The notes beneath the pieces were generated by a model. It did not search any database. It worked only from the letters and a program-made list of their open reading frames with translations, and was not told where the DNA came from. A stretch of DNA of 64,000 nt from Desulfocapsa sp. (GTDB lineage Bacteria; Desulfobacterota; Desulfobulbia; Desulfobulbales; Desulfocapsaceae): positions 1-64,000 of the forward strand of contig VMSP01000121.1 of the NCBI GenBank assembly GCA_013792135.1, written 5' to 3'. Numbering within the stretch: the stretch's first letter is position 1; each line of letters opens with the position of its first letter. This document shows positions 1 to 64,000 of the stretch, in pieces. A program made the translations under genes and the position numbers.

Positions 1-75
1 GAAAGCTCGCTTGACCTGAAACCCGACAATAGAGTATTCAACAAAAAACAGCGTCGCTACGCTCCGACACCTTGG

Positions 76-142
76 CCGGAATCAATGGAATGAGTGATCG
101 GAATGGCGTGGAATCGGTGATCGGATTCAGTGGAATACGCAC
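76..142. repeat. Degenerate GGAAT-rich tandem repeat
   Basis: Three imperfect units of about 22-23 bases follow each other, each with two GGAAT or GGATT cores (for example TGATCGGAATGGCGTGGAAT). The repeat lies in a gene-free stretch at the left edge, downstream of the epimerase gene. From memory, similar GGAAT arrays sit at the ends of transposons in deltaproteobacteria, so the window may begin just outside a mobile element. No transposase is visible here. The rest of 1-281 holds nothing else I can support. Confidence 0.45.
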
Positions 143-281
143 CCTATCAACGTTCTCAAGATTCCAGGCTCAAGCATTACAATACAGGACAGATGAAATT
201 GTCAAGAAAAGTATCGTATAATCAAACAGATACCATAAAAATACAGTTAAAAACTTCGTCAAAGAGATTGCACAGGAGCTG

Positions 282-1289
282 TTATTTGTAATAATCTTTA
301 TACCACTCCACAAACTTACGCACCCCTTCTTCCAATGAGGTCGCCGGTTTGTACGCAAAATCGCGGATTAGCTCATCAACATTGGCATAGGTAACCTGGA
401 CATCACCAGGCTGCATGGGCAGAAAATTTTTAGCCGCTTTTCGCCCCAGATGCTTTTCAAGGACATGAATAAAATGCAGCAATGTCTCTTTATTATTATT
501 GCCTATATTATAGATACGGTACGGACAGTATGAGGTGGCCGGATCAGGTGAATCACTATTCCATTGCGGATCCGGCTCAGGCACCTTGTTAATGACCCGA
601 ACCACTCCTTCGACGATATCGTCGATATAGGTAAAATCGCGCTCCATATCTCCGTTATTAAAGACATTGATCGGTTCACCGGCAAGGATAGCCTTAGCGA
701 AAAGAACTGGCGCCATGTCCGGCCTGCCCCAAGGGCCATAGACCGTAAAAAAACGCAGTCCGGTTGTAGGCAGGCCAAAAAGATGGCTATAGGTATGAGC
801 CATCAGCTCATTGGCCTTTTTTGAGGCCGCATAGAGCGAGAGCGGATGATCCACATTGTCATGTACTGAATAGGGGTGGTGAGTATTGGCACCATACACC
901 GAACTGGAAGAGGCGTAGACAAAGTGTTTGACCCCTGAGTGACGGCACCCTTCCAGGATATTTACAAAACCGACAATATTGGTATCTACATAGGAATAGG
1001 GATTAATAAGGGAGTAGCGAACACCGGGCTGGGCGGCCAGATTGACCACCGCATCAAAGCTGTGCTCCTGAAACAGCTTTTCCATGGCCGGGCGATCAGC
1101 GATATCAATATTCACATAATGAAAGCGTTCCCCTGCTGCCAGATGGGTCAGCCGATCTTTTTTCAACTGAGGATCATAATAGTCAGTCAAGTTATCGATA
1201 CCAACCACTTCCGCACCATTATCCGTCAATCTTCTGACCAAATGGGCCCCTATAAAACCGGCTGCACCGGTCACAAGTACTTTTTTCAT
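282..1289 (-). CDS. UDP-glucuronate 4-epimerase, NAD-dependent (SDR family)
   Basis: Extended short-chain dehydrogenase/reductase of about 335 residues. The N-terminal Rossmann motif GAAGFIGAHL binds NAD, and the catalytic pair is in YAASKKANE with the upstream serine run SSSSVYG. The stretch LRFFTVYGPWGRPDMA and overall length fit the CapI/LpsL type UDP-glucuronate 4-epimerase, which supplies UDP-galacturonate for surface polysaccharide. UDP-glucose 4-epimerase is the main alternative. The ORF track start at 1307 is a TTG inside the end of the aldolase gene. The ATG at 1289 begins MKKVLVTGAAG, leaves a 7-base gap and is preferred. It is probably cotranscribed with the upstream aldolase gene. 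Confidence 0.85.
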   Translation of the reverse strand: MKKVLVTGAAGFIGAHLVRRLTDNGAEVVGIDNLTDYYDPQLKKDRLTHLAAGERFHYVNIDIADRPAMEKLFQEHSFDAVVNLAAQPGVRYSLINPYSYVDTNIVGFVNILEGCRHSGVKHFVYASSSSVYGANTHHPYSVHDNVDHPLSLYAASKKANELMAHTYSHLFGLPTTGLRFFTVYGPWGRPDMAPVLFAKAILAGEPINVFNNGDMERDFTYIDDIVEGVVRVINKVPEPDPQWNSDSPDPATSYCPYRIYNIGNNNKETLLHFIHVLEKHLGRKAAKNFLPMQPGDVQVTYANVDELIRDFAYKPATSLEEGVRKFVEWYKDYYK

Positions 1290-1296
1290 AGTCTTT

Positions 1297-2577
1297 TTAA
1301 TCGTCAAAGTGGCCTTCCGGTCCCTTATTCACATCAAGCGTTCTCGCACGTTCAATAATCATTTCCCGGCTCCATTGTGTCGGGTCTTCAATCCGCCCCA
1401 CCTTAGGGCCAAGGTCATAGGAGCCAGCCTCAAGAATCACCTCACGGGCCAAGGTAGCACTGCCTCCGGCATAAAAAACATCCATCAGCATAGTATAGAC
1501 AAAATCCTCCACCCGCTTGGCCATCCGTTCCCGAATAACACGTGGTTGTCCCAGGAGTCTGGGTTCAAAAGGCAGGTTCAACTTCTTATAGTCGCCACTC
1601 TTCCATCCTTTGACATCGGCATAGGCTACCATCTGCTGCCACATCTCTTCAGTAACCCCTTCTCCCTTGACCTTCTTCAGGTTACCGCCATCATCCAGAA
1701 TGGCATTGCCGTAATCATTGACTTCCACTCCCCATGAAACCATCTGCAGGGCCGTGGCCACATTGGCCTTGGTGGTGTGGGTTTGATGGGCGATGGCCCG
1801 AAGTCGCTCAGAGCTGTTGCCGGAAGTCCCATGCTGGGCGCCGGATGTGCCATATGGGACAAGATGTTTATGGATTTCTGTGGTCAGCTCCACTTGAATC
1901 CCCTGACTGCTTGCCTCAAGGCCATGGGTGGTCCCATTATTCAGAGCAATCCAATCAGCACAAATACCATGAGCGTTCAGCCCCTTGATTAGAAAGGAGG
2001 CGTCATCAACAGTTGAGAGCCCTTGTGAGCCTTTGATCTCACCAACCTCGGTCTCAAGCCCTGCCCAGGCGGGGATCATGGCATTCAGATCAATATTGGC
2101 CAGCAAATTCAGATCATCAGCCATGTGCGAGGCGTCAATGGCAATGGAGGTAATCCCAGCTTCAAAAATTGTGGGGATTTCCACTCTGGCCATGGGCAGA
2201 TCCCCTTCCTTCTTGATCCCGTAATGATCAGCATGAATGGCCACCGGCACTGTAATGCCCAATTCATTGCACATGGCATCTACCTGACGGGCAATATTCC
2301 AATAATTAACTGCACAATAGGCAGAAGCTCCACCCTCTGAACGGGCAATCTCAATGATAAGCGCAGCATCGGCTCGTTGTGCTGCCTGCAATGCACCACG
2401 GATAATAAAAAGATTACGACCATTAGCTGCCATGGTCATAGCCCCCCCCTTGGCACGTAGAGCACGGTCGATTACCTTACCGCTGACCAAAAGGGCGTGG
2501 GAGTTGGGAAATAACTGTCTAATATTAGGGGGACGTCCAATTTCTAATGCCTTTACAAAATCTCCAGAAACACTCAT
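1297..2577 (-). CDS. fba: Class II fructose-bisphosphate aldolase
   Basis: Zinc-dependent class II aldolase of 426 residues that interconverts fructose 1,6-bisphosphate with DHAP and glyceraldehyde 3-phosphate. Visible family marks are the metal-ligand region AIHADHYG, the AIDASHMADD segment, GLETEVGEIKG, and the phosphate/metal loop GTSGAQHGTSGNS. It is longer than the common class II enzymes of about 300-360 residues, so a related sugar-phosphate aldolase is possible. The track start is a GTG at 2580; the ATG at 2577 lies 5 bases after a GGAGG ribosome-binding site and is preferred. The downstream epimerase follows 7 bases later on the same strand. Confidence 0.82.
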   Translation of the reverse strand: MSVSGDFVKALEIGRPPNIRQLFPNSHALLVSGKVIDRALRAKGGAMTMAANGRNLFIIRGALQAAQRADAALIIEIARSEGGASAYCAVNYWNIARQVDAMCNELGITVPVAIHADHYGIKKEGDLPMARVEIPTIFEAGITSIAIDASHMADDLNLLANIDLNAMIPAWAGLETEVGEIKGSQGLSTVDDASFLIKGLNAHGICADWIALNNGTTHGLEASSQGIQVELTTEIHKHLVPYGTSGAQHGTSGNSSERLRAIAHQTHTTKANVATALQMVSWGVEVNDYGNAILDDGGNLKKVKGEGVTEEMWQQMVAYADVKGWKSGDYKKLNLPFEPRLLGQPRVIRERMAKRVEDFVYTMLMDVFYAGGSATLAREVILEAGSYDLGPKVGRIEDPTQWSREMIIERARTLDVNKGPEGHFDD

Positions 2578-2613
2578 CACAACCTCCAGTTATAGAATCA
2601 AAGGGGGAACTTA

Positions 2614-2664
2614 GGAGCCGTTACGAAATAACATGGCCATTTATATCAATTTCGTTACGGCTCC
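2614..2664. repeat. Intergenic inverted repeat
   Basis: Two 16-base arms, GGAGCCGTTACGAAAT and ATTTCGTTACGGCTCC, pair with one mismatch around a 19-base loop. It lies between the aldolase start and the tatC end, both on the minus strand. There is no T-run of terminator quality. It could be a weak terminator or transcript-processing hairpin, or a REP-like dispersed element. Confidence 0.5.
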
Positions 2665-2791
2665 TTATGCCGCTCCGGACACTTAGATGGCCATATTATT
2701 TTTTACAGTTGCTTAGATCTCTACTTATAGCGTACCCCAATAAAAGAATCCAGTAGATGCGATAACAAACAAGCTCTTGCAGGCGACATTA

Positions 2792-3633
2792 TCATCCTTC
2801 AGTGACATCGTCTTCCTTGACATCTGCACCAGACTGAAAAGCAGTAAAGCTTTTCCTGCCAAAAAGCCACACGGCTACTATACTGATCTCATACAAAACC
2901 ATTAATGGCGCCGCCATCATTAACTGATTCACGACATCAGGAGTCGGTGTCAAAATGGCCGCGATAATAAAATTAATAAGGATAGCATACTTACGGTGAC
3001 GATTCAGAAAAGTAATATTGACGACACCAATCTTGGCCAGGAAGACCATCAGTACCGGCATTTCAAAGATGACGCCAAAGGCAATGAGCAGACGAAGGGC
3101 TAGAGAAAAATATTCACTGACAGCCGGCAGCGACATCAAAAAATCATTACTGTACCCAACAAGAAAACGAAAGGCCGGCGGAAAGACGACCAAATAACCA
3201 AAGGTCGCACCGCTCAAAAAACAGATGGTGGAGAGAAAGGAAAAGGGGAGAAGTACGCGCTTCTCATGTTTGTAAAGGCCGGGGGCCAAAAAACGCCAAA
3301 TCTGATAGAAAATAACTGGACTGGCCAGGAGCAGGCCGCAGACAAAGGCGAGCTTTAGATAAAAAAAAACCCTTCCTGGTACGAGGTGAAGATCAGCGAC
3401 GAGCCTTCAGGCAAAACATCGGTAAGCGGTTTGAAAAACCAGACTCCAATAGACTCAATATAGCCATAGGAAGCGGCAAAGCCGACAATGATCGCAGCCA
3501 GAGAGAGAAGAAGACATGATCGAAGATCACGAAGATGATCAGTTAAAGATTGGGCATTGAATTGTTCGCTCTCTCCCTCACTCTGGGATTCAGGATCTTT
3601 CACCTGCTCTGAGACTTTATTCTGTTCCATCAT
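2792..3633 (-). pseudogene. tatC: Sec-independent protein translocase TatC, frameshifted in a T9 run
   Basis: Two adjoining frames together encode one TatC. The upstream part carries the acidic cytoplasmic N-terminus, SLTDHLRDLRSCLLL and the first membrane segment, ending ...SYQEGFFFI-stop. The downstream part resumes in another frame with YLKLAFVCGLLLASPV, APGLYKHEKR and the remaining membrane helices (TPDVVNQLMMAAPLMVLYE). The break falls exactly in nine consecutive T residues of the coding strand (3361-3369). A tenth T would give GFFFYLKLAF, the expected family sequence. TatC is the receptor for twin-arginine signal peptides. I start it at the ATG at 3633 (MMEQNKV); the track start at 3696 seems too far upstream. 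No tatA or tatB is adjacent. The break may be a sequencing error, a real mutation, or be bypassed by slippage. Confidence 0.85.
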
Positions 3634-3799
3634 TGATATTCTTGCTATTTTGTTCCCTGTCATTATGTTACAATGCGGATATTTTGGAATAAACATTTCC
3701 AGAGCGTGTATCCTGAAAGATTGATATCCACAGCCTCACTGCCTGAACTACATACCATTCACAACTTCTCTTTGCAACTCATTCAATAAAGGCTCAACA

Positions 3800-5440
3800 T
3801 TGCTGAACACACTGTTATCCGTCCCCTTCCTGCTCTATGTCCTTCTTCTCTCGCCCGGAACGGGTCTTGCCCTCACTGCCGAAAATTTGAATCTTGTCCT
3901 CTGTGATCGACTCGAACAGTGCAATGCAGATTTTTCCGATCCCCAGACTGATAATGAGTCTAATAACATGAGGCGCTGGCTGCCTGTCATTTATGCCCAA
4001 ACCGGTTTACAACCCCTCTGGGTCACCAAGGACGGCCATGGGGAAAAAGCGGGAATACTTTTCTCAGTTTTAAAAAATTCCGAGATGGACGGCCTGGTTC
4101 CCGAGCAGTACAATGTGCAGCGAATCACCTCTCTCTGGAACGGGAAGACAGCTGAAGAACTGATTGAACTTGATACCCTGTTGACCCTTTCCTTCATCAT
4201 GTATGCCCATGACGCTCAGAATGGACGTGTTTATTCCGAAAGCTCCAAACCTGTCCTGATAAAATCTAAAAAAGCTCCTGAATTTGACGGACTAATGCTT
4301 GTAAAAGCGGCCATCTCATCTCTGGACCTAAATCAATTTCTGGCCGACCTTTTACCATCACACAAGTATTATAAAAATCTGCGCGCCGCCTTGCCGTACT
4401 ATCGAAATCTGGCGGCGACTGGCGGCTGGTCTTCTATTGTACCCGGAAAGACCATTCATCCAGACGAACAGGATTCAAGAATCCCAGCGATATGGAAAAG
4501 ATTATGGATTGAAGGTTTTATCAAATCCGCAATAACCGATAGTCCTGTTTATGATGAAGCACTAGTTCAGGCCGTCAGGCAGTTTCAGTTACGCCATGGC
4601 CTGACCAGTGATGGAGTGATCGGCAAAGGCACAATCGCGGCCATGAACATATCCGTTGAAAATAAAATTAAAAAAATTATTTTAAATCTTGAGCGCTGGC
4701 GCTGGGAAGCTCATGACCTCGGTAAAAAATATGTGTTAGTGGATGTTGCCGGATTTACCCTGGAAGGAATTGTTGATGACGCGGTCGTCTTGGAAATGGC
4801 CGTTATTGTCGGTACCCAGGAGCACGAAACGCCATTATTCACTGACCATATCCAATATATTGATATTAACCCCTACTGGAACGTTCCTCCCAGCATTGCC
4901 CGTAATGAAATGCTGGGAGAATTAAGAAAAAACCCATATTATCTTAACTCAAACCATATCCGCCTCTTCAGTGACAGGACGCCTGAGGCCAGTGAGTTAA
5001 ATCCTTTATCTATTAATTGGAAGGAGATAAGCCTGAAGAAAATGGGCCAGTTCAAATTACGACAAGATCCTGGAAAATGGAATGCCCTTGGCGCCATAAA
5101 ATTTGTCTTTCCAAACAGCTATAACGTTTATATGCATGACACTCCCGCTCAGTCCCTCTTTCAACGTTCCAAGCGGGACTTCAGCCACGGTTGCATTCGC
5201 CTCAGCAGCCCTCTGAAACTGGCCGAATTCCTGCTGGCCGGCGACAAGGAAGAATGGCTTATGGATCGATTTAAGGAAATTATAGGCACTGGTAAACGAA
5301 CAGTTATCCGGCTGCCATCACCGATACCGGTACATATCACCTATCAGACCGTCAGGAGTGGTCAAAATGGAGTAATCTCTTTTTATCCCGATATCTATGC
5401 TCGCGACCAACAGCTTGAGCAATTACTGTTTAAAGAATAA
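3800..5440 (+). CDS. L,D-transpeptidase with peptidoglycan-binding domain (YcbB/LdtD-like)
   Basis: A 546-residue envelope enzyme. An N-terminal hydrophobic segment (LLSVPFLLYVLLLSPGTGLAL) looks like a signal peptide. The middle carries a PG_binding_1 domain (AVRQFQLRHGLTSDGVIGKGT). The YkuD catalytic domain follows, with MHDTPAQSLFQ and the active-site block FSHGCIRLSSP holding the catalytic cysteine. This architecture matches LdtD/YcbB proteins that make 3-3 crosslinks in peptidoglycan. The start is a TTG at 3800 with AAAGG seven bases upstream; no better ATG start is present. It is divergent from tatC and likely has its own promoter. Confidence 0.85.
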   Translation: MLNTLLSVPFLLYVLLLSPGTGLALTAENLNLVLCDRLEQCNADFSDPQTDNESNNMRRWLPVIYAQTGLQPLWVTKDGHGEKAGILFSVLKNSEMDGLVPEQYNVQRITSLWNGKTAEELIELDTLLTLSFIMYAHDAQNGRVYSESSKPVLIKSKKAPEFDGLMLVKAAISSLDLNQFLADLLPSHKYYKNLRAALPYYRNLAATGGWSSIVPGKTIHPDEQDSRIPAIWKRLWIEGFIKSAITDSPVYDEALVQAVRQFQLRHGLTSDGVIGKGTIAAMNISVENKIKKIILNLERWRWEAHDLGKKYVLVDVAGFTLEGIVDDAVVLEMAVIVGTQEHETPLFTDHIQYIDINPYWNVPPSIARNEMLGELRKNPYYLNSNHIRLFSDRTPEASELNPLSINWKEISLKKMGQFKLRQDPGKWNALGAIKFVFPNSYNVYMHDTPAQSLFQRSKRDFSHGCIRLSSPLKLAEFLLAGDKEEWLMDRFKEIIGTGKRTVIRLPSPIPVHITYQTVRSGQNGVISFYPDIYARDQQLEQLLFKE

Positions 5441-5588
5441 CAGCACACGCTTCTTGAAAAATTAATCCACCTATTTTGCACAAGAAACAGGCAGCGGCGT
5501 AGAGGGGCTGCGATTCAACATGCTTTGGATAATAGATTCAAGCCAGAGCCACTACATGTTAAGAGAAAAAGGATACGATTATAATCCG

Positions 5589-5894
5589 TTATTTTTTCTC
5601 CTTCCCCTGACTCTCCTGCAACTCCTTGATCTGCGATTTCAGTTCGTCAAGGTCACTCATCCGGACAAGTTTCATCTTTTTCACGATTTCCTCAACTCGT
5701 TCTTCTATCTGTTTTTTAATATCTTCCTTGGCCTCTTCAACTTTGGCAAGAAGTTCCTCCACCAGTTTTTCCCCTTCTTGCTGGGAAAGTTTTCCCTGTT
5801 CGACAAAATCACGACCAATGTCCTCAATCTTTTCCTTGGTTAATGAGGCCACACCCAAACCAGTCAACATTGCCTTCTTGATCAGCTCAATCAT
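5589..5894 (-). CDS. Phasin-like small coiled-coil protein
   Basis: 101 residues. A short hydrophobic start (MIELIKKAMLTGLGVASLT) is followed by an almost continuous charged amphipathic helix with heptad character (KLVEELLAKVEEAKEDIKKQIEERVEEIVKKM). This matches the phasin / PHA granule regulator-like family common in deltaproteobacteria. No polyhydroxyalkanoate synthase is nearby, so a role at granules is unproven; it may be a general surfactant-like or membrane-associated protein. A very strong ribosome-binding site (AGGAGGT, seven bases upstream of ATG) suggests high expression. Confidence 0.7.
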   Translation of the reverse strand: MIELIKKAMLTGLGVASLTKEKIEDIGRDFVEQGKLSQQEGEKLVEELLAKVEEAKEDIKKQIEERVEEIVKKMKLVRMSDLDELKSQIKELQESQGKEKK

Positions 5895-5955
5895 TACTGT
5901 ACCTCCTGTCGTTGATTATCAATTATTACCACTCCATTCTTCATGAATACTACAC

Positions 5956-6942
5956 CTATAACTCTTTGCTTCGACAAAAAAAATTTTGGGCACGATCACA
6001 GGCCTGTTCCACAGAAGTACTGGTCTGAACAGCACTTGCCAGATAATGGCCAAAGGTAAAATTCTGTCCATAATAGTGGGTGAACTGTTTCAAACGCCCC
6101 AAGCGCCGTTCCGGACGAAAACGCTCCAGCAACTGGACAAAACGAAAATAAATATCCGAAAGACTCAAATTAGACGGAGCACATGATACTCCATAAATAT
6201 CTCTGGCAATTTCAGCAAACAGCCAAGGCCGACAGGCGGCGCCCCGACCAATCATCAGGCCATCCGCCCCGGAAAGTGCAAGACATTTTTTTGCATCCTC
6301 AACACTGAAAATACCGCCATTGGCCAGCACCGGTATCTTTAAAGCAGATTTAATTTTGCCGATCCAGTCCCAGTGCGGACGACGACAAAATTTTTCCCCA
6401 TGCAGACGTCCATGCACGGAAAGAAGATCAACTCCTTCGCTTTCCAGCATCTGACAAAAATCAACCAGTTTTTCTTCATTCAAACTTGTACCAAGACGAA
6501 TCTTGGCGCTCAAGGGTAGGCTGCTGGCACATCTGAGCATAGCGACTATATGACGTACCTGCTCATGATCATTGGTCAAAGCGCACCCTGCCCCCTGTCT
6601 ACGAAGATTGGGGGCAGGACAGCCAAGATTCAGATCAATCCCCTGGGCGCCAAGTTGGTGCAGACGTTCAACTGCAGGCACCACATCCTGACCGGGGCTC
6701 ACGAAGAGCTGATAAAAAAGTGGCTGTTCTTCAGGGGAACGAAAGAGAAAGGGCGAGACAATGGCATTCTCCTGAGGAAGCCTGGTCACCGATAACATTT
6801 CCGTAAAGAGGAGCCCGACCCCACCTAACTCCAGAGTCAGGGTACGCAGCGCCGAATGGGAGAGTCCGACCATGGGGGCCAACGCCAAAGGTGGCGATAG
6901 AGTCAACCCACCAATGGAAAGCGATGCGTCCGTTATTGGCAT
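5956..6942 (-). CDS. tRNA-dihydrouridine synthase
   Basis: FMN-dependent TIM-barrel enzyme that reduces specific uridines of tRNA to dihydrouridine. It shows the N-terminal LAPMVGLSHSALR, the catalytic cysteine in DLNLGCPAPNL, the substrate-handling HGRLHGEKFCRRPHWDWIGKIK and the phosphate-binding ANGGIFSVEDA ... GADGLMIGRGA. I start at MPITDASL (6942), ten bases after the stop of the upstream gene. The track start at 6996 would overlap that gene by 44 bases and adds a non-family N-terminus. Which Dus subfamily (A, B or C) cannot be settled by eye. Confidence 0.87.
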   Translation of the reverse strand: MPITDASLSIGGLTLSPPLALAPMVGLSHSALRTLTLELGGVGLLFTEMLSVTRLPQENAIVSPFLFRSPEEQPLFYQLFVSPGQDVVPAVERLHQLGAQGIDLNLGCPAPNLRRQGAGCALTNDHEQVRHIVAMLRCASSLPLSAKIRLGTSLNEEKLVDFCQMLESEGVDLLSVHGRLHGEKFCRRPHWDWIGKIKSALKIPVLANGGIFSVEDAKKCLALSGADGLMIGRGAACRPWLFAEIARDIYGVSCAPSNLSLSDIYFRFVQLLERFRPERRLGRLKQFTHYYGQNFTFGHYLASAVQTSTSVEQACDRAQNFFCRSKEL

Positions 6943-6952
6943 TAGCAGCGCT

Positions 6953-9313
6953 TTACTTATGCCACTGCAGAAGAAGATTTTTAAGATCATCCGCACCTAT
7001 GGGCTGATCAAATCGCACATGAACACGATAATTCTTGTCAATATAATCCTGTAATGACACCCCGATAATCTCTCCCTTACGCTCCAAGACCTCATCTGTT
7101 CCCATGGGCAGAGATGAGACAATACGTCTGCCCAATAGCAATCGCGCATTTTCTTTTTTGGAGAGACGGATCATTAGCGAGAGACCGCCAAGAGAGAGAT
7201 CCTCTACCTGCCCCCTGAATTTCTGTTGCGATGTGTTGTCCTTACCATCCAACAAGTTGTTGACAATGATCTGCTGCACTGAATGACGGATCTCCTCACG
7301 ACGATTTTCACCGGATTTTTTCAAAAGTTCATGAATTTTGTCTGATCTACGACAAAAATCACCCAAGCTGGACTCAAGCCCTGGATGCTGCACCAATAGC
7401 TTCAGGAAATCTTCCCTTTCCAGAATTTGCACCTTCACCGCACTCATGGCAACAAGTGTCACCGTCCATACCGAGACATCAAAAAAAGGACCAACCCCGA
7501 CAATCTCTCCCGGCTTCATACGCTTAATAAATATCTCTTTTTGGCCCTGTCTGCAGGTCAGGCTAACCGTTCCCGCATTGATAAAATACAGGGTGGAATT
7601 GATATCCCCTTGCCGGACTATCACCTCTTCGGCTTTATACTCCTGAAAACGCTGACAATGGTACAAGGCAGTGAAGCTATCAGAGGCTAAAAAGTCATAC
7701 AACTCACTCCAAAGGCTGAGATGATGACTGCTGATGGCGTTACTCTTTTCTTCCTCTATGGCCTCACTTACTCGAATAACCTCAATCAAGGCATTTGGAT
7801 TCACCGCCAGCATCCGGTCACGCAAAATCTCTGCCGTCACAAAATCTTTTTCTTTTGCCGCATGAACAGCATGTTCAGCAATCAAAGCCGTAACTTCTTT
7901 TATCTTTTTCGCCTGCAAAAATTGCTGAATCTGAATGTCCAGATCACGCAGATTCAGTCTTGCCCGTTGTTCAGCCTCAGAGTCAGATGCGAAAGACACT
8001 CCTATCTCCTTATCAACACTTGATTTAGCCACAGGTTGCAATTGTGGTTCAATAATCTGCAAGGTGCGCCTGGCAATAAGACTTACTGAATCATGTCCAT
8101 TTTTCCCCTGTTTCCCGCGTTCGGCCACAAGCTGTCGTAATAAAATAACGGTTCGTTGTTTTGGCACCAGACGCAGGGCTATACAGAGTTGTCCAAGAAG
8201 ATCCTCGCGAACATGGGCGGCAATGGCATCACGCTCTGCCAGAAGATCGAGTAGTATGTCAGCACACTCTAAACTGCATCCAAGCTGCCCCAACCAGGTA
8301 ACCAGGGGGGCCTTGAGTTCATCGTCAACCAGGGACAGGGCAGACAAAAGATATTTCTTTTTATCCACACCCCCAAGGTCATGAATACAATCAATGACCT
8401 GCTGCTGGACCCGAATATCCACATCTTTGAGTGAGGGGAGCACCAACGGGACAAGTGAGGAATCACCCATGACTGCAATAAGCAGAACAATATTCCGTAT
8501 TCCGTACCACGGCAGATCTTTGGTCAGATATTCCTTGAGCACAGGCACAGCAACCTTACCCGTCTCTGGAATCAATTTAATGAGACGCAGTCGCTCATTT
8601 TTTTGTTGCGACTGCAGTAACTTCTCAAGGAGAAAGATAACCGAACGGCGGCCGAGCCGGGTCAGGATCTTCTCAGCCAGAATCTGTCGCCCCCCCTGGC
8701 CATTTAGACAAACGAGAGTCAGCTCCTCAAGGATATGCTCAACTGCCAGTGTATCCAAGGTTCTAGCAACCAATCCCCGAATTACATTCCCTTTTTCCAG
8801 TACACCGGATTGAATCTGGAACAGGATCTCCAGCAGTGAATCAAACTGTTGCCAACGTCCCTCATCCAGCATCCTGAGCCCATTCTGTTGTAACTGTCGG
8901 CAAACTGTTTCACAAACCGGATAATATGTTGTTTCCACCTTTAACCAATGCGCCAGCATAAATGTCACTTTGTCCAGCAACTCGACGTGTTCCTCGGCGG
9001 ACAAAAGACCAGAACAAAAAGAAAGGGCCATGACTGCACGTTCCCGGATCGCGCCATCCTCATCGCAGGCATGCTTACCTAATTTTTCCACAAGACTTTC
9101 GGCACGACCAGGAGGCCCATCATGAGAGGCAACAATAATCCGTTGTGATATATTGCCAACAAATTCATCGTGCAACAACACTTTGATGTTTCCCAATTCG
9201 AATTCTTCAAGCTGACGCGACAGCCGAAGGTGAGCCCTCTGTTTTTCACCTGCAGCCATCAACTCTTTGGCTTTTTGCAAAGCCTGTTCTTTTTGTTCCT
9301 GATCGATATCCAT
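6953..9313 (-). CDS. HEAT-repeat / cyclic-nucleotide-binding / PilZ multidomain protein
   Basis: 786 residues, apparently cytoplasmic. Residues 1-420 are leucine-rich helical repeats of HEAT type (for example VPVLKEYLTKDLPWYGIRNIVLLIAVMG). At about 545-660 lies a cNMP-binding fold (EVIVRQGDINSTLYFINAGTV ... MKPGEIVGVGPFF). The C-terminus (about 665-780) is a PilZ domain with an arginine pair in RREEIRHSVQ and the DLSLGGL motif expected to bind cyclic di-GMP. Binding of both nucleotide classes is inferred from family knowledge. The output is unknown and there is no DNA-binding domain. It is followed ten bases later by dus, so the two are probably cotranscribed, and it is divergent from the KamA-type gene. 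Confidence 0.8.
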   Translation of the reverse strand: MDIDQEQKEQALQKAKELMAAGEKQRAHLRLSRQLEEFELGNIKVLLHDEFVGNISQRIIVASHDGPPGRAESLVEKLGKHACDEDGAIRERAVMALSFCSGLLSAEEHVELLDKVTFMLAHWLKVETTYYPVCETVCRQLQQNGLRMLDEGRWQQFDSLLEILFQIQSGVLEKGNVIRGLVARTLDTLAVEHILEELTLVCLNGQGGRQILAEKILTRLGRRSVIFLLEKLLQSQQKNERLRLIKLIPETGKVAVPVLKEYLTKDLPWYGIRNIVLLIAVMGDSSLVPLVLPSLKDVDIRVQQQVIDCIHDLGGVDKKKYLLSALSLVDDELKAPLVTWLGQLGCSLECADILLDLLAERDAIAAHVREDLLGQLCIALRLVPKQRTVILLRQLVAERGKQGKNGHDSVSLIARRTLQIIEPQLQPVAKSSVDKEIGVSFASDSEAEQRARLNLRDLDIQIQQFLQAKKIKEVTALIAEHAVHAAKEKDFVTAEILRDRMLAVNPNALIEVIRVSEAIEEEKSNAISSHHLSLWSELYDFLASDSFTALYHCQRFQEYKAEEVIVRQGDINSTLYFINAGTVSLTCRQGQKEIFIKRMKPGEIVGVGPFFDVSVWTVTLVAMSAVKVQILEREDFLKLLVQHPGLESSLGDFCRRSDKIHELLKKSGENRREEIRHSVQQIIVNNLLDGKDNTSQQKFRGQVEDLSLGGLSLMIRLSKKENARLLLGRRIVSSLPMGTDEVLERKGEIIGVSLQDYIDKNYRVHVRFDQPIGADDLKNLLLQWHK

Positions 9314-9466
9314 AATAAAAAATTATTAAGAAAATAAAAACATCTGGAGCAAAATGCTCAATTCGACACTCACCAACCATAAGCCGCAAAAAATCATCTC
9401 ACAACGAGGGGAAATAAATATTTACCAAATTGACATTTCAGGAATGATATTCCATAATGCCAAACT

Positions 9467-10516
9467 ATGAAAAAATGGCAAGACATACTAAAGGACTCCA
9501 TAACCAGTCCGGCAGCTTTGAATGAGTATTTCAATGTTAACATTACCCCATTAGATGAGGTAATAGCAACATTTCCCATGCGGATTAATTCCTATTACCT
9601 GAAATTAATCCAGAAGATCGGCGACCCTTTGTGGAAACAGGCTGTCCCGGATGTTGCAGAATTACATGACTCTATCTGTATTGAAGATCCCCTTGCTGAG
9701 GAGAATCTGAGTCCGGTACCCAATCTGGTTCACAAATATCCCGACCGGGTGTTGTTCCTGGTATCCAACCAGTGTGCCATGTATTGCCGATTCTGTACCA
9801 GAAAACGAAAGGTTGGAACGGGGAAGATGGTAATCAACCAAGAGAGCATCCTGGCAGGATTGGACTATATCCGCCATCACCCACAGGTCCGTGAGGTGCT
9901 CCTCTCAGGCGGAGACCCGCTACTCCTGTCGGATTTCCAGATTGAATTTATTCTGCGTGAGCTGCGTTTGATTCCATCTGTAAAGGTGATCCGTATTGGT
10001 ACCAGAGTACCCTGTACTTTGCCCATGCGGATAACCCCGGAGCTGGTAGACATCCTGAAAAAATATCATCCGCTTTACATCAACACCCATTTCAACCATC
10101 CTGCAGAGATTACACCGGAGGCCAGCGCTGCCTGTACCCTTCTGGCCGATGCTGGCATCCCGATGGGATGCCAGACCGTTCTCCTGAAAGGGGTCAACGA
10201 CAGCCCGGAAACCATGCGGGAGCTCTTATTGAAACTCTTGGAAATACGCGTAAAGCCCTACTATCTCTTCCAGACAGATCTTACCCTGGGTACCAATCAT
10301 TTCCGTACACCAACCGTGACAGGGATAAAAATAATGCGCAGCTTGATCGGCCATATTTCGGGACTGGCTGTGCCCACCTTTGCCCTCGACGGCCCAGGCG
10401 GCAAAGGGAAGATCCCACTCACACCGGATTACATTTTGACCAGAGGGGATAAGCTCGTTTTTGAAAATTATCGCGGTGAAATCTGTACCTACCCTGAATC
10501 AGGAGATGGAATCTGA
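9467..10516 (+). CDS. KamA-family radical SAM protein (lysine 2,3-aminomutase-like)
   Basis: 349 residues. The radical-SAM cluster motif is CAMYCRFCTRKRKVG (CxxxCxxC), followed by the SAM-binding GGDPLLL. The C-terminal LDGPGGKGKIPLTPDY contains the glycine-flanked lysine that holds PLP in lysine 2,3-aminomutases. The substrate is uncertain: free lysine (osmolyte or fermentation) or the lysine of elongation factor P. Neither an acetyltransferase of the AblB type nor efp/epmA is adjacent, so the pathway cannot be assigned. The gene is monocistronic and divergent from the HEAT/PilZ gene. Confidence 0.85.
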   Translation: MKKWQDILKDSITSPAALNEYFNVNITPLDEVIATFPMRINSYYLKLIQKIGDPLWKQAVPDVAELHDSICIEDPLAEENLSPVPNLVHKYPDRVLFLVSNQCAMYCRFCTRKRKVGTGKMVINQESILAGLDYIRHHPQVREVLLSGGDPLLLSDFQIEFILRELRLIPSVKVIRIGTRVPCTLPMRITPELVDILKKYHPLYINTHFNHPAEITPEASAACTLLADAGIPMGCQTVLLKGVNDSPETMRELLLKLLEIRVKPYYLFQTDLTLGTNHFRTPTVTGIKIMRSLIGHISGLAVPTFALDGPGGKGKIPLTPDYILTRGDKLVFENYRGEICTYPESGDGI

Positions 10517-10707
10517 GGGTTTGGCCGTGTACATGTCGATGTTTTAAGTGTTATGTTTTAAATTTTACATTATAATCTTTTATCATGAAACTGCTGACGC
10601 AGGCTCAAGCAAAGTATTTATGGACAGCAGCGCCTGTATCACCTCTCGACACGTGTAAACAATAAGAAAAAGCATTACCTCAAATTTTCAACCTTGTATC
10701 GTGTATC

Positions 10708-12258
10708 ATGCATCCGGAAGATATTCTCAAGACTGTTCTCAGTTCCACTGAACTTCCCACCCTGCCAACTGTCGCCTCGGCGCTCATCTCCTTGACATCA
10801 CGGGAAGACACTACCTTGACGGACATCGCGGATTTGGTTTCAAAAGACATCGCCCTGTCAGCAAAGATTCTCAAGGTATCCAACTCCGCCTTTTACAGCT
10901 TTCCCCAGCAAATCGGTTCAATCAATCAGGCAGTTTCAATCCTCGGCATTAACGCTGTCCGTTCCCTGGTTCTTTCTTTTTCATTTCTTTCCATCAGGAC
11001 TGGGAAAAAAAGCGACCATTTTGATTTTCAAAAATTTTGGGAACGCTCTCTTGCTTCCGCAGTTGCCGCCAGACTGATCTTGGGTAAGGTGAAAGGGGCA
11101 GACACCGAAGAGATCTTCATTTCTGGACTTCTGCAAAACCTTGGTGAGTTAATCTTTGCTAAAACCTTTCCTGATGAATATGAAAAAGTTCTTTGCCAGT
11201 TAGATGAAGAGCAAGGAACAGCTGCAGAAATAGAGAAAAAGCTAATAGGGGTTGATCACTGTTTTATCGGCTATGAAGTAGCAAAAAGTTGGGGTTTTCC
11301 TGAGGTCTTACTGCTCCCAATCCTGTTCCATCATGATCCGCAACAATACGCTGGTCAAAATCTCAAGATCAAGGCAACAACTAATGCCGTATACCTATCT
11401 GATATTCTGATCAATATCCTCACGTCTCACAGCCCGGAAGAGTATCATAAGAAGTTCCAAAAAGAGGCAAAAAAACTGTTCGGACTGAGCGGCGCTGACA
11501 TCAACAGCATCCTCTCCGACCTACATCATCAGCTAGATCAAGCTGCGGCCTATTTTGGCCTGAATATCAAAAACACCAAATCAATCCAGGAGATCCTGCA
11601 AGAGGCCAATATCAAACTCAGCCTGCTCAATCTCAATTACGACCAGATAAATCAACAACTGGTGCAGACCAAGATCAAACTGGAAAATCTCACAGTGGAA
11701 CTCCAGAAAAAAAACAAAATCCTGGACAATCTGGCAAACATTGACGGGTTAACCGAGGTCTATAACCACCGTTATTTTCAGACCAGCCTGGATAAGGAGA
11801 TTAATCGCTCAATCCGTCACCAGACCACGATTTCTCTACTTCTTATTGATATCGATCATTTTAAGAATTTTAATGATACCTACGGTCATCAGGCAGGAGA
11901 TTTTGTGTTGAAAAAATTTTGTGAGATCTTACAGGATAATCTCCGAAAATATGACACCTTGGCTCGTTATGGTGGTGAAGAATTTGCGATCATTCTCCCC
12001 GAGACATCAGAAGAAGATGCCTTACTGGTGGCCGAAAAACTTCGTGCAGCCATTGAAAACGCTACTTTTGTTGACCTGAACCATGAATACCACGTCACAG
12101 CAAGTTTTGGCCTTACCAGCTCCTCCCCTGGCAAAGTTGACAATTTTAACAAGAATAATTTTATCAATCAGTCAGACTTGGCCCTCTATGATGCGAAAAA
12201 AGAGGGCAGGAACCGGGTGGCAGTCTATGGTCCTAAAAAGAAATGGTTTAAATTTTAG
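10708..12258 (+). CDS. HDOD and GGDEF domain protein (diguanylate cyclase)
   Basis: 516 residues. The N-terminal HDOD domain (about 10-205) starts TELPTLPTVASALISLTS and includes the LVSKDIALSAKILKVSNSAFY helix. A helical linker with coiled-coil character (QQLVQTKIKLENLTVELQKKN) leads to the GGDEF domain (about 345-510), with active site RYGGEEF. An RxxD inhibitory site (RKYD) lies five residues before it, so an active, product-inhibited diguanylate cyclase is expected. There is no membrane segment. It converges on priA. Confidence 0.88.
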   Translation: MHPEDILKTVLSSTELPTLPTVASALISLTSREDTTLTDIADLVSKDIALSAKILKVSNSAFYSFPQQIGSINQAVSILGINAVRSLVLSFSFLSIRTGKKSDHFDFQKFWERSLASAVAARLILGKVKGADTEEIFISGLLQNLGELIFAKTFPDEYEKVLCQLDEEQGTAAEIEKKLIGVDHCFIGYEVAKSWGFPEVLLLPILFHHDPQQYAGQNLKIKATTNAVYLSDILINILTSHSPEEYHKKFQKEAKKLFGLSGADINSILSDLHHQLDQAAAYFGLNIKNTKSIQEILQEANIKLSLLNLNYDQINQQLVQTKIKLENLTVELQKKNKILDNLANIDGLTEVYNHRYFQTSLDKEINRSIRHQTTISLLLIDIDHFKNFNDTYGHQAGDFVLKKFCEILQDNLRKYDTLARYGGEEFAIILPETSEEDALLVAEKLRAAIENATFVDLNHEYHVTASFGLTSSSPGKVDNFNKNNFINQSDLALYDAKKEGRNRVAVYGPKKKWFKF

Positions 12259-12261
12259 AAG

Positions 12262-12287
12262 GACTACCGCCACCAAGGTGGATAGTC
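12262..12287. terminator. Possible bidirectional terminator hairpin
   Basis: GACTACCGCCACC and GGTGGATAGTC pair with a small bulge around a short loop. The hairpin lies between the convergent HDOD-GGDEF and priA genes and is followed on the plus strand by a T-rich stretch. It is weak compared with the cspA terminator in this window. Confidence 0.35.
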
Positions 12288-12320
12288 AACTCTCTTTTAC
12301 AATATAAACCATCTCACTGC

Positions 12321-14879
12321 TCACATCATATTCTCTGGGTCAACATCAATCCCAATCTTAATATCCCCAACAGCAAAATCCGCCTGACATGTCACCACCT
12401 GGTGACATACGGCATGCAAGTCGTCCTGACATACGCCTTTAAGCAGGACCTGCCAGCGATAGCGATCACGTAGCCTGTCCAATGGTGAAGGCGCCGGGCC
12501 AAGGATCTCCACGGGATGACACATCGATTCTGCGGCCAGGGATTTTGCCAAAATCCGACATTTCGCAGCAATATCTGCTGCTGCCTGACGTACCTCCCGC
12601 TCCCTGCCGCCCTGAATATGGATATTGATCATCCGCAACAGGGGTGGGAAGGCCGGCATCTGCCTGATCGCCATCTCCCGCTCATACATCTCACTGTAAG
12701 CATGGTGCTGAGCCAGTGCGACCGCGTAATGATCCGGTCGCAAGGTCTGGATAATCACCCGTCCTGGGCTGCTGCCCCGCCCTGCCCTACCACTGACCTG
12801 TGACAGCAATTGATATGTCCGCTCTGCCGCCCTGAAATCGGGCATGCTGAGTCCGCCATCGGCCCAAACCACCCCAACCAGAGTCACTTCCGGGAAATCA
12901 TGGCCCTTGGCAATCATCTGGGTGCCGATCAATATATCAATTTCCCGATTATGCATGGCCTTCAGGATATGGAGGAACTTCTTACGATCCGCAGCGGTAT
13001 CAGAGTCAAGGCGGGCAATTCTGGCCTCAGGCAGCAATTCCAAAACTTCCTGTTCAATACGTTCTGTGCCAAACCCCACCGGAACCAGTTTATCTGAGTG
13101 GCAACCTGCACAAAGTAAATTACTGTTCAGAGAAAAACCACAGTAATGACAGACCAGCTGATTTTTACCTTTATGGAAAGTAAGCGAGATATGACAATGC
13201 TTGCACTCGACCGGCTTGCCGCAATCCTGACAAAGATATACTGAGGAAAAGCCCCTTCTGTTTAAAAGAAGAAGGCTCTGTTTTCCCTGAGCCAGTGTCT
13301 CCTGCAAGGCCTGTTGCAATTTTTTACCCAGCGCCTTTCCATAAGCCTTTTGCAATTTGTCACGTAGATCGACAAGAGAGACCGAAGGCAAAGAACGTTC
13401 CTGCACACGCTTGTTCATGGTCAGCAGAGAATATTTCCCCTCCTGTGCATGGTAAAAACTTGTCACCGACGGGGTGGCCGAGCCAAGCAGAACCACCGCA
13501 TCATTAAACCTGGCCCGCAGGATTGCAAGATCACGACCATTATAACGCAGGCCATCATCCTGCTTAAAACCGCTGTCATGTTCTTCATCCACCACAATAA
13601 GCCCAGGATTCTGCAATGGGGCAAAGACTGCGGATCTGGCCCCAATCACAATCTGTGGTCCAGTTATAGGCTGCCTTTTGGATGCCAGGCTCCACTGGTC
13701 AAAGCGTTCACCCGTTGACAAGCCGCTGTGCAGGATCAGCACCCTTTCACCAAAACGGGAGACGAAATGGGCCTCAAGTTGAGTAGCCAGGGCAATCTCA
13801 GGCACCAGAACCAGCACATCACGGCCACTGGCAAGGCTTACTCCAGCAGCCTGCAGATAGACCTCGGTCTTACCACAGCCGGTCACACCATGGAGCAGGA
13901 ATGTTGCAAATTTCTTTTTCTGAATGGCTGGAATCAATACAGAAAGAGCTTGATCCTGCTCCGGAGTAAGGATACCAGGCTTGGGAAACCAGGAGAGCTG
14001 TTCACCATAAGGGTTGCGGAAAACCCGCTGTTCAACCAGGGACACAAGACCCTGTTCCAGAAGAAATGGCAAGGCCTTGGCTGCACCACTGTAGACCTTG
14101 TTCATCTCACGCGCCGGAACAGCTCCATGTGGCTTGCCTCCAGCTAGCAATTGTAGAGAATAAAGGGTCTTGATATGGGAAAAATGAAGGGAAGGGACAA
14201 GCTTTTTTGTCAGCTCTCGTCCAAGGTTTTTGAGTTCATCCCTGGAAGGATCAGAGCTTAAACATAAGGGAAGGGACAAATCACTGGCCAAGAAATAACA
14301 GATCTCATTTTTCTGCCGGGTATCATTACCAATCAATATCTCGCGGATCTCAATGAGGTTTTGTTGCTGCCAGGAATGAATCAGCTTTCGAGACCTCTGT
14401 TGCCCCAGAATCTTCATGGATGCAGCAGCAGAAAGGGACCCGTTTCCCATAAGACGCGGCAGCCAGTTCAATTCCTGCATGCCGTTTTCCTCAGAGATCC
14501 GCGCAAGCTCTCTTCGACCCATTTCAGTCAAAAAAAGCTGTTTTCCACTACGGGGCGCAAGGCCACTAGGTAGGGCCGTTTTAATGACCTCACCCAGTGG
14601 ATAATGATAATATCGGGCAACCCAACGAAAAAAAGGTATCAAATTAACGGGAAAAAGTGGTTCCAGATCAAGAACCTCGATCACTGACCGCAGTTTATAA
14701 CCGACATCCTCCTCAGGAAGCTGCCCAAGAACATACCCGGTCACCCTTCTGTTACCAAGCGGTATCAGAACCCTCTTGCCCACCGGAATTGTCCCGGAGT
14801 CGTCTTCTAAATCATCAGGAAATAAATAGGTAAGCGTCTGCTGCAAGGGAGCAGCAACCGCCACCTCCAACCGAATCAT
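12321..14879 (-). CDS. priA: Primosomal protein N' (replication restart helicase PriA)
   Basis: 852-residue superfamily 2 helicase that restarts stalled replication forks. Visible marks are the N-terminal 3'-end-binding domain, Walker A in LLHGVTGCGKTEVYL, the DEEH box in VDEEHDSGFKQ, GSATPS, and the zinc-binding cysteines in CQDCGKPVECKHCHISL ... CHYCG ... CAGC. The motif VSGRAGRG follows. Its ATG overlaps the galU stop by four bases (ATGA), implying translational coupling with the upstream galU gene. Confidence 0.95.
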   Translation of the reverse strand: MIRLEVAVAAPLQQTLTYLFPDDLEDDSGTIPVGKRVLIPLGNRRVTGYVLGQLPEEDVGYKLRSVIEVLDLEPLFPVNLIPFFRWVARYYHYPLGEVIKTALPSGLAPRSGKQLFLTEMGRRELARISEENGMQELNWLPRLMGNGSLSAAASMKILGQQRSRKLIHSWQQQNLIEIREILIGNDTRQKNEICYFLASDLSLPLCLSSDPSRDELKNLGRELTKKLVPSLHFSHIKTLYSLQLLAGGKPHGAVPAREMNKVYSGAAKALPFLLEQGLVSLVEQRVFRNPYGEQLSWFPKPGILTPEQDQALSVLIPAIQKKKFATFLLHGVTGCGKTEVYLQAAGVSLASGRDVLVLVPEIALATQLEAHFVSRFGERVLILHSGLSTGERFDQWSLASKRQPITGPQIVIGARSAVFAPLQNPGLIVVDEEHDSGFKQDDGLRYNGRDLAILRARFNDAVVLLGSATPSVTSFYHAQEGKYSLLTMNKRVQERSLPSVSLVDLRDKLQKAYGKALGKKLQQALQETLAQGKQSLLLLNRRGFSSVYLCQDCGKPVECKHCHISLTFHKGKNQLVCHYCGFSLNSNLLCAGCHSDKLVPVGFGTERIEQEVLELLPEARIARLDSDTAADRKKFLHILKAMHNREIDILIGTQMIAKGHDFPEVTLVGVVWADGGLSMPDFRAAERTYQLLSQVSGRAGRGSSPGRVIIQTLRPDHYAVALAQHHAYSEMYEREMAIRQMPAFPPLLRMINIHIQGGREREVRQAAADIAAKCRILAKSLAAESMCHPVEILGPAPSPLDRLRDRYRWQVLLKGVCQDDLHAVCHQVVTCQADFAVGDIKIGIDVDPENMM

Positions 14880-15748
14880 AGATTTGCTGCCAACTCCTTG
14901 ATATGGGCCTTCAGTTCAGCGCCTAGTTTACTGTGGATCATGCCATAGGCAAGAATAGCCTTCAGATATCCCATCTTGTCTCCGGCATCAAACCGGGTGC
15001 CGTTGAACTCATAGGCATACATCTCCCGTTTTTTGCCAAGAGCCTGTAAGGCATCAGTCAACTGGATCTCACCACCGTGTCCGGGCGTAGTCTTCTCCAG
15101 GAGGTCAAAGATCTCTGGCATGAGAATATAGCGGCCAATGATTGCCATGTCAGAATCCGTTGTGCCTGGTGCTGGCTTCTCAATCATCCTCTTGACCATG
15201 TGAGTCCGATCGCGCTCAATGGGATCACCCTCGACAATGCCATACTGAAAGGTCTGATCCTCAGGTACTCGCTGTACGGCGACAATGGATTCCTGCACCT
15301 CATCAAAGAGATCAAGCATCTGCTTGGCGCAGGGGGTCTTGCTCAGAACCAGATCATCACCAAGCATAACCATAAACGGCTCGTTGCCCACTACATGCCG
15401 GGCGGTCCAGATGGCATGTCCGAGCCCCAGAGGCTTCTTCTGACGAACAGAGATCAGGTCAATGAGATTGGAGATATTGTTCAGCTCTTCTCCCAGTACG
15501 ATCTTCTTTTTTTCCTTCAACACGCAATCAAGCTGAAAATCATAATCAAAATGATTTTCAATGGCGGATTTACCAGCGCTGGTGACAAAGATAACCTGCT
15601 CAATACCTGAGGCCACGGCTTCCTCGACGATATATTGAATGGTCGGTCGATCCACAATAGTGAGCATCTCCTTGGGAATGGCCTTAGTGGCGGGTAAGAA
15701 TCTGGTTCCCAGGCCAGCCACCGGAATCACTGCTTTTCGTACCTTCAT
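14876..15748 (-). CDS. galU: UTP--glucose-1-phosphate uridylyltransferase
   Basis: 290 residues. The nucleotidyltransferase signature VAGLGTRFLPATKAIPKEML and the DRPTIQYIVEEA segment are typical of GalU, and the length is normal. It makes UDP-glucose, which feeds surface polysaccharide and UDP-glucuronate synthesis, consistent with the epimerase at the start of the window. It is the first gene of a galU-priA pair and divergent from hrpA; the 131-base gap between them presumably carries both promoters. Confidence 0.93.
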   Translation of the reverse strand: MKVRKAVIPVAGLGTRFLPATKAIPKEMLTIVDRPTIQYIVEEAVASGIEQVIFVTSAGKSAIENHFDYDFQLDCVLKEKKKIVLGEELNNISNLIDLISVRQKKPLGLGHAIWTARHVVGNEPFMVMLGDDLVLSKTPCAKQMLDLFDEVQESIVAVQRVPEDQTFQYGIVEGDPIERDRTHMVKRMIEKPAPGTTDSDMAIIGRYILMPEIFDLLEKTTPGHGGEIQLTDALQALGKKREMYAYEFNGTRFDAGDKMGYLKAILAYGMIHSKLGAELKAHIKELAANL

Positions 15749-15879
15749 CTGACGTTCTCCTCTTTCAGGCTGAGAGATGACATGTTATAAATAATAATTA
15801 AAGTTATTCAGGCTGTAGGTTGATATTCAGCTGATCATTTACCATATACCATAGAATCAAAAGATCAACCATTCCTTCC

Positions 15880-18800
15880 ATGACAATTCATTCCTCGGAT
15901 ATCCTGCCCATCCTGAATCACAAGATCGAGATACAGGAGGCCATGCAGGGCCATCAGACCATCATTATTGCCGGTGATACCGGTTCTGGAAAAACCACAC
16001 AGCTCCCGCAGTTCTGTCTGGAGCTGGATCCGGCGGGGAAAAAGCTCATCGGTTGCACCCAGCCGCGTCGAGTAGCCGCCGTCTCGGTTGCGGAACGGGT
16101 CAGCGAGGAGTTGGAAGAAAACAGCAGAGATGGCGGACTTGTTGGCTACAAGATTCGCTTTCACGATCAGACCAGTGCGGATACCCGGATCAAATTTATG
16201 ACCGACGGGGTGCTGCTGGCGGAGACCAGAAACGATCCACTGCTCCGCAAATATGGGGTGATTATCATTGACGAGGCCCATGAGCGGAGCCTGAACATCG
16301 ATTTCCTCCTTGGTTTTCTTAAAAACCTGCTGCCTAAACGTCCCGATCTTAAACTGATTATCACCAGCGCTACCATCGATACTACGGTCTTTTCCCGGCA
16401 TTTTGACCATGCCCCGGTCCTCTCGATAGCCGGCAGAACCTACCCGGTTGAGCTTCGTTACTCCCCCAGAGAAGACGACCTCCTGACCGCAAAAGAGACT
16501 CAGGTTGACTATATCGATCATTGCGTGCAGACTGTGCTAGAGCTCCACCTGCACGACAGGCCGCGCGACACTCTGATCTTTCTGCCAACAGAGCGCGATA
16601 TCCGCACCTGTTGCACCCTTCTTGGCAAAAAGTTTCCCGATGCAGTCATTCTGCCCATGTTTGGCCGCCTTCAAGGGACGGATCAGCGCCGGATCTTCCA
16701 GCAATACAAACAGTGCAAGATTGTGGTGGCCACCAATGTCGCCGAGACTTCCATTACCGTGCCGGGAATCCGCTACGTGGTGGATGCGGGACTTGCCAGG
16801 ATCTCTCAGTACAATGTCCGGGCCAAGACCATCAGTCTGCCCATCACCAGAATATCAAGGGCAAGTTGCGACCAGCGCAAGGGAAGATGCGGACGAATTG
16901 GCCCCGGCATCTGCGTCCGTCTGTTTTCTGAAGAAGATTACCTGAGCCGGGAGGAGTTCACCCTGCCGGAGATCAAACGGGCCAACCTAGCCGAAGTCAT
17001 CCTCCAGATGATTGCCTTCAATCTGGGTTCTCCCCATTCCTTCCCCTTTGTGGAGCCACCGCACAGCAATGCCATCCGCGATGGCTACAAACTCCTGACT
17101 GAACTTGGGGCTATCGATGAGAAAGGGAAATTGACCGACCATGGCCGGATCATGGCCACCCTGCCCATTGACCCCTGCATTGCCCGGATCATTCTTGCAG
17201 CTCAGGAAAACAACTGCCTGCGTGAGATCAAGGTTATCGCCACGGCCCTTGCCATTCCTGACCCTCGGGTCAGACTTGCTGATCGAGAGCAGGAGGCTGA
17301 TGCAGCTCACCATCATTTTTCCCATGCCGATTCCGACTTCCTCTCTCTGCTTCATATCTGGGACCTCTTCCATGATGTCCAGATCCAAACCAAATCTTGG
17401 AGTCGTCTGAAAAAATTCTGCACCAGCCACTTCCTTTCCTTCCAGCGGATGCGCGAATGGCTGGATCTCCATGAACAACTTGAGCGGATACTTGTACGGC
17501 ACCCTGGATTCAACGACAACACCACGCCCGCTTCCTACGCAGCCATTCACCAATCTCTCTGCACCGGTTTTCTGCGTAATATCGCTATGAAACAAAAAGA
17601 CAGGATCTATCTGGGAGGCGGGGGAAGCGAGGTCATGATCTTTCCCGGATCACACCTGTTTCAAAAAAAAGATGGCAAGCATGAACAGTCGAATATTGCA
17701 GGAGCCAGAGATGCAGGAAAAAGAGGCGTGGAAGGCAAGAGCAGCCAATGGATCATGGCCGCCTCGTTCATGGAAACCACCCGACTCTACGCCATGACTG
17801 TGGCTGCCATTGATCAGGAATGGTTGGAATCCCTTGGGGGAAATCTTTGCAAACGCTCCTGGTCGGGTCCACGCTGGCATAAAAAGTCAGGGCAGGTCAT
17901 TGCGGACGAAAAAGTTACTCTCTTTGGCCTGGTCATTGTAGCAGGCCGCAAAATTAACTACGGAAGGATCGATACAAAGAACCAGAAAGAGGCCCGACAG
18001 ATCTTCATCCAATCGGCCCTGATGGGCGGCGAGCTGGATGGCCCCTTCCCTTTTCTCCAAAAAAATCTGAATCTGCTTGAGGAGTGGCAGGCCACTGAAG
18101 ACCGATTAAGAAAACGGGATATCATGGTTGATGACCGGGCGCTTTATGGATTTTATGAACAAAGGATTCCAGCTCATGTCTATGACAGATTCACCCTGAA
18201 CCGTTTTCTGCAGAGACAGAAAGACAAACAGGTTTTGGTGATGACCGAGGCGGACGTCCTGAACCGTCGACCGGAAGACCTGGAACTCAGCGATTTTCCA
18301 CCCCTGCTCACTGTCGGTTCCATGCAGTTCAGGCTGGAATATCATTTTGCGCCGGGCAGCGAAGATGACGGGGTGACGGTACGGATCCCCCTGGATATGA
18401 TCGATACCTTGCAGGAGCCTTTTTTTGAGTGGCTGGTACCCGGACTGCTCAAGGAAAAGATAACCCTTCTGCTCAAGGGACTACCCAAAAATATCCGTAA
18501 GTTCCTGATCCCCTTAAGCGGCACTGTTGATTTGTTACTGGACGATCTGGACATGTACAAGGGCTCCCTCCATCAGGCCATGGAACGCTCCATCCTCAAG
18601 TCTTTCCGTAGAACGATCAATCGTAGCGACTGGCCAACCGAGCTGCCGCCTCACCTTTGCATGCGTTTTCTCCTCTTTAACCAGTCAGCAAAAGTAGTGG
18701 CCATGGGAAGATCTCTTTCCGCACTGCGAGAAGGACGCCATCAGCCTCAAATGAATGCCTCCCTGGCCCGCCTGAGCGATAAGGACCAGAAGACTAGAAA

Positions 18801-19725
18801 GCTATGGGAAGAACGATTCTGCACCACCTGGGATTTTGCCGGCCTACCGATCTCGCTCCCCTTGCTGAGTCCCCAACAGGAGATATGCGGCTCCCTCTTC
18901 CCGGCCCTGAAACCTGTCAGGGACCGTGGCGGGGTCGTGATAGAATTTATGGGCAGCAAGAAGCAGGCCGCCCTTCAGAACAGGGAAGGCCTAAACTTCC
19001 TTTATCAACTCCAGGTGGCAGAACAGTACAAGGCCCTGAAAAAATACTGCACCTCCAGTCTGTCCGGTCCTTCATCCTCCTGGCTCATCCGGGGACTCGG
19101 GGAACGAGCCAAGGTGGTCACAACCGTCCTCTCTTTTATCCTGAGTTCATTTTACGACACTGCATCCGGGGCCATTCCTGACAGAAAAGATTTCCTGGAA
19201 GCCGTGGCCAATGTAAAAAAACAGGATTTTTATGGTGCGGGAAGAATAATCTGTGACACCATCATGGCCACCCTCAGACAACGCAGTGAGGTCAGCGCCC
19301 ATATCCAGCGTTTTGGTGAACTGGCCAGGAAAACCCATGCTTTCGTCCAGGAACGATACGACGAATATGAAAGACTGCTGGAGGAAATTTTACCCCTGGA
19401 TTTCCTGGAAATCAAAGAGCTGAAAGAGATGCAACAATGCACCATGGACATGAAGGCGCTCATTATTCGAATTGAACGGGCCTATGTAGATCCGGCAAAA
19501 GATATGATCAAGGCCGAGCAACTCAAGCCCCACCTGCACAATTTGCAAATCCTCCGCCAAAGGGAAAAAGACCTGTCGGCTGAATGCCTGCATGAACTAA
19601 AAAAATACCAGGAGATGATCAACCAGTTCCGAATCACCCTGTTTGCCCCGGAAATCCAGGGAGGGGTCCAGGTCTCATCGAAAAAACTTAGCGGGCAGTG
19701 GCAGGAGACTTGCAAATATTGCTGA
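15880..19725 (+). CDS. hrpA: ATP-dependent RNA helicase HrpA
   Basis: 1281-residue DEAH-box helicase with the full-length HrpA architecture. Motifs in order: GDTGSGKTTQLPQF (I), DEAH (II), TSATIDTTVF (III), TNVAETSITVPGI (V) and QRKGRCGRIGPG (VI). The helicase-associated and OB domains follow, then the long C-terminal DUF3418 region characteristic of HrpA. HrpA acts on mRNA and on stalled ribosomes. The region downstream up to the next gene (371 bases) holds only repeat copy 1. Confidence 0.95.
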   Translation: MTIHSSDILPILNHKIEIQEAMQGHQTIIIAGDTGSGKTTQLPQFCLELDPAGKKLIGCTQPRRVAAVSVAERVSEELEENSRDGGLVGYKIRFHDQTSADTRIKFMTDGVLLAETRNDPLLRKYGVIIIDEAHERSLNIDFLLGFLKNLLPKRPDLKLIITSATIDTTVFSRHFDHAPVLSIAGRTYPVELRYSPREDDLLTAKETQVDYIDHCVQTVLELHLHDRPRDTLIFLPTERDIRTCCTLLGKKFPDAVILPMFGRLQGTDQRRIFQQYKQCKIVVATNVAETSITVPGIRYVVDAGLARISQYNVRAKTISLPITRISRASCDQRKGRCGRIGPGICVRLFSEEDYLSREEFTLPEIKRANLAEVILQMIAFNLGSPHSFPFVEPPHSNAIRDGYKLLTELGAIDEKGKLTDHGRIMATLPIDPCIARIILAAQENNCLREIKVIATALAIPDPRVRLADREQEADAAHHHFSHADSDFLSLLHIWDLFHDVQIQTKSWSRLKKFCTSHFLSFQRMREWLDLHEQLERILVRHPGFNDNTTPASYAAIHQSLCTGFLRNIAMKQKDRIYLGGGGSEVMIFPGSHLFQKKDGKHEQSNIAGARDAGKRGVEGKSSQWIMAASFMETTRLYAMTVAAIDQEWLESLGGNLCKRSWSGPRWHKKSGQVIADEKVTLFGLVIVAGRKINYGRIDTKNQKEARQIFIQSALMGGELDGPFPFLQKNLNLLEEWQATEDRLRKRDIMVDDRALYGFYEQRIPAHVYDRFTLNRFLQRQKDKQVLVMTEADVLNRRPEDLELSDFPPLLTVGSMQFRLEYHFAPGSEDDGVTVRIPLDMIDTLQEPFFEWLVPGLLKEKITLLLKGLPKNIRKFLIPLSGTVDLLLDDLDMYKGSLHQAMERSILKSFRRTINRSDWPTELPPHLCMRFLLFNQSAKVVAMGRSLSALREGRHQPQMNASLARLSDKDQKTRKLWEERFCTTWDFAGLPISLPLLSPQQEICGSLFPALKPVRDRGGVVIEFMGSKKQAALQNREGLNFLYQLQVAEQYKALKKYCTSSLSGPSSSWLIRGLGERAKVVTTVLSFILSSFYDTASGAIPDRKDFLEAVANVKKQDFYGAGRIICDTIMATLRQRSEVSAHIQRFGELARKTHAFVQERYDEYERLLEEILPLDFLEIKELKEMQQCTMDMKALIIRIERAYVDPAKDMIKAEQLKPHLHNLQILRQREKDLSAECLHELKKYQEMINQFRITLFAPEIQGGVQVSSKKLSGQWQETCKYC

Positions 19726-19930
19726 CATCGACAGGAGAAATTACACAATTTTCCCTTACCATTGTTTCTATAGCCTCTGTTTTTCCATCGATCATTTCCG
19801 CAGTTTTTCCTTGCAAACATCCGCCTGCTTCATAACAGGTTTATAATATATGGCTTATGTGTAGGAGCTTAGATCGGATCTGACAGCTAGGGCGAAAGCC
19901 GCCACATTTAATCTGACATTCATTTATACA

Positions 19931-19984
19931 GTAAGGTTAACCCAAGGACAGTTGGATAAAATCAGACATTCGATGTGGCAATAT
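19931..19984. repeat. 54-bp dispersed repeat, copy 1
   Basis: The first of three direct copies that share GTAAGGTNAAC, CAGTTGGAT and ATCAGANATTCGATNTGGCAAT at identical spacing. It is intergenic, between hrpA and the transglycosylase gene. A short arm GCCACAT at 19901 is inverted relative to ATGTGGC at 19973, hinting at an inverted-repeat end. One frame is open here and reads VRLTQGQLDKIRHSMWQY, so it may be a remnant of coding DNA. The remainder of 19726-20096 shows nothing else. Confidence 0.8.
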
Positions 19985-20096
19985 GAGGTAGGTCGTCTAT
20001 AGTGGACACTAAAATCAATTTGCCATCAGTCCTCTGCTGAATGGCTCAGCAAATTCTCAAATATTTTGAGGTAACTCTTCCCTTTTCATTCGTCGC

Positions 20097-21179
20097 ATGG
20101 CCGCATCACACCAAACGCCTCCGTCGGTAAAACGGCGAACCGCTCCGAAGCGCCCGAAAGCCCCAGGTTCTGTTCGGAAAAAGTCCAGCCCCAAGAAGAG
20201 CAAACCGCAAATATCCATGTTGCATAGTTATTTGTTGATCGGTTTGGAGTATCTTGGCTTGATGAGTATCGGAGTGGCCACGGTCATTGTCGTCCTTGGT
20301 TATTCCGCCAACCGCTTTTCCGGTACTAGATTTTTCAACAGTTACTTACCTTTTGCAGCTGTAATTATAGGAGTTATTATCCTGGGAGTGACCCTGCTGG
20401 GCCTTTGGCAGAGACTGCGGAGGTGGTTGCGGGAATATTCTTCCCTTTTGCCCCCGGCAGTTGTCCTCGGATTGGCGTTGGTGATTAGTGGTCTTGCCCC
20501 GCCGGAACTGTTCAACCGGGCCTTCCTCTATTACCGTGTCCTGGTGGGTGGCAAAGAAGAGGCCAGTCGGGTCGCTCTTTCGCATCAGGTCTATGCTGCC
20601 TATCGTCGTCTGAATACCGCGCAGATGACAAAGATGATCAGACTGTCCGGGCCGTATACGGCGGCAATTGAGGAGGCGGGAGCGGTTTATGGCATCGATG
20701 GCGATCTCCTCAAGGGGCTTGCCGCCACGGAATCTTCCTTCTTACCCCGCACGAGTATCGATGGCGGCCAGGGACTCTTTCAGATCACCAAGGTGCCGGC
20801 AACAGTGACGATGGCGGTCAACCGACTTTTTCCGACGGAGCATCGTGTGGTCACCGATGCTCGCTATAACGCTTATCTTGGGGCGGCGACACTCAGCTAT
20901 TATCTCACTGAGATGAAGGATGATCTTTTTCTCGGTCTTCTGGCCTATAATATCGGGCCAGCCAATGGTGGGCTGCGCTTTATTATGGATCAGTATGGGG
21001 CCACTGATTTTATCACCATCCAGCCCTATCTCATGCAACTACCCCGTGACTATCCGATCCGTGTCCTCTCCAACTCCCTTGCCTTTCGCATAGGGCGTCA
21101 GGAAGGCCAGCTTCTCGCCTATGAAGAGGGAAAAAATGCCTTACGAATCCAGTCCATTGGCATCCCCGGACTGCGGTAA
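20097..21179 (+). CDS. Membrane-anchored lytic transglycosylase (SLT domain)
   Basis: 360 residues. The first 40 are rich in Lys, Arg and Pro (KRRTAPKRPKAPGSVRKKSS) and presumably cytoplasmic. Three hydrophobic segments follow (IGVATVIVVLGYSA; YLPFAAVIIGVIILGVTLLGLW; PAVVLGLALVISGLA). The SLT domain (about 185-330) has the catalytic glutamate in AATESSFLPR, the GGQGLFQIT block and AYNIGPANGG. It cleaves peptidoglycan glycan strands on the periplasmic side. The polybasic start followed by three membrane helices is unusual for the family. It stands alone between two copies of the 54-bp repeat. Confidence 0.82.
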   Translation: MAASHQTPPSVKRRTAPKRPKAPGSVRKKSSPKKSKPQISMLHSYLLIGLEYLGLMSIGVATVIVVLGYSANRFSGTRFFNSYLPFAAVIIGVIILGVTLLGLWQRLRRWLREYSSLLPPAVVLGLALVISGLAPPELFNRAFLYYRVLVGGKEEASRVALSHQVYAAYRRLNTAQMTKMIRLSGPYTAAIEEAGAVYGIDGDLLKGLAATESSFLPRTSIDGGQGLFQITKVPATVTMAVNRLFPTEHRVVTDARYNAYLGAATLSYYLTEMKDDLFLGLLAYNIGPANGGLRFIMDQYGATDFITIQPYLMQLPRDYPIRVLSNSLAFRIGRQEGQLLAYEEGKNALRIQSIGIPGLR

Positions 21180-21298
21180 ATGAGAACCAAATACCATTCA
21201 ACCAGTGGTGAATCGAGTGTTGAACGCTTTAGAGTCCTCATGGAGAGACAAAAAGAAGACCTTTGAATCCTTCTACTGATCTAAAGATGAATAGTTAA

Positions 21299-21352
21299 GT
21301 AAGGTCAACCTGAGGACAGTTGGATATAATCAGATATTCGATATGGCAATAT
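21299..21352. repeat. 54-bp dispersed repeat, copy 2
   Basis: Same orientation as copies 1 and 3, with GTAAGGTCAACC, CAGTTGGAT and ATCAGATATTCGATATGGCA. It lies between the transglycosylase gene and the end of the chromate operon. The frame open in copies 1 and 3 has a TGA here. In the rest of 21180-21552 I see only a 28-codon ORF that starts at the transglycosylase stop (TAAATG, 21180-21266), which I do not call as a gene. Confidence 0.8.
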
Positions 21353-21552
21353 TAATTTTGTGAGTCTGAACTAGAGTCAAAATTTTGGAAATATTTTCAC
21401 AAAAGGCATTGGTTGTTTCCACAAAGCTTGTTGTGCATCATGGTATGTGAATGACCTCTTGACGAGTGCTATTAATAAGTGCCAGGTCTTACTAACATCG
21501 CAGTGAAAATACCATACTCAAAGCCCTTCCAGCTCATTTCAAATCTTGCATT

Positions 21553-21861
21553 TTATTTCTGCCCATCCTGCCAGCCCAAGATACCTCCTTCGAGGAACCG
21601 GACACCGGGATGACTTTCCTGCAGTGCGTTTGCTACAGATTGGCTTACGGAGCCTCCTTTGACGCAAAAGACAACCAACTCCTGGTCATTGGGAAGTGCT
21701 TTGCTCCATTCTTCGATCTTTTCCGGATCGTGCCAGGCCGCTCCTTCGATTGTCTCCGGCGATTTCTCGTAATCGGCCTTTCTCCTCACGTCAATCACAC
21801 AGACTTTTGTTTTTTCAGTCAATTTATCCTTCAGCTCTACTGCAGTGATAGATGTAGTCAT
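21553..21861 (-). CDS. Single-domain rhodanese-like protein
   Basis: About 102 residues forming one rhodanese domain: VCVIDVRRKADYEKSPETI, then the active-site loop VVFCVKGGSVSQS with the catalytic cysteine, then FLEGGILGWQDG. It is probably a sulfurtransferase or a related thiol enzyme in the cytoplasm. It is the last gene of the chrB-MFS-chrA-rhodanese operon, 24 bases (from the ATG at 21873, 36) after chrA. I prefer the ATG at 21861, with GGAG six bases upstream, over the one at 21873. Its role in chromate handling (thiol or sulfite supply, sulfate-pathway repair) is inference from position. Confidence 0.82.
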   Translation of the reverse strand: MTTSITAVELKDKLTEKTKVCVIDVRRKADYEKSPETIEGAAWHDPEKIEEWSKALPNDQELVVFCVKGGSVSQSVANALQESHPGVRFLEGGILGWQDGQK

Positions 21862-21897
21862 AATCTTCTCCATGTTGAATTTTATTCTTGCAACGTA

Positions 21898-23220
21898 TCA
21901 AAAACCGAGAAAATACGAGAGCAGACCAAGAGTTCCTGCCCCTGCAATTATCGCAATAATGCCGACTTTATAAAAATGCATCAAACAGAATGACACAATG
22001 GCAAGGATAGCCGAGAACCAGGCAAAGCCTTCGACCGGGAACAGAACATGCGTACCGAACCACACTCCAAGATTAAAAACAACGCCTACGACAGCAGGGG
22101 TAATGGTGGCCAGTGCTGCAGACATTTTTGTATTGCCAGCCAATCGTTCAATATACGGAGCTCCTAAAAAAATGAACAGGAAGCTTGGCAGAAAGGTAAA
22201 ATAAGTAGCAATAAGAGAACCAGTAACAGCACCAAGGACCGGCCCCAAAGATGCGGGATGATTCCAGCCAGCCAAAAAGCCGATAAACTGCACTACCATG
22301 ATTAAAGGTCCAGGAGTGGTCTCTGCCAATCCAAGCCCGTCTATCATTTGCAGGCTGCTCAGCCAATGATACTGCTCAACTCCGGCCTGAGCGATGTAGC
22401 CGAGCAGCGAATAGGCACCACCAAAGGTCAGAAAGGCCGCCTTGGTAAAGAAGAATGCCTCTGTGGCAAAAATTGACCCTGGGAGTAGATAATAAAGCCC
22501 CAAAAAAGGTATTGTCCAAAGGACGACGAAAACCGCCAACAGCATGACGTTTCTCGACAGAGAGGATGATTGGCTGTGCTGCCCGGCATGATCAACAAGG
22601 GATGTTGCCCCGCCTTGCTTTTTACCGGCCAAAAACAGGCTCGGAAAAAACTGACTGCCGATAATCCCGATGATTCCGACCGTGAGAATCAGGGCGGGAA
22701 ATGGGAATTTCAGGAAATAGGTGACTGTAAAAGAAAGAATGGCTATGGCGATAAGTACGTTGTTTTTCAGTGATTTTTTACCGATCTTTATCACAGCGGC
22801 CAGGACGATGGCAAGAACTGACGCTTTGAGCCCGACAAAGATTGCTGCCACCCAGGGCAAGGTCCCAAAGGCCATATAGATATAACTGAGACTGAACAGA
22901 ATAAACACCGAAGGGAGGACAAAGAGTACCCCCGCAACTATTCCGCCCCTGGTTTTATGGAGAAGCCATCCGATATAGGTAGCCAGTTGCTGGGCTTCAG
23001 GCCCCGGCAGCAACATGCAATAGTTGAGGGCATGGAGGAATCTGTCGTTGCTGATCCATTTCTTTCGATCAACCAGTTCCTGATGCATTATGGCAATCTG
23101 GCCGGCCGGACCACCAAAACTGATCCAGCCGAGTTTCAGCCAGAACAGGAAGGCTTCTTTAAAAGAAGGAGCTACCAGCTCAGCTGGTTCATCTTTGGGG
23201 GCAGATATTGGAGTATTCAT
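21898..23220 (-). CDS. chrA: Chromate efflux transporter ChrA (long, two-domain CHR)
   Basis: 440-residue membrane protein made of two CHR domains. The first contains FWLKLGWISFGGPAGQIAIMH and LNYCMLLPGPEAQQLATYIGW; the second contains FFTKAAFLTFGGAYSLLGYIAQ and GLGLAETTPGPLIMVVQFIGF. The paired FGG(P/A) and (L)PGP(E) motifs are the family signature. It exports chromate across the inner membrane. Its ATG follows the TAA of the MFS gene directly (TAAATG), showing an operon with tight coupling. Confidence 0.93.
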   Translation of the reverse strand: MNTPISAPKDEPAELVAPSFKEAFLFWLKLGWISFGGPAGQIAIMHQELVDRKKWISNDRFLHALNYCMLLPGPEAQQLATYIGWLLHKTRGGIVAGVLFVLPSVFILFSLSYIYMAFGTLPWVAAIFVGLKASVLAIVLAAVIKIGKKSLKNNVLIAIAILSFTVTYFLKFPFPALILTVGIIGIIGSQFFPSLFLAGKKQGGATSLVDHAGQHSQSSSLSRNVMLLAVFVVLWTIPFLGLYYLLPGSIFATEAFFFTKAAFLTFGGAYSLLGYIAQAGVEQYHWLSSLQMIDGLGLAETTPGPLIMVVQFIGFLAGWNHPASLGPVLGAVTGSLIATYFTFLPSFLFIFLGAPYIERLAGNTKMSAALATITPAVVGVVFNLGVWFGTHVLFPVEGFAWFSAILAIVSFCLMHFYKVGIIAIIAGAGTLGLLSYFLGF

Positions 23221-24459
23221 TTATATTTCACCGTGGTTTTCTAAAGAAACTGGGATGGTCCGGCGAAAGAAAAGTGCCGAAACGACCAGTATTACGGCAA
23301 TGATTGCAAAGGCCAGCCGGAAATCCTGGCCATCAGACAGACCTATCAGTAGACCTGCTAGAATGGGGCCAGTTGCATGACCGACATCGTAGAGGGTACC
23401 GAACACCCCCATCGCCGAACCGATATTGTCCTCCCGACAGAAATCGGCCACCATGGCTGCGGACGACGAAGTGACAATAGCTTCACCGAGACCGAAAACT
23501 GTGGAAAGGAGTAGAAGGATAGAATAGTCCTTGACCCAGGGCACAAGGGCAAAAGGTATGGCACAGACAAACATACCCCAGAACAGTAAAGGCCTGCGGC
23601 CATGTCGGTCGGATATCTTGCCCATCAAAGGTTTAGCCAGGATGGTCACGAATATCTGCACACCCCAGATGAGACCAGCCTGAAACGTTGAATAACCGAG
23701 CACCATGACAATATAGATAGGCATGAAGGCCTCAAGAGCGCCCACGGAGAGATTCTGCACCCCTTCCATATTGCTGGTCACCACGATTCGGCGGTCGGTG
23801 AGGATGTTTTTCAGGCTATGAAAAAAATGGTTAATTATTGCCGAAACTGTTGATTTTCCCGTACCATTGGTACCGTTGGCAGCCAAAGAGCTGCTGGCCC
23901 AGATCCCGGTAAGAAGGGCGATCATACCAAGGGCAGCAACCACTCCATAAATGATATTGAAATGGACCAGTTGCTGTTCGCCGCCATTTGCCAGTCTGCC
24001 AAGCAGAAAACCGCCAAGCGGGGCACCGACCAGGTTGCCGATGATGGTTACCGAGGAAAAAAGTGACAGCATTTCGCCTCGCTTATTACCGGCCATATCC
24101 ACCACCACTGCCATAATTACCGGGCCATAGATGGCAGTGGCGAAACCGTGGAGAAAACGGACCACCAGCAGGCTATTGTAGGAGTGAACCAGTAGATAGA
24201 GAAAAGGGATGACAGCAAAGAATACCAGCCCGATCAGCATGGTACGTCGCCTGCCGATAATATCGGAGATGACACCGGCAGGCATTTTGAAGAACACTCC
24301 GGTTATAGTCGAAATGGCCACGGCGAAACCAATGGCCTCAGGGCCTACGCCGAATGATGCGGCAAATAGGGCCAGCACCGGCGTCCTGGCCAGGGCATAG
24401 GAGGCCTTGGCCAGGAAACCGGAAATACAGAGACCATAAAAGTTTGTCCGTGGTTCCAT
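23221..24459 (-). CDS. Major facilitator superfamily transporter of the chromate operon
   Basis: 412 residues with 12 predicted membrane segments. The loop 2-3 signature is GVISDIIGRRRTM and the mirrored loop 8-9 motif is GKISDRHGRRPLL. The substrate is not shown by sequence. It sits between chrB and chrA with no gap to chrA, so a role alongside chromate efflux, such as chromate or sulfate/oxyanion export, is the natural inference. The gap to chrB is 71 bases. Confidence 0.82.
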   Translation of the reverse strand: MEPRTNFYGLCISGFLAKASYALARTPVLALFAASFGVGPEAIGFAVAISTITGVFFKMPAGVISDIIGRRRTMLIGLVFFAVIPFLYLLVHSYNSLLVVRFLHGFATAIYGPVIMAVVVDMAGNKRGEMLSLFSSVTIIGNLVGAPLGGFLLGRLANGGEQQLVHFNIIYGVVAALGMIALLTGIWASSSLAANGTNGTGKSTVSAIINHFFHSLKNILTDRRIVVTSNMEGVQNLSVGALEAFMPIYIVMVLGYSTFQAGLIWGVQIFVTILAKPLMGKISDRHGRRPLLFWGMFVCAIPFALVPWVKDYSILLLLSTVFGLGEAIVTSSSAAMVADFCREDNIGSAMGVFGTLYDVGHATGPILAGLLIGLSDGQDFRLAFAIIAVILVVSALFFRRTIPVSLENHGEI

Positions 24460-24530
24460 CTCCTGCCTCGCTAGTTATAGCCGAAATTTTCTACATGCAT
24501 TTTCAGTACTTGACATATTTAACCCTTTTT

Positions 24531-25541
24531 TTAGTGTTTTTCTGTAATGGAAAGATAGAGCGCTTCAAAAATAGCCATACCCTGCTCCAAGGTCTCGCTA
24601 TCAGACAACGCCCTGTTACGAATACCTTTGATTATCATTTCAATTACATGCGCTTCATGAACTGCAAATTTTCCATCCTTGATATCGATATCGTGTACAA
24701 TCCCGGCAAGGTAGGTCAGACCTTTTTCTGCGAGTCCGAAACTCTTGAGTAGAACCTCGAAAGTGCATAAGTCATCGATGTGGGTGAAATCGCCATTTCG
24801 TACGTCGTAGGAAACTGCTTGTTCATCCTTCAGACCCATCAATTCAGCCTCATCCCTGAAGGCAAAAGTTGCTTGGGCATCAATGAATCGGCGAATCAGC
24901 CAGGCTGAAGCCATTCTATCCACAAAAGGGCGCTTACGAGTCAACCAAACTAGGCCAGCAAAATTTGCAATATTTCGGCCATTAGGCAGTTCTGTCGAAC
25001 CGGGCCTCTTCTGACCCTTTTCGACTGCAGTTAGCTCTTCCAGTTGTTTCCGGAGAGCTTTAATTTGCATCTCTAAATTTCGTCCCATTTCCGATTGAAA
25101 GAAATCACGTTGCTGTACAAGCTGGAAATCAGACTGCAATTTTTCATACTGCCTGAACAGGGATGTTGATTTTATATTCTTACCACCTATCCGCAGATTG
25201 CGGATCCTGCCGGTAAATTCATCAATTTTTTTGGCAATTTTTTGATACTCCTGGTCCCGTTGTTCATTGAAGAGAGCGATAATCCCTTTCGGCTGTAAGG
25301 GTTCAATGTTGTCTGTTTTGATCAGAAGCCCTTCCCCCTTCAATCCAGGGAGCTCGGCGAGCATCCACTGTAATGCCTCATGATACTCCTCTGTGTAGGG
25401 CAGAATGTAGACGCCTCCTTTGAGTTGGACAGCACCGATTTTGATCAATTTTCGCCATATTTTTACCCTGCTGTTTACCGGAGTTGCCGGAATCGAATAA
25501 AAAAACAGCAACCATTCCAATTGCCCCATATCTTCCATCAT
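24531..25541 (-). CDS. chrB: Chromate resistance / sensing protein ChrB
   Basis: 336 residues. The N-terminal half (EWLLFFYSIPATPVNSRVKIW, KIGAVQLKGGVYILPYTEE) matches the ChrB N-terminal winged-helix-like domain. The C-terminal half (TRKRPFVDRMASAWLIRRFID, AQATFAFRDEAEL, DDLCTFEVLLKSFGL, LAGIVHDIDIKD) matches the ChrB C-terminal domain. Known ChrB proteins act as chromate-responsive regulators of chrA. It is the first gene of the operon and is preceded by a promoter overlapped by a dyad. The start is uncertain among three in-frame ATGs (25541, 25538, 25529). Confidence 0.9.
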   Translation of the reverse strand: MMEDMGQLEWLLFFYSIPATPVNSRVKIWRKLIKIGAVQLKGGVYILPYTEEYHEALQWMLAELPGLKGEGLLIKTDNIEPLQPKGIIALFNEQRDQEYQKIAKKIDEFTGRIRNLRIGGKNIKSTSLFRQYEKLQSDFQLVQQRDFFQSEMGRNLEMQIKALRKQLEELTAVEKGQKRPGSTELPNGRNIANFAGLVWLTRKRPFVDRMASAWLIRRFIDAQATFAFRDEAELMGLKDEQAVSYDVRNGDFTHIDDLCTFEVLLKSFGLAEKGLTYLAGIVHDIDIKDGKFAVHEAHVIEMIIKGIRNRALSDSETLEQGMAIFEALYLSITEKH

Positions 25542-25578
25542 CTATTTACCGTTTTATTGAATTTTACCTGTATCACGT

Positions 25579-25617
25579 GTTACAATATTATGTAACGCTA
25601 GTTATTGTTCTTGTCAA
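25579..25617 (-). promoter_or_regulatory. chr operon promoter with overlapping operator-like dyad
   Basis: Reading the minus strand, a perfect TTGACA (25612-25617) is followed after 19 bases by CATAAT (25587-25592), about 45 bases before the chrB ATG. The dyad GTTAC-N8-GTAAC (25579-25596) covers the -10 box, a position suited to repression. Control by ChrB is inference. The spacing is 2 bases longer than optimal. Confidence 0.55.
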
Positions 25618-25619
25618 GA

Positions 25620-26228
25620 ATGGAGACGATGTTTTTTAGAGTTTACACATTGCACAGCTTAATGCTGAGGTAAGATAAAAAAAAACGGATACTAAAATAG
25701 CAGCACTATAATTCGACAGGAAGTTTCAATGTGAACGGGTATAGAAGGAGAGTGAAGGAGATTAACTTGAAGAAATAACAGGTGCAGTTGATTTTATTAT
25801 TTGGCTGACAATTGATCTATGGAAGATTTTACAAAAAACAGAATCATCCCCTATAAAAAAAGACCGCCAATTGTTTGAGGAAAGGTGGTTTCTTGTTCTT
25901 TACGAAAATTGACCAAAGTTGAAGTTAAGATATCTCTTATATTTTTACTCAAACAGAATTTCAGCAGAGAAAGATGTCCCTTGGCAAGATTTAACCTCGA
26001 GCATTACAGGTTTCAAGAAACGCATCGCTGGTTTGTCGAGGTCCTTATAGCAAGATCAATTTACATGATCGGCTTCTGAGTATTCGTTTAAACCAGCTAC
26101 TCTCACCCGCCCGAAAGCTACTGTAAAACGTTCAACATTTAGTAAGCTCATTCGTAACGAGGAGAGGCGCATTCTCTTAAATCACAAAGTAATCATTTTA
26201 TATTTTTCTCTCTTTGGAACAACTACAA
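25620..26228. other. Gene-free, AT-rich intergenic stretch
   Basis: No convincing gene, RNA or motif is visible in these roughly 600 bases between the chr promoter and repeat copy 3. Short ORFs in the track (for example 25885-26079) lack ribosome-binding sites and family features. Beyond copy 3, up to the histidine kinase start at 26732, there is one 70-codon minus-strand ORF (26359-26571, TTG start) that may be a gene remnant. Confidence 0.5.
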
Positions 26229-26282
26229 GTAAGGTTAACTCGAGGGCAGTTGGATGTAATCAGATATTCGATGTGGCAATCT
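26229..26282. repeat. 54-bp dispersed repeat, copy 3
   Basis: Same orientation as copies 1 and 2, with GTAAGGTTAACT, CAGTTGGAT and ATCAGATATTCGATGTGGCAAT. It lies upstream of the chromate operon, so copies 2 and 3 bracket that operon. The frame open in copy 1 is also open here and reads VRLTRGQLDVIRYSMWQS before a stop. Confidence 0.8.
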
Positions 26283-26731
26283 TAACGCCTGCAGTCAGAA
26301 GTAGCCAGAGCTTTTATTGAACTTTTTTAAATATGGGTACCTTGAAAAATCAGGATTTTTATTCAAGATAAAGGTGTGTGTTAATCAGCGTGCAAATTTT
26401 ACTCATTTCCAGCAATGTCCGGTTGGAAATTGCTGGTTTCGAGTGGTTAAAGCCGGAGAGACATTGTAACCACTTGCCCTGTAAAGCTATGAGCTTACGA
26501 TCACCAGCAGGGCAAATATAGCTGGTTTTTCCTTTGCACACTATTCCCAGTGATGTCACAGTTCTCGTCAATTAAGTAGATGCAATTACCGATAACGCAA
26601 TTGAGTTTACCCGCCCAGAAATGCGAGAATCCAACTTTTTATCGCTTGCTTTTGTTCACCACTTTCCTATAACCTTAACCAACCTTTTTTTTTGTTCTTT
26701 TATTTCTTTCTGAGATATCCAAACAACAATA

Positions 26732-29080
26732 ATGAACTCTTACCAAGTTATTTGTACCGTCGTGGTGATGATCGGTGCCCTCTGCATGCTGGTGGCTATC
26801 ATCACCAGTGTCCGAACACTCTGGGACATCCCACCAACCTATCGTCGTCAATGGCAAATCCTGATTATCCTGATGACCTTTTTTCTGGCCGGCTACTTGG
26901 CTTTTATCCTGGTCTTGAACCTGGCCATCCCCATTCCCATTGATCTCATCACCGTGACAGTCTTTTTAGGAGGCGCCTGCTTTGTCCTTCTTGTCCTCCG
27001 CCTCACCAAGGCGATCATCAATAGTTTACGCGAACGGGAACACCGCCAGGAAGAGACGGTGCAGAATCTGGAAAATGCACTTGTTGATGCCAAGATCGCC
27101 AGTAAGGCAAAAAGTGAATTCCTGTCCACTATGAGCCATGAGATACGGACGCCGATGAACGGGATCCTGGGGATGACCGAACTGCTGCTCAATACCGGTC
27201 TCAAAGAGAGGCAGCGTCATTTTGCCGACATAATCCTACGTTCTGCCGATTCCCTGCTGGCTATCATTAATGATATCCTTGACTTCTCAAAAATAGAGGC
27301 AGGTAAGCTCGAACTGGAGGAACATGTTTTTGATCTGCGCGAACTGGTTGACGATGTTGCTGATATGATGGCAGAGCGGGCCCACGTTAAGGGTCTTGAA
27401 TTACTCCCTGTTTTTACGGGCACTATGCCCCTGGCCGCCCAGGGAGATTCAAACCGTTTACGCCAGGTGCTGGTGAATCTGCTCAGTAATGCAATCAAGT
27501 TTACCAATTCAGGTGAGGTGGTGGTACGCATTGAGGAGATGTCTGAAGAAGGAGAAAAAAGAACTTTTCGCTTTGCTGTTGAAGACACGGGCATAGGTAT
27601 TAACCAAGAGCAGAAAGATCATATTTTTGAGCTATTTTCCCAGGCGGACAGCTCAACTACCCGAAAATATGGGGGCACCGGGCTTGGACTTACAATCTCT
27701 CGTCAGCTCGTGGAACTCATGGGGGGAGAGATCGGGGTTGACAGCTTGCCAGGCCGAGGTTCGGTTTTCTGGTTCACCGTGTCATTTCCCTGTTACCCTG
27801 ATTCCGGGGAGAGGCATCTTGATAGGAAGAAGGGAAATCTTCTCGGTATGCGGCTTCTCATTGTTGATGATAATGCCACCAACCGCGATATTCTGACAAA
27901 CCAGATACGATCCTGGGGGGTCACGAGTGCTGCGGTAGAAAACGGGACTCAGGCCCTGGATGTGCTGAGAAAGTCTGTTGCTGAGAATGTGCCCTATGAT
28001 GTTGCCCTTCTCGACTGGCACATGCCGGAAATGGACGGCATTGAGTTGGCACGGCAGATACGGGCAGATAGGGCAATCAGTGATATCTGTCTTGTTATGT
28101 TAAGTTCTGCCTCTTATGATGACCAGTCTTCCTTGGCATCACTGGCTGGTGTTGAGCTTTATCTTTCCAAGCCGGTTCGGCAGAACCTGCTCTTTAATGC
28201 CCTTCTCTCCCAGGTAGCAAAACACGAAGATGGAAGCGTGGCGCGGCAGAATAATTCACTTTCGTCTGACCGTGTTGTTTTTGATGCCCATATCCTTCTT
28301 GTTGAAGATAATCTGATCAACCAGGATGTCTGCCGCCAGATGCTTCGCATGATGGAGTGCCGGGTTGATATGGCCGAAAACGGCAGAGAGGCGGTGAGGG
28401 CAGCGTTTGGAAAGAAGTATGATCTCATCCTGATGGATTGCCATATGCCGGAAATGGACGGCTTTACCGCCACCCAGAGAATACGCAGCAACGAAGCCAA
28501 GAAAGGCAAAGAACGGGTACCCATTATCGCCTTAACCGGAGACGTGCAGGTGGGCGTCAGGGAGCAATGCCTGGCTGCCGGTATGGATGATTATCTAAGT
28601 AAACCTTTTTATATGAACTCGTTGCAGAACGTTATGGAGAAATTCCTGAAAGCAGGAACCATAGCAAGCGAGAAGATCGAAAGGGAGCTTGAGCCGGAAG
28701 AGCTGTCCCAGGGGAGCTCTCTTCTCGACCAGGCAAGACTGGATATGATTCGTTCCCTGCAGCGTCCGGACAGACCCAATGTTCTGAAAAAAATTATTGA
28801 GCTGTATCAGCAGAATGCCCCAGCTCTCCTGCGTTCCATACATGATGCCGTCAGCAGTGGAGACAATCTTCTCCTGCAGGAAGCAGCCCATAGCTTGAAG
28901 ACGGCAAGTGCTAATCTTGGAGCCATAAAACTTGCCGCAATCTGCAAGGAACTTGAAGATTATGGCCATCAGAAAAAGTATGAAGCGGCAACGAGCTTGA
29001 TTGATACGCTGGAGGGGTTATTCCAGGAGGCTCTGGGAGCGCTTGGAGCGGAACTGGAGAAAATATATGATGAGCAATAA
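26732..29080 (+). CDS. Hybrid sensor histidine kinase with two receiver domains and Hpt (BarA-like)
   Basis: 782 residues. Three N-terminal membrane segments ([52 protein letters not shown]) are followed by a HisKA domain with the phospho-accepting histidine in [16 protein letters not shown]. An HATPase domain follows ([24 protein letters not shown]). Receiver 1 has its aspartate in [11 protein letters not shown] and receiver 2 in [11 protein letters not shown]. The C-terminal Hpt domain has [18 protein letters not shown]. No periplasmic sensor domain of size is present, so the input may be the membrane itself. The gene overlaps a broken response-regulator gene by 11 bases. Confidence 0.9.
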
Positions 29081-29340
29081 CAAAGATTCCGGGAAGCTGC
29101 CGGTCATGCTTGTCGTTGATGATGACATGGCACAACGGCTGCTTATGTCTGAAACCCTTCTCGAGAACGACCTGGAATGTGAAAGAGGCGGGGGACGGTG
29201 TGGAGGCGCTGGAGGTTTTTCGGCGTATCTCTCCTGATCTGGTTCTCATGGCCCTCTCAAACACCACTTTTGATCATAACTCAAGTTCAAAGCATAAATA
29301 TCAGAAGGGAGCCAGTGGCAAGGTTAAGCATTTAAGGTAA
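29070..29340 (+). pseudogene. Truncated, frameshifted response regulator (receiver domain remnant)
   Basis: The ATG at 29070 overlaps the end of the kinase gene and opens a receiver domain (KLPVMLVVDDDMAQRLLMSETLLEND). After about 30 codons the frame shifts: the continuation VKEAGDGVEALEVFRRISPDLVLM is in another frame. Removing one A in GGAATGTG near 29176 would restore it. The receiver sequence stops just where the phospho-accepting aspartate is expected (LVLMA rather than LVLMD) and what follows has no family resemblance. It looks like the former partner of the upstream hybrid kinase, destroyed by a frameshift plus a 3' deletion or insertion. Confidence 0.75.
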
Positions 29341-29421
29341 ATTGCTATTTAAGATGGTTCCTGAATTATATCAAATAAACAAGGTGTCAGATTAGCTCGG
29401 ATCTTTCTCCCAAGTAAGTAT

Positions 29422-29769
29422 CCACCGGTAAAACCGGTGGCTTTAAGTTATGAACCGCTCAAAGCGGTATGTTAAAAAGATTTACTGACCACCATTCGGT
29501 GGGTCGCCTATTTAAATAACGACAGTTGTTCTACTCGACTATCTTCCTTTTCTTGTTCACGGATATACGTGCGAACAACACCTTCATCGGTATCAACAGT
29601 TGAGACAAAATAACCTCGTGCCCAAAAACTCATTCCACCGTAGTTCTTCTTTTGGCCAAGGTACGTGCGAGCTATGCCAACCACCTGAGCAACTGAGTCC
29701 ACGAGCTTGGAGGCTTCTTCATTTTGCAGAAATCGTCAAACTTTTATTGTCCCCCGGCAACGCCGGGGG
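29422..29769 (-). mobile_element. IS200/IS605-type element remnant
   Basis: A short transposase fragment lies between small palindromes of the kind found near IS200/IS605 ends. On the left are CCACCGGTAAAACCGGTGG (29422-29440), CCGCTCAAAGCGG (29455-29467) and CCACCATTCGGTGG (29489-29502). On the right is CCCCCGGCAACGCCGGGGG (29751-29769). With only about 350 bases between them, the element is internally deleted and cannot encode its own transposase. It lies between the response-regulator remnant and the YvcK-like gene. Confidence 0.7.
29508..29702 (-). pseudogene. tnpA: IS200/IS605 transposase TnpA, C-terminal fragment
   Basis: A 64-codon fragment whose end reads MSFWARGYFVSTVDTDEGVV ... YIREQEKEDSRVEQLSLFK, typical of the C-terminus of IS200-type TnpA. 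The HUH motif of the N-terminus is missing. Family members, as I remember them, have a stretch like FIKGKSAIH between SVAQVVG and IARTYLG. Here these are fused directly, suggesting a second in-frame deletion. Confidence 0.72.
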
Positions 29770-29808
29770 TTTACTTAGAAGAAATTATGTCAGATCAATT
29801 CTGAATAA

Positions 29809-32217
29809 CTACAGCTTGCCAACAAATTTCTTCCGAAAAACCACTTCTCGAAAAAATCTCACCATTCGCTGCCGACGCCCCAGCATCTTCACCTGCTCGG
29901 GTATCAGGCTGGAAGGAGCGATTTTCATCACCGCCATCTTGTACTCCACATGACTGGCAAAACGGTTATCCAGATACCAGGCATAGTTAAGCCCCATGAG
30001 CATTCCCGGAGGAGTAAAGCCTTCATCTCCATTGATCAGTCGGGTAAAATGGCCAGTATCGTTAGATGCCGGCAGCATCCGCGACAGTTCCAGATAGCAG
30101 CGCAGCTCCTCATCACTGAACCAGCAGCTTCGCTGCGGGGCCGGAAGCAGATGCAGATGATACACTTTGCCTAGAAAGACATCGTCAATCATCAGAGGCT
30201 GCATTTCCTTGTGGTGGGCATAATTCCCCAACAGAGACTGGCCCAGGGCCACTAGAAAAGCCACCTCAAAAGTCTTCTCCTGCACCAGCTGATCCTGTCT
30301 GATCTTAATCAGACCATCTTCAGGATCATAAAAAGAAAAAACGCTGTCCCATTTCTGACTGCGCCGCCACAGCTCCTGATCAACACAGACAATCCCCCGC
30401 ACATAGTCAAGATGAGCCAAGGGAATATCCCGATGACGCCAGAGGATATTTTGCACCATTCGCCGGATCCTGTCACTCAGCTCCAAAGCCGCTGGACAGG
30501 GACGTCCAGGTGTCACATGCTCCAGAGAAGGATCAAGAGCCTGCGCCAGCCCCTCAGAGATCTCAAGGGACAACTGAGCCATTCGCTCCTCTATCAGCCG
30601 ATACCGAGTAAAAGGGCGCTCTGCTGGTATTCCAAGATCCAAGGACGCTCCATACACCGAGGCCTTCGTGTGGGCAACATCCTTTTCGACGGTCTTAAAA
30701 TGATCAAAAATAGCCCATAAGGTCTTGATGACCTTGGCTAGATGGATAGGACCATGTTGAATGAACCCATGCTCGGCCAGTGCCATCTTGGAAAAAATGC
30801 CACACTCTATGGGAATAAAGCCCTGAACTTTGACTTGATCCCGGTCAAGATAGATGGGAATTTTTCCCTCCACTGCATAGTTCTGGAGTACAGAGGCCGG
30901 TACATCCTTGAGCGACAGGCAGAGCACCTGATCAAAAAGCCCTTTTGTCCCTCCGGGGATATTACGGTCATAGGCCCTGAGCAGATCAGAAACATGAAAC
31001 TTGCGCTCGACATCACCTATGCTTCGATCCGTCTCTCCTGCCTGTACCCAGAGATTAGAAACCAGAATTTTTAATGCTGTGGTATTATTACGAACCGCCT
31101 GGGCAAGGCCTGGAACCTGAAATATGGGAATCAATGAGCTGTAGAGACTGCCTGGCGCCATGACCAGGATATCTGCCTGAGCAATCACACTCAAAACTTC
31201 AGAATACACATGAGGTTTTGAGCAGAACTCAACGAAAACACGTTCAACAGGATAACCACGCTGAGCACATCCTGATTTGTATTCACCGGCAACCAACACC
31301 CCGTTACTGTAAAGCACACTTAACTGGGCCTGGGTGGATGTACAGGGCAGAACAGCCTGTTCCTCCGCTCCAAGAATTGCGGTAAGAATCGCCAATCCAC
31401 GGGCCAAAGGAGCCGCCAGCAGATCATGACTGACCATGAGTTCATCATTGCTGATCTCTGGCGGAATTTCGGCATAGATAGCTGCAGCCAGAATAAGATT
31501 GCCCAGACAGTGCGGCCGGGAAAGGGTAGGCTCAAGACGAGGATCGGAAAACAAATGATCGATCAATCCTGCCAGCGCTTCTCCCATGGGTAGCGGCAAA
31601 CAGGCAAGATCAACACCTGCCTGGGTCACAAGCATGGCAGCAGAATCAGGCCTCTGTTCGAATCGATGATTAAACAGCAATGACAACAGCGAGACTACCT
31701 CCACAGCCCGGGTCAAGGTAAGGCCATAAAGGGACTGGAGCCTGCCGGACTGGATGGAAGAGAGGAGGACATGGCGAAGATCTCCAAGGGCGATAAGGGG
31801 CAGGTCTTTCTGCAGCTCGCCGGTGGAACCACCATCGTCTGTCACACAGACAATGGAGCGGGTATGGGGAAAAAGCTCTTTCAGGCCGACAAAAGGCTTA
31901 CGGGCCCAGGTGGCACTGCGACTGTCACCGCCAATAAGATTGGAGAGCCCTGTGCCGCCGCCAAAGACCACAATCCGGACTCCCTCAACGACCTTATCTT
32001 CGAGGGCTGCGCGTAGATGCTGAAACTGGCTTGCAGTTTCAGCATCAAGAGACGCCGGTTCTCCATAGAGAACCAGCTCCACCAGCTTTTCACGTAGATC
32101 ACTATGGGGGAGCAGGTCAAACGCCGACAACTGCCTGGCCATCAGTTGCTCCAGAGCACGTCCTAGTGCGTCCTGCTCCCCATTGCCTAATGAATACCCT
32201 TCAGATAATTGTGACAC
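29809..32217 (-). CDS. YvcK/CofD-like protein with long extensions
   Basis: 802 residues. The CofD/YvcK core (about 75-480) shows VVFGGGTGLSNLIGG, VCVTDDGGSTGELQKDL, ALGDLRHVLL and VMAPGSLYSSLIP. YvcK proteins bind UDP-sugars and are needed for growth on gluconeogenic carbon and for cell-wall homeostasis; the core alone is usually 320-450 residues. Here about 75 residues precede it and about 300 follow (from HFKTVEKDVAHTKASVYG on), with no function I recognise. The CofD-like protein of the so-called GAK system is an alternative assignment, but none of its usual partners is adjacent. The start is a GTG five bases after the mdh stop, so the two genes are coupled. Confidence 0.75.
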   Translation of the reverse strand: MSQLSEGYSLGNGEQDALGRALEQLMARQLSAFDLLPHSDLREKLVELVLYGEPASLDAETASQFQHLRAALEDKVVEGVRIVVFGGGTGLSNLIGGDSRSATWARKPFVGLKELFPHTRSIVCVTDDGGSTGELQKDLPLIALGDLRHVLLSSIQSGRLQSLYGLTLTRAVEVVSLLSLLFNHRFEQRPDSAAMLVTQAGVDLACLPLPMGEALAGLIDHLFSDPRLEPTLSRPHCLGNLILAAAIYAEIPPEISNDELMVSHDLLAAPLARGLAILTAILGAEEQAVLPCTSTQAQLSVLYSNGVLVAGEYKSGCAQRGYPVERVFVEFCSKPHVYSEVLSVIAQADILVMAPGSLYSSLIPIFQVPGLAQAVRNNTTALKILVSNLWVQAGETDRSIGDVERKFHVSDLLRAYDRNIPGGTKGLFDQVLCLSLKDVPASVLQNYAVEGKIPIYLDRDQVKVQGFIPIECGIFSKMALAEHGFIQHGPIHLAKVIKTLWAIFDHFKTVEKDVAHTKASVYGASLDLGIPAERPFTRYRLIEERMAQLSLEISEGLAQALDPSLEHVTPGRPCPAALELSDRIRRMVQNILWRHRDIPLAHLDYVRGIVCVDQELWRRSQKWDSVFSFYDPEDGLIKIRQDQLVQEKTFEVAFLVALGQSLLGNYAHHKEMQPLMIDDVFLGKVYHLHLLPAPQRSCWFSDEELRCYLELSRMLPASNDTGHFTRLINGDEGFTPPGMLMGLNYAWYLDNRFASHVEYKMAVMKIAPSSLIPEQVKMLGRRQRMVRFFREVVFRKKFVGKL

Positions 32218-32222
32218 GGAAA

Positions 32223-33149
32223 CTAAATTCCTGTCGCTTCCATCTGTTTCTGCACTGCTGCCACCGACAGGGCCATGGCAGCCTTCTCATCACTGGTCAG
32301 CTCAAACTCAAGGATTCTTTCCACACCGCCAGCACCAATCACCACCGGCACCCCGAGAAAATAACCGTTTATGCCGAACTCACCTTCCAGATAGGCCGCG
32401 CATGGCAGCACCCGTTGAGAGTCTGTGAGCACGGCCTCTGCCATCTCCACCGCTGCCAGCCCGGGAGTATAAAAGGCTGAACCTGTCTTCAGGTGATTGA
32501 CGATTTCAATTCCACCTTTCTGAGTCCGATCGACAATCTGAGCAATTTTTTCAGCAGAGAGGAGATCGGTGATGGGAACACCTGCCACATTGGCCAGGCG
32601 AACAAGGGGCATCATGTTATCACCATGGATTCCCATGACCAGAGCATTCACATCACGGGGGGCAACACCGATGGCCTCGGCCAGGAATGTGCGGTAGCGG
32701 GCGGAATCAAGCACTCCGGCCATACCGATCACTTTCTGTTTAGGATGGCCGGTCACCTTGAAGGCGGTGTGCACCATGGCGTCAATGGGATTGGTGACCA
32801 CGATCAGCACACAATCCGGTGAATGTTTAACTGCCTCCTCGGCACAGGCCTTGACGATAGAGACATTGATGGTAAGCAAATCATCACGGGACATCCCGGG
32901 CTTACGGGCAAGGCCAGCGGCAATGATCACCACGTCAGAATTGACCGTATCCTTGTAATCATTGCTTCCCGTCACCCGGTATTTGAACCCTTCAACCGGT
33001 CCGCATTGCAACAAATCCAGGGCCTTGCCTTGAGGAATCCCCTCCGCCACATCCAGAAGCACCACATCCCCAAGATTTTTCGCCGCCGCCCAGTGCGCTG
33101 CTGTTGCTCCGACATTTCCTGCCCCGATAATTGTAATCTTCTTTCTCAT
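32223..33149 (-). CDS. mdh: Malate dehydrogenase (LDH-like type)
   Basis: 308 residues. The NAD-binding [12 protein letters not shown], the loop [12 protein letters not shown] with the arginines that favour malate over lactate, [13 protein letters not shown], and the catalytic histidine in [12 protein letters not shown] are all present. It interconverts malate and oxaloacetate with NAD in the TCA cycle, oxidative or reductive. It is the first gene of an mdh-YvcK-like pair. Confidence 0.93.
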
Positions 33150-33338
33150 CTTTTCTTCCTTATTGGTTGATAGTTCATATTTTTTTCACAATCATTATAA
33201 TTCCACTGTTCAACAAATCAAAATCTATCTTAACACATACTCAACTTATTTACATGCCCCTCCACCCTTCTCTCATCCTCAGGACATATCCCCATTAAAG
33301 AGTATCAAGGGCAGAAGTATCGGGGTCAAACTCTACCT

Positions 33339-35450
33339 TTATCGCACTGCAATTATATAAACCTTTCCGTCGCTGAAAAATTGATCTCCTATGAAATTTT
33401 TACCAATAAGAGGTTTTACAAGTTGTGCCATCAAATGACTTTCAATTTCCCCAGTACGCTCAAGGTTCAAATACAACAACTCTCGTTCCGTGTCCAAATC
33501 AGGAGCAATTTTCGGAATAATGCCCCATTTAAAGCCATTATTGGCATTAACTAAGCCAACGTAGATAGTATTCTCACTGTTTAATGCAAAGTTTGTCCGC
33601 CATACTTTCACATGATGGGCATTGCTGAGCCAATTTGATCCGGGAACTTTTGCAAAACCAAGATCCTGCATTTTGGCATTCCAGAAAGAAGGCGAAATCG
33701 GCGCAGAAGGATGGGGCGTTTTTACTATCAGGGCCTTAACTGCTTTAACAAATGAGGTTATATCAGCCTTGTCGGTAAGAATCCACCCTGCCTGCTGCAG
33801 TGCTGCGACCAGATGTCTATCATCTTTGGCCAGGAAAATATAGTTTATTGGCTCTTGTTTGTCACCTGTCAGTGTCTCAGTATATTTCATCTGCTCATTG
33901 CTGAAGATATCGGTACTGTTCGAGACAACAACTGTGCTTTTTGATGGGATTGATGCCAGTAACGGATGGTAATTCATCACAAATCCGGCATAAATCAGGA
34001 TAGCGATTAAAACGAGAACGAAAGATACGGGACGAACTCCACCACCAAGTGATATGACTTGCTCACATCTTTCCTTATGTCTCAACCATTCGGAAAAAGA
34101 GACAGCGAGAATCAGCCACATCGCTCCGACAAGATAACCGCTCCATACGTCGCTTAAATAATGTTCCCCAAGATATACCCGGCTAAAGCCAATCGCTATG
34201 ATGATGAGAAGTGTTGTGAAAAATATATTTACCTTTCTATTCCAGCTTTGGGTAAAACGCATAAGAAGGTAGCCCACAAACCCGTAGAAAGCGACTGCTA
34301 CAGTTGCATGCCCACTTGGAAAAGAAAAAGAATGTTCCGCATAAACAACCATCTCCGGACGAGGACGATGAAAAGCCAGTTTACCCAAATAGGTAAATAT
34401 CCCACTGCCGGCAACAGCAATAAACAGGGGAAAAATACAATACTTTTTCCCCCACAACCAAAGTAGTGCACCCGAGATAAGAATAAAGACCAGTATGACC
34501 TGGCTTTTACCAAGCAGGGTTATCCAGGTAAAAAAACTGGTTAGTCCATCCGTACGCAAGACCATGAAGAGGTTCGCTATGCGAATATCTGCGGCAATGA
34601 TGGAGTCAGATGTTATCAGATCTTCCACGACCCCGCCAAACAAGGCCAGGACATAGACAAATGCCAGCGTGGAAATGGAGAGGGTCAATCCTGAAAACAG
34701 TGAGGTATCGCATCGTGCCTTCAAAAACGAGATACTTCGCGGATGTTCCTGCATCCATACAAACACGTGTTCATTTTTGATCACTGCCTCTTTGATAGAT
34801 TGGCCAAGAGAGGTGCAAATGATCCAGAATTGTTTTCCCCTCCTGACAATCAACCATTTGCAACAGTAAAGGATGCCGACAAATATGAGGGAAAGAGCAA
34901 AAAAAAGACCAGCGCGCGATAACCAGAGTGTCGCCAGATTAAGAGATTGTGCAAAGATGTAACCGGCAAGGACCCATTCAAAACCCCAGCCGATCGCACC
35001 GAGGACATTCCAGAACATGAATGTCCTTTGGTTCATCTTTACACTACCGGCAATAAAGGGGACAATCTCCTTGACGCTCGGGATAAATCGGCCAAGAAAA
35101 ATGCTTTTAGCACCATGGACGTCCAGGAAATGTTTTGCATTTTCAATATGGTTGACCTTGAAGAACCAGAAGCCACCTTTCAGCCATTGGGCGCCATACT
35201 TTCTCCCAAGATAGTAGTTTACATTATCTCCGATGATTGCTCCTAAGACAGAAAACCATATGAGATCACCTATATCAAGATAGCCGCGCGCAGAAAGCGC
35301 CCCAAGAAAAAGAATGATCGTTGAACCAGGCAAAATCAGGCCTATACCGATCGTTGTCTCGAGGAGAGCTGCAAAAAAAGCAAGCCAATAGCTCCCGACA
35401 CGAAAGTGCTCGATTGCCGGGAGCATATTATTAATGAAGTCTGCTACCAC
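33339..35450 (-). CDS. DedA / PAP2 phosphatase / LssY-C fusion membrane protein
   Basis: 703 residues. An N-terminal DedA (SNARE-associated) domain (about 1-190; FLGALSARGYLDIGDLIWFS, GRFIPSVKEIVPFIAG) is followed by a PAP2 lipid phosphatase domain with the three catalytic motifs KLAFHRPRP, PSGHA and SRVYLGEHYLSDVW (about 350-440). A C-terminal soluble domain (about 500-703) resembles LssY C-terminus. Such proteins are linked to undecaprenyl or other lipid phosphate recycling; the substrate is unproven. It uses a GTG start at 35450 with AGGA six bases upstream. Confidence 0.87.
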   Translation of the reverse strand: MVADFINNMLPAIEHFRVGSYWLAFFAALLETTIGIGLILPGSTIILFLGALSARGYLDIGDLIWFSVLGAIIGDNVNYYLGRKYGAQWLKGGFWFFKVNHIENAKHFLDVHGAKSIFLGRFIPSVKEIVPFIAGSVKMNQRTFMFWNVLGAIGWGFEWVLAGYIFAQSLNLATLWLSRAGLFFALSLIFVGILYCCKWLIVRRGKQFWIICTSLGQSIKEAVIKNEHVFVWMQEHPRSISFLKARCDTSLFSGLTLSISTLAFVYVLALFGGVVEDLITSDSIIAADIRIANLFMVLRTDGLTSFFTWITLLGKSQVILVFILISGALLWLWGKKYCIFPLFIAVAGSGIFTYLGKLAFHRPRPEMVVYAEHSFSFPSGHATVAVAFYGFVGYLLMRFTQSWNRKVNIFFTTLLIIIAIGFSRVYLGEHYLSDVWSGYLVGAMWLILAVSFSEWLRHKERCEQVISLGGGVRPVSFVLVLIAILIYAGFVMNYHPLLASIPSKSTVVVSNSTDIFSNEQMKYTETLTGDKQEPINYIFLAKDDRHLVAALQQAGWILTDKADITSFVKAVKALIVKTPHPSAPISPSFWNAKMQDLGFAKVPGSNWLSNAHHVKVWRTNFALNSENTIYVGLVNANNGFKWGIIPKIAPDLDTERELLYLNLERTGEIESHLMAQLVKPLIGKNFIGDQFFSDGKVYIIAVR

Positions 35451-35545
35451 GAGTTATCCTTACAACTTGAAGTCAGGAGAGAAAACAAGGTATTGAATGC
35501 AGAGAATAAGGCCTGCTGTAAACCAGTCCCATTTGTATCACATGG

Positions 35546-35920
35546 TCAGCCGTCGATAGTTTTCTTGCGGAGTTCATAATAGACAATCAATAATAAACAA
35601 ATTGGAACACCAAAACCAATCATAAAGGGGGCAAACCTTACTATTCGCTCAAGCCAGCTTATATCCTCGGACATTATCTTCCAAATTTTGAAGGAAATAG
35701 GCAATATGATAAAAAGAAGTGTTGGTAAGAGAAACCAGAATGAGTTTTTTCCACCAGTCCTGGCAGAGCGTGCCGAAAAAAATGAAACTGCCATAACAAC
35801 AGCAGCAGAACATGCACCCCAGACAATACCATAAAAACTTGCAATCAGCGTACCGACCTGAAAGACAAGAAGCATGACAATGACGGTAGCGACAAGATAT
35901 TTAAGCGTTTTATTTGACAT
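35546..35920 (-). CDS. Small four-helix membrane protein, unknown function
   Basis: 124 residues, mostly hydrophobic, with four likely membrane segments (YLVATVIVMLLVFQVGTLIAS; GACSAAVVMAVSFFSA; FWFLLPTLLFIILPISF; FMIGFGVPICLLLIVYYELR). I recognise no family. It lies between kdsB and the DedA-PAP2 gene on the same strand with gaps of 73 and 95 bases, so it may be expressed separately. Confidence 0.6.
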   Translation of the reverse strand: MSNKTLKYLVATVIVMLLVFQVGTLIASFYGIVWGACSAAVVMAVSFFSARSARTGGKNSFWFLLPTLLFIILPISFKIWKIMSEDISWLERIVRFAPFMIGFGVPICLLLIVYYELRKKTIDG

Positions 35921-35993
35921 TCATATCTCCATATTTCGTATGGTAAAAACTTCAGGAAACACTAACATACTTTCCGCTATCTACACTCTCAGC

Positions 35994-36767
35994 TTACACT
36001 TTCAACTTTTCGATATACTCTTCCACCCTCTGCAGATCCTCGGGGGTATCCACCTCAATGGAGTCGTGTTCGGTGAGGACCACCCTGATCTTGTACCCAT
36101 ATTCGAGGGCCCTCAGTTGTTCCAGCTTTTCAAAACGCTCCCACTCCCCTTCCGGCAGAGCTACAAAGGTAAGCAGGAATCCCTTACGATAGGCGTAAAA
36201 GCCCAGATGTTTATAATAAGTCGGCGACACCCCTTCCTCGGGATTCCGCTGGAAAGGGACAGGGGCACGGGAAAAATAGAGGGCGTTATAGTTATGATCA
36301 AAGACAGTCTTTACATGGTTCGGATCATTAATCTCCTCCGGCCTGATAATCTTGTAGATCAGCGTTGACATAGGCAGGGTAGGATCGTCCAACAGGGGCT
36401 GGGCCACCTGGGCCACCACTTCCGGGTCGAAGAGCGGCTGGTCCCCCTGGATATTGACCACCACATCATGCTCAGAGATATCGAGGAGTTCTGCAGCCTC
36501 AGCCAGACGGTCAGAACCTGATACATGATCACTCCTGGTCAGTACATACTCACCGCCAAAAGAGGCGACGCACTCACCGATCCGCATGTCATCGGTGGCA
36601 ACCACCACCCGGCTCAGGACCTCAACCTGCCGCGCCCGCTCCACTACATGCTGGATCATAGGCTTTCCGGCAATCAGGGCCAGGGGCTTTCCCTCAAAAC
36701 GATTGGAAAGATAGCGGGCCGGGATAATCGCCACGACCGCTGGGGTATGAATTTTTACAGGTTCCAT
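35994..36767 (-). CDS. kdsB: 3-deoxy-manno-octulosonate cytidylyltransferase
   Basis: 257 residues. IIPARYLSNRFEGKPLALIAGKPMIQHVVERA and VVVNIQGDQPLFDPEVV are the KdsB signatures. It activates Kdo as CMP-Kdo for lipopolysaccharide core synthesis, and so indicates a Gram-negative envelope. No other kds gene is adjacent. It is divergent from rsmJ with a 70-base gap. Confidence 0.95.
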   Translation of the reverse strand: MEPVKIHTPAVVAIIPARYLSNRFEGKPLALIAGKPMIQHVVERARQVEVLSRVVVATDDMRIGECVASFGGEYVLTRSDHVSGSDRLAEAAELLDISEHDVVVNIQGDQPLFDPEVVAQVAQPLLDDPTLPMSTLIYKIIRPEEINDPNHVKTVFDHNYNALYFSRAPVPFQRNPEEGVSPTYYKHLGFYAYRKGFLLTFVALPEGEWERFEKLEQLRALEYGYKIRVVLTEHDSIEVDTPEDLQRVEEYIEKLKV

Positions 36768-36837
36768 ATCTTTAATTGGTGTATATTTTAGAAAACGGTT
36801 TAACTACGGAATTTCATCCTCACACTTCAGAGTACCC

Positions 36838-37671
36838 ATGACTGACCACTTTTACCCCACAGGGATGACCATTTCTCTGGCTGTGACCAGTGCCCCGGAC
36901 GATGACAAAGCACTCCAGCTCAAGGCACAAGCCCTGACAGAATCCCTCTACCCTAACGGCAAGCAGCCTAAAGAGGACAGCACAGCCGTCAGCAACTATC
37001 AGTTTTTACTGGTCTATACTGCAAAGGGCTTGGAGCTGCAAAACCTCAGCCCCGAGACAAAGCGCTATACAACAACCCTGTATGTAGATTTTGTGCATGG
37101 CAACACCGGATATCGCCGTCTCCATGGTGGTGGCATCCATCAACCTCTGGCCCGGGCCGCGGGCCTGAAATCAGGCTGGCGGCCAAGCATTGTCGATGCC
37201 ACCGCCGGACTTGGCATTGACGGCTTTATTCTGGCCAGCCTTGGCTGCAAGGTCACCATGATCGAACGATCTCCTGTGATCGGGGCACTGCTTGACGACG
37301 GACTGCAACGGGCTGCCACTCATCCGGCAACCAGGGATATCGTCGTCCAACGCCTCGAGCTCCTCATCGGTAATTCCGGTGAAATCATCACCACTCTTCC
37401 CGAGCAACCCGCCACCATATACCTGGACCCCATGTACCCCCATCGCCACAAATCCGCTCTCAATAAAAAAGAGATGCGGATCATCCGCGCACTTGTGGGC
37501 GATGATCAGGATGCTGCAGCCCTTTTGGAGAGCGCACTCCAGATTGCCACCAACCGGGTGGTGGTCAAACGACCTAAGGGCGCCCTTGAGCTCAACGCCA
37601 GACGACCATCTCATGTCGTGGAGATGCAAAACAGCCGCTTTGATGTGTACCTGACCGGACTCTCCAAATAG
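36838..37671 (+). CDS. rsmJ: 16S rRNA (guanine1516-N2)-methyltransferase
   Basis: 277 residues. The RsmJ-type segment FVHGNTGYRRLHGGG is followed by the SAM-binding VDATAGLGIDGFILASLGC and the catalytic-type motif IYLDPMYPHR (DPMYP). Length and motif order match RsmJ. It is convergent with rlmH, another rRNA methyltransferase, with only 24 bases between the stops. Confidence 0.92.
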   Translation: MTDHFYPTGMTISLAVTSAPDDDKALQLKAQALTESLYPNGKQPKEDSTAVSNYQFLLVYTAKGLELQNLSPETKRYTTTLYVDFVHGNTGYRRLHGGGIHQPLARAAGLKSGWRPSIVDATAGLGIDGFILASLGCKVTMIERSPVIGALLDDGLQRAATHPATRDIVVQRLELLIGNSGEIITTLPEQPATIYLDPMYPHRHKSALNKKEMRIIRALVGDDQDAAALLESALQIATNRVVVKRPKGALELNARRPSHVVEMQNSRFDVYLTGLSK

Positions 37672-37695
37672 TACCCAGGCTGCTACCCGACTCTC

Positions 37696-38163
37696 TTATT
37701 TGTGATACTTTTCTCCGGCCTTGATGGTATAGGCGCGGTACAATTGTTCCAGAAGAAAAAGCCGTGTCATGTCATGGGTAAAAGTCATCTTTGACAAGGA
37801 AAGCAGGAGATCAGCCCGGGCCACCATTTCCTTTGAATGACCAAGAGGCCCGCCAATAAGCAGACTCACCTGCTTGACTCCTTGTTGTTCCCACTGGCCA
37901 ATCTGCTCAGCCAGACCTTCTGAGGTAAACTGGCGGCCACGAAAATCAAGGATCACCTTCAGGGCTCCGGCAGGGACATGACTGAGGAGCAGGCGGCCAT
38001 CCTCCTCCTTCTCCTGTTCTTCATTCCATTGGGATTTTTTTTTGTGCTGGATGCATTTTACCGAGACTTTTGTATAGTATTGCAGCCGTTTGGTAAACTC
38101 GGCAATCCCCTCTGCCAGATACGAATCCTTGGTCTTCCCCAGAAGCAGCAGTTCTAGTCTCAT
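37696..38163 (-). CDS. rlmH: 23S rRNA (pseudouridine1915-N3)-methyltransferase
   Basis: 155 residues of SPOUT fold. The SAM knot LLIGGPLGHSKEMVARAD and the C-terminal MTFTHDMTRLFLLEQLYRAYTIKAGEKYHK are diagnostic. It follows the YkgJ-type gene by 22 bases on the same strand and is likely the last gene of a YqgE-YkgJ-rlmH run. Confidence 0.95.
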   Translation of the reverse strand: MRLELLLLGKTKDSYLAEGIAEFTKRLQYYTKVSVKCIQHKKKSQWNEEQEKEEDGRLLLSHVPAGALKVILDFRGRQFTSEGLAEQIGQWEQQGVKQVSLLIGGPLGHSKEMVARADLLLSLSKMTFTHDMTRLFLLEQLYRAYTIKAGEKYHK

Positions 38164-38185
38164 GACTCACGTCCAGCCAGCATTT

Positions 38186-38587
38186 TCAGCACTTAACGGT
38201 TCCCTGTGCTTCCGTTATCGATCTGAGAATACGACAGAATTTCTCATATGAAATATGCTGATTCATACCTGGACAGGATTCTTTGATGGTTGCAAAATTG
38301 TTTTCATCGGTCAGCAGCGAGGGATGCAGCGGCCACTGTCCGCAACGCCAGGGGCGTCCGGTATGGACTGTGCAGCCATTATCATAGAAGATACAATGAC
38401 CATCCACAATTTTCATCTGGGTGACATTACCAGTCACGCGCCAAAATTTTTCCCGCACCTCGTCTTCACTTAAGCCCAGGGCCTGAACCATGCGCTGCCG
38501 ATCATTCTCGTCAAGCGAGACGGTTGTCTCGCCCTGACAGCAATAGCCACAACGCTGACACTCAAATATCTGTTTCATCTCATCCAT
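38186..38587 (-). CDS. YkgJ-family cysteine cluster protein
   Basis: 133 residues. The N-terminal FECQRCGYCCQGETTVSL and later CIFYDNGCTVHTGRPWRCGQWP are the CxxCxxCC and C..C motifs of the YkgJ (zinc or iron-sulfur chelating) family. Function is unknown; a redox or metal role is the usual guess. It lies between yqgE and rlmH. Confidence 0.85.
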   Translation of the reverse strand: MDEMKQIFECQRCGYCCQGETTVSLDENDRQRMVQALGLSEDEVREKFWRVTGNVTQMKIVDGHCIFYDNGCTVHTGRPWRCGQWPLHPSLLTDENNFATIKESCPGMNQHISYEKFCRILRSITEAQGTVKC

Positions 38588-38652
38588 TTTTTATCCTGCG
38601 GCCTCTCTGGGCTCTTCAATCTGTAAGCCATACTTGTTAAATCAAGATTTCC

Positions 38653-39228
38653 TCACGCATTCCCCACCACATCATCATAGGTGGAAATATCTATTCCGTA
38701 CAACAGTGCCGCCCGCTGCCATTTTTCTTCATCGGGAATATCAAAAATAATGGCATCATCCGCAGGAACAACCAACCAACCTTCTGCCATCAGCTCCTGT
38801 TCCAACTGGCCTGGTCCCCAGCCGGCATACCCCAAAAGAAAAAGATATTTCTCCGGCCCCTGATCTTTGGCAATATCTTCAAGGAGCCTGGCCTCGCGAC
38901 TCAGGGATATCGTTGAGCTGACCGCTAACTGGTGCTCAGCCAGATACTCAGAACTAAACAGAATACAGGCTGTCATCGGCTCAACCGGCCCTCCATTATA
39001 GACCGACGGCATTTTTTTCCCAGGCACTGAGAGATTGGCGCCCATCAGGATTTCGTCCATGGTCAGAAATGGATTCGGCTGATTAATCACCAAAGCCATT
39101 GTCCCCTCATGACTATGGGCACAGACATAAAGAACCTGCTCACTGAAGCGCGGATCAGGCATCCGGGGAGTGGAGACGAGAAACGAACCGGTCAAGGTGT
39201 CAATTATGGCATTATTCTCTTGATTCAT
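38653..39228 (-). CDS. YqgE/AlgH family protein
   Basis: 191 residues. The family signature runs LTGSFLVSTPRMPDPRFSEQ, VLYVCAHSHEGTMALVINQP and YNGGPVEP, with the C-terminal LFLGYAGWGPGQLEQELMAEGWLV (quoted in part: GYAGWGPGQLEQE). The biochemical function is unknown. It is probably first in a small operon with the YkgJ-type gene 65 bases downstream. The 270-base gap to glgB presumably carries divergent promoters; I see no clear boxes. Confidence 0.92.
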   Translation of the reverse strand: MNQENNAIIDTLTGSFLVSTPRMPDPRFSEQVLYVCAHSHEGTMALVINQPNPFLTMDEILMGANLSVPGKKMPSVYNGGPVEPMTACILFSSEYLAEHQLAVSSTISLSREARLLEDIAKDQGPEKYLFLLGYAGWGPGQLEQELMAEGWLVVPADDAIIFDIPDEEKWQRAALLYGIDISTYDDVVGNA

Positions 39229-39498
39229 TACTGTTCAATTCTTCCCATTCGATGTATTATAAAAAAAATAAAAAAATTCAGGCGTTGTTTTGCAAGAGCC
39301 ATCCTTTATTGAAAAACATACTATCGTTATTCAGAGAGCAAAAACAGCACAAGAAACCGGTAGCTCTTCACACTCCAATAGTGCTTCCTTCGGGGCGTCC
39401 TCGATGAAACGAGAAAGACTATTGCACAACAGCTCCATAACTTTTGCACATTACCCCAAATCCAAATCAATTACACCCGACATCCAAAAAAATCTATT

Positions 39499-41727
39499 AT
39501 GAACGAAATAAAAGAACAGCTGGATAAAATAATCCACGCAACCCATCATGACCCTTTCCAATTTCTTGGCGTTCACTTTTCAGGGTCCGAAGAACAGACG
39601 GTTGTTATTCGCACCTTTCAGCCCCATGCCGCCTCCGTTACCCTGCTCACCGAGACTTTTTCCTTGCCTATGAAAAAGACCTGCGACGAAGGCCTCTATG
39701 AGCTGGAACTGGAGCGAGCTACTTTTAAAGACATCGACCTTGATCCCTACAATTACCGGTTCGAGATCACCTATTTTGACGGAACAGTTCACACCGTCAA
39801 TGATCCCTACCGTTTCCTGCCGGCACTCGACGAGCAGGACCGCTATCTCTTTAATTTCGGCACCCATTATGAACTCTATAACCACATGGGTGCCCACATG
39901 ACCAGTCGTTCCGGAATTGCCGGTACCATTTTCCGGGTATGGGCACCGTCTGCCGCCCGCGTCTCTGTTCTGGGAAATTTCAATAGCTGGGACGGACGGG
40001 TACACGCCATGCGCAGCCTGGGAGGTTCTGGAATTTGGGAGCTGTTTCTGCCGGGGATTGGTGAAGACGAACTCTATAAATTTGAGATCCGTACCCAGCA
40101 GGGGGCGATCCTGGAAAAGAACGACCCATTCCAGTTCTACGGCGAACTGCGTCCTAAGACCGCCTCCATTGTCCGCCCTCTGGATCACTATACATGGGAA
40201 GACCAACAATGGCAGCAGGACAGAAACGTCATTTCACCCTATGACCAGCCCATGGCTATCTATGAGGCTCATCCAGGTTCCTGGCAACGAGACCCGGAGG
40301 ATCCTGAACGATTTCTCACCTTCAGGGAGCTGGCCGACAAACTCATCCCCTATGTCCAGAAGCTGGGATTCACTCATATTGAACTGATGCCGGTAATGGA
40401 GCATCCGCTGGATGAATCCTGGGGCTATCAGGTGACAGGCCCCTTCAGTATGACCAGCCGCTACGGGACGCCGGAAGATTTCATGTACTTTGTTGACCAG
40501 TGTCATCAGAACAAAATTGGGGTAATCCTTGATTGGGTCCCGGCCCATTTTCCCAAAGACGAGCACAGCCTGGGCCGCTTTGACGGCACCTCCCTGTTTG
40601 AACACGAAGACCCGAGAAAAGGCGAGCAACAGGAATGGGGGACCTTTATCTACAACTATGGCCGCCGTGAGGTGAGCAATTTCCTGATAGCCAATGCCCT
40701 CTTCTGGTTGGACAAATACCACATTGACGGACTTCGGGTCGATGCCGTGGCCTCCATGCTCTATCTCGATTATTCACGCAAAGAAGGGGAATGGATCCCC
40801 AATGCCTATGGTGGTAGAGAGAATCTGGAGGCCATTGAGTTTATTCGTCATCTTAACTCCATTATTTATGATCGCCACCCTAATACCTTGATGATAGCGG
40901 AAGAATCAACCAGTTTTTACGGAGTTTCCAAAGCAGCGGATATCGGTGGGCTTGGTTTCGGCTTCAAATGGAACATGGGCTGGATGAACGATATTCTCAG
41001 TTATTTTACCAAAGACCCTCTATACAGGAAATTCCACCATAACATCCTCACCTTCTCCATCATCTATGCTTTTTCTGAAAATTTCATCCTCCCCATGTCC
41101 CACGACGAAGTAGTGCATGGCAAACGCTCGCTTCTCGACAAAATGCCAGGAGATCTGTGGCAGAAGTTTGCCAATCTGCGCCTGCTCTTCCTCACCATGT
41201 GGATGCATCCAGGAAAAAAACTGCTCTTTATGGGCAGTGAATTCGGACAATGGGCGGAGTGGAACTGTAAACGAAGCCTGGATTTCCATCTTCTGGACGA
41301 AAATCCACTTCATTCTCAGATGTTGACCTTCGTTGCGGAACTGAATCGGTTTTATAAGGAAAATCCCAGCTTGTGGCAACTGGATTTCAGCCCTGAAGGA
41401 TTTCAATGGCTTGATCTGGAAGACCGGCAGAATTCTATCATTTCCTATGTCCGTTATGGCAAGAACCGCGCCGACCACCTGGTCTGCCTGTTCAACTACA
41501 CCCCGCAGACTCATTATGACTACAAGCTGGGACTGCCGACCGACAGCCAGTATGAGGCAATCTTCTGTTCGGACAGCGAAAAATTTGGTGGCAGCAACGC
41601 CGGCAATAATGAGAGTAATACCACAATCTACCAGCCTCTTGCCGAACCCTTTGCTCAGGCCCCTTTCCATACACGGATCACCGTGCCGCCACTGGCTGGC
41701 GTAATTTTAAGACCCATTTCCAGATAA
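39499..41727 (+). CDS. glgB: 1,4-alpha-glucan branching enzyme
   Basis: 742 residues, the normal length of full GlgB. Two N-terminal CBM48 modules (GVHFSGSEEQTVVIRTFQPH; IFRVWAPSAARVSVLGNFNSW) are followed by the GH13 barrel. Its motifs include VILDWVPAHFPKDEH, the nucleophile in GLRVDAVASMLYLDYSR, the acid/base in MIAEEST, and LPMSHDEVVHGKRSLL. It adds alpha-1,6 branches to glycogen. No other glg gene is in the window. Two small genes follow closely on the same strand. Confidence 0.95.
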   Translation: MNEIKEQLDKIIHATHHDPFQFLGVHFSGSEEQTVVIRTFQPHAASVTLLTETFSLPMKKTCDEGLYELELERATFKDIDLDPYNYRFEITYFDGTVHTVNDPYRFLPALDEQDRYLFNFGTHYELYNHMGAHMTSRSGIAGTIFRVWAPSAARVSVLGNFNSWDGRVHAMRSLGGSGIWELFLPGIGEDELYKFEIRTQQGAILEKNDPFQFYGELRPKTASIVRPLDHYTWEDQQWQQDRNVISPYDQPMAIYEAHPGSWQRDPEDPERFLTFRELADKLIPYVQKLGFTHIELMPVMEHPLDESWGYQVTGPFSMTSRYGTPEDFMYFVDQCHQNKIGVILDWVPAHFPKDEHSLGRFDGTSLFEHEDPRKGEQQEWGTFIYNYGRREVSNFLIANALFWLDKYHIDGLRVDAVASMLYLDYSRKEGEWIPNAYGGRENLEAIEFIRHLNSIIYDRHPNTLMIAEESTSFYGVSKAADIGGLGFGFKWNMGWMNDILSYFTKDPLYRKFHHNILTFSIIYAFSENFILPMSHDEVVHGKRSLLDKMPGDLWQKFANLRLLFLTMWMHPGKKLLFMGSEFGQWAEWNCKRSLDFHLLDENPLHSQMLTFVAELNRFYKENPSLWQLDFSPEGFQWLDLEDRQNSIISYVRYGKNRADHLVCLFNYTPQTHYDYKLGLPTDSQYEAIFCSDSEKFGGSNAGNNESNTTIYQPLAEPFAQAPFHTRITVPPLAGVILRPISR

Positions 41728-41742
41728 GAAGGAACTCAAAAA

Positions 41743-41940
41743 ATGGCTGCCAATTCACCGACCCAACGCCCTGGAGACAAGATGAAAAAGGCCATCTGCG
41801 CCTTTTCTGAACTCATCAAGGAACATCCAGAAAAAAGTCGAATTTCCTTGCTCCATCAGGTCGAGATCAAGTTCGACCTCTCCCCTAAAGATTGTGAGTT
41901 TCTTAACGACCATTTCACCGAATGTCAGAATCAGGGGTAA
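41743..41940 (+). CDS. Small conserved-looking protein downstream of glgB
   Basis: 65 residues, charged and probably helical (KAICAFSELIKEHPEKSRISLLHQVEIKFDLSP). I recognise no family. It is a plausible real gene because AAGGA lies at a proper distance before its ATG, it starts 15 bases after glgB and it ends 33 bases before the DUF4126 gene, all on one strand. A cytoplasmic protein is expected. Confidence 0.65.
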   Translation: MAANSPTQRPGDKMKKAICAFSELIKEHPEKSRISLLHQVEIKFDLSPKDCEFLNDHFTECQNQG

Positions 41941-41973
41941 AAACAGCGAAGAAATAATAAAGGAGGTTAGAGA

Positions 41974-42630
41974 ATGGATGCCTACCAGCAACTCATCGCC
42001 ACCATCGCCCTGACCATGGGCACTGCCTGGGCCGCCGGGATCAATCTCTACGCAACCATCGGGGTTCTTGGTTTTCTGGGACTGACTGGTAACATTGTTC
42101 TCCCCGAACAGTTGCAGATACTGCAAAATCCTCTGGTGGTAGGTGCGGCCGCCCTGATGTACGCTGTAGAATTTTTTGCCGACAAGACTCCGGGGGTGGA
42201 TACCGGTTGGGACACCATTCACACCTTTATCCGCATTCCGGCTGGTGTCATGTTGGCGGCTGGGGCCGTGGGCGAGGTAAATCCAGCCGTCGTCATCGTG
42301 GCCGGAATCCTGGGCGGGACTGTCTCCGCCACCACCCATTCCCTCAAGGCCGGCTCACGAATCCTGATCAACACCTCTCCTGAACCCTTCAGCAACTGGA
42401 CCGCCTCACTGTTGGAAGACGTGGCCGTTGTCGCCGGACTCTGGACCGCACTCTATCACCCCATGACCTTTATAGGACTCTTCTTCCTGTTTATCCTCCT
42501 GGCCATATGGTTGCTGCCCAAGATATGGCAGGGGATCAAAGCACTTGTAGTCAGACTAAAGACATGCCTGACGCCACCGTCCCCACCGCCACAAGATGAT
42601 CACAAGTCGTCCAACCCTCAGCTGAACTGA
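41974..42630 (+). CDS. DUF4126 family membrane protein
   Basis: 218 residues with several hydrophobic segments. The family marks are WAAGINLYATIGVLGFLGL, YAVEFFADKTPGVDTGWDTIHTFIRIPAG (seen as FFADKTPGVDTGWD) and SATTHSLKAGSRILINTSPEP. Function unknown. GAGG-type ribosome-binding site (GGAGG) precedes the ATG. It appears to be the last gene of glgB-65aa-DUF4126. Confidence 0.85.
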   Translation: MDAYQQLIATIALTMGTAWAAGINLYATIGVLGFLGLTGNIVLPEQLQILQNPLVVGAAALMYAVEFFADKTPGVDTGWDTIHTFIRIPAGVMLAAGAVGEVNPAVVIVAGILGGTVSATTHSLKAGSRILINTSPEPFSNWTASLLEDVAVVAGLWTALYHPMTFIGLFFLFILLAIWLLPKIWQGIKALVVRLKTCLTPPSPPPQDDHKSSNPQLN

Positions 42631-42733
42631 CTTGCCAGAATAATGACAACAGGGTAACGCACATTCGCACTTAATAAACAAGTTAAAAGGCTACAGAACT
42701 ATAAACCAACAGACATAACGAGGAGGAATAAAA

Positions 42734-45700
42734 ATGAAGAGAACCGGCAGCAGCTTTTTTACAACATTAACCCTGACGTTTTTGTTTATGACGGGAGCGT
42801 TGCTGCCCCAGGTACTGGCGGCGTCCTTTGCCTATATTCCAAACCACTACAGTAACTCAGTCTCAGTTATAGACACAAGCACCAACACTGTTGTCGCGAC
42901 CCCCGCTGTAGGAAATGGTCCTTTTGGCGTAGCAGTCAATCCTACAGGCACAAGGGTTTATATAACAAACCTTAACGGCGGCACCGTTTCCGTCCTGGAC
43001 ACATCAAGCAATACCGTCATTGCCACAATCACAGTAGGCGAAAACCCTTATGGTATCACAGTGACTCCTAACGGCAGCCGCGTCTATGTGGCAAACTGGC
43101 TAAGCAACACCGTCTCGGCAATAGACACCAACACAAATACCGTTACGGCTACCATCCCGGTGGGAGCTGGTCCTTTTGGTATAGACGTCAACCCCGCCGG
43201 CAGCTGCGTCTATGTGACAAACAATGCCATTGATACCCTTTCGGTAATTGATACAAGCACCAACACTGTCATTACCGATCCCGCCCCAGTCTCTACCGGG
43301 GATGTTCCCTGGATGATAGCCATCACCCCATCAGGCAATCATGCCTATGTGGCACACTATAATGAATCCAATGTTTTGGCCATTGATACAAACACAAACA
43401 GCGTTGTCAGCACGATTCCTCTGGGCGGTATTACTATTGCCGGTTTGGCAGTCAATCCCTCCGGCAGCCTTGTTTATGCGGCAAACAGTAATAACAACAC
43501 TGTCCAGTTCATCGACACAAGTTCAAATACCGTTGCTGGTGCCATCCCCGTGGGAAGTTATCCCTATGGTTTGGCGATTACACCTTCCGGCAGTCATGTC
43601 TATGTGGCAAATCATTATAGCGACACTGTCTCGGCCATAGACACTGTCACGAATACCGTTGTTGCCACTATCCCGGTGGGATCACATCCTGTTGCCGTCG
43701 GCAAGTTTATCGGGCCCAATATATGCACCCCGCCTCCTTCAGGAATGTTCTCCTGGCTGGGCGGAGACAATAACGCCCTCGATATGGTCGGCGCCAACCA
43801 CGGCACGTTGGTAAATGGTACAACGTATGCCGCAGGCATGGTCGATCAGGCATTCAGTCTGGATGGAGAGGATGATTATGTGAACATACCGAATCTCACC
43901 AGCCAGAAATTCCCTGCGGCTTTCACAATCGGCGCCTGGATAAAGGCAACCGTATTACCGGGCGACATCGTGGTCTTAGCCGGTATGCCGGGAGGATATC
44001 AATTGGATTTACGCTCTAATGGCAAAATAGCATTTGGGAATGCCGGAGCAATGGTTGACTCAACAGCCTCAATTTCCAACAACACGTTTGTTCATGTAGC
44101 AGCCAGCTTTGATGCAGGAAATGTAAATATATATATCAATGGGGTACTGGATCATCAAGGCACGACCACCACATATAGCGGAGGTGAAATTCCATTTCAG
44201 GTCGGAGGGTTCGGAGATTACGCAAATACTTTTTTTAATGGGATGATCGATGAATTGGAACTCTACAATCGTGCCCTTACCGCCGAGGAAATAGCCGCCA
44301 TCTACAACGCCGGCAGTGCCGGAAAGTGCCGCTCCTGCACTCCGCCTCCCACTAACATGGCAGCATGGTGGAAGGCAGAAAATAATGCCGATGACAGCGT
44401 GAGTACTAATAACGGCACCGTGCAAAATGGTACAACGTATGCCGCAGGTAAGGTCGATCAGGCCTTCAGCCTGGATGGAGTGGATGCTTATGTTGAAGTG
44501 CCGCATAATGCAAGCCTGAGTTTCCCTCCTGCTTCGCCAATGAGTTTTGATCTATGGGTATATCGAACAAGTACATCAGCAACTCAACATATCTTTTCAA
44601 AACGTACCGACTGTACTTACTTTAATTATCAGCTAGCTTTGGATTCTGGCTTTAACACCGGGTTATGTTTCGGAGGCAATGCAACTCAGATCTGCACAAC
44701 TGGAGAGGAATCAGACCTGCCGCTCAACACCTGGACCCATATTGCCGGAACTTCTGACGAAACCACACTAAAACTGTATGTAAACGGCAAGTTAGCCGCA
44801 AGCAGATTAGGTTCTTTAGGTTCAGAGAATGAGGTTCCTCTTAAATTTGGTGCTGCGGGAACATGCGGCACATATCCATTTGGTGGCCTCATCGACGAAA
44901 TGGCAATCTACAGCCGCACCCTTTCAGCTGAGGAAATTGCGGCAATTTACAATGCCGGCAGCGCCGGGACGTGCGATATTGACACGACCCCTGACGCCTT
45001 TACCTTCACTGACCAGACAGGTGGGGCGGTAAATACTCTTACTCTTTCTAATACGATCACCGTAAGCGGTATCAACAGTCCGGCAGACATAAGCATTTCA
45101 TCCTGTACCGGTACAAATTGCGAATACCAGATCAACGGCGACAGTTGGACCTCTACTGCCAGCACAGTCAATAATAACGATACGGTTACCGTCAGACAGA
45201 CATCATCAAGCAGTTATGCGACAACCACAAACCTCAGCCTCGATATTGGCGGAGCAACTGATACCTTCAGCATAACTACAATCCAGAAGTATATCATGAC
45301 TCCAGGGAAAGCGGGTGATGGCAGCGGAACTATAACCAGCGACACAGCAAGCATAGATTGTATTTCCCGCCCAGAACCCGGAATAAACGATGGAACAGAT
45401 ACCGGTACAAGCCTGGCTGGAAAAGATGCCTTCGGCGGAACATGCAGCAACCCCGGCTACAATAATGGTGACGGCACTGCTATTTATGCTGCTCCCATAA
45501 CTACCTGTAACGAATGTAACAGTGACGCATTCATTCAGTTTGATTTGGCTTCGTTACCAGCCACTGTGGAACATGTTTATCTCGGAGTTACCCATTATCC
45601 TCATGACACATATTGTTATTCAAACTGTGACGCTGATTTTTATTTTTATCCCCTAACCTCTTCATGGAGTGAAAATACTGTCAGCTTGACAAATAACCCG

Positions 45701-46630
45701 ACTGCCAGCACAACGCCAGCCTATGGCCCAATCAATATTACCTTCCCTAATGACTTTGGAGCTCGAGAGTATGAAATTACAGATCTTTATCAACAATGGA
45801 AAGATGGTAGCATTCCAAATTATGGGATTGAAATTTCTTCTCCAACGATTGGGTGCAACAATGCATCTGTTGCTTTTTATGTCCATAGCTCTGACTCAGA
45901 AATTGGCAAGCGCCCCTATTTGCGTATTGTAACCGCCACAAGTGTCAATAACGAATGCGCCGGAGGGAATGCATGGAACTATGCATCTGGCGCAATCGTC
46001 ACCCTTACCGCCACCCCAGATGCAGGTTCTACCTTCACCGGCTGGAGCGGAGATGCAGACTGCGATGATGGTATAGTGACCATAAATGCAAACACAACCT
46101 GTACCGCTACTTTTGCTATCAATACCTACACTGTTAGCGCATCGGCAGGACCCAACGGCTCAATTAGCCCAGCAAATGACCAAACTGTAAATCATGGAAC
46201 TACAACCACATTTACCGTCACCCCTGACACCAACTACACCGCCAGTGTCAGCTGCACCTGCGGCGGAACACTAGATGGCACCACCTACACCACAAATGCC
46301 GTTACTTCAGACTGTACCGTTATTGCAACCTTTACCCTTAACAGCTATCCCCTCACGATCAATAAAACTGGCATCGGCACGGTGACAAGCAGCCCATCCG
46401 GTATTATTTGCGGCACGGATTGTTCCGAGGATTATAACTTTGGAACCGATGTCACCCTCACAGCCACTCCAGCTACCGGCAGCATCTTTACCGGATGGAC
46501 AGGCGGTGGCTGTACAGGGACAGGAGTTTGCACGGTGACCATGGATGAGCAGAAAGAAATTTCTGCATCTTTCCTGAAGGACTTTCCCTGGCCGATGTTT
46601 TTACCAGCCATAACCAAAGGAGTCCAATAA
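42734..46630 (+). CDS. Secreted YVTN beta-propeller / LamG / DNRLRE multidomain surface protein
   Basis: 1298 residues. Signal peptide at 1-30 (TLTLTFLFMTGALLPQVLAAS). About 30-330 holds roughly seven YVTN blades (SVIDTSTNTVVATPAVGNG; VYVANWLSNTVSAIDTNTNT). Two LamG-like lectin domains (337-532 and 541-747) each end in AEEIAAIYNAGSAG. A beta-rich spacer follows. A DNRLRE-like domain (about 877-1082; DAFIQFDLASLPATVEHVYL) appears inserted inside a bacterial-repeat module (SGTITSDTASIDC / ASGAIVTLTATPDAG). Two further such repeats end in TGWTGGGC. The last 17 residues (KDFPWPMFLPAITKGVQ) match the tail of the next protein. GAGGAGG precedes the ATG. Adhesion or sugar binding at the cell surface is inference. 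Confidence 0.87.
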   Translation: MKRTGSSFFTTLTLTFLFMTGALLPQVLAASFAYIPNHYSNSVSVIDTSTNTVVATPAVGNGPFGVAVNPTGTRVYITNLNGGTVSVLDTSSNTVIATITVGENPYGITVTPNGSRVYVANWLSNTVSAIDTNTNTVTATIPVGAGPFGIDVNPAGSCVYVTNNAIDTLSVIDTSTNTVITDPAPVSTGDVPWMIAITPSGNHAYVAHYNESNVLAIDTNTNSVVSTIPLGGITIAGLAVNPSGSLVYAANSNNNTVQFIDTSSNTVAGAIPVGSYPYGLAITPSGSHVYVANHYSDTVSAIDTVTNTVVATIPVGSHPVAVGKFIGPNICTPPPSGMFSWLGGDNNALDMVGANHGTLVNGTTYAAGMVDQAFSLDGEDDYVNIPNLTSQKFPAAFTIGAWIKATVLPGDIVVLAGMPGGYQLDLRSNGKIAFGNAGAMVDSTASISNNTFVHVAASFDAGNVNIYINGVLDHQGTTTTYSGGEIPFQVGGFGDYANTFFNGMIDELELYNRALTAEEIAAIYNAGSAGKCRSCTPPPTNMAAWWKAENNADDSVSTNNGTVQNGTTYAAGKVDQAFSLDGVDAYVEVPHNASLSFPPASPMSFDLWVYRTSTSATQHIFSKRTDCTYFNYQLALDSGFNTGLCFGGNATQICTTGEESDLPLNTWTHIAGTSDETTLKLYVNGKLAASRLGSLGSENEVPLKFGAAGTCGTYPFGGLIDEMAIYSRTLSAEEIAAIYNAGSAGTCDIDTTPDAFTFTDQTGGAVNTLTLSNTITVSGINSPADISISSCTGTNCEYQINGDSWTSTASTVNNNDTVTVRQTSSSSYATTTNLSLDIGGATDTFSITTIQKYIMTPGKAGDGSGTITSDTASIDCISRPEPGINDGTDTGTSLAGKDAFGGTCSNPGYNNGDGTAIYAAPITTCNECNSDAFIQFDLASLPATVEHVYLGVTHYPHDTYCYSNCDADFYFYPLTSSWSENTVSLTNNPTASTTPAYGPINITFPNDFGAREYEITDLYQQWKDGSIPNYGIEISSPTIGCNNASVAFYVHSSDSEIGKRPYLRIVTATSVNNECAGGNAWNYASGAIVTLTATPDAGSTFTGWSGDADCDDGIVTINANTTCTATFAINTYTVSASAGPNGSISPANDQTVNHGTTTTFTVTPDTNYTASVSCTCGGTLDGTTYTTNAVTSDCTVIATFTLNSYPLTINKTGIGTVTSSPSGIICGTDCSEDYNFGTDVTLTATPATGSIFTGWTGGGCTGTGVCTVTMDEQKEISASFLKDFPWPMFLPAITKGVQ

Positions 46631-46650
46631 AAGAGGAGAGTCTTTATACA

Positions 46651-46755
46651 CCTTGCTCCTCCGGTGTGGGCTGGACAATTTCTCAACATAGCCGATGGAG
46701 CACCATTACTTATTTTGTCTATCCAATAGTGCACAAATTCTGCGGCAAAGGTAAA
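46651..46755. repeat. Duplicated intergenic segment, copy A (leader of the SBBP gene)
   Basis: The segment from TTGCTCCTCCGGTGTGGG through TTTCTCA to ATTCTGCGGCAAAGG lies just before the SBBP gene. Copy B downstream of that gene has the same elements in the same order (TTGCTCCTCTGTGG, TTTCTCA, ATTCTGCGGAAATGG). It may hold a promoter or leader shared by this gene family. Confidence 0.55.
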
Positions 46756-46777
46756 AAACAAAACAGGGGGAAAAACC

Positions 46778-48781
46778 ATGAAAAACAAGCGGATTAAAGG
46801 TTCTATTTGGCTTCTCATGTTGATGGCGATGTTCTGTGCCTTGATGGCTGATATGGCCAATGCGAACAGTGGAGTAAAAAACCGACCCCTGCCGGTGGAA
46901 AATGATCTCTTACAATTCAGGGCTGGAACTCATGTCATGGGGTTCAAGCCGGACAAGGCGTACCTTGTGAATACGGCTGGTTTTTTAAGCGTAGAATTTC
47001 TTGGCGCCCATACTATTGTCCCGCAGGCTGTCGCCGCAGATAACACAAATCGGCACCAGGATAATATTGCATTAACACCAGACCGTGAAGACACGCTTGC
47101 CAATCTGCAACGGGTCGAATACCAGGATCTTTGGGACGGGATAACCCTTCACTATGACGCGGTGCAAACGGGGATTGCCGAAAGCACTTATTTCATTCAA
47201 CCCGGGGCTGATGTTGCTGATATCAGGTTGAGATATAACGCCGACACCGAACTGCAGCAAGACGGGTCGCTCAAGATCAAACTTGCCACCCGGCAAGGCT
47301 ATATTACCGAGTCAATGCCAGTGGCTTGGCAGATTGTGGATGGCCGAAAAAAAGCAGTCCAGGTGGCATATGAGATACAAGACGGGAAAATTGGCTTTAA
47401 AACTGGAGCATACAACAAGGATCATGAACTGATTATCGATCCAACCTATCAGTGGCACACTTTCTACGGCTCTACAGCTACTGATTCTGGCCTTGCCATA
47501 GCTGTTGACGAAAACGGAAATGTCTATGTAACAGGTTCCAGCGATGCCACCTGGGGCAACCCGTTGCATCCTTATACTGACAGTACTGACATCGTGGTCT
47601 TAAAACTTAACAGCTCAGGAGCATTGCAGTGGAATACCTTCTATGGCTCTGCAAATAGTGATTATGGCAATAGCATAGCCATTGACGGAAACGGGAATGT
47701 TTATGTAACAGGTCAGAGTAATACCTCCTGGGCCAGCCCGGTCGCCCCGCTGCATGCCCATAATTCAGGCTTTGATGTCGTGATTCTCAAACTTGACAGT
47801 TCAGGGGCATACCAGTGGCACACCTTCTACGGCTCTGCGTCTACTGATTCTGGCCTTGGCATAGCTGTTGACGGAGACGGGAATATCTATATATCAGGTA
47901 TCAGTGTTGCCACCTGGGGCATCAGCCCGCTTAATCCCCATGGTGGAGGGGGTAACGCTGATATCGTTGTCTTCAAGCTTGACAGTTCAGGAAACAACCT
48001 GCTGTGGAATACCTTCTATGGCTCTACATCCACTGATTATGGTAATGGTATAGCCCTCAAAAGCGGATATGTTTATGTAACAGGTTACAGCAATGCATCC
48101 TGGGGTATCCCGCTGCATGCTCATAGTGCAGGAGCTACAGCTGACATCATGATCTTAAAGCTTGACGATACAGGAGCGTTACAGTGGAACACCTTCTACG
48201 GTTCTGGAACATATGACGATAAAGGCTATGGTATAGCCGTTGACGGGAGCGGGAATACCTATGTAGCAGGTACGAGTAAGGCCACCTGGGGCAGTCCTGT
48301 TAATCCTTTTAATGGAAGTGGACAGGGTGAAATCACGGTCCTCAAGCTTAACACTTCTGGGGCATTACAATGGAACACCTTCCACGGCTCGCTATCTATT
48401 GATAATGGTTATAACATAGCCGTTGATGGAAATAGAAATGTCTATGTAACAGGTTCCAGTAATGCCACCTGGGGCAGCCCACTGCATGCTTATAGTGGCA
48501 GCACTGACATTGTGGCCTTAAAGCTTGCTAATTCAGGAATACTCCAGGGAAATACATTCTACGGCGCTGTATCTGTTGCTGATTATGGTTATGGTTTAAT
48601 CGTTGACGGAAGCGGAAATGTCTATATAACAGGTTCCAGCAATGCCACCTGGGGCAGCCCGCTGCATGCTCATAGCGTAGGCCTCAACGAGGATATCGTG
48701 ATCTTAAAGATCTCCGATACCTTCAAGAAATTCCCATGGCCGATGTTTCTACCAGCCATCATCAAGGGAGGAGTCCATTAA
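46778..48781 (+). CDS. Secreted SBBP-repeat seven-bladed beta-propeller protein
   Basis: 667 residues. Signal peptide at 1-30 (LLMLMAMFCALMADMANANS). An N-terminal domain (about 35-225) of the type that precedes SBBP repeats carries QRVEYQDLWDGITLHYDAV and ELIIDPTYQW. Seven repeats of about 60 residues follow, each with WNTFYGS, GNVYVTGSSNATWG and DIVxLKL, fitting a closed seven-bladed propeller. The C-terminal tail FKKFPWPMFLPAIIKGGVH matches the preceding protein almost exactly. GGGGG lies upstream of the ATG. Function at the cell surface is unknown. Confidence 0.87.
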   Translation: MKNKRIKGSIWLLMLMAMFCALMADMANANSGVKNRPLPVENDLLQFRAGTHVMGFKPDKAYLVNTAGFLSVEFLGAHTIVPQAVAADNTNRHQDNIALTPDREDTLANLQRVEYQDLWDGITLHYDAVQTGIAESTYFIQPGADVADIRLRYNADTELQQDGSLKIKLATRQGYITESMPVAWQIVDGRKKAVQVAYEIQDGKIGFKTGAYNKDHELIIDPTYQWHTFYGSTATDSGLAIAVDENGNVYVTGSSDATWGNPLHPYTDSTDIVVLKLNSSGALQWNTFYGSANSDYGNSIAIDGNGNVYVTGQSNTSWASPVAPLHAHNSGFDVVILKLDSSGAYQWHTFYGSASTDSGLGIAVDGDGNIYISGISVATWGISPLNPHGGGGNADIVVFKLDSSGNNLLWNTFYGSTSTDYGNGIALKSGYVYVTGYSNASWGIPLHAHSAGATADIMILKLDDTGALQWNTFYGSGTYDDKGYGIAVDGSGNTYVAGTSKATWGSPVNPFNGSGQGEITVLKLNTSGALQWNTFHGSLSIDNGYNIAVDGNRNVYVTGSSNATWGSPLHAYSGSTDIVALKLANSGILQGNTFYGAVSVADYGYGLIVDGSGNVYITGSSNATWGSPLHAHSVGLNEDIVILKISDTFKKFPWPMFLPAIIKGGVH

Positions 48782-48866
48782 GAGAGGAGCCGTTTACAGA
48801 TACACAGCAAGCTCGACAAGCTCAAAAGCTTCATTTATCTGCAAAAACTCGGATAGCCTGAAGAAG

Positions 48867-48972
48867 CATTGCTCCTCTGTGGTTAGATAGTTTCTCATAA
48901 AAACCGTCATAACCGGAGGGGTAATCGCTATGTTCTATACATCAAATATGCACATATTCTGCGGAAATGGCC
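48867..48972. repeat. Duplicated intergenic segment, copy B (no gene follows)
   Basis: A degenerate second copy of the leader found upstream of the SBBP gene, in the same orientation, in the gap between that gene and the convergent histidine kinase gene. No propeller-type gene follows it, so it looks like the scar of a lost third family member. The rest of the 212-base gap shows nothing else. Confidence 0.5.
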
Positions 48973-48993
48973 AGAATATGACTTTATCAAAAG

Positions 48994-50820
48994 CTACTTA
49001 CAGGGAAGAGTGACAACAACGGTTGTTCCCAGATCCGGTTCACTCTGAAAGGTCATGGTCCCGCCATGTTCCTCAATGATCTTCATGGACATGGCAAGCC
49101 CTAAGCCGGTACCTTCCGGTTTTGTGGTAAAATAAGGGTCAAAGATGCGAGACAGATCTTCTTTGTTCACGCCGCAGCCTGTATCTTTGACTGTAAAGAG
49201 AATATTCCTGCCCTGCTTCATGACTTGAATGTCCAATTGTCCACCCTGCTCCATGGCTTGGATGGAATTCAAGAAGAGATTAAGAAAAACCTGATTGAGC
49301 TTATCCTGATCGGCCGACAGCAAAGAAAGATTGTCTTCCATCAGGACTTTCACCATTACCCCCATTGATTCCGCATCAATGCGGATGAGCGATACCGCTT
49401 TGTGCACCACCTCTTCGGGGCGAATATTGTCTTTGTTTAATTTCTGGGGACGGGCATAATCGAGCAATTCACCGATACTGCGGTTCAAGCGCTCCACCTC
49501 CTGCACCAGGATGTCTGCCGTTTCCTGATCGCTGCTCTTTTCCTGGAATCTGGATTTCAGTAAAATAGCCAGCCCCTTGATGGAACTCAATGGGTTCCTC
49601 AGTTCATGGGCAACACCCGCAGCCATCTTGCCAAGGGCAGCCAACCGCTCACTACGGCGCAACTCCTCTTCCAGAGATTTCACCTGACTCAGATCCTGAA
49701 TGAGGAGCATAACACCGGCGGAAGTACCGTCACTATCAACAACAGACCGGCTGTGCAGCTGAAGGGTTCGCATCTCCCCCTTGACATCGGTCAGAAGAAT
49801 CTCCTTTTGCACTGGGCCGGCAGTCGCTATTTGCTGATCATCAAGGGCCTGTGCCAGTGCAGGTGCCAATACACTTTCAGGTACAGCACCCACCACCTCA
49901 TTCTCAACCACCGAAGCCATCTGTTCAGCAAACTGATTGCAGAGAAGAATCTTTCCCTCGCTATCGGTGACAATCAATCCTACCGGTAGAGAAGAAATAA
50001 GGATATCACGAAAGGCCTTGATTCGGCTCAATCTACTCTGTGATCCCTTTAGCCCTTCAAGGGTCAATAGAGACAGCCAGCCACCGACTCCAACCAGGAG
50101 GAGGACAACGGAAAGAATCACAATCTGGAGAAGCTGCTGTCTGACCGCCCTGTTAAATTGCTCCAGATCAAGCTCCACCAAAATAATATATTTTTGTTGA
50201 CTCACCCGTTCCAACTCGTCAATCCATTCCGGGGGAAATAAATGATGTCTCATCATTCGCCCCATCATTCCCTGGCCACCACGTTTCGATCCATCCATTG
50301 GCGGCCCACCCTGTAACCCTATTGGCCTTTGGCCAATAGGAACAAAAAGAGCTGCTACCTGAAAGGCTGTGGAATTATCACGTCCACCGATACGATAACG
50401 AAATCTGCCCTGATCATGACTTTTCTGATCAATTGAGCCAATAAACTCAAGAGTCTCTTTATCGATACGAGTATCGACCTCTGCAGAAGCCGAAGTGGCA
50501 ACGATCTTTCCCGAAGAATCGACCAGGGCCAGAAAATGCACACCCGGATGTTCAGCAGCACGACCCAGGATTTCCTGCACATTTTCCGACCATTGCCACA
50601 CAGGCACCAGACCTTCCCTTGCGCCATCGAGAAATGAGGCCCGGGCGCCGGAGGTCACAAAGCGAATAAGGGTCATTCCACGCTCAAGCAGGACATCGGT
50701 CATCAGCCTTTTTTCACGCTGGTAATTATTGACAGCAAAGACCCCGATGATCAACGACAGTAAAGCACAGGCAGCAGCCAACACCCACGGGGAAACCAGG
50801 GCAAGACGCTGTCCTTTCAT
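48994..50820 (-). CDS. Membrane sensor histidine kinase with PAS domain
   Basis: About 608 residues. Two membrane segments (ALVSPWVLAAACALLSLIIGVFAV near the start; LLQIVILSVVLLLVGVGGWLSLL near 240) enclose a periplasmic domain of about 190 residues. That domain contains the Met/His/Gly-rich stretch GGQGMMGRMMRHHLFPPEW. Next come a PAS domain (about 275-390), HisKA with the histidine in GVAHELRNPLSSIKG, and HATPase with LNQVFLNLFLNSIQAM and GTGLGLAMS. The layout resembles ZraS/AtoS kinases that work with NtrC-type regulators, but no regulator gene is near. The start at 50820 overlaps the upstream stop as ATGA; the track start at 50829 is the alternative. Confidence 0.88.
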   Translation of the reverse strand: MKGQRLALVSPWVLAAACALLSLIIGVFAVNNYQREKRLMTDVLLERGMTLIRFVTSGARASFLDGAREGLVPVWQWSENVQEILGRAAEHPGVHFLALVDSSGKIVATSASAEVDTRIDKETLEFIGSIDQKSHDQGRFRYRIGGRDNSTAFQVAALFVPIGQRPIGLQGGPPMDGSKRGGQGMMGRMMRHHLFPPEWIDELERVSQQKYIILVELDLEQFNRAVRQQLLQIVILSVVLLLVGVGGWLSLLTLEGLKGSQSRLSRIKAFRDILISSLPVGLIVTDSEGKILLCNQFAEQMASVVENEVVGAVPESVLAPALAQALDDQQIATAGPVQKEILLTDVKGEMRTLQLHSRSVVDSDGTSAGVMLLIQDLSQVKSLEEELRRSERLAALGKMAAGVAHELRNPLSSIKGLAILLKSRFQEKSSDQETADILVQEVERLNRSIGELLDYARPQKLNKDNIRPEEVVHKAVSLIRIDAESMGVMVKVLMEDNLSLLSADQDKLNQVFLNLFLNSIQAMEQGGQLDIQVMKQGRNILFTVKDTGCGVNKEDLSRIFDPYFTTKPEGTGLGLAMSMKIIEEHGGTMTFQSEPDLGTTVVVTLPCK

Positions 50821-52523
50821 AAAACGCATCTTCGATCCCCGGGTGGATTGAGAATCTTCTGCACTAAAACCTTAGTAATAAGATAGGTGGGAACGATCCC
50901 CTCCAGCCCCAAAGAACCAGCGGCCAGGGTCTGTCCTCCATGCAGAGGATTATCCGAGGCATAGTAAGCATAACGAATCCGGATATGGGAAGAGATATGC
51001 CCTTGAATAACCGCGGCATTAATAGCACGCTGATAATGCCCCCCCTCCATTTCCAGCCCCACCGCCTTCCAGCTGGAGCTATAGAAACGCTCCAGGATAT
51101 CACGATTCTGCAGAGAGGTCCCGAGAACCGTCACCATCGGCCCCACATAGACCACCGCCTTCCCTTCAAAATCCTCAGCTCTCAAATCATTAGCCACAAT
51201 GTAGTTATGGGGCGTCCCTTCCATAACATGGGCTGTGGCCAGCATGATATCCCCCTTTTTCCCGGGCAGGATACCCGCCTTGCCCATTATGGAAATTGAC
51301 TCAATGCGAAAGATGATCGTTTCTTCTTCGAAATGACAGGGACACAACAGTTCATCCATAACGTCAAAGGCCTGGGTGCCAAAGGCATAATCCATGACCA
51401 CAATCACCGGCTTTTCTTTCTGGAGATAATCAGGGTCAATGGACAGATCAGGATGGAGGCTGTTACTATCAATTGTTGCCGCATCAATGATCATGACATC
51501 AATATTCGACCCTGAAAGATCAGGCAGGAAGGAAAATCCATATTGCTGAGCTAAGGTGTCCACCTCTTCTTCCTTTCCCTTCAGGGTGGGGATCATATCA
51601 TAAAGACTGGCGGGAATACTCTCTCCCATTTTCCTCAAGGCTCCAGCGCCATACAAGACATTTTTCACCGAATGCATATTGGCGCTGATGATATGGAGAG
51701 GACGCTCATGAAGCCCCCGTTCATAAATATGGTTTTTCACCGCCTGCGCCCAAGCTGTTGCATATTGATGATGTCCGATCATATCTTGTAGTGACGGAGT
51801 GAAATAAATGGTCAGATGCTCATCAGCTGATTTATGTTCACTGATAATACGTTCTCCCATCGCGTAAATAATAGAAAATAAACCATTATTATATCGCTGA
51901 CCATGATGTGTCTTATTCATACTCTCATAGGTTGCCCGCGTCTCTTTATAGGTACGGCCAAGGATAATCGAAAGATTCCAGATGGCCTGATCCAGGACCG
52001 CCCCCTCAAGCACCAATTCTCCTTGCGCGGCCTTGCCCAGATCATGCCATTCGGAACAGGTTCCTCCTTCCTTATCGCAGATCTGCTGCTGGATCTTCTG
52101 GGCCTCTATATTCAAAAAAGTGATATGAGTCAGGATATCGTACACTTCGGTCAGACCCTTGGTAATGACAAAACAGATCTCCTTTTCAGAGACGACATAG
52201 GATAACCGCCGACGTTTCAAGGGAATGACCTGTTCAAACGAGGTATTCTGAAAGTCCTCATGGCCGGTGAGGATAATGCGATTGCAATTTTCGATCCCCT
52301 TTGGCATCCTGTCAATCACATACTCAAGTCCCTGCAGCTCCACAACGCGAAGATCGCTCATGGACCCATAAATCTCCGGAGAAAACAGTTTTAATGATTC
52401 CGCCAGTTTTTCTCCGGTTTTACCAGAAGGTTTATAGTTACCCCGCAAGGTCAGGGCATCAGCCAGGGTTTTAAAAGTGTGAATGGCAAGACGTGCTTTT
52501 TGTGATTTTGTAAGATCCTGCAT
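50817..52523 (-). CDS. Conserved protein of unknown function (DUF6909-like)
   Basis: 568 residues, no signal peptide or membrane helix. The opening KTLADALTLRGNYKPSGKTGEKLAESLKLFSPEIYG resembles what I remember as the DUF6909 family. The last third contains KAVGLEMEGGHYQRAINAA, like the substrate loop of nucleoside-phosphorylase-fold enzymes, and several short beta-strand/Asp motifs (DVMIIDAAT; VIVVMDYAFGTQAFD). The middle has HHGQRYNNGLFSIIYAMGERI. A catalytic role on a nucleoside or phosphate substrate is inference. A GAGGAG ribosome-binding site lies six bases from the ATG. It is coupled to the downstream histidine kinase. Confidence 0.7.
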   Translation of the reverse strand: MQDLTKSQKARLAIHTFKTLADALTLRGNYKPSGKTGEKLAESLKLFSPEIYGSMSDLRVVELQGLEYVIDRMPKGIENCNRIILTGHEDFQNTSFEQVIPLKRRRLSYVVSEKEICFVITKGLTEVYDILTHITFLNIEAQKIQQQICDKEGGTCSEWHDLGKAAQGELVLEGAVLDQAIWNLSIILGRTYKETRATYESMNKTHHGQRYNNGLFSIIYAMGERIISEHKSADEHLTIYFTPSLQDMIGHHQYATAWAQAVKNHIYERGLHERPLHIISANMHSVKNVLYGAGALRKMGESIPASLYDMIPTLKGKEEEVDTLAQQYGFSFLPDLSGSNIDVMIIDAATIDSNSLHPDLSIDPDYLQKEKPVIVVMDYAFGTQAFDVMDELLCPCHFEEETIIFRIESISIMGKAGILPGKKGDIMLATAHVMEGTPHNYIVANDLRAEDFEGKAVVYVGPMVTVLGTSLQNRDILERFYSSSWKAVGLEMEGGHYQRAINAAVIQGHISSHIRIRYAYYASDNPLHGGQTLAAGSLGLEGIVPTYLITKVLVQKILNPPGDRRCVL

Positions 52524-52535
52524 GACAAACTCCTC

Positions 52536-52568
52536 TTTCCCTTGATAGGGGAATCCTGATAAGGGAAA
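52536..52568. promoter_or_regulatory. Hairpin in the leader of the 568-aa protein gene
   Basis: TTTCCCTT and AAGGGAAA pair perfectly over 8 bases around a 17-base loop. It begins 13 bases before the start codon and includes the ribosome-binding site region on the minus strand. It could affect translation or be an operator dyad. Evidence is only the symmetry. Confidence 0.3.
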
Positions 52569-52699
52569 ACCGTAAAAATGATACTATACCCCTAACAGCA
52601 TTGGAGAAGCAAGAAGAGAGCTGACTGATGAGAAAAAAGAGAATAGCAATGACAAGAAGACAAAAACAGCTCCACAACCTCAGTTAATTAATCGTGGAC

Positions 52700-53131
52700 T
52701 TACCCTTTTTTAAACGCCAGGCCAAAACTGTTCAGACCTAGAAGGCCAGTGGCATCGCCGCCGAAGAGATCCAAGAAACTGCTGTCTGCCAAGTTACAGC
52801 GAAACCCTTGGCAGGAAAGGGGACGATAGTGGTAGATTTTGCAGTAGTATAATCCATTGCGGCACTGAAGGAAAACGCAGCCCTTATCATCGGGATGGAT
52901 CATGTAGACCTTGCCCTTTTCTTTGTTTTCTTCGACAAGCTGGCTCAGAGGTTTTTCCCGAAGTTGACGCAGAGTGGCATCAATTCCGACATAGCCCCCC
53001 ATCTTTTTTATAAATTCCACCTCATCCCCATGGAGCAGTACTTTTTTGTATCGTTTGCAACAGGTTCCACATTGACGGCATTCCGGGAAGATGGTTTTAA
53101 GGGTGGTATTGTCGAGGTTTGGTATGTTCAT
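52700..53131 (-). CDS. YkgJ-family cysteine cluster protein
   Basis: 143 residues. FPECRQCGTCCKRYKKVLL at the start, then CVFLQCRNGLYYCKIYHYRP and LSCQGFRCNLA form the eight-cysteine pattern of the family, thought to bind zinc or an iron-sulfur cluster. It is the third gene of a run with the GNAT and deacetylase-like genes, 34 bases after the latter. It is distinct in sequence from the other YkgJ-type gene at 38.2 kb. Confidence 0.83.
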   Translation of the reverse strand: MNIPNLDNTTLKTIFPECRQCGTCCKRYKKVLLHGDEVEFIKKMGGYVGIDATLRQLREKPLSQLVEENKEKGKVYMIHPDDKGCVFLQCRNGLYYCKIYHYRPLSCQGFRCNLADSSFLDLFGGDATGLLGLNSFGLAFKKG

Positions 53132-53165
53132 GATGTTTTAGACTTTATTATGCAAACTCAGCACA

Positions 53166-54194
53166 TTAAATGGTCCAATATTTTCGTAAAGGATGATCAA
53201 CCAGGATCTTCTCAGCTCGAGGGACTGACAGGATACCTGGTCTGTCAAAATCTTTTTGGAGCATGGCGTCAATAGTCGCTATTACTGATTTTTCCAAGGA
53301 CACAGAGTTATAACCTCCCTCCATGACATAAAGCAGGCGATTGTTGCAACTCTCGAAGGCGTATCGCCGAAGAAGATGAGTCACCGTGGCATACCACTGG
53401 GTGCTCAAAAGTATTCCGCTGATCGAGTCATCGACATGAGCATCATAACCAGCGGACACCAGGATAAACTGAGGCAAGTATTGCTCTACCAGGCCCTGAA
53501 GCAAACGACCGAGAAGATAGGTATATTCTTTGTCACCAAACTGAGGATGGACAGGGAGATTTACCGTATATCCAACTCCCGCCTCCGTCCCTATCTCATC
53601 CGCGTCACCAGTGAAAGGAAAGATTCCCTTCTGGTGAATGGAAAATACAAGAACCTCGTTGGTGTCATAAAATATATCCTGAGTGCCATTGGCATGATGG
53701 ACATCAAAATCCAGAATAAGAATGCGCTTTAGGCCGTAGTTTCGGCGAAGATATTCTGCGGTAATCGCAACATTGTTGAAAATACAAAAGCCCATTCCCC
53801 TCCCTGCTGACGCATGATGACCAGGAGGGCGAACAAGCGAAAAACCGTAATCCAGCTCACCTTCCATGATACGCTCTGCCAGGGCAAGGCAGCCACCTGC
53901 CGCCAACTTGGCCGTAGGAAGAGAGTCTTCCATCAGGTAGGTGTCACGGTCGTATGAGAAGGGATCAGATTTTACGGCATGTTCGCGGAGTTGTTCCACA
54001 TAAAACAATGAGTGCACCATACTGATTTCAGTACTGGTTGCCTCCCGCGGCGAGATATGACATGTATTCTTGTTGTATTTTTCCTGCTGCAAGTGCAGAT
54101 AGAGACTGCGTAACCGGTCAGGATTTTCCAGCGATGGATTGGCAATCGCATGGTGCAGATATCTGCTGTCAAAAACCAGACCGAGCCTACTCAT
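53166..54194 (-). CDS. Histone-deacetylase / acetoin-utilisation family hydrolase
   Basis: 342 residues with a complete zinc deacetylase active site: VRPPGHHASAGRGMGFCIFN (histidine dyad), ILDFDVHHANGTQDIFY (metal ligands), SAGYDAHVDDSISG (third ligand) and the catalytic tyrosine in MEGGYNSVSL. Bacterial members remove acetyl groups from protein lysines or from small molecules such as polyamines; the substrate here is unknown. The start overlaps the stop of the upstream GNAT gene by 8 bases, so acetylase and deacetylase are coupled. Confidence 0.9.
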   Translation of the reverse strand: MSRLGLVFDSRYLHHAIANPSLENPDRLRSLYLHLQQEKYNKNTCHISPREATSTEISMVHSLFYVEQLREHAVKSDPFSYDRDTYLMEDSLPTAKLAAGGCLALAERIMEGELDYGFSLVRPPGHHASAGRGMGFCIFNNVAITAEYLRRNYGLKRILILDFDVHHANGTQDIFYDTNEVLVFSIHQKGIFPFTGDADEIGTEAGVGYTVNLPVHPQFGDKEYTYLLGRLLQGLVEQYLPQFILVSAGYDAHVDDSISGILLSTQWYATVTHLLRRYAFESCNNRLLYVMEGGYNSVSLEKSVIATIDAMLQKDFDRPGILSVPRAEKILVDHPLRKYWTI

Positions 54195-54753
54195 AATGAA
54201 ATTGATAAATGGGATGTGCTTGGTAGTGCTCGGCGGTCAGTCGGCAGAGATGCCCTGTCCTTTTTTTCTGCTGATCGTCATAGACCAGTGATTCAATTAG
54301 TTCAAAACCAAGTTTTTGCAGACATCGCTGCTGAGCAGTGTTGTTGATGTCTGTATGCATCTCAACTGCCTCCACCGGAAGCTGCTCAAAGATATACATA
54401 ATGAGGAATTTCTGAATCTCAGTACCATACCCCCTACCCCGTTCTTCGGGGATGGCTACTTTCAGGGCCATGGAGACGGTATTTCGTCTTCCTGGGGAGT
54501 GCCAGTAATGGGCCGTACCAATGGGACGCCCATCTTCTTTTAACTCCACCAGAAACATCTTCTCCCTGTCACTCCAGAAGACACTGGAATGAATCTGCTG
54601 ACGCATCTGCTCTGCATCGTGTTTTCCTAGGCTCAGATATTCACCGCAGGCCTTTTCCGATTGGCTCCAGGCGACAATAAGGGCTATATCAATTTCCTGA
54701 ATTTTTCTCAAGACTAACCTGCGGGTAAACAGCCTGTCACCATAAAGACTCAT
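54187..54753 (-). CDS. GNAT family N-acetyltransferase
   Basis: 188 residues of RimJ/RimL-like GNAT fold. RLVLRKIQEIDIALIVAWSQ opens the domain, the acetyl-CoA loop is IPEERGRGYGTEIQKFL, and NNTAQQRCLQKLGFELIESL closes it. The substrate is unknown. It is the first gene of a GNAT-deacetylase-YkgJ operon. A short inverted repeat (54769-54810) lies just upstream. Confidence 0.87.
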   Translation of the reverse strand: MSLYGDRLFTRRLVLRKIQEIDIALIVAWSQSEKACGEYLSLGKHDAEQMRQQIHSSVFWSDREKMFLVELKEDGRPIGTAHYWHSPGRRNTVSMALKVAIPEERGRGYGTEIQKFLIMYIFEQLPVEAVEMHTDINNTAQQRCLQKLGFELIESLVYDDQQKKRTGHLCRLTAEHYQAHPIYQFHYE

Positions 54754-54768
54754 ATTCCCTCAAAATTG

Positions 54769-54810
54769 GTTACGGCGCCAAACCCTATAAAAGAGGTAAA
54801 GCGCCGCAAC
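54769..54810. repeat. Short intergenic inverted repeat
   Basis: GTTACGGCGC and GCGCCGCAAC pair with one mismatch around a 22-base loop. It lies between the chemoreceptor stop and the GNAT start, both on the minus strand. A following CTCCTTATGCC also follows the inverted repeat at 2614-2664, so the two may belong to one degenerate family. Confidence 0.35.
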
Positions 54811-54864
54811 TTTCTCCTTATGCCTATTACGGCATTCAAAATTTACAATTACATACAAAATTCC

Positions 54865-57800
54865 TTACATTTCACTGACGGCCTTATTCAGCTCGGTACT
54901 TGAGGCCTTAAGCCTGTTCAGTGCCTCGATGGTACCATCAATGGAGAAATTGACAGCCTTGGTAGATTCCTTATTCTCGCGGGAAGAGCTGACGACGCTG
55001 CCGAGTTGCACCTTGACGGCCTGTCCATTCTCACTGAGGATATCCGCCTTCTTGTCCAGTGCATCAACAGAACTGGAGATAGTGACAATACCCGTGGATA
55101 TTTTTTCCATGGAATCAAGGGCTGTCTTGATGACTTCACTGCCGTCTCCAAGCATTTTCATGCCGTCCTTCATGGCGACAATGGTCTCTTTGGACTCGGA
55201 CTCCACTTTTTTGACTATATTGGCAATATCCACTGCTGATTTGGATGATTTTTCCGCAAGTTTACGGACCTCATCGGCAACCACGGCAAAGCCTCGGCCG
55301 GCATCTCCTGCCCGGGCTGCTTCAATGGCGGCATTAAAGGCCAGAAGATTGGTCTGAGAAGCAATCTCTTTAATGATATCAACAAATCCCCCGATTTTTT
55401 CAAGCTGACTTACCAGGTTAGCAACCATCTGATTCGAGCTGCCCATGGATTCATTGATGGCCAGCATCTTTTTGCTTGCATCTGCACCTGCCTTCTTCCC
55501 CTGCTCAGCATCTCCGGCAACACCGGCTGCCATCTCACTGGATTGAGTGGTGAGCTCCACCATCTCTTTGGCAAAGTTGAGCATACCGTCGACCGTAAAG
55601 GATGCCTCGCTCAGCAAATTGACCTCCCGTTCGATAAGCTGTTTCATGGCGTCAATGGAGTGATTGGCCTCACTCATTTTCAGCAAAGAGTCGGAGACCA
55701 GAGATTCCACCTCGGATGAGGCCTCATTGATCAACCGCCCCACTGCTGCTTCCGAGGTCACGTCCACCATGTACTCCAACCCACCCTTTATATTGCCCTT
55801 GGCATCTTTAATAGAAACACTGGTAACCTTGATCGGGATCCCCTTACCATTAATATGGGCGGTGGTCTGTTCCGAGATCGTGGTGTTGCCGCGGATGGCC
55901 CGCTGGATTCCACAGTTTTCAGTTTTACAGTGATCCTTGCCGAAAAGATCCCAGCACTTTTTTCCCAGAGCATCTTCCACGGACATTCCGGCCATAGCTG
56001 CACCGGCAGGGTTGATATAGGTAACGACGAAATTCAGATCGACGGCATGAATGGGATTGGGGATAACATTAAGATTTTCAATCTTCTCGTTGGCCTCCTG
56101 CCGCTGCCTGGCCTCTGCTGTGATATCAAGGACAAATTCCAACGCCCCTTTGATATTGCCCTTGGCATCTTTGATCGGAGCCCCGGTATACTTGATGGGG
56201 ATGATCGCCCCGTCCTGAGGTCTGGCAATGGTCTCTTCGCTGACGACTCTGTCTTCGCGCATGGCCCGTCCTACGGCACATTTTTCCGTCCGGCAGTGAG
56301 CTGTCTTGAAGAGATCATAGCATTTCTTACCAATTGCCTCATCAGGACTGAGTCCAACAACCCCTGCCCCTGCGGGATTCATAAAGGTGACGTTGAAATC
56401 CGTATCAATGGACATGATTGGCGTAGGAATGGCATTGAGATTTTCGATCTTCTCATCCGACGCCTGTTTCTGTTGCGCCTCTTCGGTGATGTTGAGGATA
56501 TATTCGAGGGCCCCCTTGATATTGCCCTTGGCGTCCTTAATGGGAGAACCTGTGTACCTGATGGGAATAATAACCCCTTCAGCAGGCCGGGCAATGGTCT
56601 GTTCGGTGACCACCGAGTCGGTCTTCATGGCCTTGGCACAGGCACACTTTTCCGTCTTGCAATGAGGAGTTTTAAAGAGATCATAACACTTCTTGCCCAC
56701 TACCTCGTCCGGGGTCATACCTGCGATACTCGCCCCCGCAGGATTCATGAAGGTGATGTTGAAATCGGTGTCAATGGCAAGAATCGGGGTGGGGATTGTG
56801 TTGAGATTATTGATCTTCTCATCCGCCGCCTGTTTCTGTTTCGCCTCTTCGGTGACATCAAGGATGTATTCCAGTGCTCCTTTGATATTACCCTTGGCAT
56901 CCTTGATCGGAGCACCGGTGTACTTAATGGGGATAATCACCCCTTCCGCAGGCCGGGCAATGGTATATTCGGTAACCACCGAGTCGGTCTTCATGGCTCG
57001 TGCACAGGCACACTTTTCCGTCTTACAATGGGGGGTTTTGAAAAGGTCATAGCACTTCTTGCCTACGACTTCGTCAGGAGTCATCCCGGCCACGGCTGCC
57101 CCGGCCGGATTCATGAAGGTGATAGTGAAATCGGTGTCAATGGCCAGAATCGGAGTGGGGATGGTATTGAGATTATTGATCTTCTCATCCGCCGCCTGTT
57201 TCTGTTTCGCCTCTTCGGTGATATCAAGGATATATTCGAGTGCGCCCTTGATATTACCCTTGGCGTCCTTGATGGGGGCACCGGTGTACCTGATGGGAAT
57301 GATCACTCCATCAGCAGGCCGGGCAATGGTCTGCTCAGTGACAACGGAGTCGGTCTTCATGGCTCGTGCACAGGCGCACTTTTCCGTCTTGCAATGGGGG
57401 GTTTTGAAAAGGTCATAACACTTCTTGCCTACGACTTCGTCAGGAGTTTTTCCAACCACGGATGCCCCTGCCGGGTTCATGAAGGTAATGGTAAACTTGT
57501 CGTCAATCTCCATGATGGGAGTAGGAATGACATTGAGATCAGTCTCCATCTGACGCAACCTGGCCTGGAGTTCTTTGGTCGACGTGATGTCACGCATGGT
57601 GACCAGCGTTCCACCTTTTTCCGCCAGCGGAGTTGCTTTGGAATGGTACCAGGAGACCTTCCCGTTATTGTTATACAGTACATCACCCTCGGCCATCTTT
57701 TTCAATCGTGTCGCCTTGTTTACTGGGCAGTCCTTGGTACCGCAGAGCTGTGTAAGACAACTCTCTTCGCAGGTGAACTTCCCGTCAATCTGGTTCGCCT

Positions 57801-57936
57801 TGAGATTAAACTCTTTGAGAAAGGCCTCATTTGCCCAGGTGATGCCCATATCGTCATTGACAAGATAGCTTGGTTCCGTCAACAGGGAAAAACAGGAATC
57901 TTCAATTGTTGTCGGGTTTGATGAAACACTGGACAT
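54865..57936 (-). CDS. Soluble methyl-accepting chemotaxis protein with six PAS domains
   Basis: 1023 residues without membrane segments or HAMP. An N-terminal PAS (about 10-120) is followed by five more at 122-residue spacing, then the MCP signalling hairpin (about 740-1010) with [21 protein letters not shown] and [20 protein letters not shown]. Each PAS carries a cysteine motif: [11 protein letters not shown] in the first, [13 protein letters not shown] in the next three, [13 protein letters not shown] and [13 protein letters not shown] in the last two. Metal, iron-sulfur or redox sensing is inference. The receptor lies right after a triple-CheW gene (3-base gap), with which it is surely cotranscribed. 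No other che genes are in the window. Confidence 0.93.
56077..57541. repeat. 366-bp tandem repeat encoding PAS units
   Basis: Four near-identical units lie inside the chemoreceptor gene at an exact 366-base period. The landmark CACTTTTCCG occurs at 57377, 57011 and 56645, and a variant at 56279. A fifth, more diverged unit keeps the same spacing near 55913. The high DNA similarity indicates recent duplication and likely unit-number variation by recombination. Confidence 0.85.
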
Positions 57937-57939
57937 ACG

Positions 57940-59469
57940 TTACCCCCTTATTTCAATGTTAGTAAATGACTCTTCTATGAATTCAATCTCTTCGTCTTTC
58001 AAGGTCTGATTTGGAGATGATATATCCGATCGCAAGTGATTGTTGATCAGGTTGTGGGTATTGACAACCAGAACGTGTTCCGTGATTTGTTTTTCACCAA
58101 TAAATTCAATGAGACGGTCCAGAGTATCTCTCTTTGGTTGCAACTGAGCGTTTAATGATGGTGTTGGGTAATACTGCTCCTGCTTGTAAATAGTAGTGAT
58201 ACTATCCACCTGCAGTCCAATAACCTGCTTACCGTCACGGCAGATGATGAGTTTGAAGTTATTCCCCACATTTTTCTGTTGAGGGTAACCGTAAAACTGA
58301 CGAAGGTCGATCACCGGAATAATCTGTCCTCGCAAATTAAAAACTGCTGAGTCAAAACCCCTTACCGCAGGAATAGACATAAGCAGTTCGCGCTCTATAA
58401 TTTCCTGTATATCCCTGAGTTCTAGGGCAAAATTTTTACCAATGGAAAATATAAGGTAACAGTTCTCAGTGATCAGGTGCCTGGCCTTGGCCACAGCAGC
58501 TTTTTCATCCTCATCGACATCGGTATTGATTCGAGCCATGGATTTAAGGTGCTCGACTTGAGTGGCTATCAGGTTTTCAACGTCAAGGAGCATAATATTC
58601 CGATCAGGTTCAGGCTCATAAATACCGACTACGGACTGCTCACTTCTTGCAGGCATCAGGAGGATATCTTCATTGACCACTGTGAGAATCTCCAGAATTT
58701 CATCAATGACCATCCCAAAAATAAGAGAACCAGCAGACATGACCAGAATGCGGCTTAATTCACTCTCGCTTTCGCCAACCTTACCGCCATTAAGAAGAGC
58801 CCCGGCACTCATGATGGGAATGGTATGACCTCGCAATTGCAAGGCACCTTCCAGAGAGTCAGTCTTGAACGTGGGATCGATGTCAGTGAGAAAAGTTATT
58901 TCCCGAGAATTCTCCACCGGAATCCCATATTCATGACCATCTGCAGAAAAGATCACATACCTGGAATAGGTTCGAATCCGGGAGGCCTCGGTCTGGACCT
59001 TGGAATTTGCAGACTGAGAGACAAGCAGACTGCTATCACCAAAGATCCTGTTCAGATCAAGAACTTCAAGTGTACGTTGCTGATCTTTAAGAGTAATAAG
59101 GTCGGAGATAATATAATCGGTGGATTGCAGGGCTGGCTGAACAGGAATGATCAGCGATTCTTCTACACGTAGAACTTCTCTGATATCATCAACAAGGAGT
59201 CCGAATCGCTGACTGGCAAGCATGACTACCGCAATTTTGGCATCTTGGTCGTACGTGGTTGCGCCCAGTCCCAGCCGTTTTTTCAAGTTAATTATAGGAA
59301 TAACTGCATCACGGAGATGCATGATTCCCTCCAGAAAAGGGACACTGGCAGGTAAGGGTTGAATATTGCCGGTGATGGGCGTCGCCTCGGTGACACTTTC
59401 GGCGCCAATTGCTATTTCCAGCCCCTGTTCTCGATCGAGAATAAATGATGCAAAAAGTTGTTCCGCCAT
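57940..59469 (-). CDS. Triple CheW-domain chemotaxis adaptor
   Basis: 509 residues consisting of three CheW-like domains in a row (about 1-150, 165-315, 335-490). Typical strands recur: VPFLEGIMHLRDAVIPIINLKK; FKTDSLEGALQLRGHTIPI; VRGFDSAVFNLRGQIIPVIDLRQFYG. CheW couples receptors to the CheA kinase; fused multi-CheW proteins may change array geometry. The gene ends 3 bases before the chemoreceptor start, so they form a receptor-adaptor pair whose kinase lies elsewhere. Confidence 0.9.
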   Translation of the reverse strand: MAEQLFASFILDREQGLEIAIGAESVTEATPITGNIQPLPASVPFLEGIMHLRDAVIPIINLKKRLGLGATTYDQDAKIAVVMLASQRFGLLVDDIREVLRVEESLIIPVQPALQSTDYIISDLITLKDQQRTLEVLDLNRIFGDSSLLVSQSANSKVQTEASRIRTYSRYVIFSADGHEYGIPVENSREITFLTDIDPTFKTDSLEGALQLRGHTIPIMSAGALLNGGKVGESESELSRILVMSAGSLIFGMVIDEILEILTVVNEDILLMPARSEQSVVGIYEPEPDRNIMLLDVENLIATQVEHLKSMARINTDVDEDEKAAVAKARHLITENCYLIFSIGKNFALELRDIQEIIERELLMSIPAVRGFDSAVFNLRGQIIPVIDLRQFYGYPQQKNVGNNFKLIICRDGKQVIGLQVDSITTIYKQEQYYPTPSLNAQLQPKRDTLDRLIEFIGEKQITEHVLVVNTHNLINNHLRSDISSPNQTLKDEEIEFIEESFTNIEIRG

Positions 59470-59622
59470 AATCGCCTTAAACTCCAGAGCTTAATTGAGA
59501 AATGGAATAACATATTTTTTTATCAATATGGCATAAAGCCCTGAACGAGTCTGTAGGGAAACTATGACATGTTGCCATAATTATTGAAGAGACGACTCTT
59601 TCAACAATCAGGGATAACTTTA

Positions 59623-60270
59623 TTAATCAAGGGAGGTCAGGCCGTGCAGAATGGCAAATTTCACCAGGGAAGGAGTGTCGTGCAAATCAAGTTTCTGCAT
59701 GATCCGGCTTCTATAGGTCTCCACAGTCTTGGGGGAGAGGGTAAGTCGTTGGGCGATATAGGCGCTGGTATTGCCCTCGACCACAAGCTGCAGCACCTGC
59801 CGTTCACGGTTACTTAAACTGGCAAGAGGTGAACTGCAAGAGGATAAATATTTCATTGCAATATCGGCATCTTGCAGGATTGCGCTCAGATAGCGTTTAT
59901 TGGAAAGGGCAGCTTTAATGGCACTGAGAAGCTCCTCGCCTATGGAATCCTTCAGCACATAGCCACAAGCGCCTGCTGCAAAGGCCCGATAGATATATTC
60001 TGCGGTGGAATGCATTGAAAGAATAACAACTTTGATCCGTGGCCACTGCTCTTTTATAAGCCGTGTGGCCTCAATACCATTGATATCGGGCATAGAGATA
60101 TCCATAATCACCACATCCGGCCGCCAGTTTTCAATCATGGACAGACATTCACGACCTGTTGCCGCCTCACCAACGACCTGAATAAAAGAACTCTGCTCAA
60201 GCAGAGCTCTAAGTCCTTCCCGGACAATAGCATGGTCATCCACCAGAGCCAGTCGCATAGGCATATTCAT
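59623..60270 (-). CDS. NarL/FixJ-type response regulator (LuxR HTH)
   Basis: 215 residues. The receiver domain has the phospho-accepting aspartate in DVVIMDISMPDINGIEA and switch lysine in GYVLKDS. The C-terminal LuxR helix-turn-helix is LSNRERQVLQLVVEGNTSAYIAQRLTLSPKTVETYRSR (seen as NRERQVLQLVVEGNTS). Its start overlaps the stop of the upstream kinase by four bases, so the two are partners. Targets are unknown. Confidence 0.93.
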   Translation of the reverse strand: MNMPMRLALVDDHAIVREGLRALLEQSSFIQVVGEAATGRECLSMIENWRPDVVIMDISMPDINGIEATRLIKEQWPRIKVVILSMHSTAEYIYRAFAAGACGYVLKDSIGEELLSAIKAALSNKRYLSAILQDADIAMKYLSSCSSPLASLSNRERQVLQLVVEGNTSAYIAQRLTLSPKTVETYRSRIMQKLDLHDTPSLVKFAILHGLTSLD

Positions 60271-61760
60271 ATCTGCACCTCAGCAGTAATGACTGTCCCG
60301 ACCCCAGGTCGTGAGGCAACGATCAGTTTGCCGCCAAACGATTCAATCCTCTCCCGCATGGAAAGCAGGCCCCATGTTGGTGATTCAGGTAATACATTCT
60401 CGCCCATGTTCTGAAAACCGCAGCCATTATCCTCTATTGCCAGAGATAACTGATTGTCATTCATGGAACAACAAATCTCCACTTTGCTTGCATGGCCATG
60501 TTTGATTACATTGTTCAATGCCTCCTGAGTGATGCGAAAAAGTGCTATTTCAAGGTTTACCTGCAGGCGCGGAATCCTGGCATGAACAATGACCGCTACC
60601 CCTGTTCGTTTGCTAAAAACAGAACCGTACCAGCGCAAGGCTGCACGCAGGCCATAGTCGTCAAGTACCGGCGGCCTGAGATCCGTCATAATGTCCCGTA
60701 CCTGTTCGGTCATTGCTGCAATCAACTCAAGGGAGTCATCGATGCGCTTGCGTTGCTCCGGCAGGACACTCTGCTCTATGATATGAAGATTAATTCCTAA
60801 AGCGGTTAGCTGCTGACCGATTTGATCATGCAGTTCCCTGGCAATACGGCGGCGCTCATTTTCTTCCGTCTCGATCAAACGTGAAGCCAGTTGCTGCAAC
60901 TGTTGATGGTGCTGTGCTAATTTTTCCGCATTTTTTTTCCTCTCGGTAATATCAGTGATTACCTCAACTGCCCCTATTATATTACCATTCATATTTCGAA
61001 CAGGAGTGCTTACAATCTCAATAATTTTATCATCCATCCTTCTTTCGTAGGAATGCTTGCTACCATCTCGCAATGTTAATACAACCTGACAGTCATCACA
61101 TATCCTTTCTTTCCCGTGTCGAGTCTCATCCCTAGAATATTGGCCCCAACAATCGTAGCAATAATTTCCACGGGCCTTCTTTAATTCGAATCCAAACAGA
61201 AACTCCATGGCTGCATTCGCCCGTATCACTCGCAGTTCCTTGTCAACAAAACAGATGGCGAAGGGAGCGCTGGAAAATATCTGGTAAAGTTCCTGCTCTC
61301 GTAGCTGAAGTTCTGCTGTCCTCTGGATGACCTCTTCTTCCAAATAGAGCTGGTAACGTCTGTTTTCCTTGATCAGACGGGCCTTTTCCAGGGCCTGTTT
61401 CACAGCAAATTCAAGAACAACCAGATCTTCAAAGGGCTTAATCAGGTAATCCCAAGCCCCAAGTTTCAGGGTTTCTATGACAACATCCATGGTTCCTGTG
61501 CCTGAAACCACAATGGCTGGGATGATGGAGATGTCGTTTTTGATGGCCGCCAAGAGCTCAAGACCACTCATCTCGGGCATCTGCAGGTCAATGATCAAGA
61601 GATCAGGAGTCTTTTGGTTAAAGAGTTCAAGCCCTTCTTTACCATTTGCGGCCTGCAATACATGGAAACCACTATTCGTCAGAAAAACGGCCATAATCAT
61701 CCGTGAAATTTGATCATCTTCAACGATTAGAATGGTTGTTTCAGGGATAGATATTGTCAT
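60267..61760 (-). CDS. NarX-type histidine kinase with N-terminal receiver and cysteine-containing PAS
   Basis: 497 residues, no membrane segment. Receiver domain at about 8-125 (LLIIDLQMPEMSG), short coiled coil, PAS at about 155-275, HisKA_3 with the histidine in RRIARELHDQIGQQLTALG, and HATPase with ALNNVIKHGHASK and IEDNGCGF. The PAS holds two cysteine pairs, NYCYDCWGQYSRDE and ICDDCQVVL, spaced for metal or cluster binding. The N-terminal receiver suggests that it also takes phosphoryl from another kinase. It is the partner of the NarL-type regulator downstream. Confidence 0.9.
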   Translation of the reverse strand: MTISIPETTILIVEDDQISRMIMAVFLTNSGFHVLQAANGKEGLELFNQKTPDLLIIDLQMPEMSGLELLAAIKNDISIIPAIVVSGTGTMDVVIETLKLGAWDYLIKPFEDLVVLEFAVKQALEKARLIKENRRYQLYLEEEVIQRTAELQLREQELYQIFSSAPFAICFVDKELRVIRANAAMEFLFGFELKKARGNYCYDCWGQYSRDETRHGKERICDDCQVVLTLRDGSKHSYERRMDDKIIEIVSTPVRNMNGNIIGAVEVITDITERKKNAEKLAQHHQQLQQLASRLIETEENERRRIARELHDQIGQQLTALGINLHIIEQSVLPEQRKRIDDSLELIAAMTEQVRDIMTDLRPPVLDDYGLRAALRWYGSVFSKRTGVAVIVHARIPRLQVNLEIALFRITQEALNNVIKHGHASKVEICCSMNDNQLSLAIEDNGCGFQNMGENVLPESPTWGLLSMRERIESFGGKLIVASRPGVGTVITAEVQI

Positions 61761-61995
61761 GAGATTTTGTCTTATTGTTTCATTTTTTTATCGGCAATGT
61801 CTGGTTAAATAATTGCCTCCGAGTCAGATATTGTGTCATCGCCTGGTAAATCCTCACAGGCGCTTTTATAAAAAAAGGAATGTATACTTCTCCCTTTGAC
61901 AAAAGGAAATTGAAACATTGTTAGTGCCGATGGTATAAAAAGAAAGGAGAAAGGAGCCACATACAAGAGGAGAAAAAGGCGGGAAAAGAACAGCA

Positions 61996-62046
61996 AAAAA
62001 AAAAATCGTTAAATTTACCTGAAAACATTCAGGTAAATTTAACGAT
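61996..62046 (-). terminator. Rho-independent terminator of cspA
   Basis: Reading the minus strand, a perfect stem of about 19 bases (ATCGTTAAATTTACCTGAA and its complement) with a 4-base loop is followed by a run of about eleven T. It begins 16 bases after the cspA stop. The region from here to the NarX-type kinase (61761-61995) holds no supported gene. Confidence 0.9.
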
Positions 62047-62061
62047 CAAAGTTGAGCATAA

Positions 62062-62262
62062 TCAAATTTTACGGACGTTGGCAGCAGCAGGTCCTTTAGG
62101 GCCTTCTGTAATTTCAAACTGAACCCTGTCGCCTTCGTTCAAGGTCTTGAAGCCTTCAGAGGCAATTGCAGAGTAGTGTACGAAAACATCCTTGCCACCA
62201 TCTTGCTCGATAAAACCAAAACCCTTGGACTCATTAAACCACTTTACTGTGCCTTCTAACAT
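62062..62262 (-). CDS. cspA: Cold shock protein CspA family
   Basis: 66-residue OB-fold nucleic-acid chaperone. Start [20 protein letters not shown] contains RNP1 (KGFGFI), and DVFVHYSAI is RNP2; length and the end [10 protein letters not shown] are typical. It has its own promoter about 100 bases upstream, a leader of roughly 90 bases and a strong terminator, so it is a single-gene unit. AGGAG and AAGGG precede the ATG. Confidence 0.96.
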
Positions 62263-62357
62263 GATACCCTTTCACTCCTAATAGTGTAATCAAACTACTT
62301 TTGTGCTGTGCAGCAATTAAAACCCACAAAAAGCAAGATCCATATAATACAATAACT

Positions 62358-62386
62358 TTTATATGGTCACACCTGTGCTAAGTAAA
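62358..62386 (-). promoter_or_regulatory. Candidate cspA promoter
   Basis: On the minus strand TTTACT (62381-62386) and TATAAA (62358-62363) are separated by 17 bases, a good sigma-70 layout. Transcription would start near 62350, leaving an untranslated leader of roughly 90 bases before the cspA ATG. The remainder of the 286-base gap up to gpmI shows nothing else. Confidence 0.5.
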
Positions 62387-62548
62387 AATACCACACAATT
62401 AATACGTCTATTTTTCTTATAGCAAATTGCATTATGAAAAACCAGAAAAAAAATAAAAATATTTCATTTATCACAACATGTTAATAATATAGTCTTTTTA
62501 TGAAAAAAATCCTTCATATTCAGTCTAATAAATAAAATAAATCCCAGA

Positions 62549-64000
62549 CTATGACAATTCCAGCAATGATGGGTCATAGTCTGGTGGAGCCTCAAATCCC
62601 AACAAGTTGCAGATTGTCGCGGCGACATGAGACAATCCCGGTTGTTCAAGAGGACTGAGATGAAAATGGTTTCGTTGATTATAATCCTTGATGATCAACG
62701 GCACCGGATTTCTGGTATGGGCCACCATGGCTGTACGCTTGCCATTTTTTTCCGTCCACATGCAATCCGCATTTCCATGGTCAGCAGTGATCAGGGCAAT
62801 GCCGCCAACCTTCTCGAGGGCGACAAGGACCCTTGACAGACACAGATCCACGGTTTCTACAGCGATCCGCACCGAAATCTCCACCCCGGTATGGCCGACC
62901 ATATCACCATTGGCCAGGTTGAGACGGATAAATTTATAGCTGTTGCTGGCAATGGCTGCAACCACCCAGTCGGTGATTTCCGCCGCCTTCATCCAGGGCC
63001 GCAGATCAAAGGTCACCCTGTCGGATGGCACCTCCACATAGGTTTCCAGGGTTTTATCAATGTATCCTGATTTATTGCCATTCCAGAAATAGGTCACATG
63101 GCCGAACTTCTGGGTCTCGGAGATGGCATAGGACCTGATCCCTGCCGCACAGAGATATTCCCCAAGCGGCCGGTCAAAGGTCGGCGGTTCCACCAGATAG
63201 TGGGCGGGTATGTGGGCGTCGCCATCATACTGCATGATCCCGGCGTAAAAAAGATCAGGAACCCGCTTACGGTCAAACTCAGTCAGATAGAGTTCATCAA
63301 AGGCACGCGAGATCTCGATGGCCCGGTCTCCCCTGAAATTAAAAAGTATAACCGCGTCCCCGTCTTCCATGATTCCCACCGGCCTTGCATCCTCATCAAC
63401 CACGACAAAGCTCTCCATGTACTGATCGGTCATGGCGGGATCTTCGTCATAATAGCACTGAATGGCAACACAGGCAGAAGGAAAAGGCCTGCCCTCCCCC
63501 AGCACATGGGCCTTCCAGCCCCGCTCAACCACCGACCAGTCGGCGTTATAGCGATCCATGGTCGTAACCATCCTGCCGCCACCGGAGGCAACCTGAAAGT
63601 CCCGGCCATCCACCGACAGACCCCGCAGTCTCTGCTCCAGGGGCGCAAAGTAATCCAGCGCACTTCTGGGCCCCACATCACGGCCATCAATGAGACCATG
63701 GACTCTGACCCGCTGGACACCATCCCGGACACATTGATCCAGCAGGGCATAGAGATGGTTCACATGACTGTGCACATTGCCGTCCGAGATCAGGCCAATC
63801 AGATGCAGGGTGCCTCCTGTTACCATCCGTCCGAGAATTTCCTGCCAGGCCTTGCTGGCAAAAGCCGCGCCGCTCGTCAAAGCCGCACTCACCAACTTTG
63901 CCCCTTGGGCAAAGACCCGCCCCGCCCCCAGGGCATTATGTCCTACCTCGGAGTTGCCCATATCTCCATCGGATGGCAAGCCCACCGCGGCACCATGTGC
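62549..64000 (-). CDS. gpmI: 2,3-bisphosphoglycerate-independent phosphoglycerate mutase (N-terminus outside window)
   Basis: The reading frame runs off the right end of the window; the track start at 63985 is internal, since AHGAAVGLPSDGDMGNSEVGHNA is continuous to the edge. The catalytic serine lies in GDMGNSEVGHNALGAG. Further marks are GLIDGRDVGPRSALDYF, FNFRGDRAIEISRAF, HTGVEISVRIAVETVD (with GHTG) and the metal site ITADHGNADCMW. It interconverts 3- and 2-phosphoglycerate and needs manganese. About 60 residues should be missing from the N-terminus. Confidence 0.95.
   Translation of the reverse strand, partial: AHGAAVGLPSDGDMGNSEVGHNALGAGRVFAQGAKLVSAALTSGAAFASKAWQEILGRMVTGGTLHLIGLISDGNVHSHVNHLYALLDQCVRDGVQRVRVHGLIDGRDVGPRSALDYFAPLEQRLRGLSVDGRDFQVASGGGRMVTTMDRYNADWSVVERGWKAHVLGEGRPFPSACVAIQCYYDEDPAMTDQYMESFVVVDEDARPVGIMEDGDAVILFNFRGDRAIEISRAFDELYLTEFDRKRVPDLFYAGIMQYDGDAHIPAHYLVEPPTFDRPLGEYLCAAGIRSYAISETQKFGHVTYFWNGNKSGYIDKTLETYVEVPSDRVTFDLRPWMKAAEITDWVVAAIASNSYKFIRLNLANGDMVGHTGVEISVRIAVETVDLCLSRVLVALEKVGGIALITADHGNADCMWTEKNGKRTAMVAHTRNPVPLIIKDYNQRNHFHLSPLEQPGLSHVAATICNLLGFEAPPDYDPSLLELS

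Follow-up and report, generated by a model that had tools for sequence, protein, structure and literature searches.

Genes and features of the block

The window is the whole stretch of DNA under analysis (64,000 nt). A sequence-only reading of it had reported three adjoining genes, for a GNAT acetyltransferase, a deacetylase (HDAC) and a YkgJ-type (CxxCxxCC) protein; the three open reading frames and their positions were borne out, all on the minus strand, and each has a Pfam match. The interval 52700-54753, proposed as the unit, was too short; the trio is the tail of a five-gene unit on the minus strand, in the order triple-CheW, chemoreceptor (MCP), GNAT, HDAC, CxxCxxCC, and the MCP (54865-57936) and triple-CheW (57940-59469) genes had been left out. 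The features, from the first gene onward, are:

57940-59469, minus strand: triple-CheW protein, 509 aa, first gene of the block; Pfam CheW, three stretches, E 1.9e-59
54865-57936, minus strand: chemoreceptor (MCP), 1023 aa; Pfam PAS_4, six stretches; MCPsignal, E 5.3e-36
54773-54807, minus strand: stem-loop in the mRNA between the MCP and GNAT genes; RNA fold z-score -3.3
54187-54753, minus strand: GNAT acetyltransferase, 188 aa; Pfam Acetyltransf_3, 68.9 bits, E 9.8e-19
54187-54194, minus strand: overlap of the GNAT stop with the HDAC start, ATGAGTAG, exactly 8 bases, read from the sequence
53166-54194, minus strand: class II-type Zn-dependent deacetylase (HDAC), 342 aa; Pfam Hist_deacetyl, 310.8 bits, E 1.3e-92
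52700-53131, minus strand: CxxCxxCC (YkgJ-type) protein, 143 aa; PF03692, 31.4 bits, cut-off 23

Spacers: triple-CheW/MCP, 3 bases; MCP/GNAT, 111 bases; HDAC/CxxCxxCC, 34 bases. The overlap of 8 bases and the gap of 34 bases had been given by the earlier reading and are exact. The 8-base overlap recurs at 19 of the 23 loci measured, including those with GNAT identity as low as 44%; at the remaining four it is 11 bases (two loci) or is replaced by a gap of 66 (one locus) or a small gap (one locus). This recurrence supports the proposal of an operon in which the overlap would couple translation of the GNAT and HDAC genes.

The stem between the MCP and GNAT genes is also found at five related loci (six with the window, the closest relatives), with differing sequence; the stem-loop pattern of 54773-54807 gave a single match within the window. 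It was rejected as an intrinsic terminator, since the U-run is absent 3' of the stem and the terminator scan of the minus strand was negative for the MCP-GNAT interval; given the absent U-run, the stem-loop may govern how much receptor is made relative to the enzymes rather than end the transcript.

Downstream of the block, a DUF6909 protein (50817-52523) adjoins a sensor kinase (48994-50829); among the loci compared, the DUF6909 protein is shared only with the close relative G016.

Conservation and distribution

Locus set: 26 distinct loci with an HDAC orthologue (52-89% identity, window counted) were collected from genome contigs and whole genomes. Cultured carriers include Desulfobulbus rhabdoformis DSM 8777 and Desulfopila sp. 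IMCC35006. At all 26, the GNAT gene lies directly upstream of the HDAC gene, and an MCP gene of the same kind lies directly upstream of GNAT; the triple-CheW gene precedes the MCP gene at 16/16 loci with enough contig. The four-gene order is intact in the most distant member, L016 (identities: HDAC 52%, GNAT 36%, MCP 55%, CheW 41%).

Relatives: GNAT, the CxxCxxCC protein, the HDAC orthologue, the CheW protein and the MCP PAS repeat were each searched separately in 58 relatives. Separation of the genes in related genomes had been named in advance as the outcome that would speak against the set; instead the genes are kept together, all five occurring in the same 13 of the 58 (own genome counted) and a partial set in none, with the caveat that the CxxCxxCC gene of one carrier, G004, is present as two pieces only. 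Triple-CheW orthologues at E ≤ 1e-20 are found in exactly these 13 carriers, and in none of the 58 does the CheW protein or the MCP of the block occur unless GNAT and HDAC are there too. Within the genus the block is present in 5/17 genomes.

Phylum sample: the searches for GNAT, HDAC orthologue and CxxCxxCC in 395 genomes singled out one set of seven, from four families, and the fetched loci of these carriers have the same gene order. Both enzyme families are set well apart: HDAC orthologues score at least 578 bits (next match, 345), and the sharply bounded GNAT family scores 265-318 bits in the seven genomes, with no other match at E ≤ 1e-20 in the 395. Pairwise distances of the GNAT, HDAC and CheW proteins are correlated (r 0.91-0.92), as expected under joint inheritance. 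No distant HDAC relative (35-44% identity, L019-L086) is adjoined by the GNAT, the CheW protein or the MCP of the block type.

The co-occurrence of the three genes and the recurrence of the overlap are beyond chance; adjacency, for its part, would point to a shared function in outline only. Linkage without function, in which an old block was moved en bloc between motile bacteria, is very unlikely: the patchy distribution in the genus fits it, but order, overlap and spacing are kept down to 36-60% identity, CheW and MCP never occur among the relatives apart from GNAT and HDAC, and GNAT, HDAC and MCP are never separated, while the CxxCxxCC gene has been lost in places.

Chemoreceptor and triple-CheW protein

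MCP (54865-57936): the protein has six PAS domains, an MCP signalling domain and 23 Cys; no membrane segment was predicted by hydropathy, and the receptor is taken as soluble. Every PAS domain has a conserved Cys motif, of the form CX8CX4CXC in repeats 2-4, which may bind a metal or cluster; by alignment, the motif is kept among the orthologues though their repeat count differs. The PAS repeats of the window protein stand in tandem and are almost identical to one another. Orthologues (673-1032 aa) include some with fewer repeats, and the repeat number is therefore readily changed.

Methylation sites: the consensus [ASTG][ASTG]xx[EQ][EQ]xx[ASTG][ASTG] was scanned by pattern match, with the other MCPs of the genome as controls. 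The consensus CheR/CheB motif was not matched in the window MCP or in about 20 orthologues; among the seven other MCPs of the same genome it was matched 1-3 times in six and not at all in one. On this pattern match, the MCP lacks the usual target of CheR/CheB.

Chemosensory context: the block has an MCP signalling domain and CheW domains, and CheA is encoded elsewhere in the genome, which has two che clusters. CheA and flagellin are present in 13/13 carriers, and the block is present in 0/17 relatives that lack flagellin (Fisher p 0.006, uncorrected for kinship); there are many flagellated relatives without the block.

Upstream family: immediately before the triple-CheW gene, eight loci have a member of an orphan family of ca. 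130-145 aa that bears a Cys motif at the N-terminus (examples: L158:12348-12752; L159:412-855; L160:223-624; L018:293-691; L161:7904-8335). It gave no convincing Pfam match and is not present upstream in the window.

GNAT acetyltransferase

The GNAT fold and the acetyl-CoA binding loop are found by Pfam, by invariant residues, by the structural model and by Foldseek alike. R105, G108 and G110 of the acetyl-CoA loop are invariant in the alignment; the AlphaFold model (pLDDT 89.5) has a GNAT fold like that of RimJ/RimL/SpeG/AAC(6'). Foldseek neighbours in the PDB include SpeG (polyamine), AAC(6') (aminoglycoside) and peptide acetyltransferases; the best PDB match by sequence is AAC(6')-Im. Assignment of a substrate from Foldseek was abandoned, as hundreds of GNATs have a similar score. 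The enzyme may be a lysine acetyltransferase; the neighbours of the modelled fold include enzymes for peptides, for polyamines and for aminoglycosides.

HDAC

The motifs RPPGHH, DxDxHH, AG[YF]D and EGGYN are invariant in the alignment of 22 orthologues. The protein has the features of cluster 1: the catalytic His pair, the Asp-His-Asp metal site, the catalytic Tyr, RPPxHH and EGGY. RPPGHH together with EGGY is the mark of cluster 1 short-chain deacetylases and has been tied to small foot pockets and to deacetylation (PMC11532494). The nearest solved proteins by sequence are HDAC6, HDAC15 and HdaH (class II / bacterial cluster 1). KpHdaH and Pseudomonas HdaH (cluster 1, PMC11532494) share RPPGHH, EGGY and the catalytic residues with the block protein and are among its best PDB sequence matches; the block protein differs in its length of ca. 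340 aa, in a gatekeeper loop that reads SIS (PLG in HDAC6 domain 2) and in its operon context. Activity on acetyl-lysine is predicted.

Gatekeeper loop: polyamine deacetylases were recognised by a Glu gatekeeper (PEG) or by PIS in the loop that follows the metal-binding Asp. The window protein has SIS, with Ile258-Ser259 invariant and no Glu gatekeeper. HDAC10 deacetylates lysine more strongly once its Glu gatekeeper is changed to Leu, and the bacterial polyamine deacetylases (ApaH) have PIS, that is, Ile at the gatekeeper position (PMC11532494). A hydrophobic residue in the loop was dropped as proof against polyamines, since those bacterial enzymes also have Ile; SIS is close to their PIS, and the loop therefore does not decide the substrate.

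Possible small-molecule substrate: the main rival to a protein substrate is a small amine, for instance a polyamine or an amino sugar, that GNAT would acetylate and HDAC deacetylate. The PAS receptor would sense one of the two forms, and the operon would then be a sensor that carries enzymes to process its own ligand. It is agreeable to this that SpeG is among the Foldseek neighbours of the GNAT, that SIS resembles the PIS of ApaH (PMC11532494) and that a soluble receptor could read an intracellular ligand. Among solved proteins, lysine deacetylases (class II / cluster 1) are nevertheless nearer in sequence than the polyamine deacetylase HDAC10, ApaH does not appear in the top 60 matches, the Glu gatekeeper is missing, and the block has no gene of polyamine transport or synthesis; we regard this conversion as unlikely.

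CxxCxxCC protein

The score lies above the curated PF03692 cut-off and the Cys motif of the family is present. Eight Cys are kept in nearly all rows of the alignment, in CX2CX2CC and CxIYxxRPxxC (C-x-IY-x2-RP-x2-C); the protein probably binds an Fe-S cluster or Zn, judging by these motifs. The AlphaFold model has a mean pLDDT of 42.7. The basis for the metal-dependent partner proposed in the sequence-only reading is the CxxCxxCC motif; two loci lack the gene, and in another genome it is broken.

Occurrence: the gene is present at 22/25 loci where it would be visible and is missing at L009 and L016; in G004 (L165/L166) it is broken, with a 5' remnant and the 3' piece on another contig; in G016 (L169:7845-12849) a 5' remnant is followed by a hybrid sensor kinase gene, within an insert of 4.5 kb, and then by a full copy. 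Being absent, broken or displaced at some loci, it is an accessory part, usual but dispensable. A further CxxCxxCC protein is encoded in the window at 38186-38587, and the genome has seven in all. A general link of HDAC with CxxCxxCC was rejected as a rule: the 665 kb surrounding 67 distant HDACs gave one match, which is roughly the background.

Flagellar or general protein as possible target: FliB, which methylates flagellin lysines, holds a [4Fe-4S] cluster in the CxxCxxCC-like motif CX4CX3CC (PMC8598068). FliB and the block protein are alike in having such a Cys motif, and the lysine modification by FliB is linked to motility; the spacing in the block protein is CX2CX2CC, and the relation is a lead by analogy. 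One could then suppose that the pair acts on a flagellar or general protein (flagellin, a switch protein, a metabolic enzyme), that CxxCxxCC is a second lysine modifier, of the FliB kind (PMC8598068) and that the receptor is merely co-regulated. Co-occurrence of the block with flagellin is in keeping with this, but many flagellated relatives do without the block, the FliB motif is differently spaced, and no flagellar gene lies in or beside the block; such a target is quite unlikely.

Second HDAC locus and comparison with known systems

Second locus: L188 (G000:C67:20000-34000, positions 4840-11738), on another contig of this genome, carries genes for an HDAC, a CBS protein, an ADP-forming acyl-CoA synthetase, a CoA-transferase fused to a Pat-like GNAT and a CxxCxxCC protein. 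It looks like a metabolic version of a GNAT/HDAC operon; counting the receptor block, there are thus two places in this genome where HDAC, GNAT and CxxCxxCC are neighbours. In five relatives, too, a CxxCxxCC match lies 5-7 kb from an HDAC match.

acuABC: in B. subtilis, AcuA is a GNAT, AcuB a CBS/ACT adaptor for acetyl-CoA synthetase and AcuC an HDAC (PMC13039410). Both systems place the genes of a GNAT and of a Zn-dependent deacetylase beside a third gene; the block differs in having a chemoreceptor and a CheW protein, with neither a CBS/ACT adaptor nor a tie to acetyl-CoA synthetase, and its HDAC is nearest to class II / cluster 1, as against class I for AcuC. The earlier statement that the set is not a described system stands in part: co-encoding of GNAT and HDAC is known (acuA/acuC, with acuB third; PMC13039410), while the link to a chemoreceptor, which that reading had not seen, is undescribed in the literature covered. 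That the pair is a regulator of acetyl-CoA synthesis of the acuABC type, placed behind a receptor by happenstance, is highly unlikely. GNAT and HDAC do share an operon as in acuABC (PMC13039410), but the block contains neither a CBS/ACT gene like acuB nor one for an acyl-CoA synthetase, and a locus of that kind, L188, exists apart from it in this genome.

E. coli CheY/CobB: acetylation of CheY alters FliM binding, and loss of CobB changes chemotaxis in E. coli (PMC2883070), which gives a precedent for a switch. Reversible lysine acetylation on a chemotaxis system (PMC2883070) is predicted here also; it is served in E. coli by general enzymes and a sirtuin unlinked to chemotaxis genes, whereas GNAT and HDAC here lie in the operon of the receptor.

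Proposed function

Gene content and order, en bloc conservation, the overlap, the catalytic residues, the tie to flagella and CheA and the lack of a consensus methylation motif are direct observations. The best explanation of the block, which these observations favour and which we hold tentatively and at slightly short of an even chance, is a chemosensory operon that includes a dedicated GNAT/HDAC pair to acetylate and deacetylate protein.

In such an operon the soluble, Cys-rich PAS-repeat receptor would probably read a redox, metal or other intracellular signal, would work with the dedicated triple-CheW adaptor and would feed a CheA encoded outside the block. The coupled GNAT and HDAC would add and remove acetyl groups on one or more lysines of the receptor, of the CheW protein or of the CheA/CheY partners, and through this acetylation the level of acetyl-CoA, or the state of adaptation, would set the signalling output. 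That the substrate is a protein rather than a small molecule, which protein it is, in which direction the effect goes and whether the PAS and CxxCxxCC proteins hold metal is what we infer. Against a switch on a protein count the relatives of the GNAT by fold, its best PDB sequence match AAC(6')-Im, Ile258 of the HDAC (SIS), the nature of the methylation scan as a pattern match that one other MCP of the genome also fails, and adjacency as a guide to function in outline only.

Acetylation may provide such a unit with a means of adaptation distinct from methylation, or with a metabolic input. A more specific form, in which lysine acetylation by the dedicated GNAT and HDAC sets adaptation or gain of a chemoreceptor without methylation sites, as a counterpart of CheR/CheB that uses acetyl-CoA, is somewhat unlikely; such a counterpart, using acetyl-CoA, would thereby read the energy state of the cell.

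Acetylation of chemotaxis proteins is known chiefly from CheY of E. coli, where general enzymes carry it out and its purpose is debated. To our knowledge, most bacterial class II-type deacetylases are without a known substrate. No description of a chemoreceptor operon with its own acetyltransferase and deacetylase was found in the literature covered, most subscription journals lying outside that coverage; the pairing of GNAT and HDAC itself is already known from acuABC.

The findings suggest, and do not prove, that a chemotaxis receptor is tuned by acetylation in the bacteria that carry the block, which belong to several families of the sulfate-reducing type. If this is true, the function of acetylation in chemotaxis could be examined one gene at a time in a dedicated system; the block would also provide a possible second chemistry of adaptation beside glutamate methylation and a biological setting for a class II-type bacterial deacetylase.
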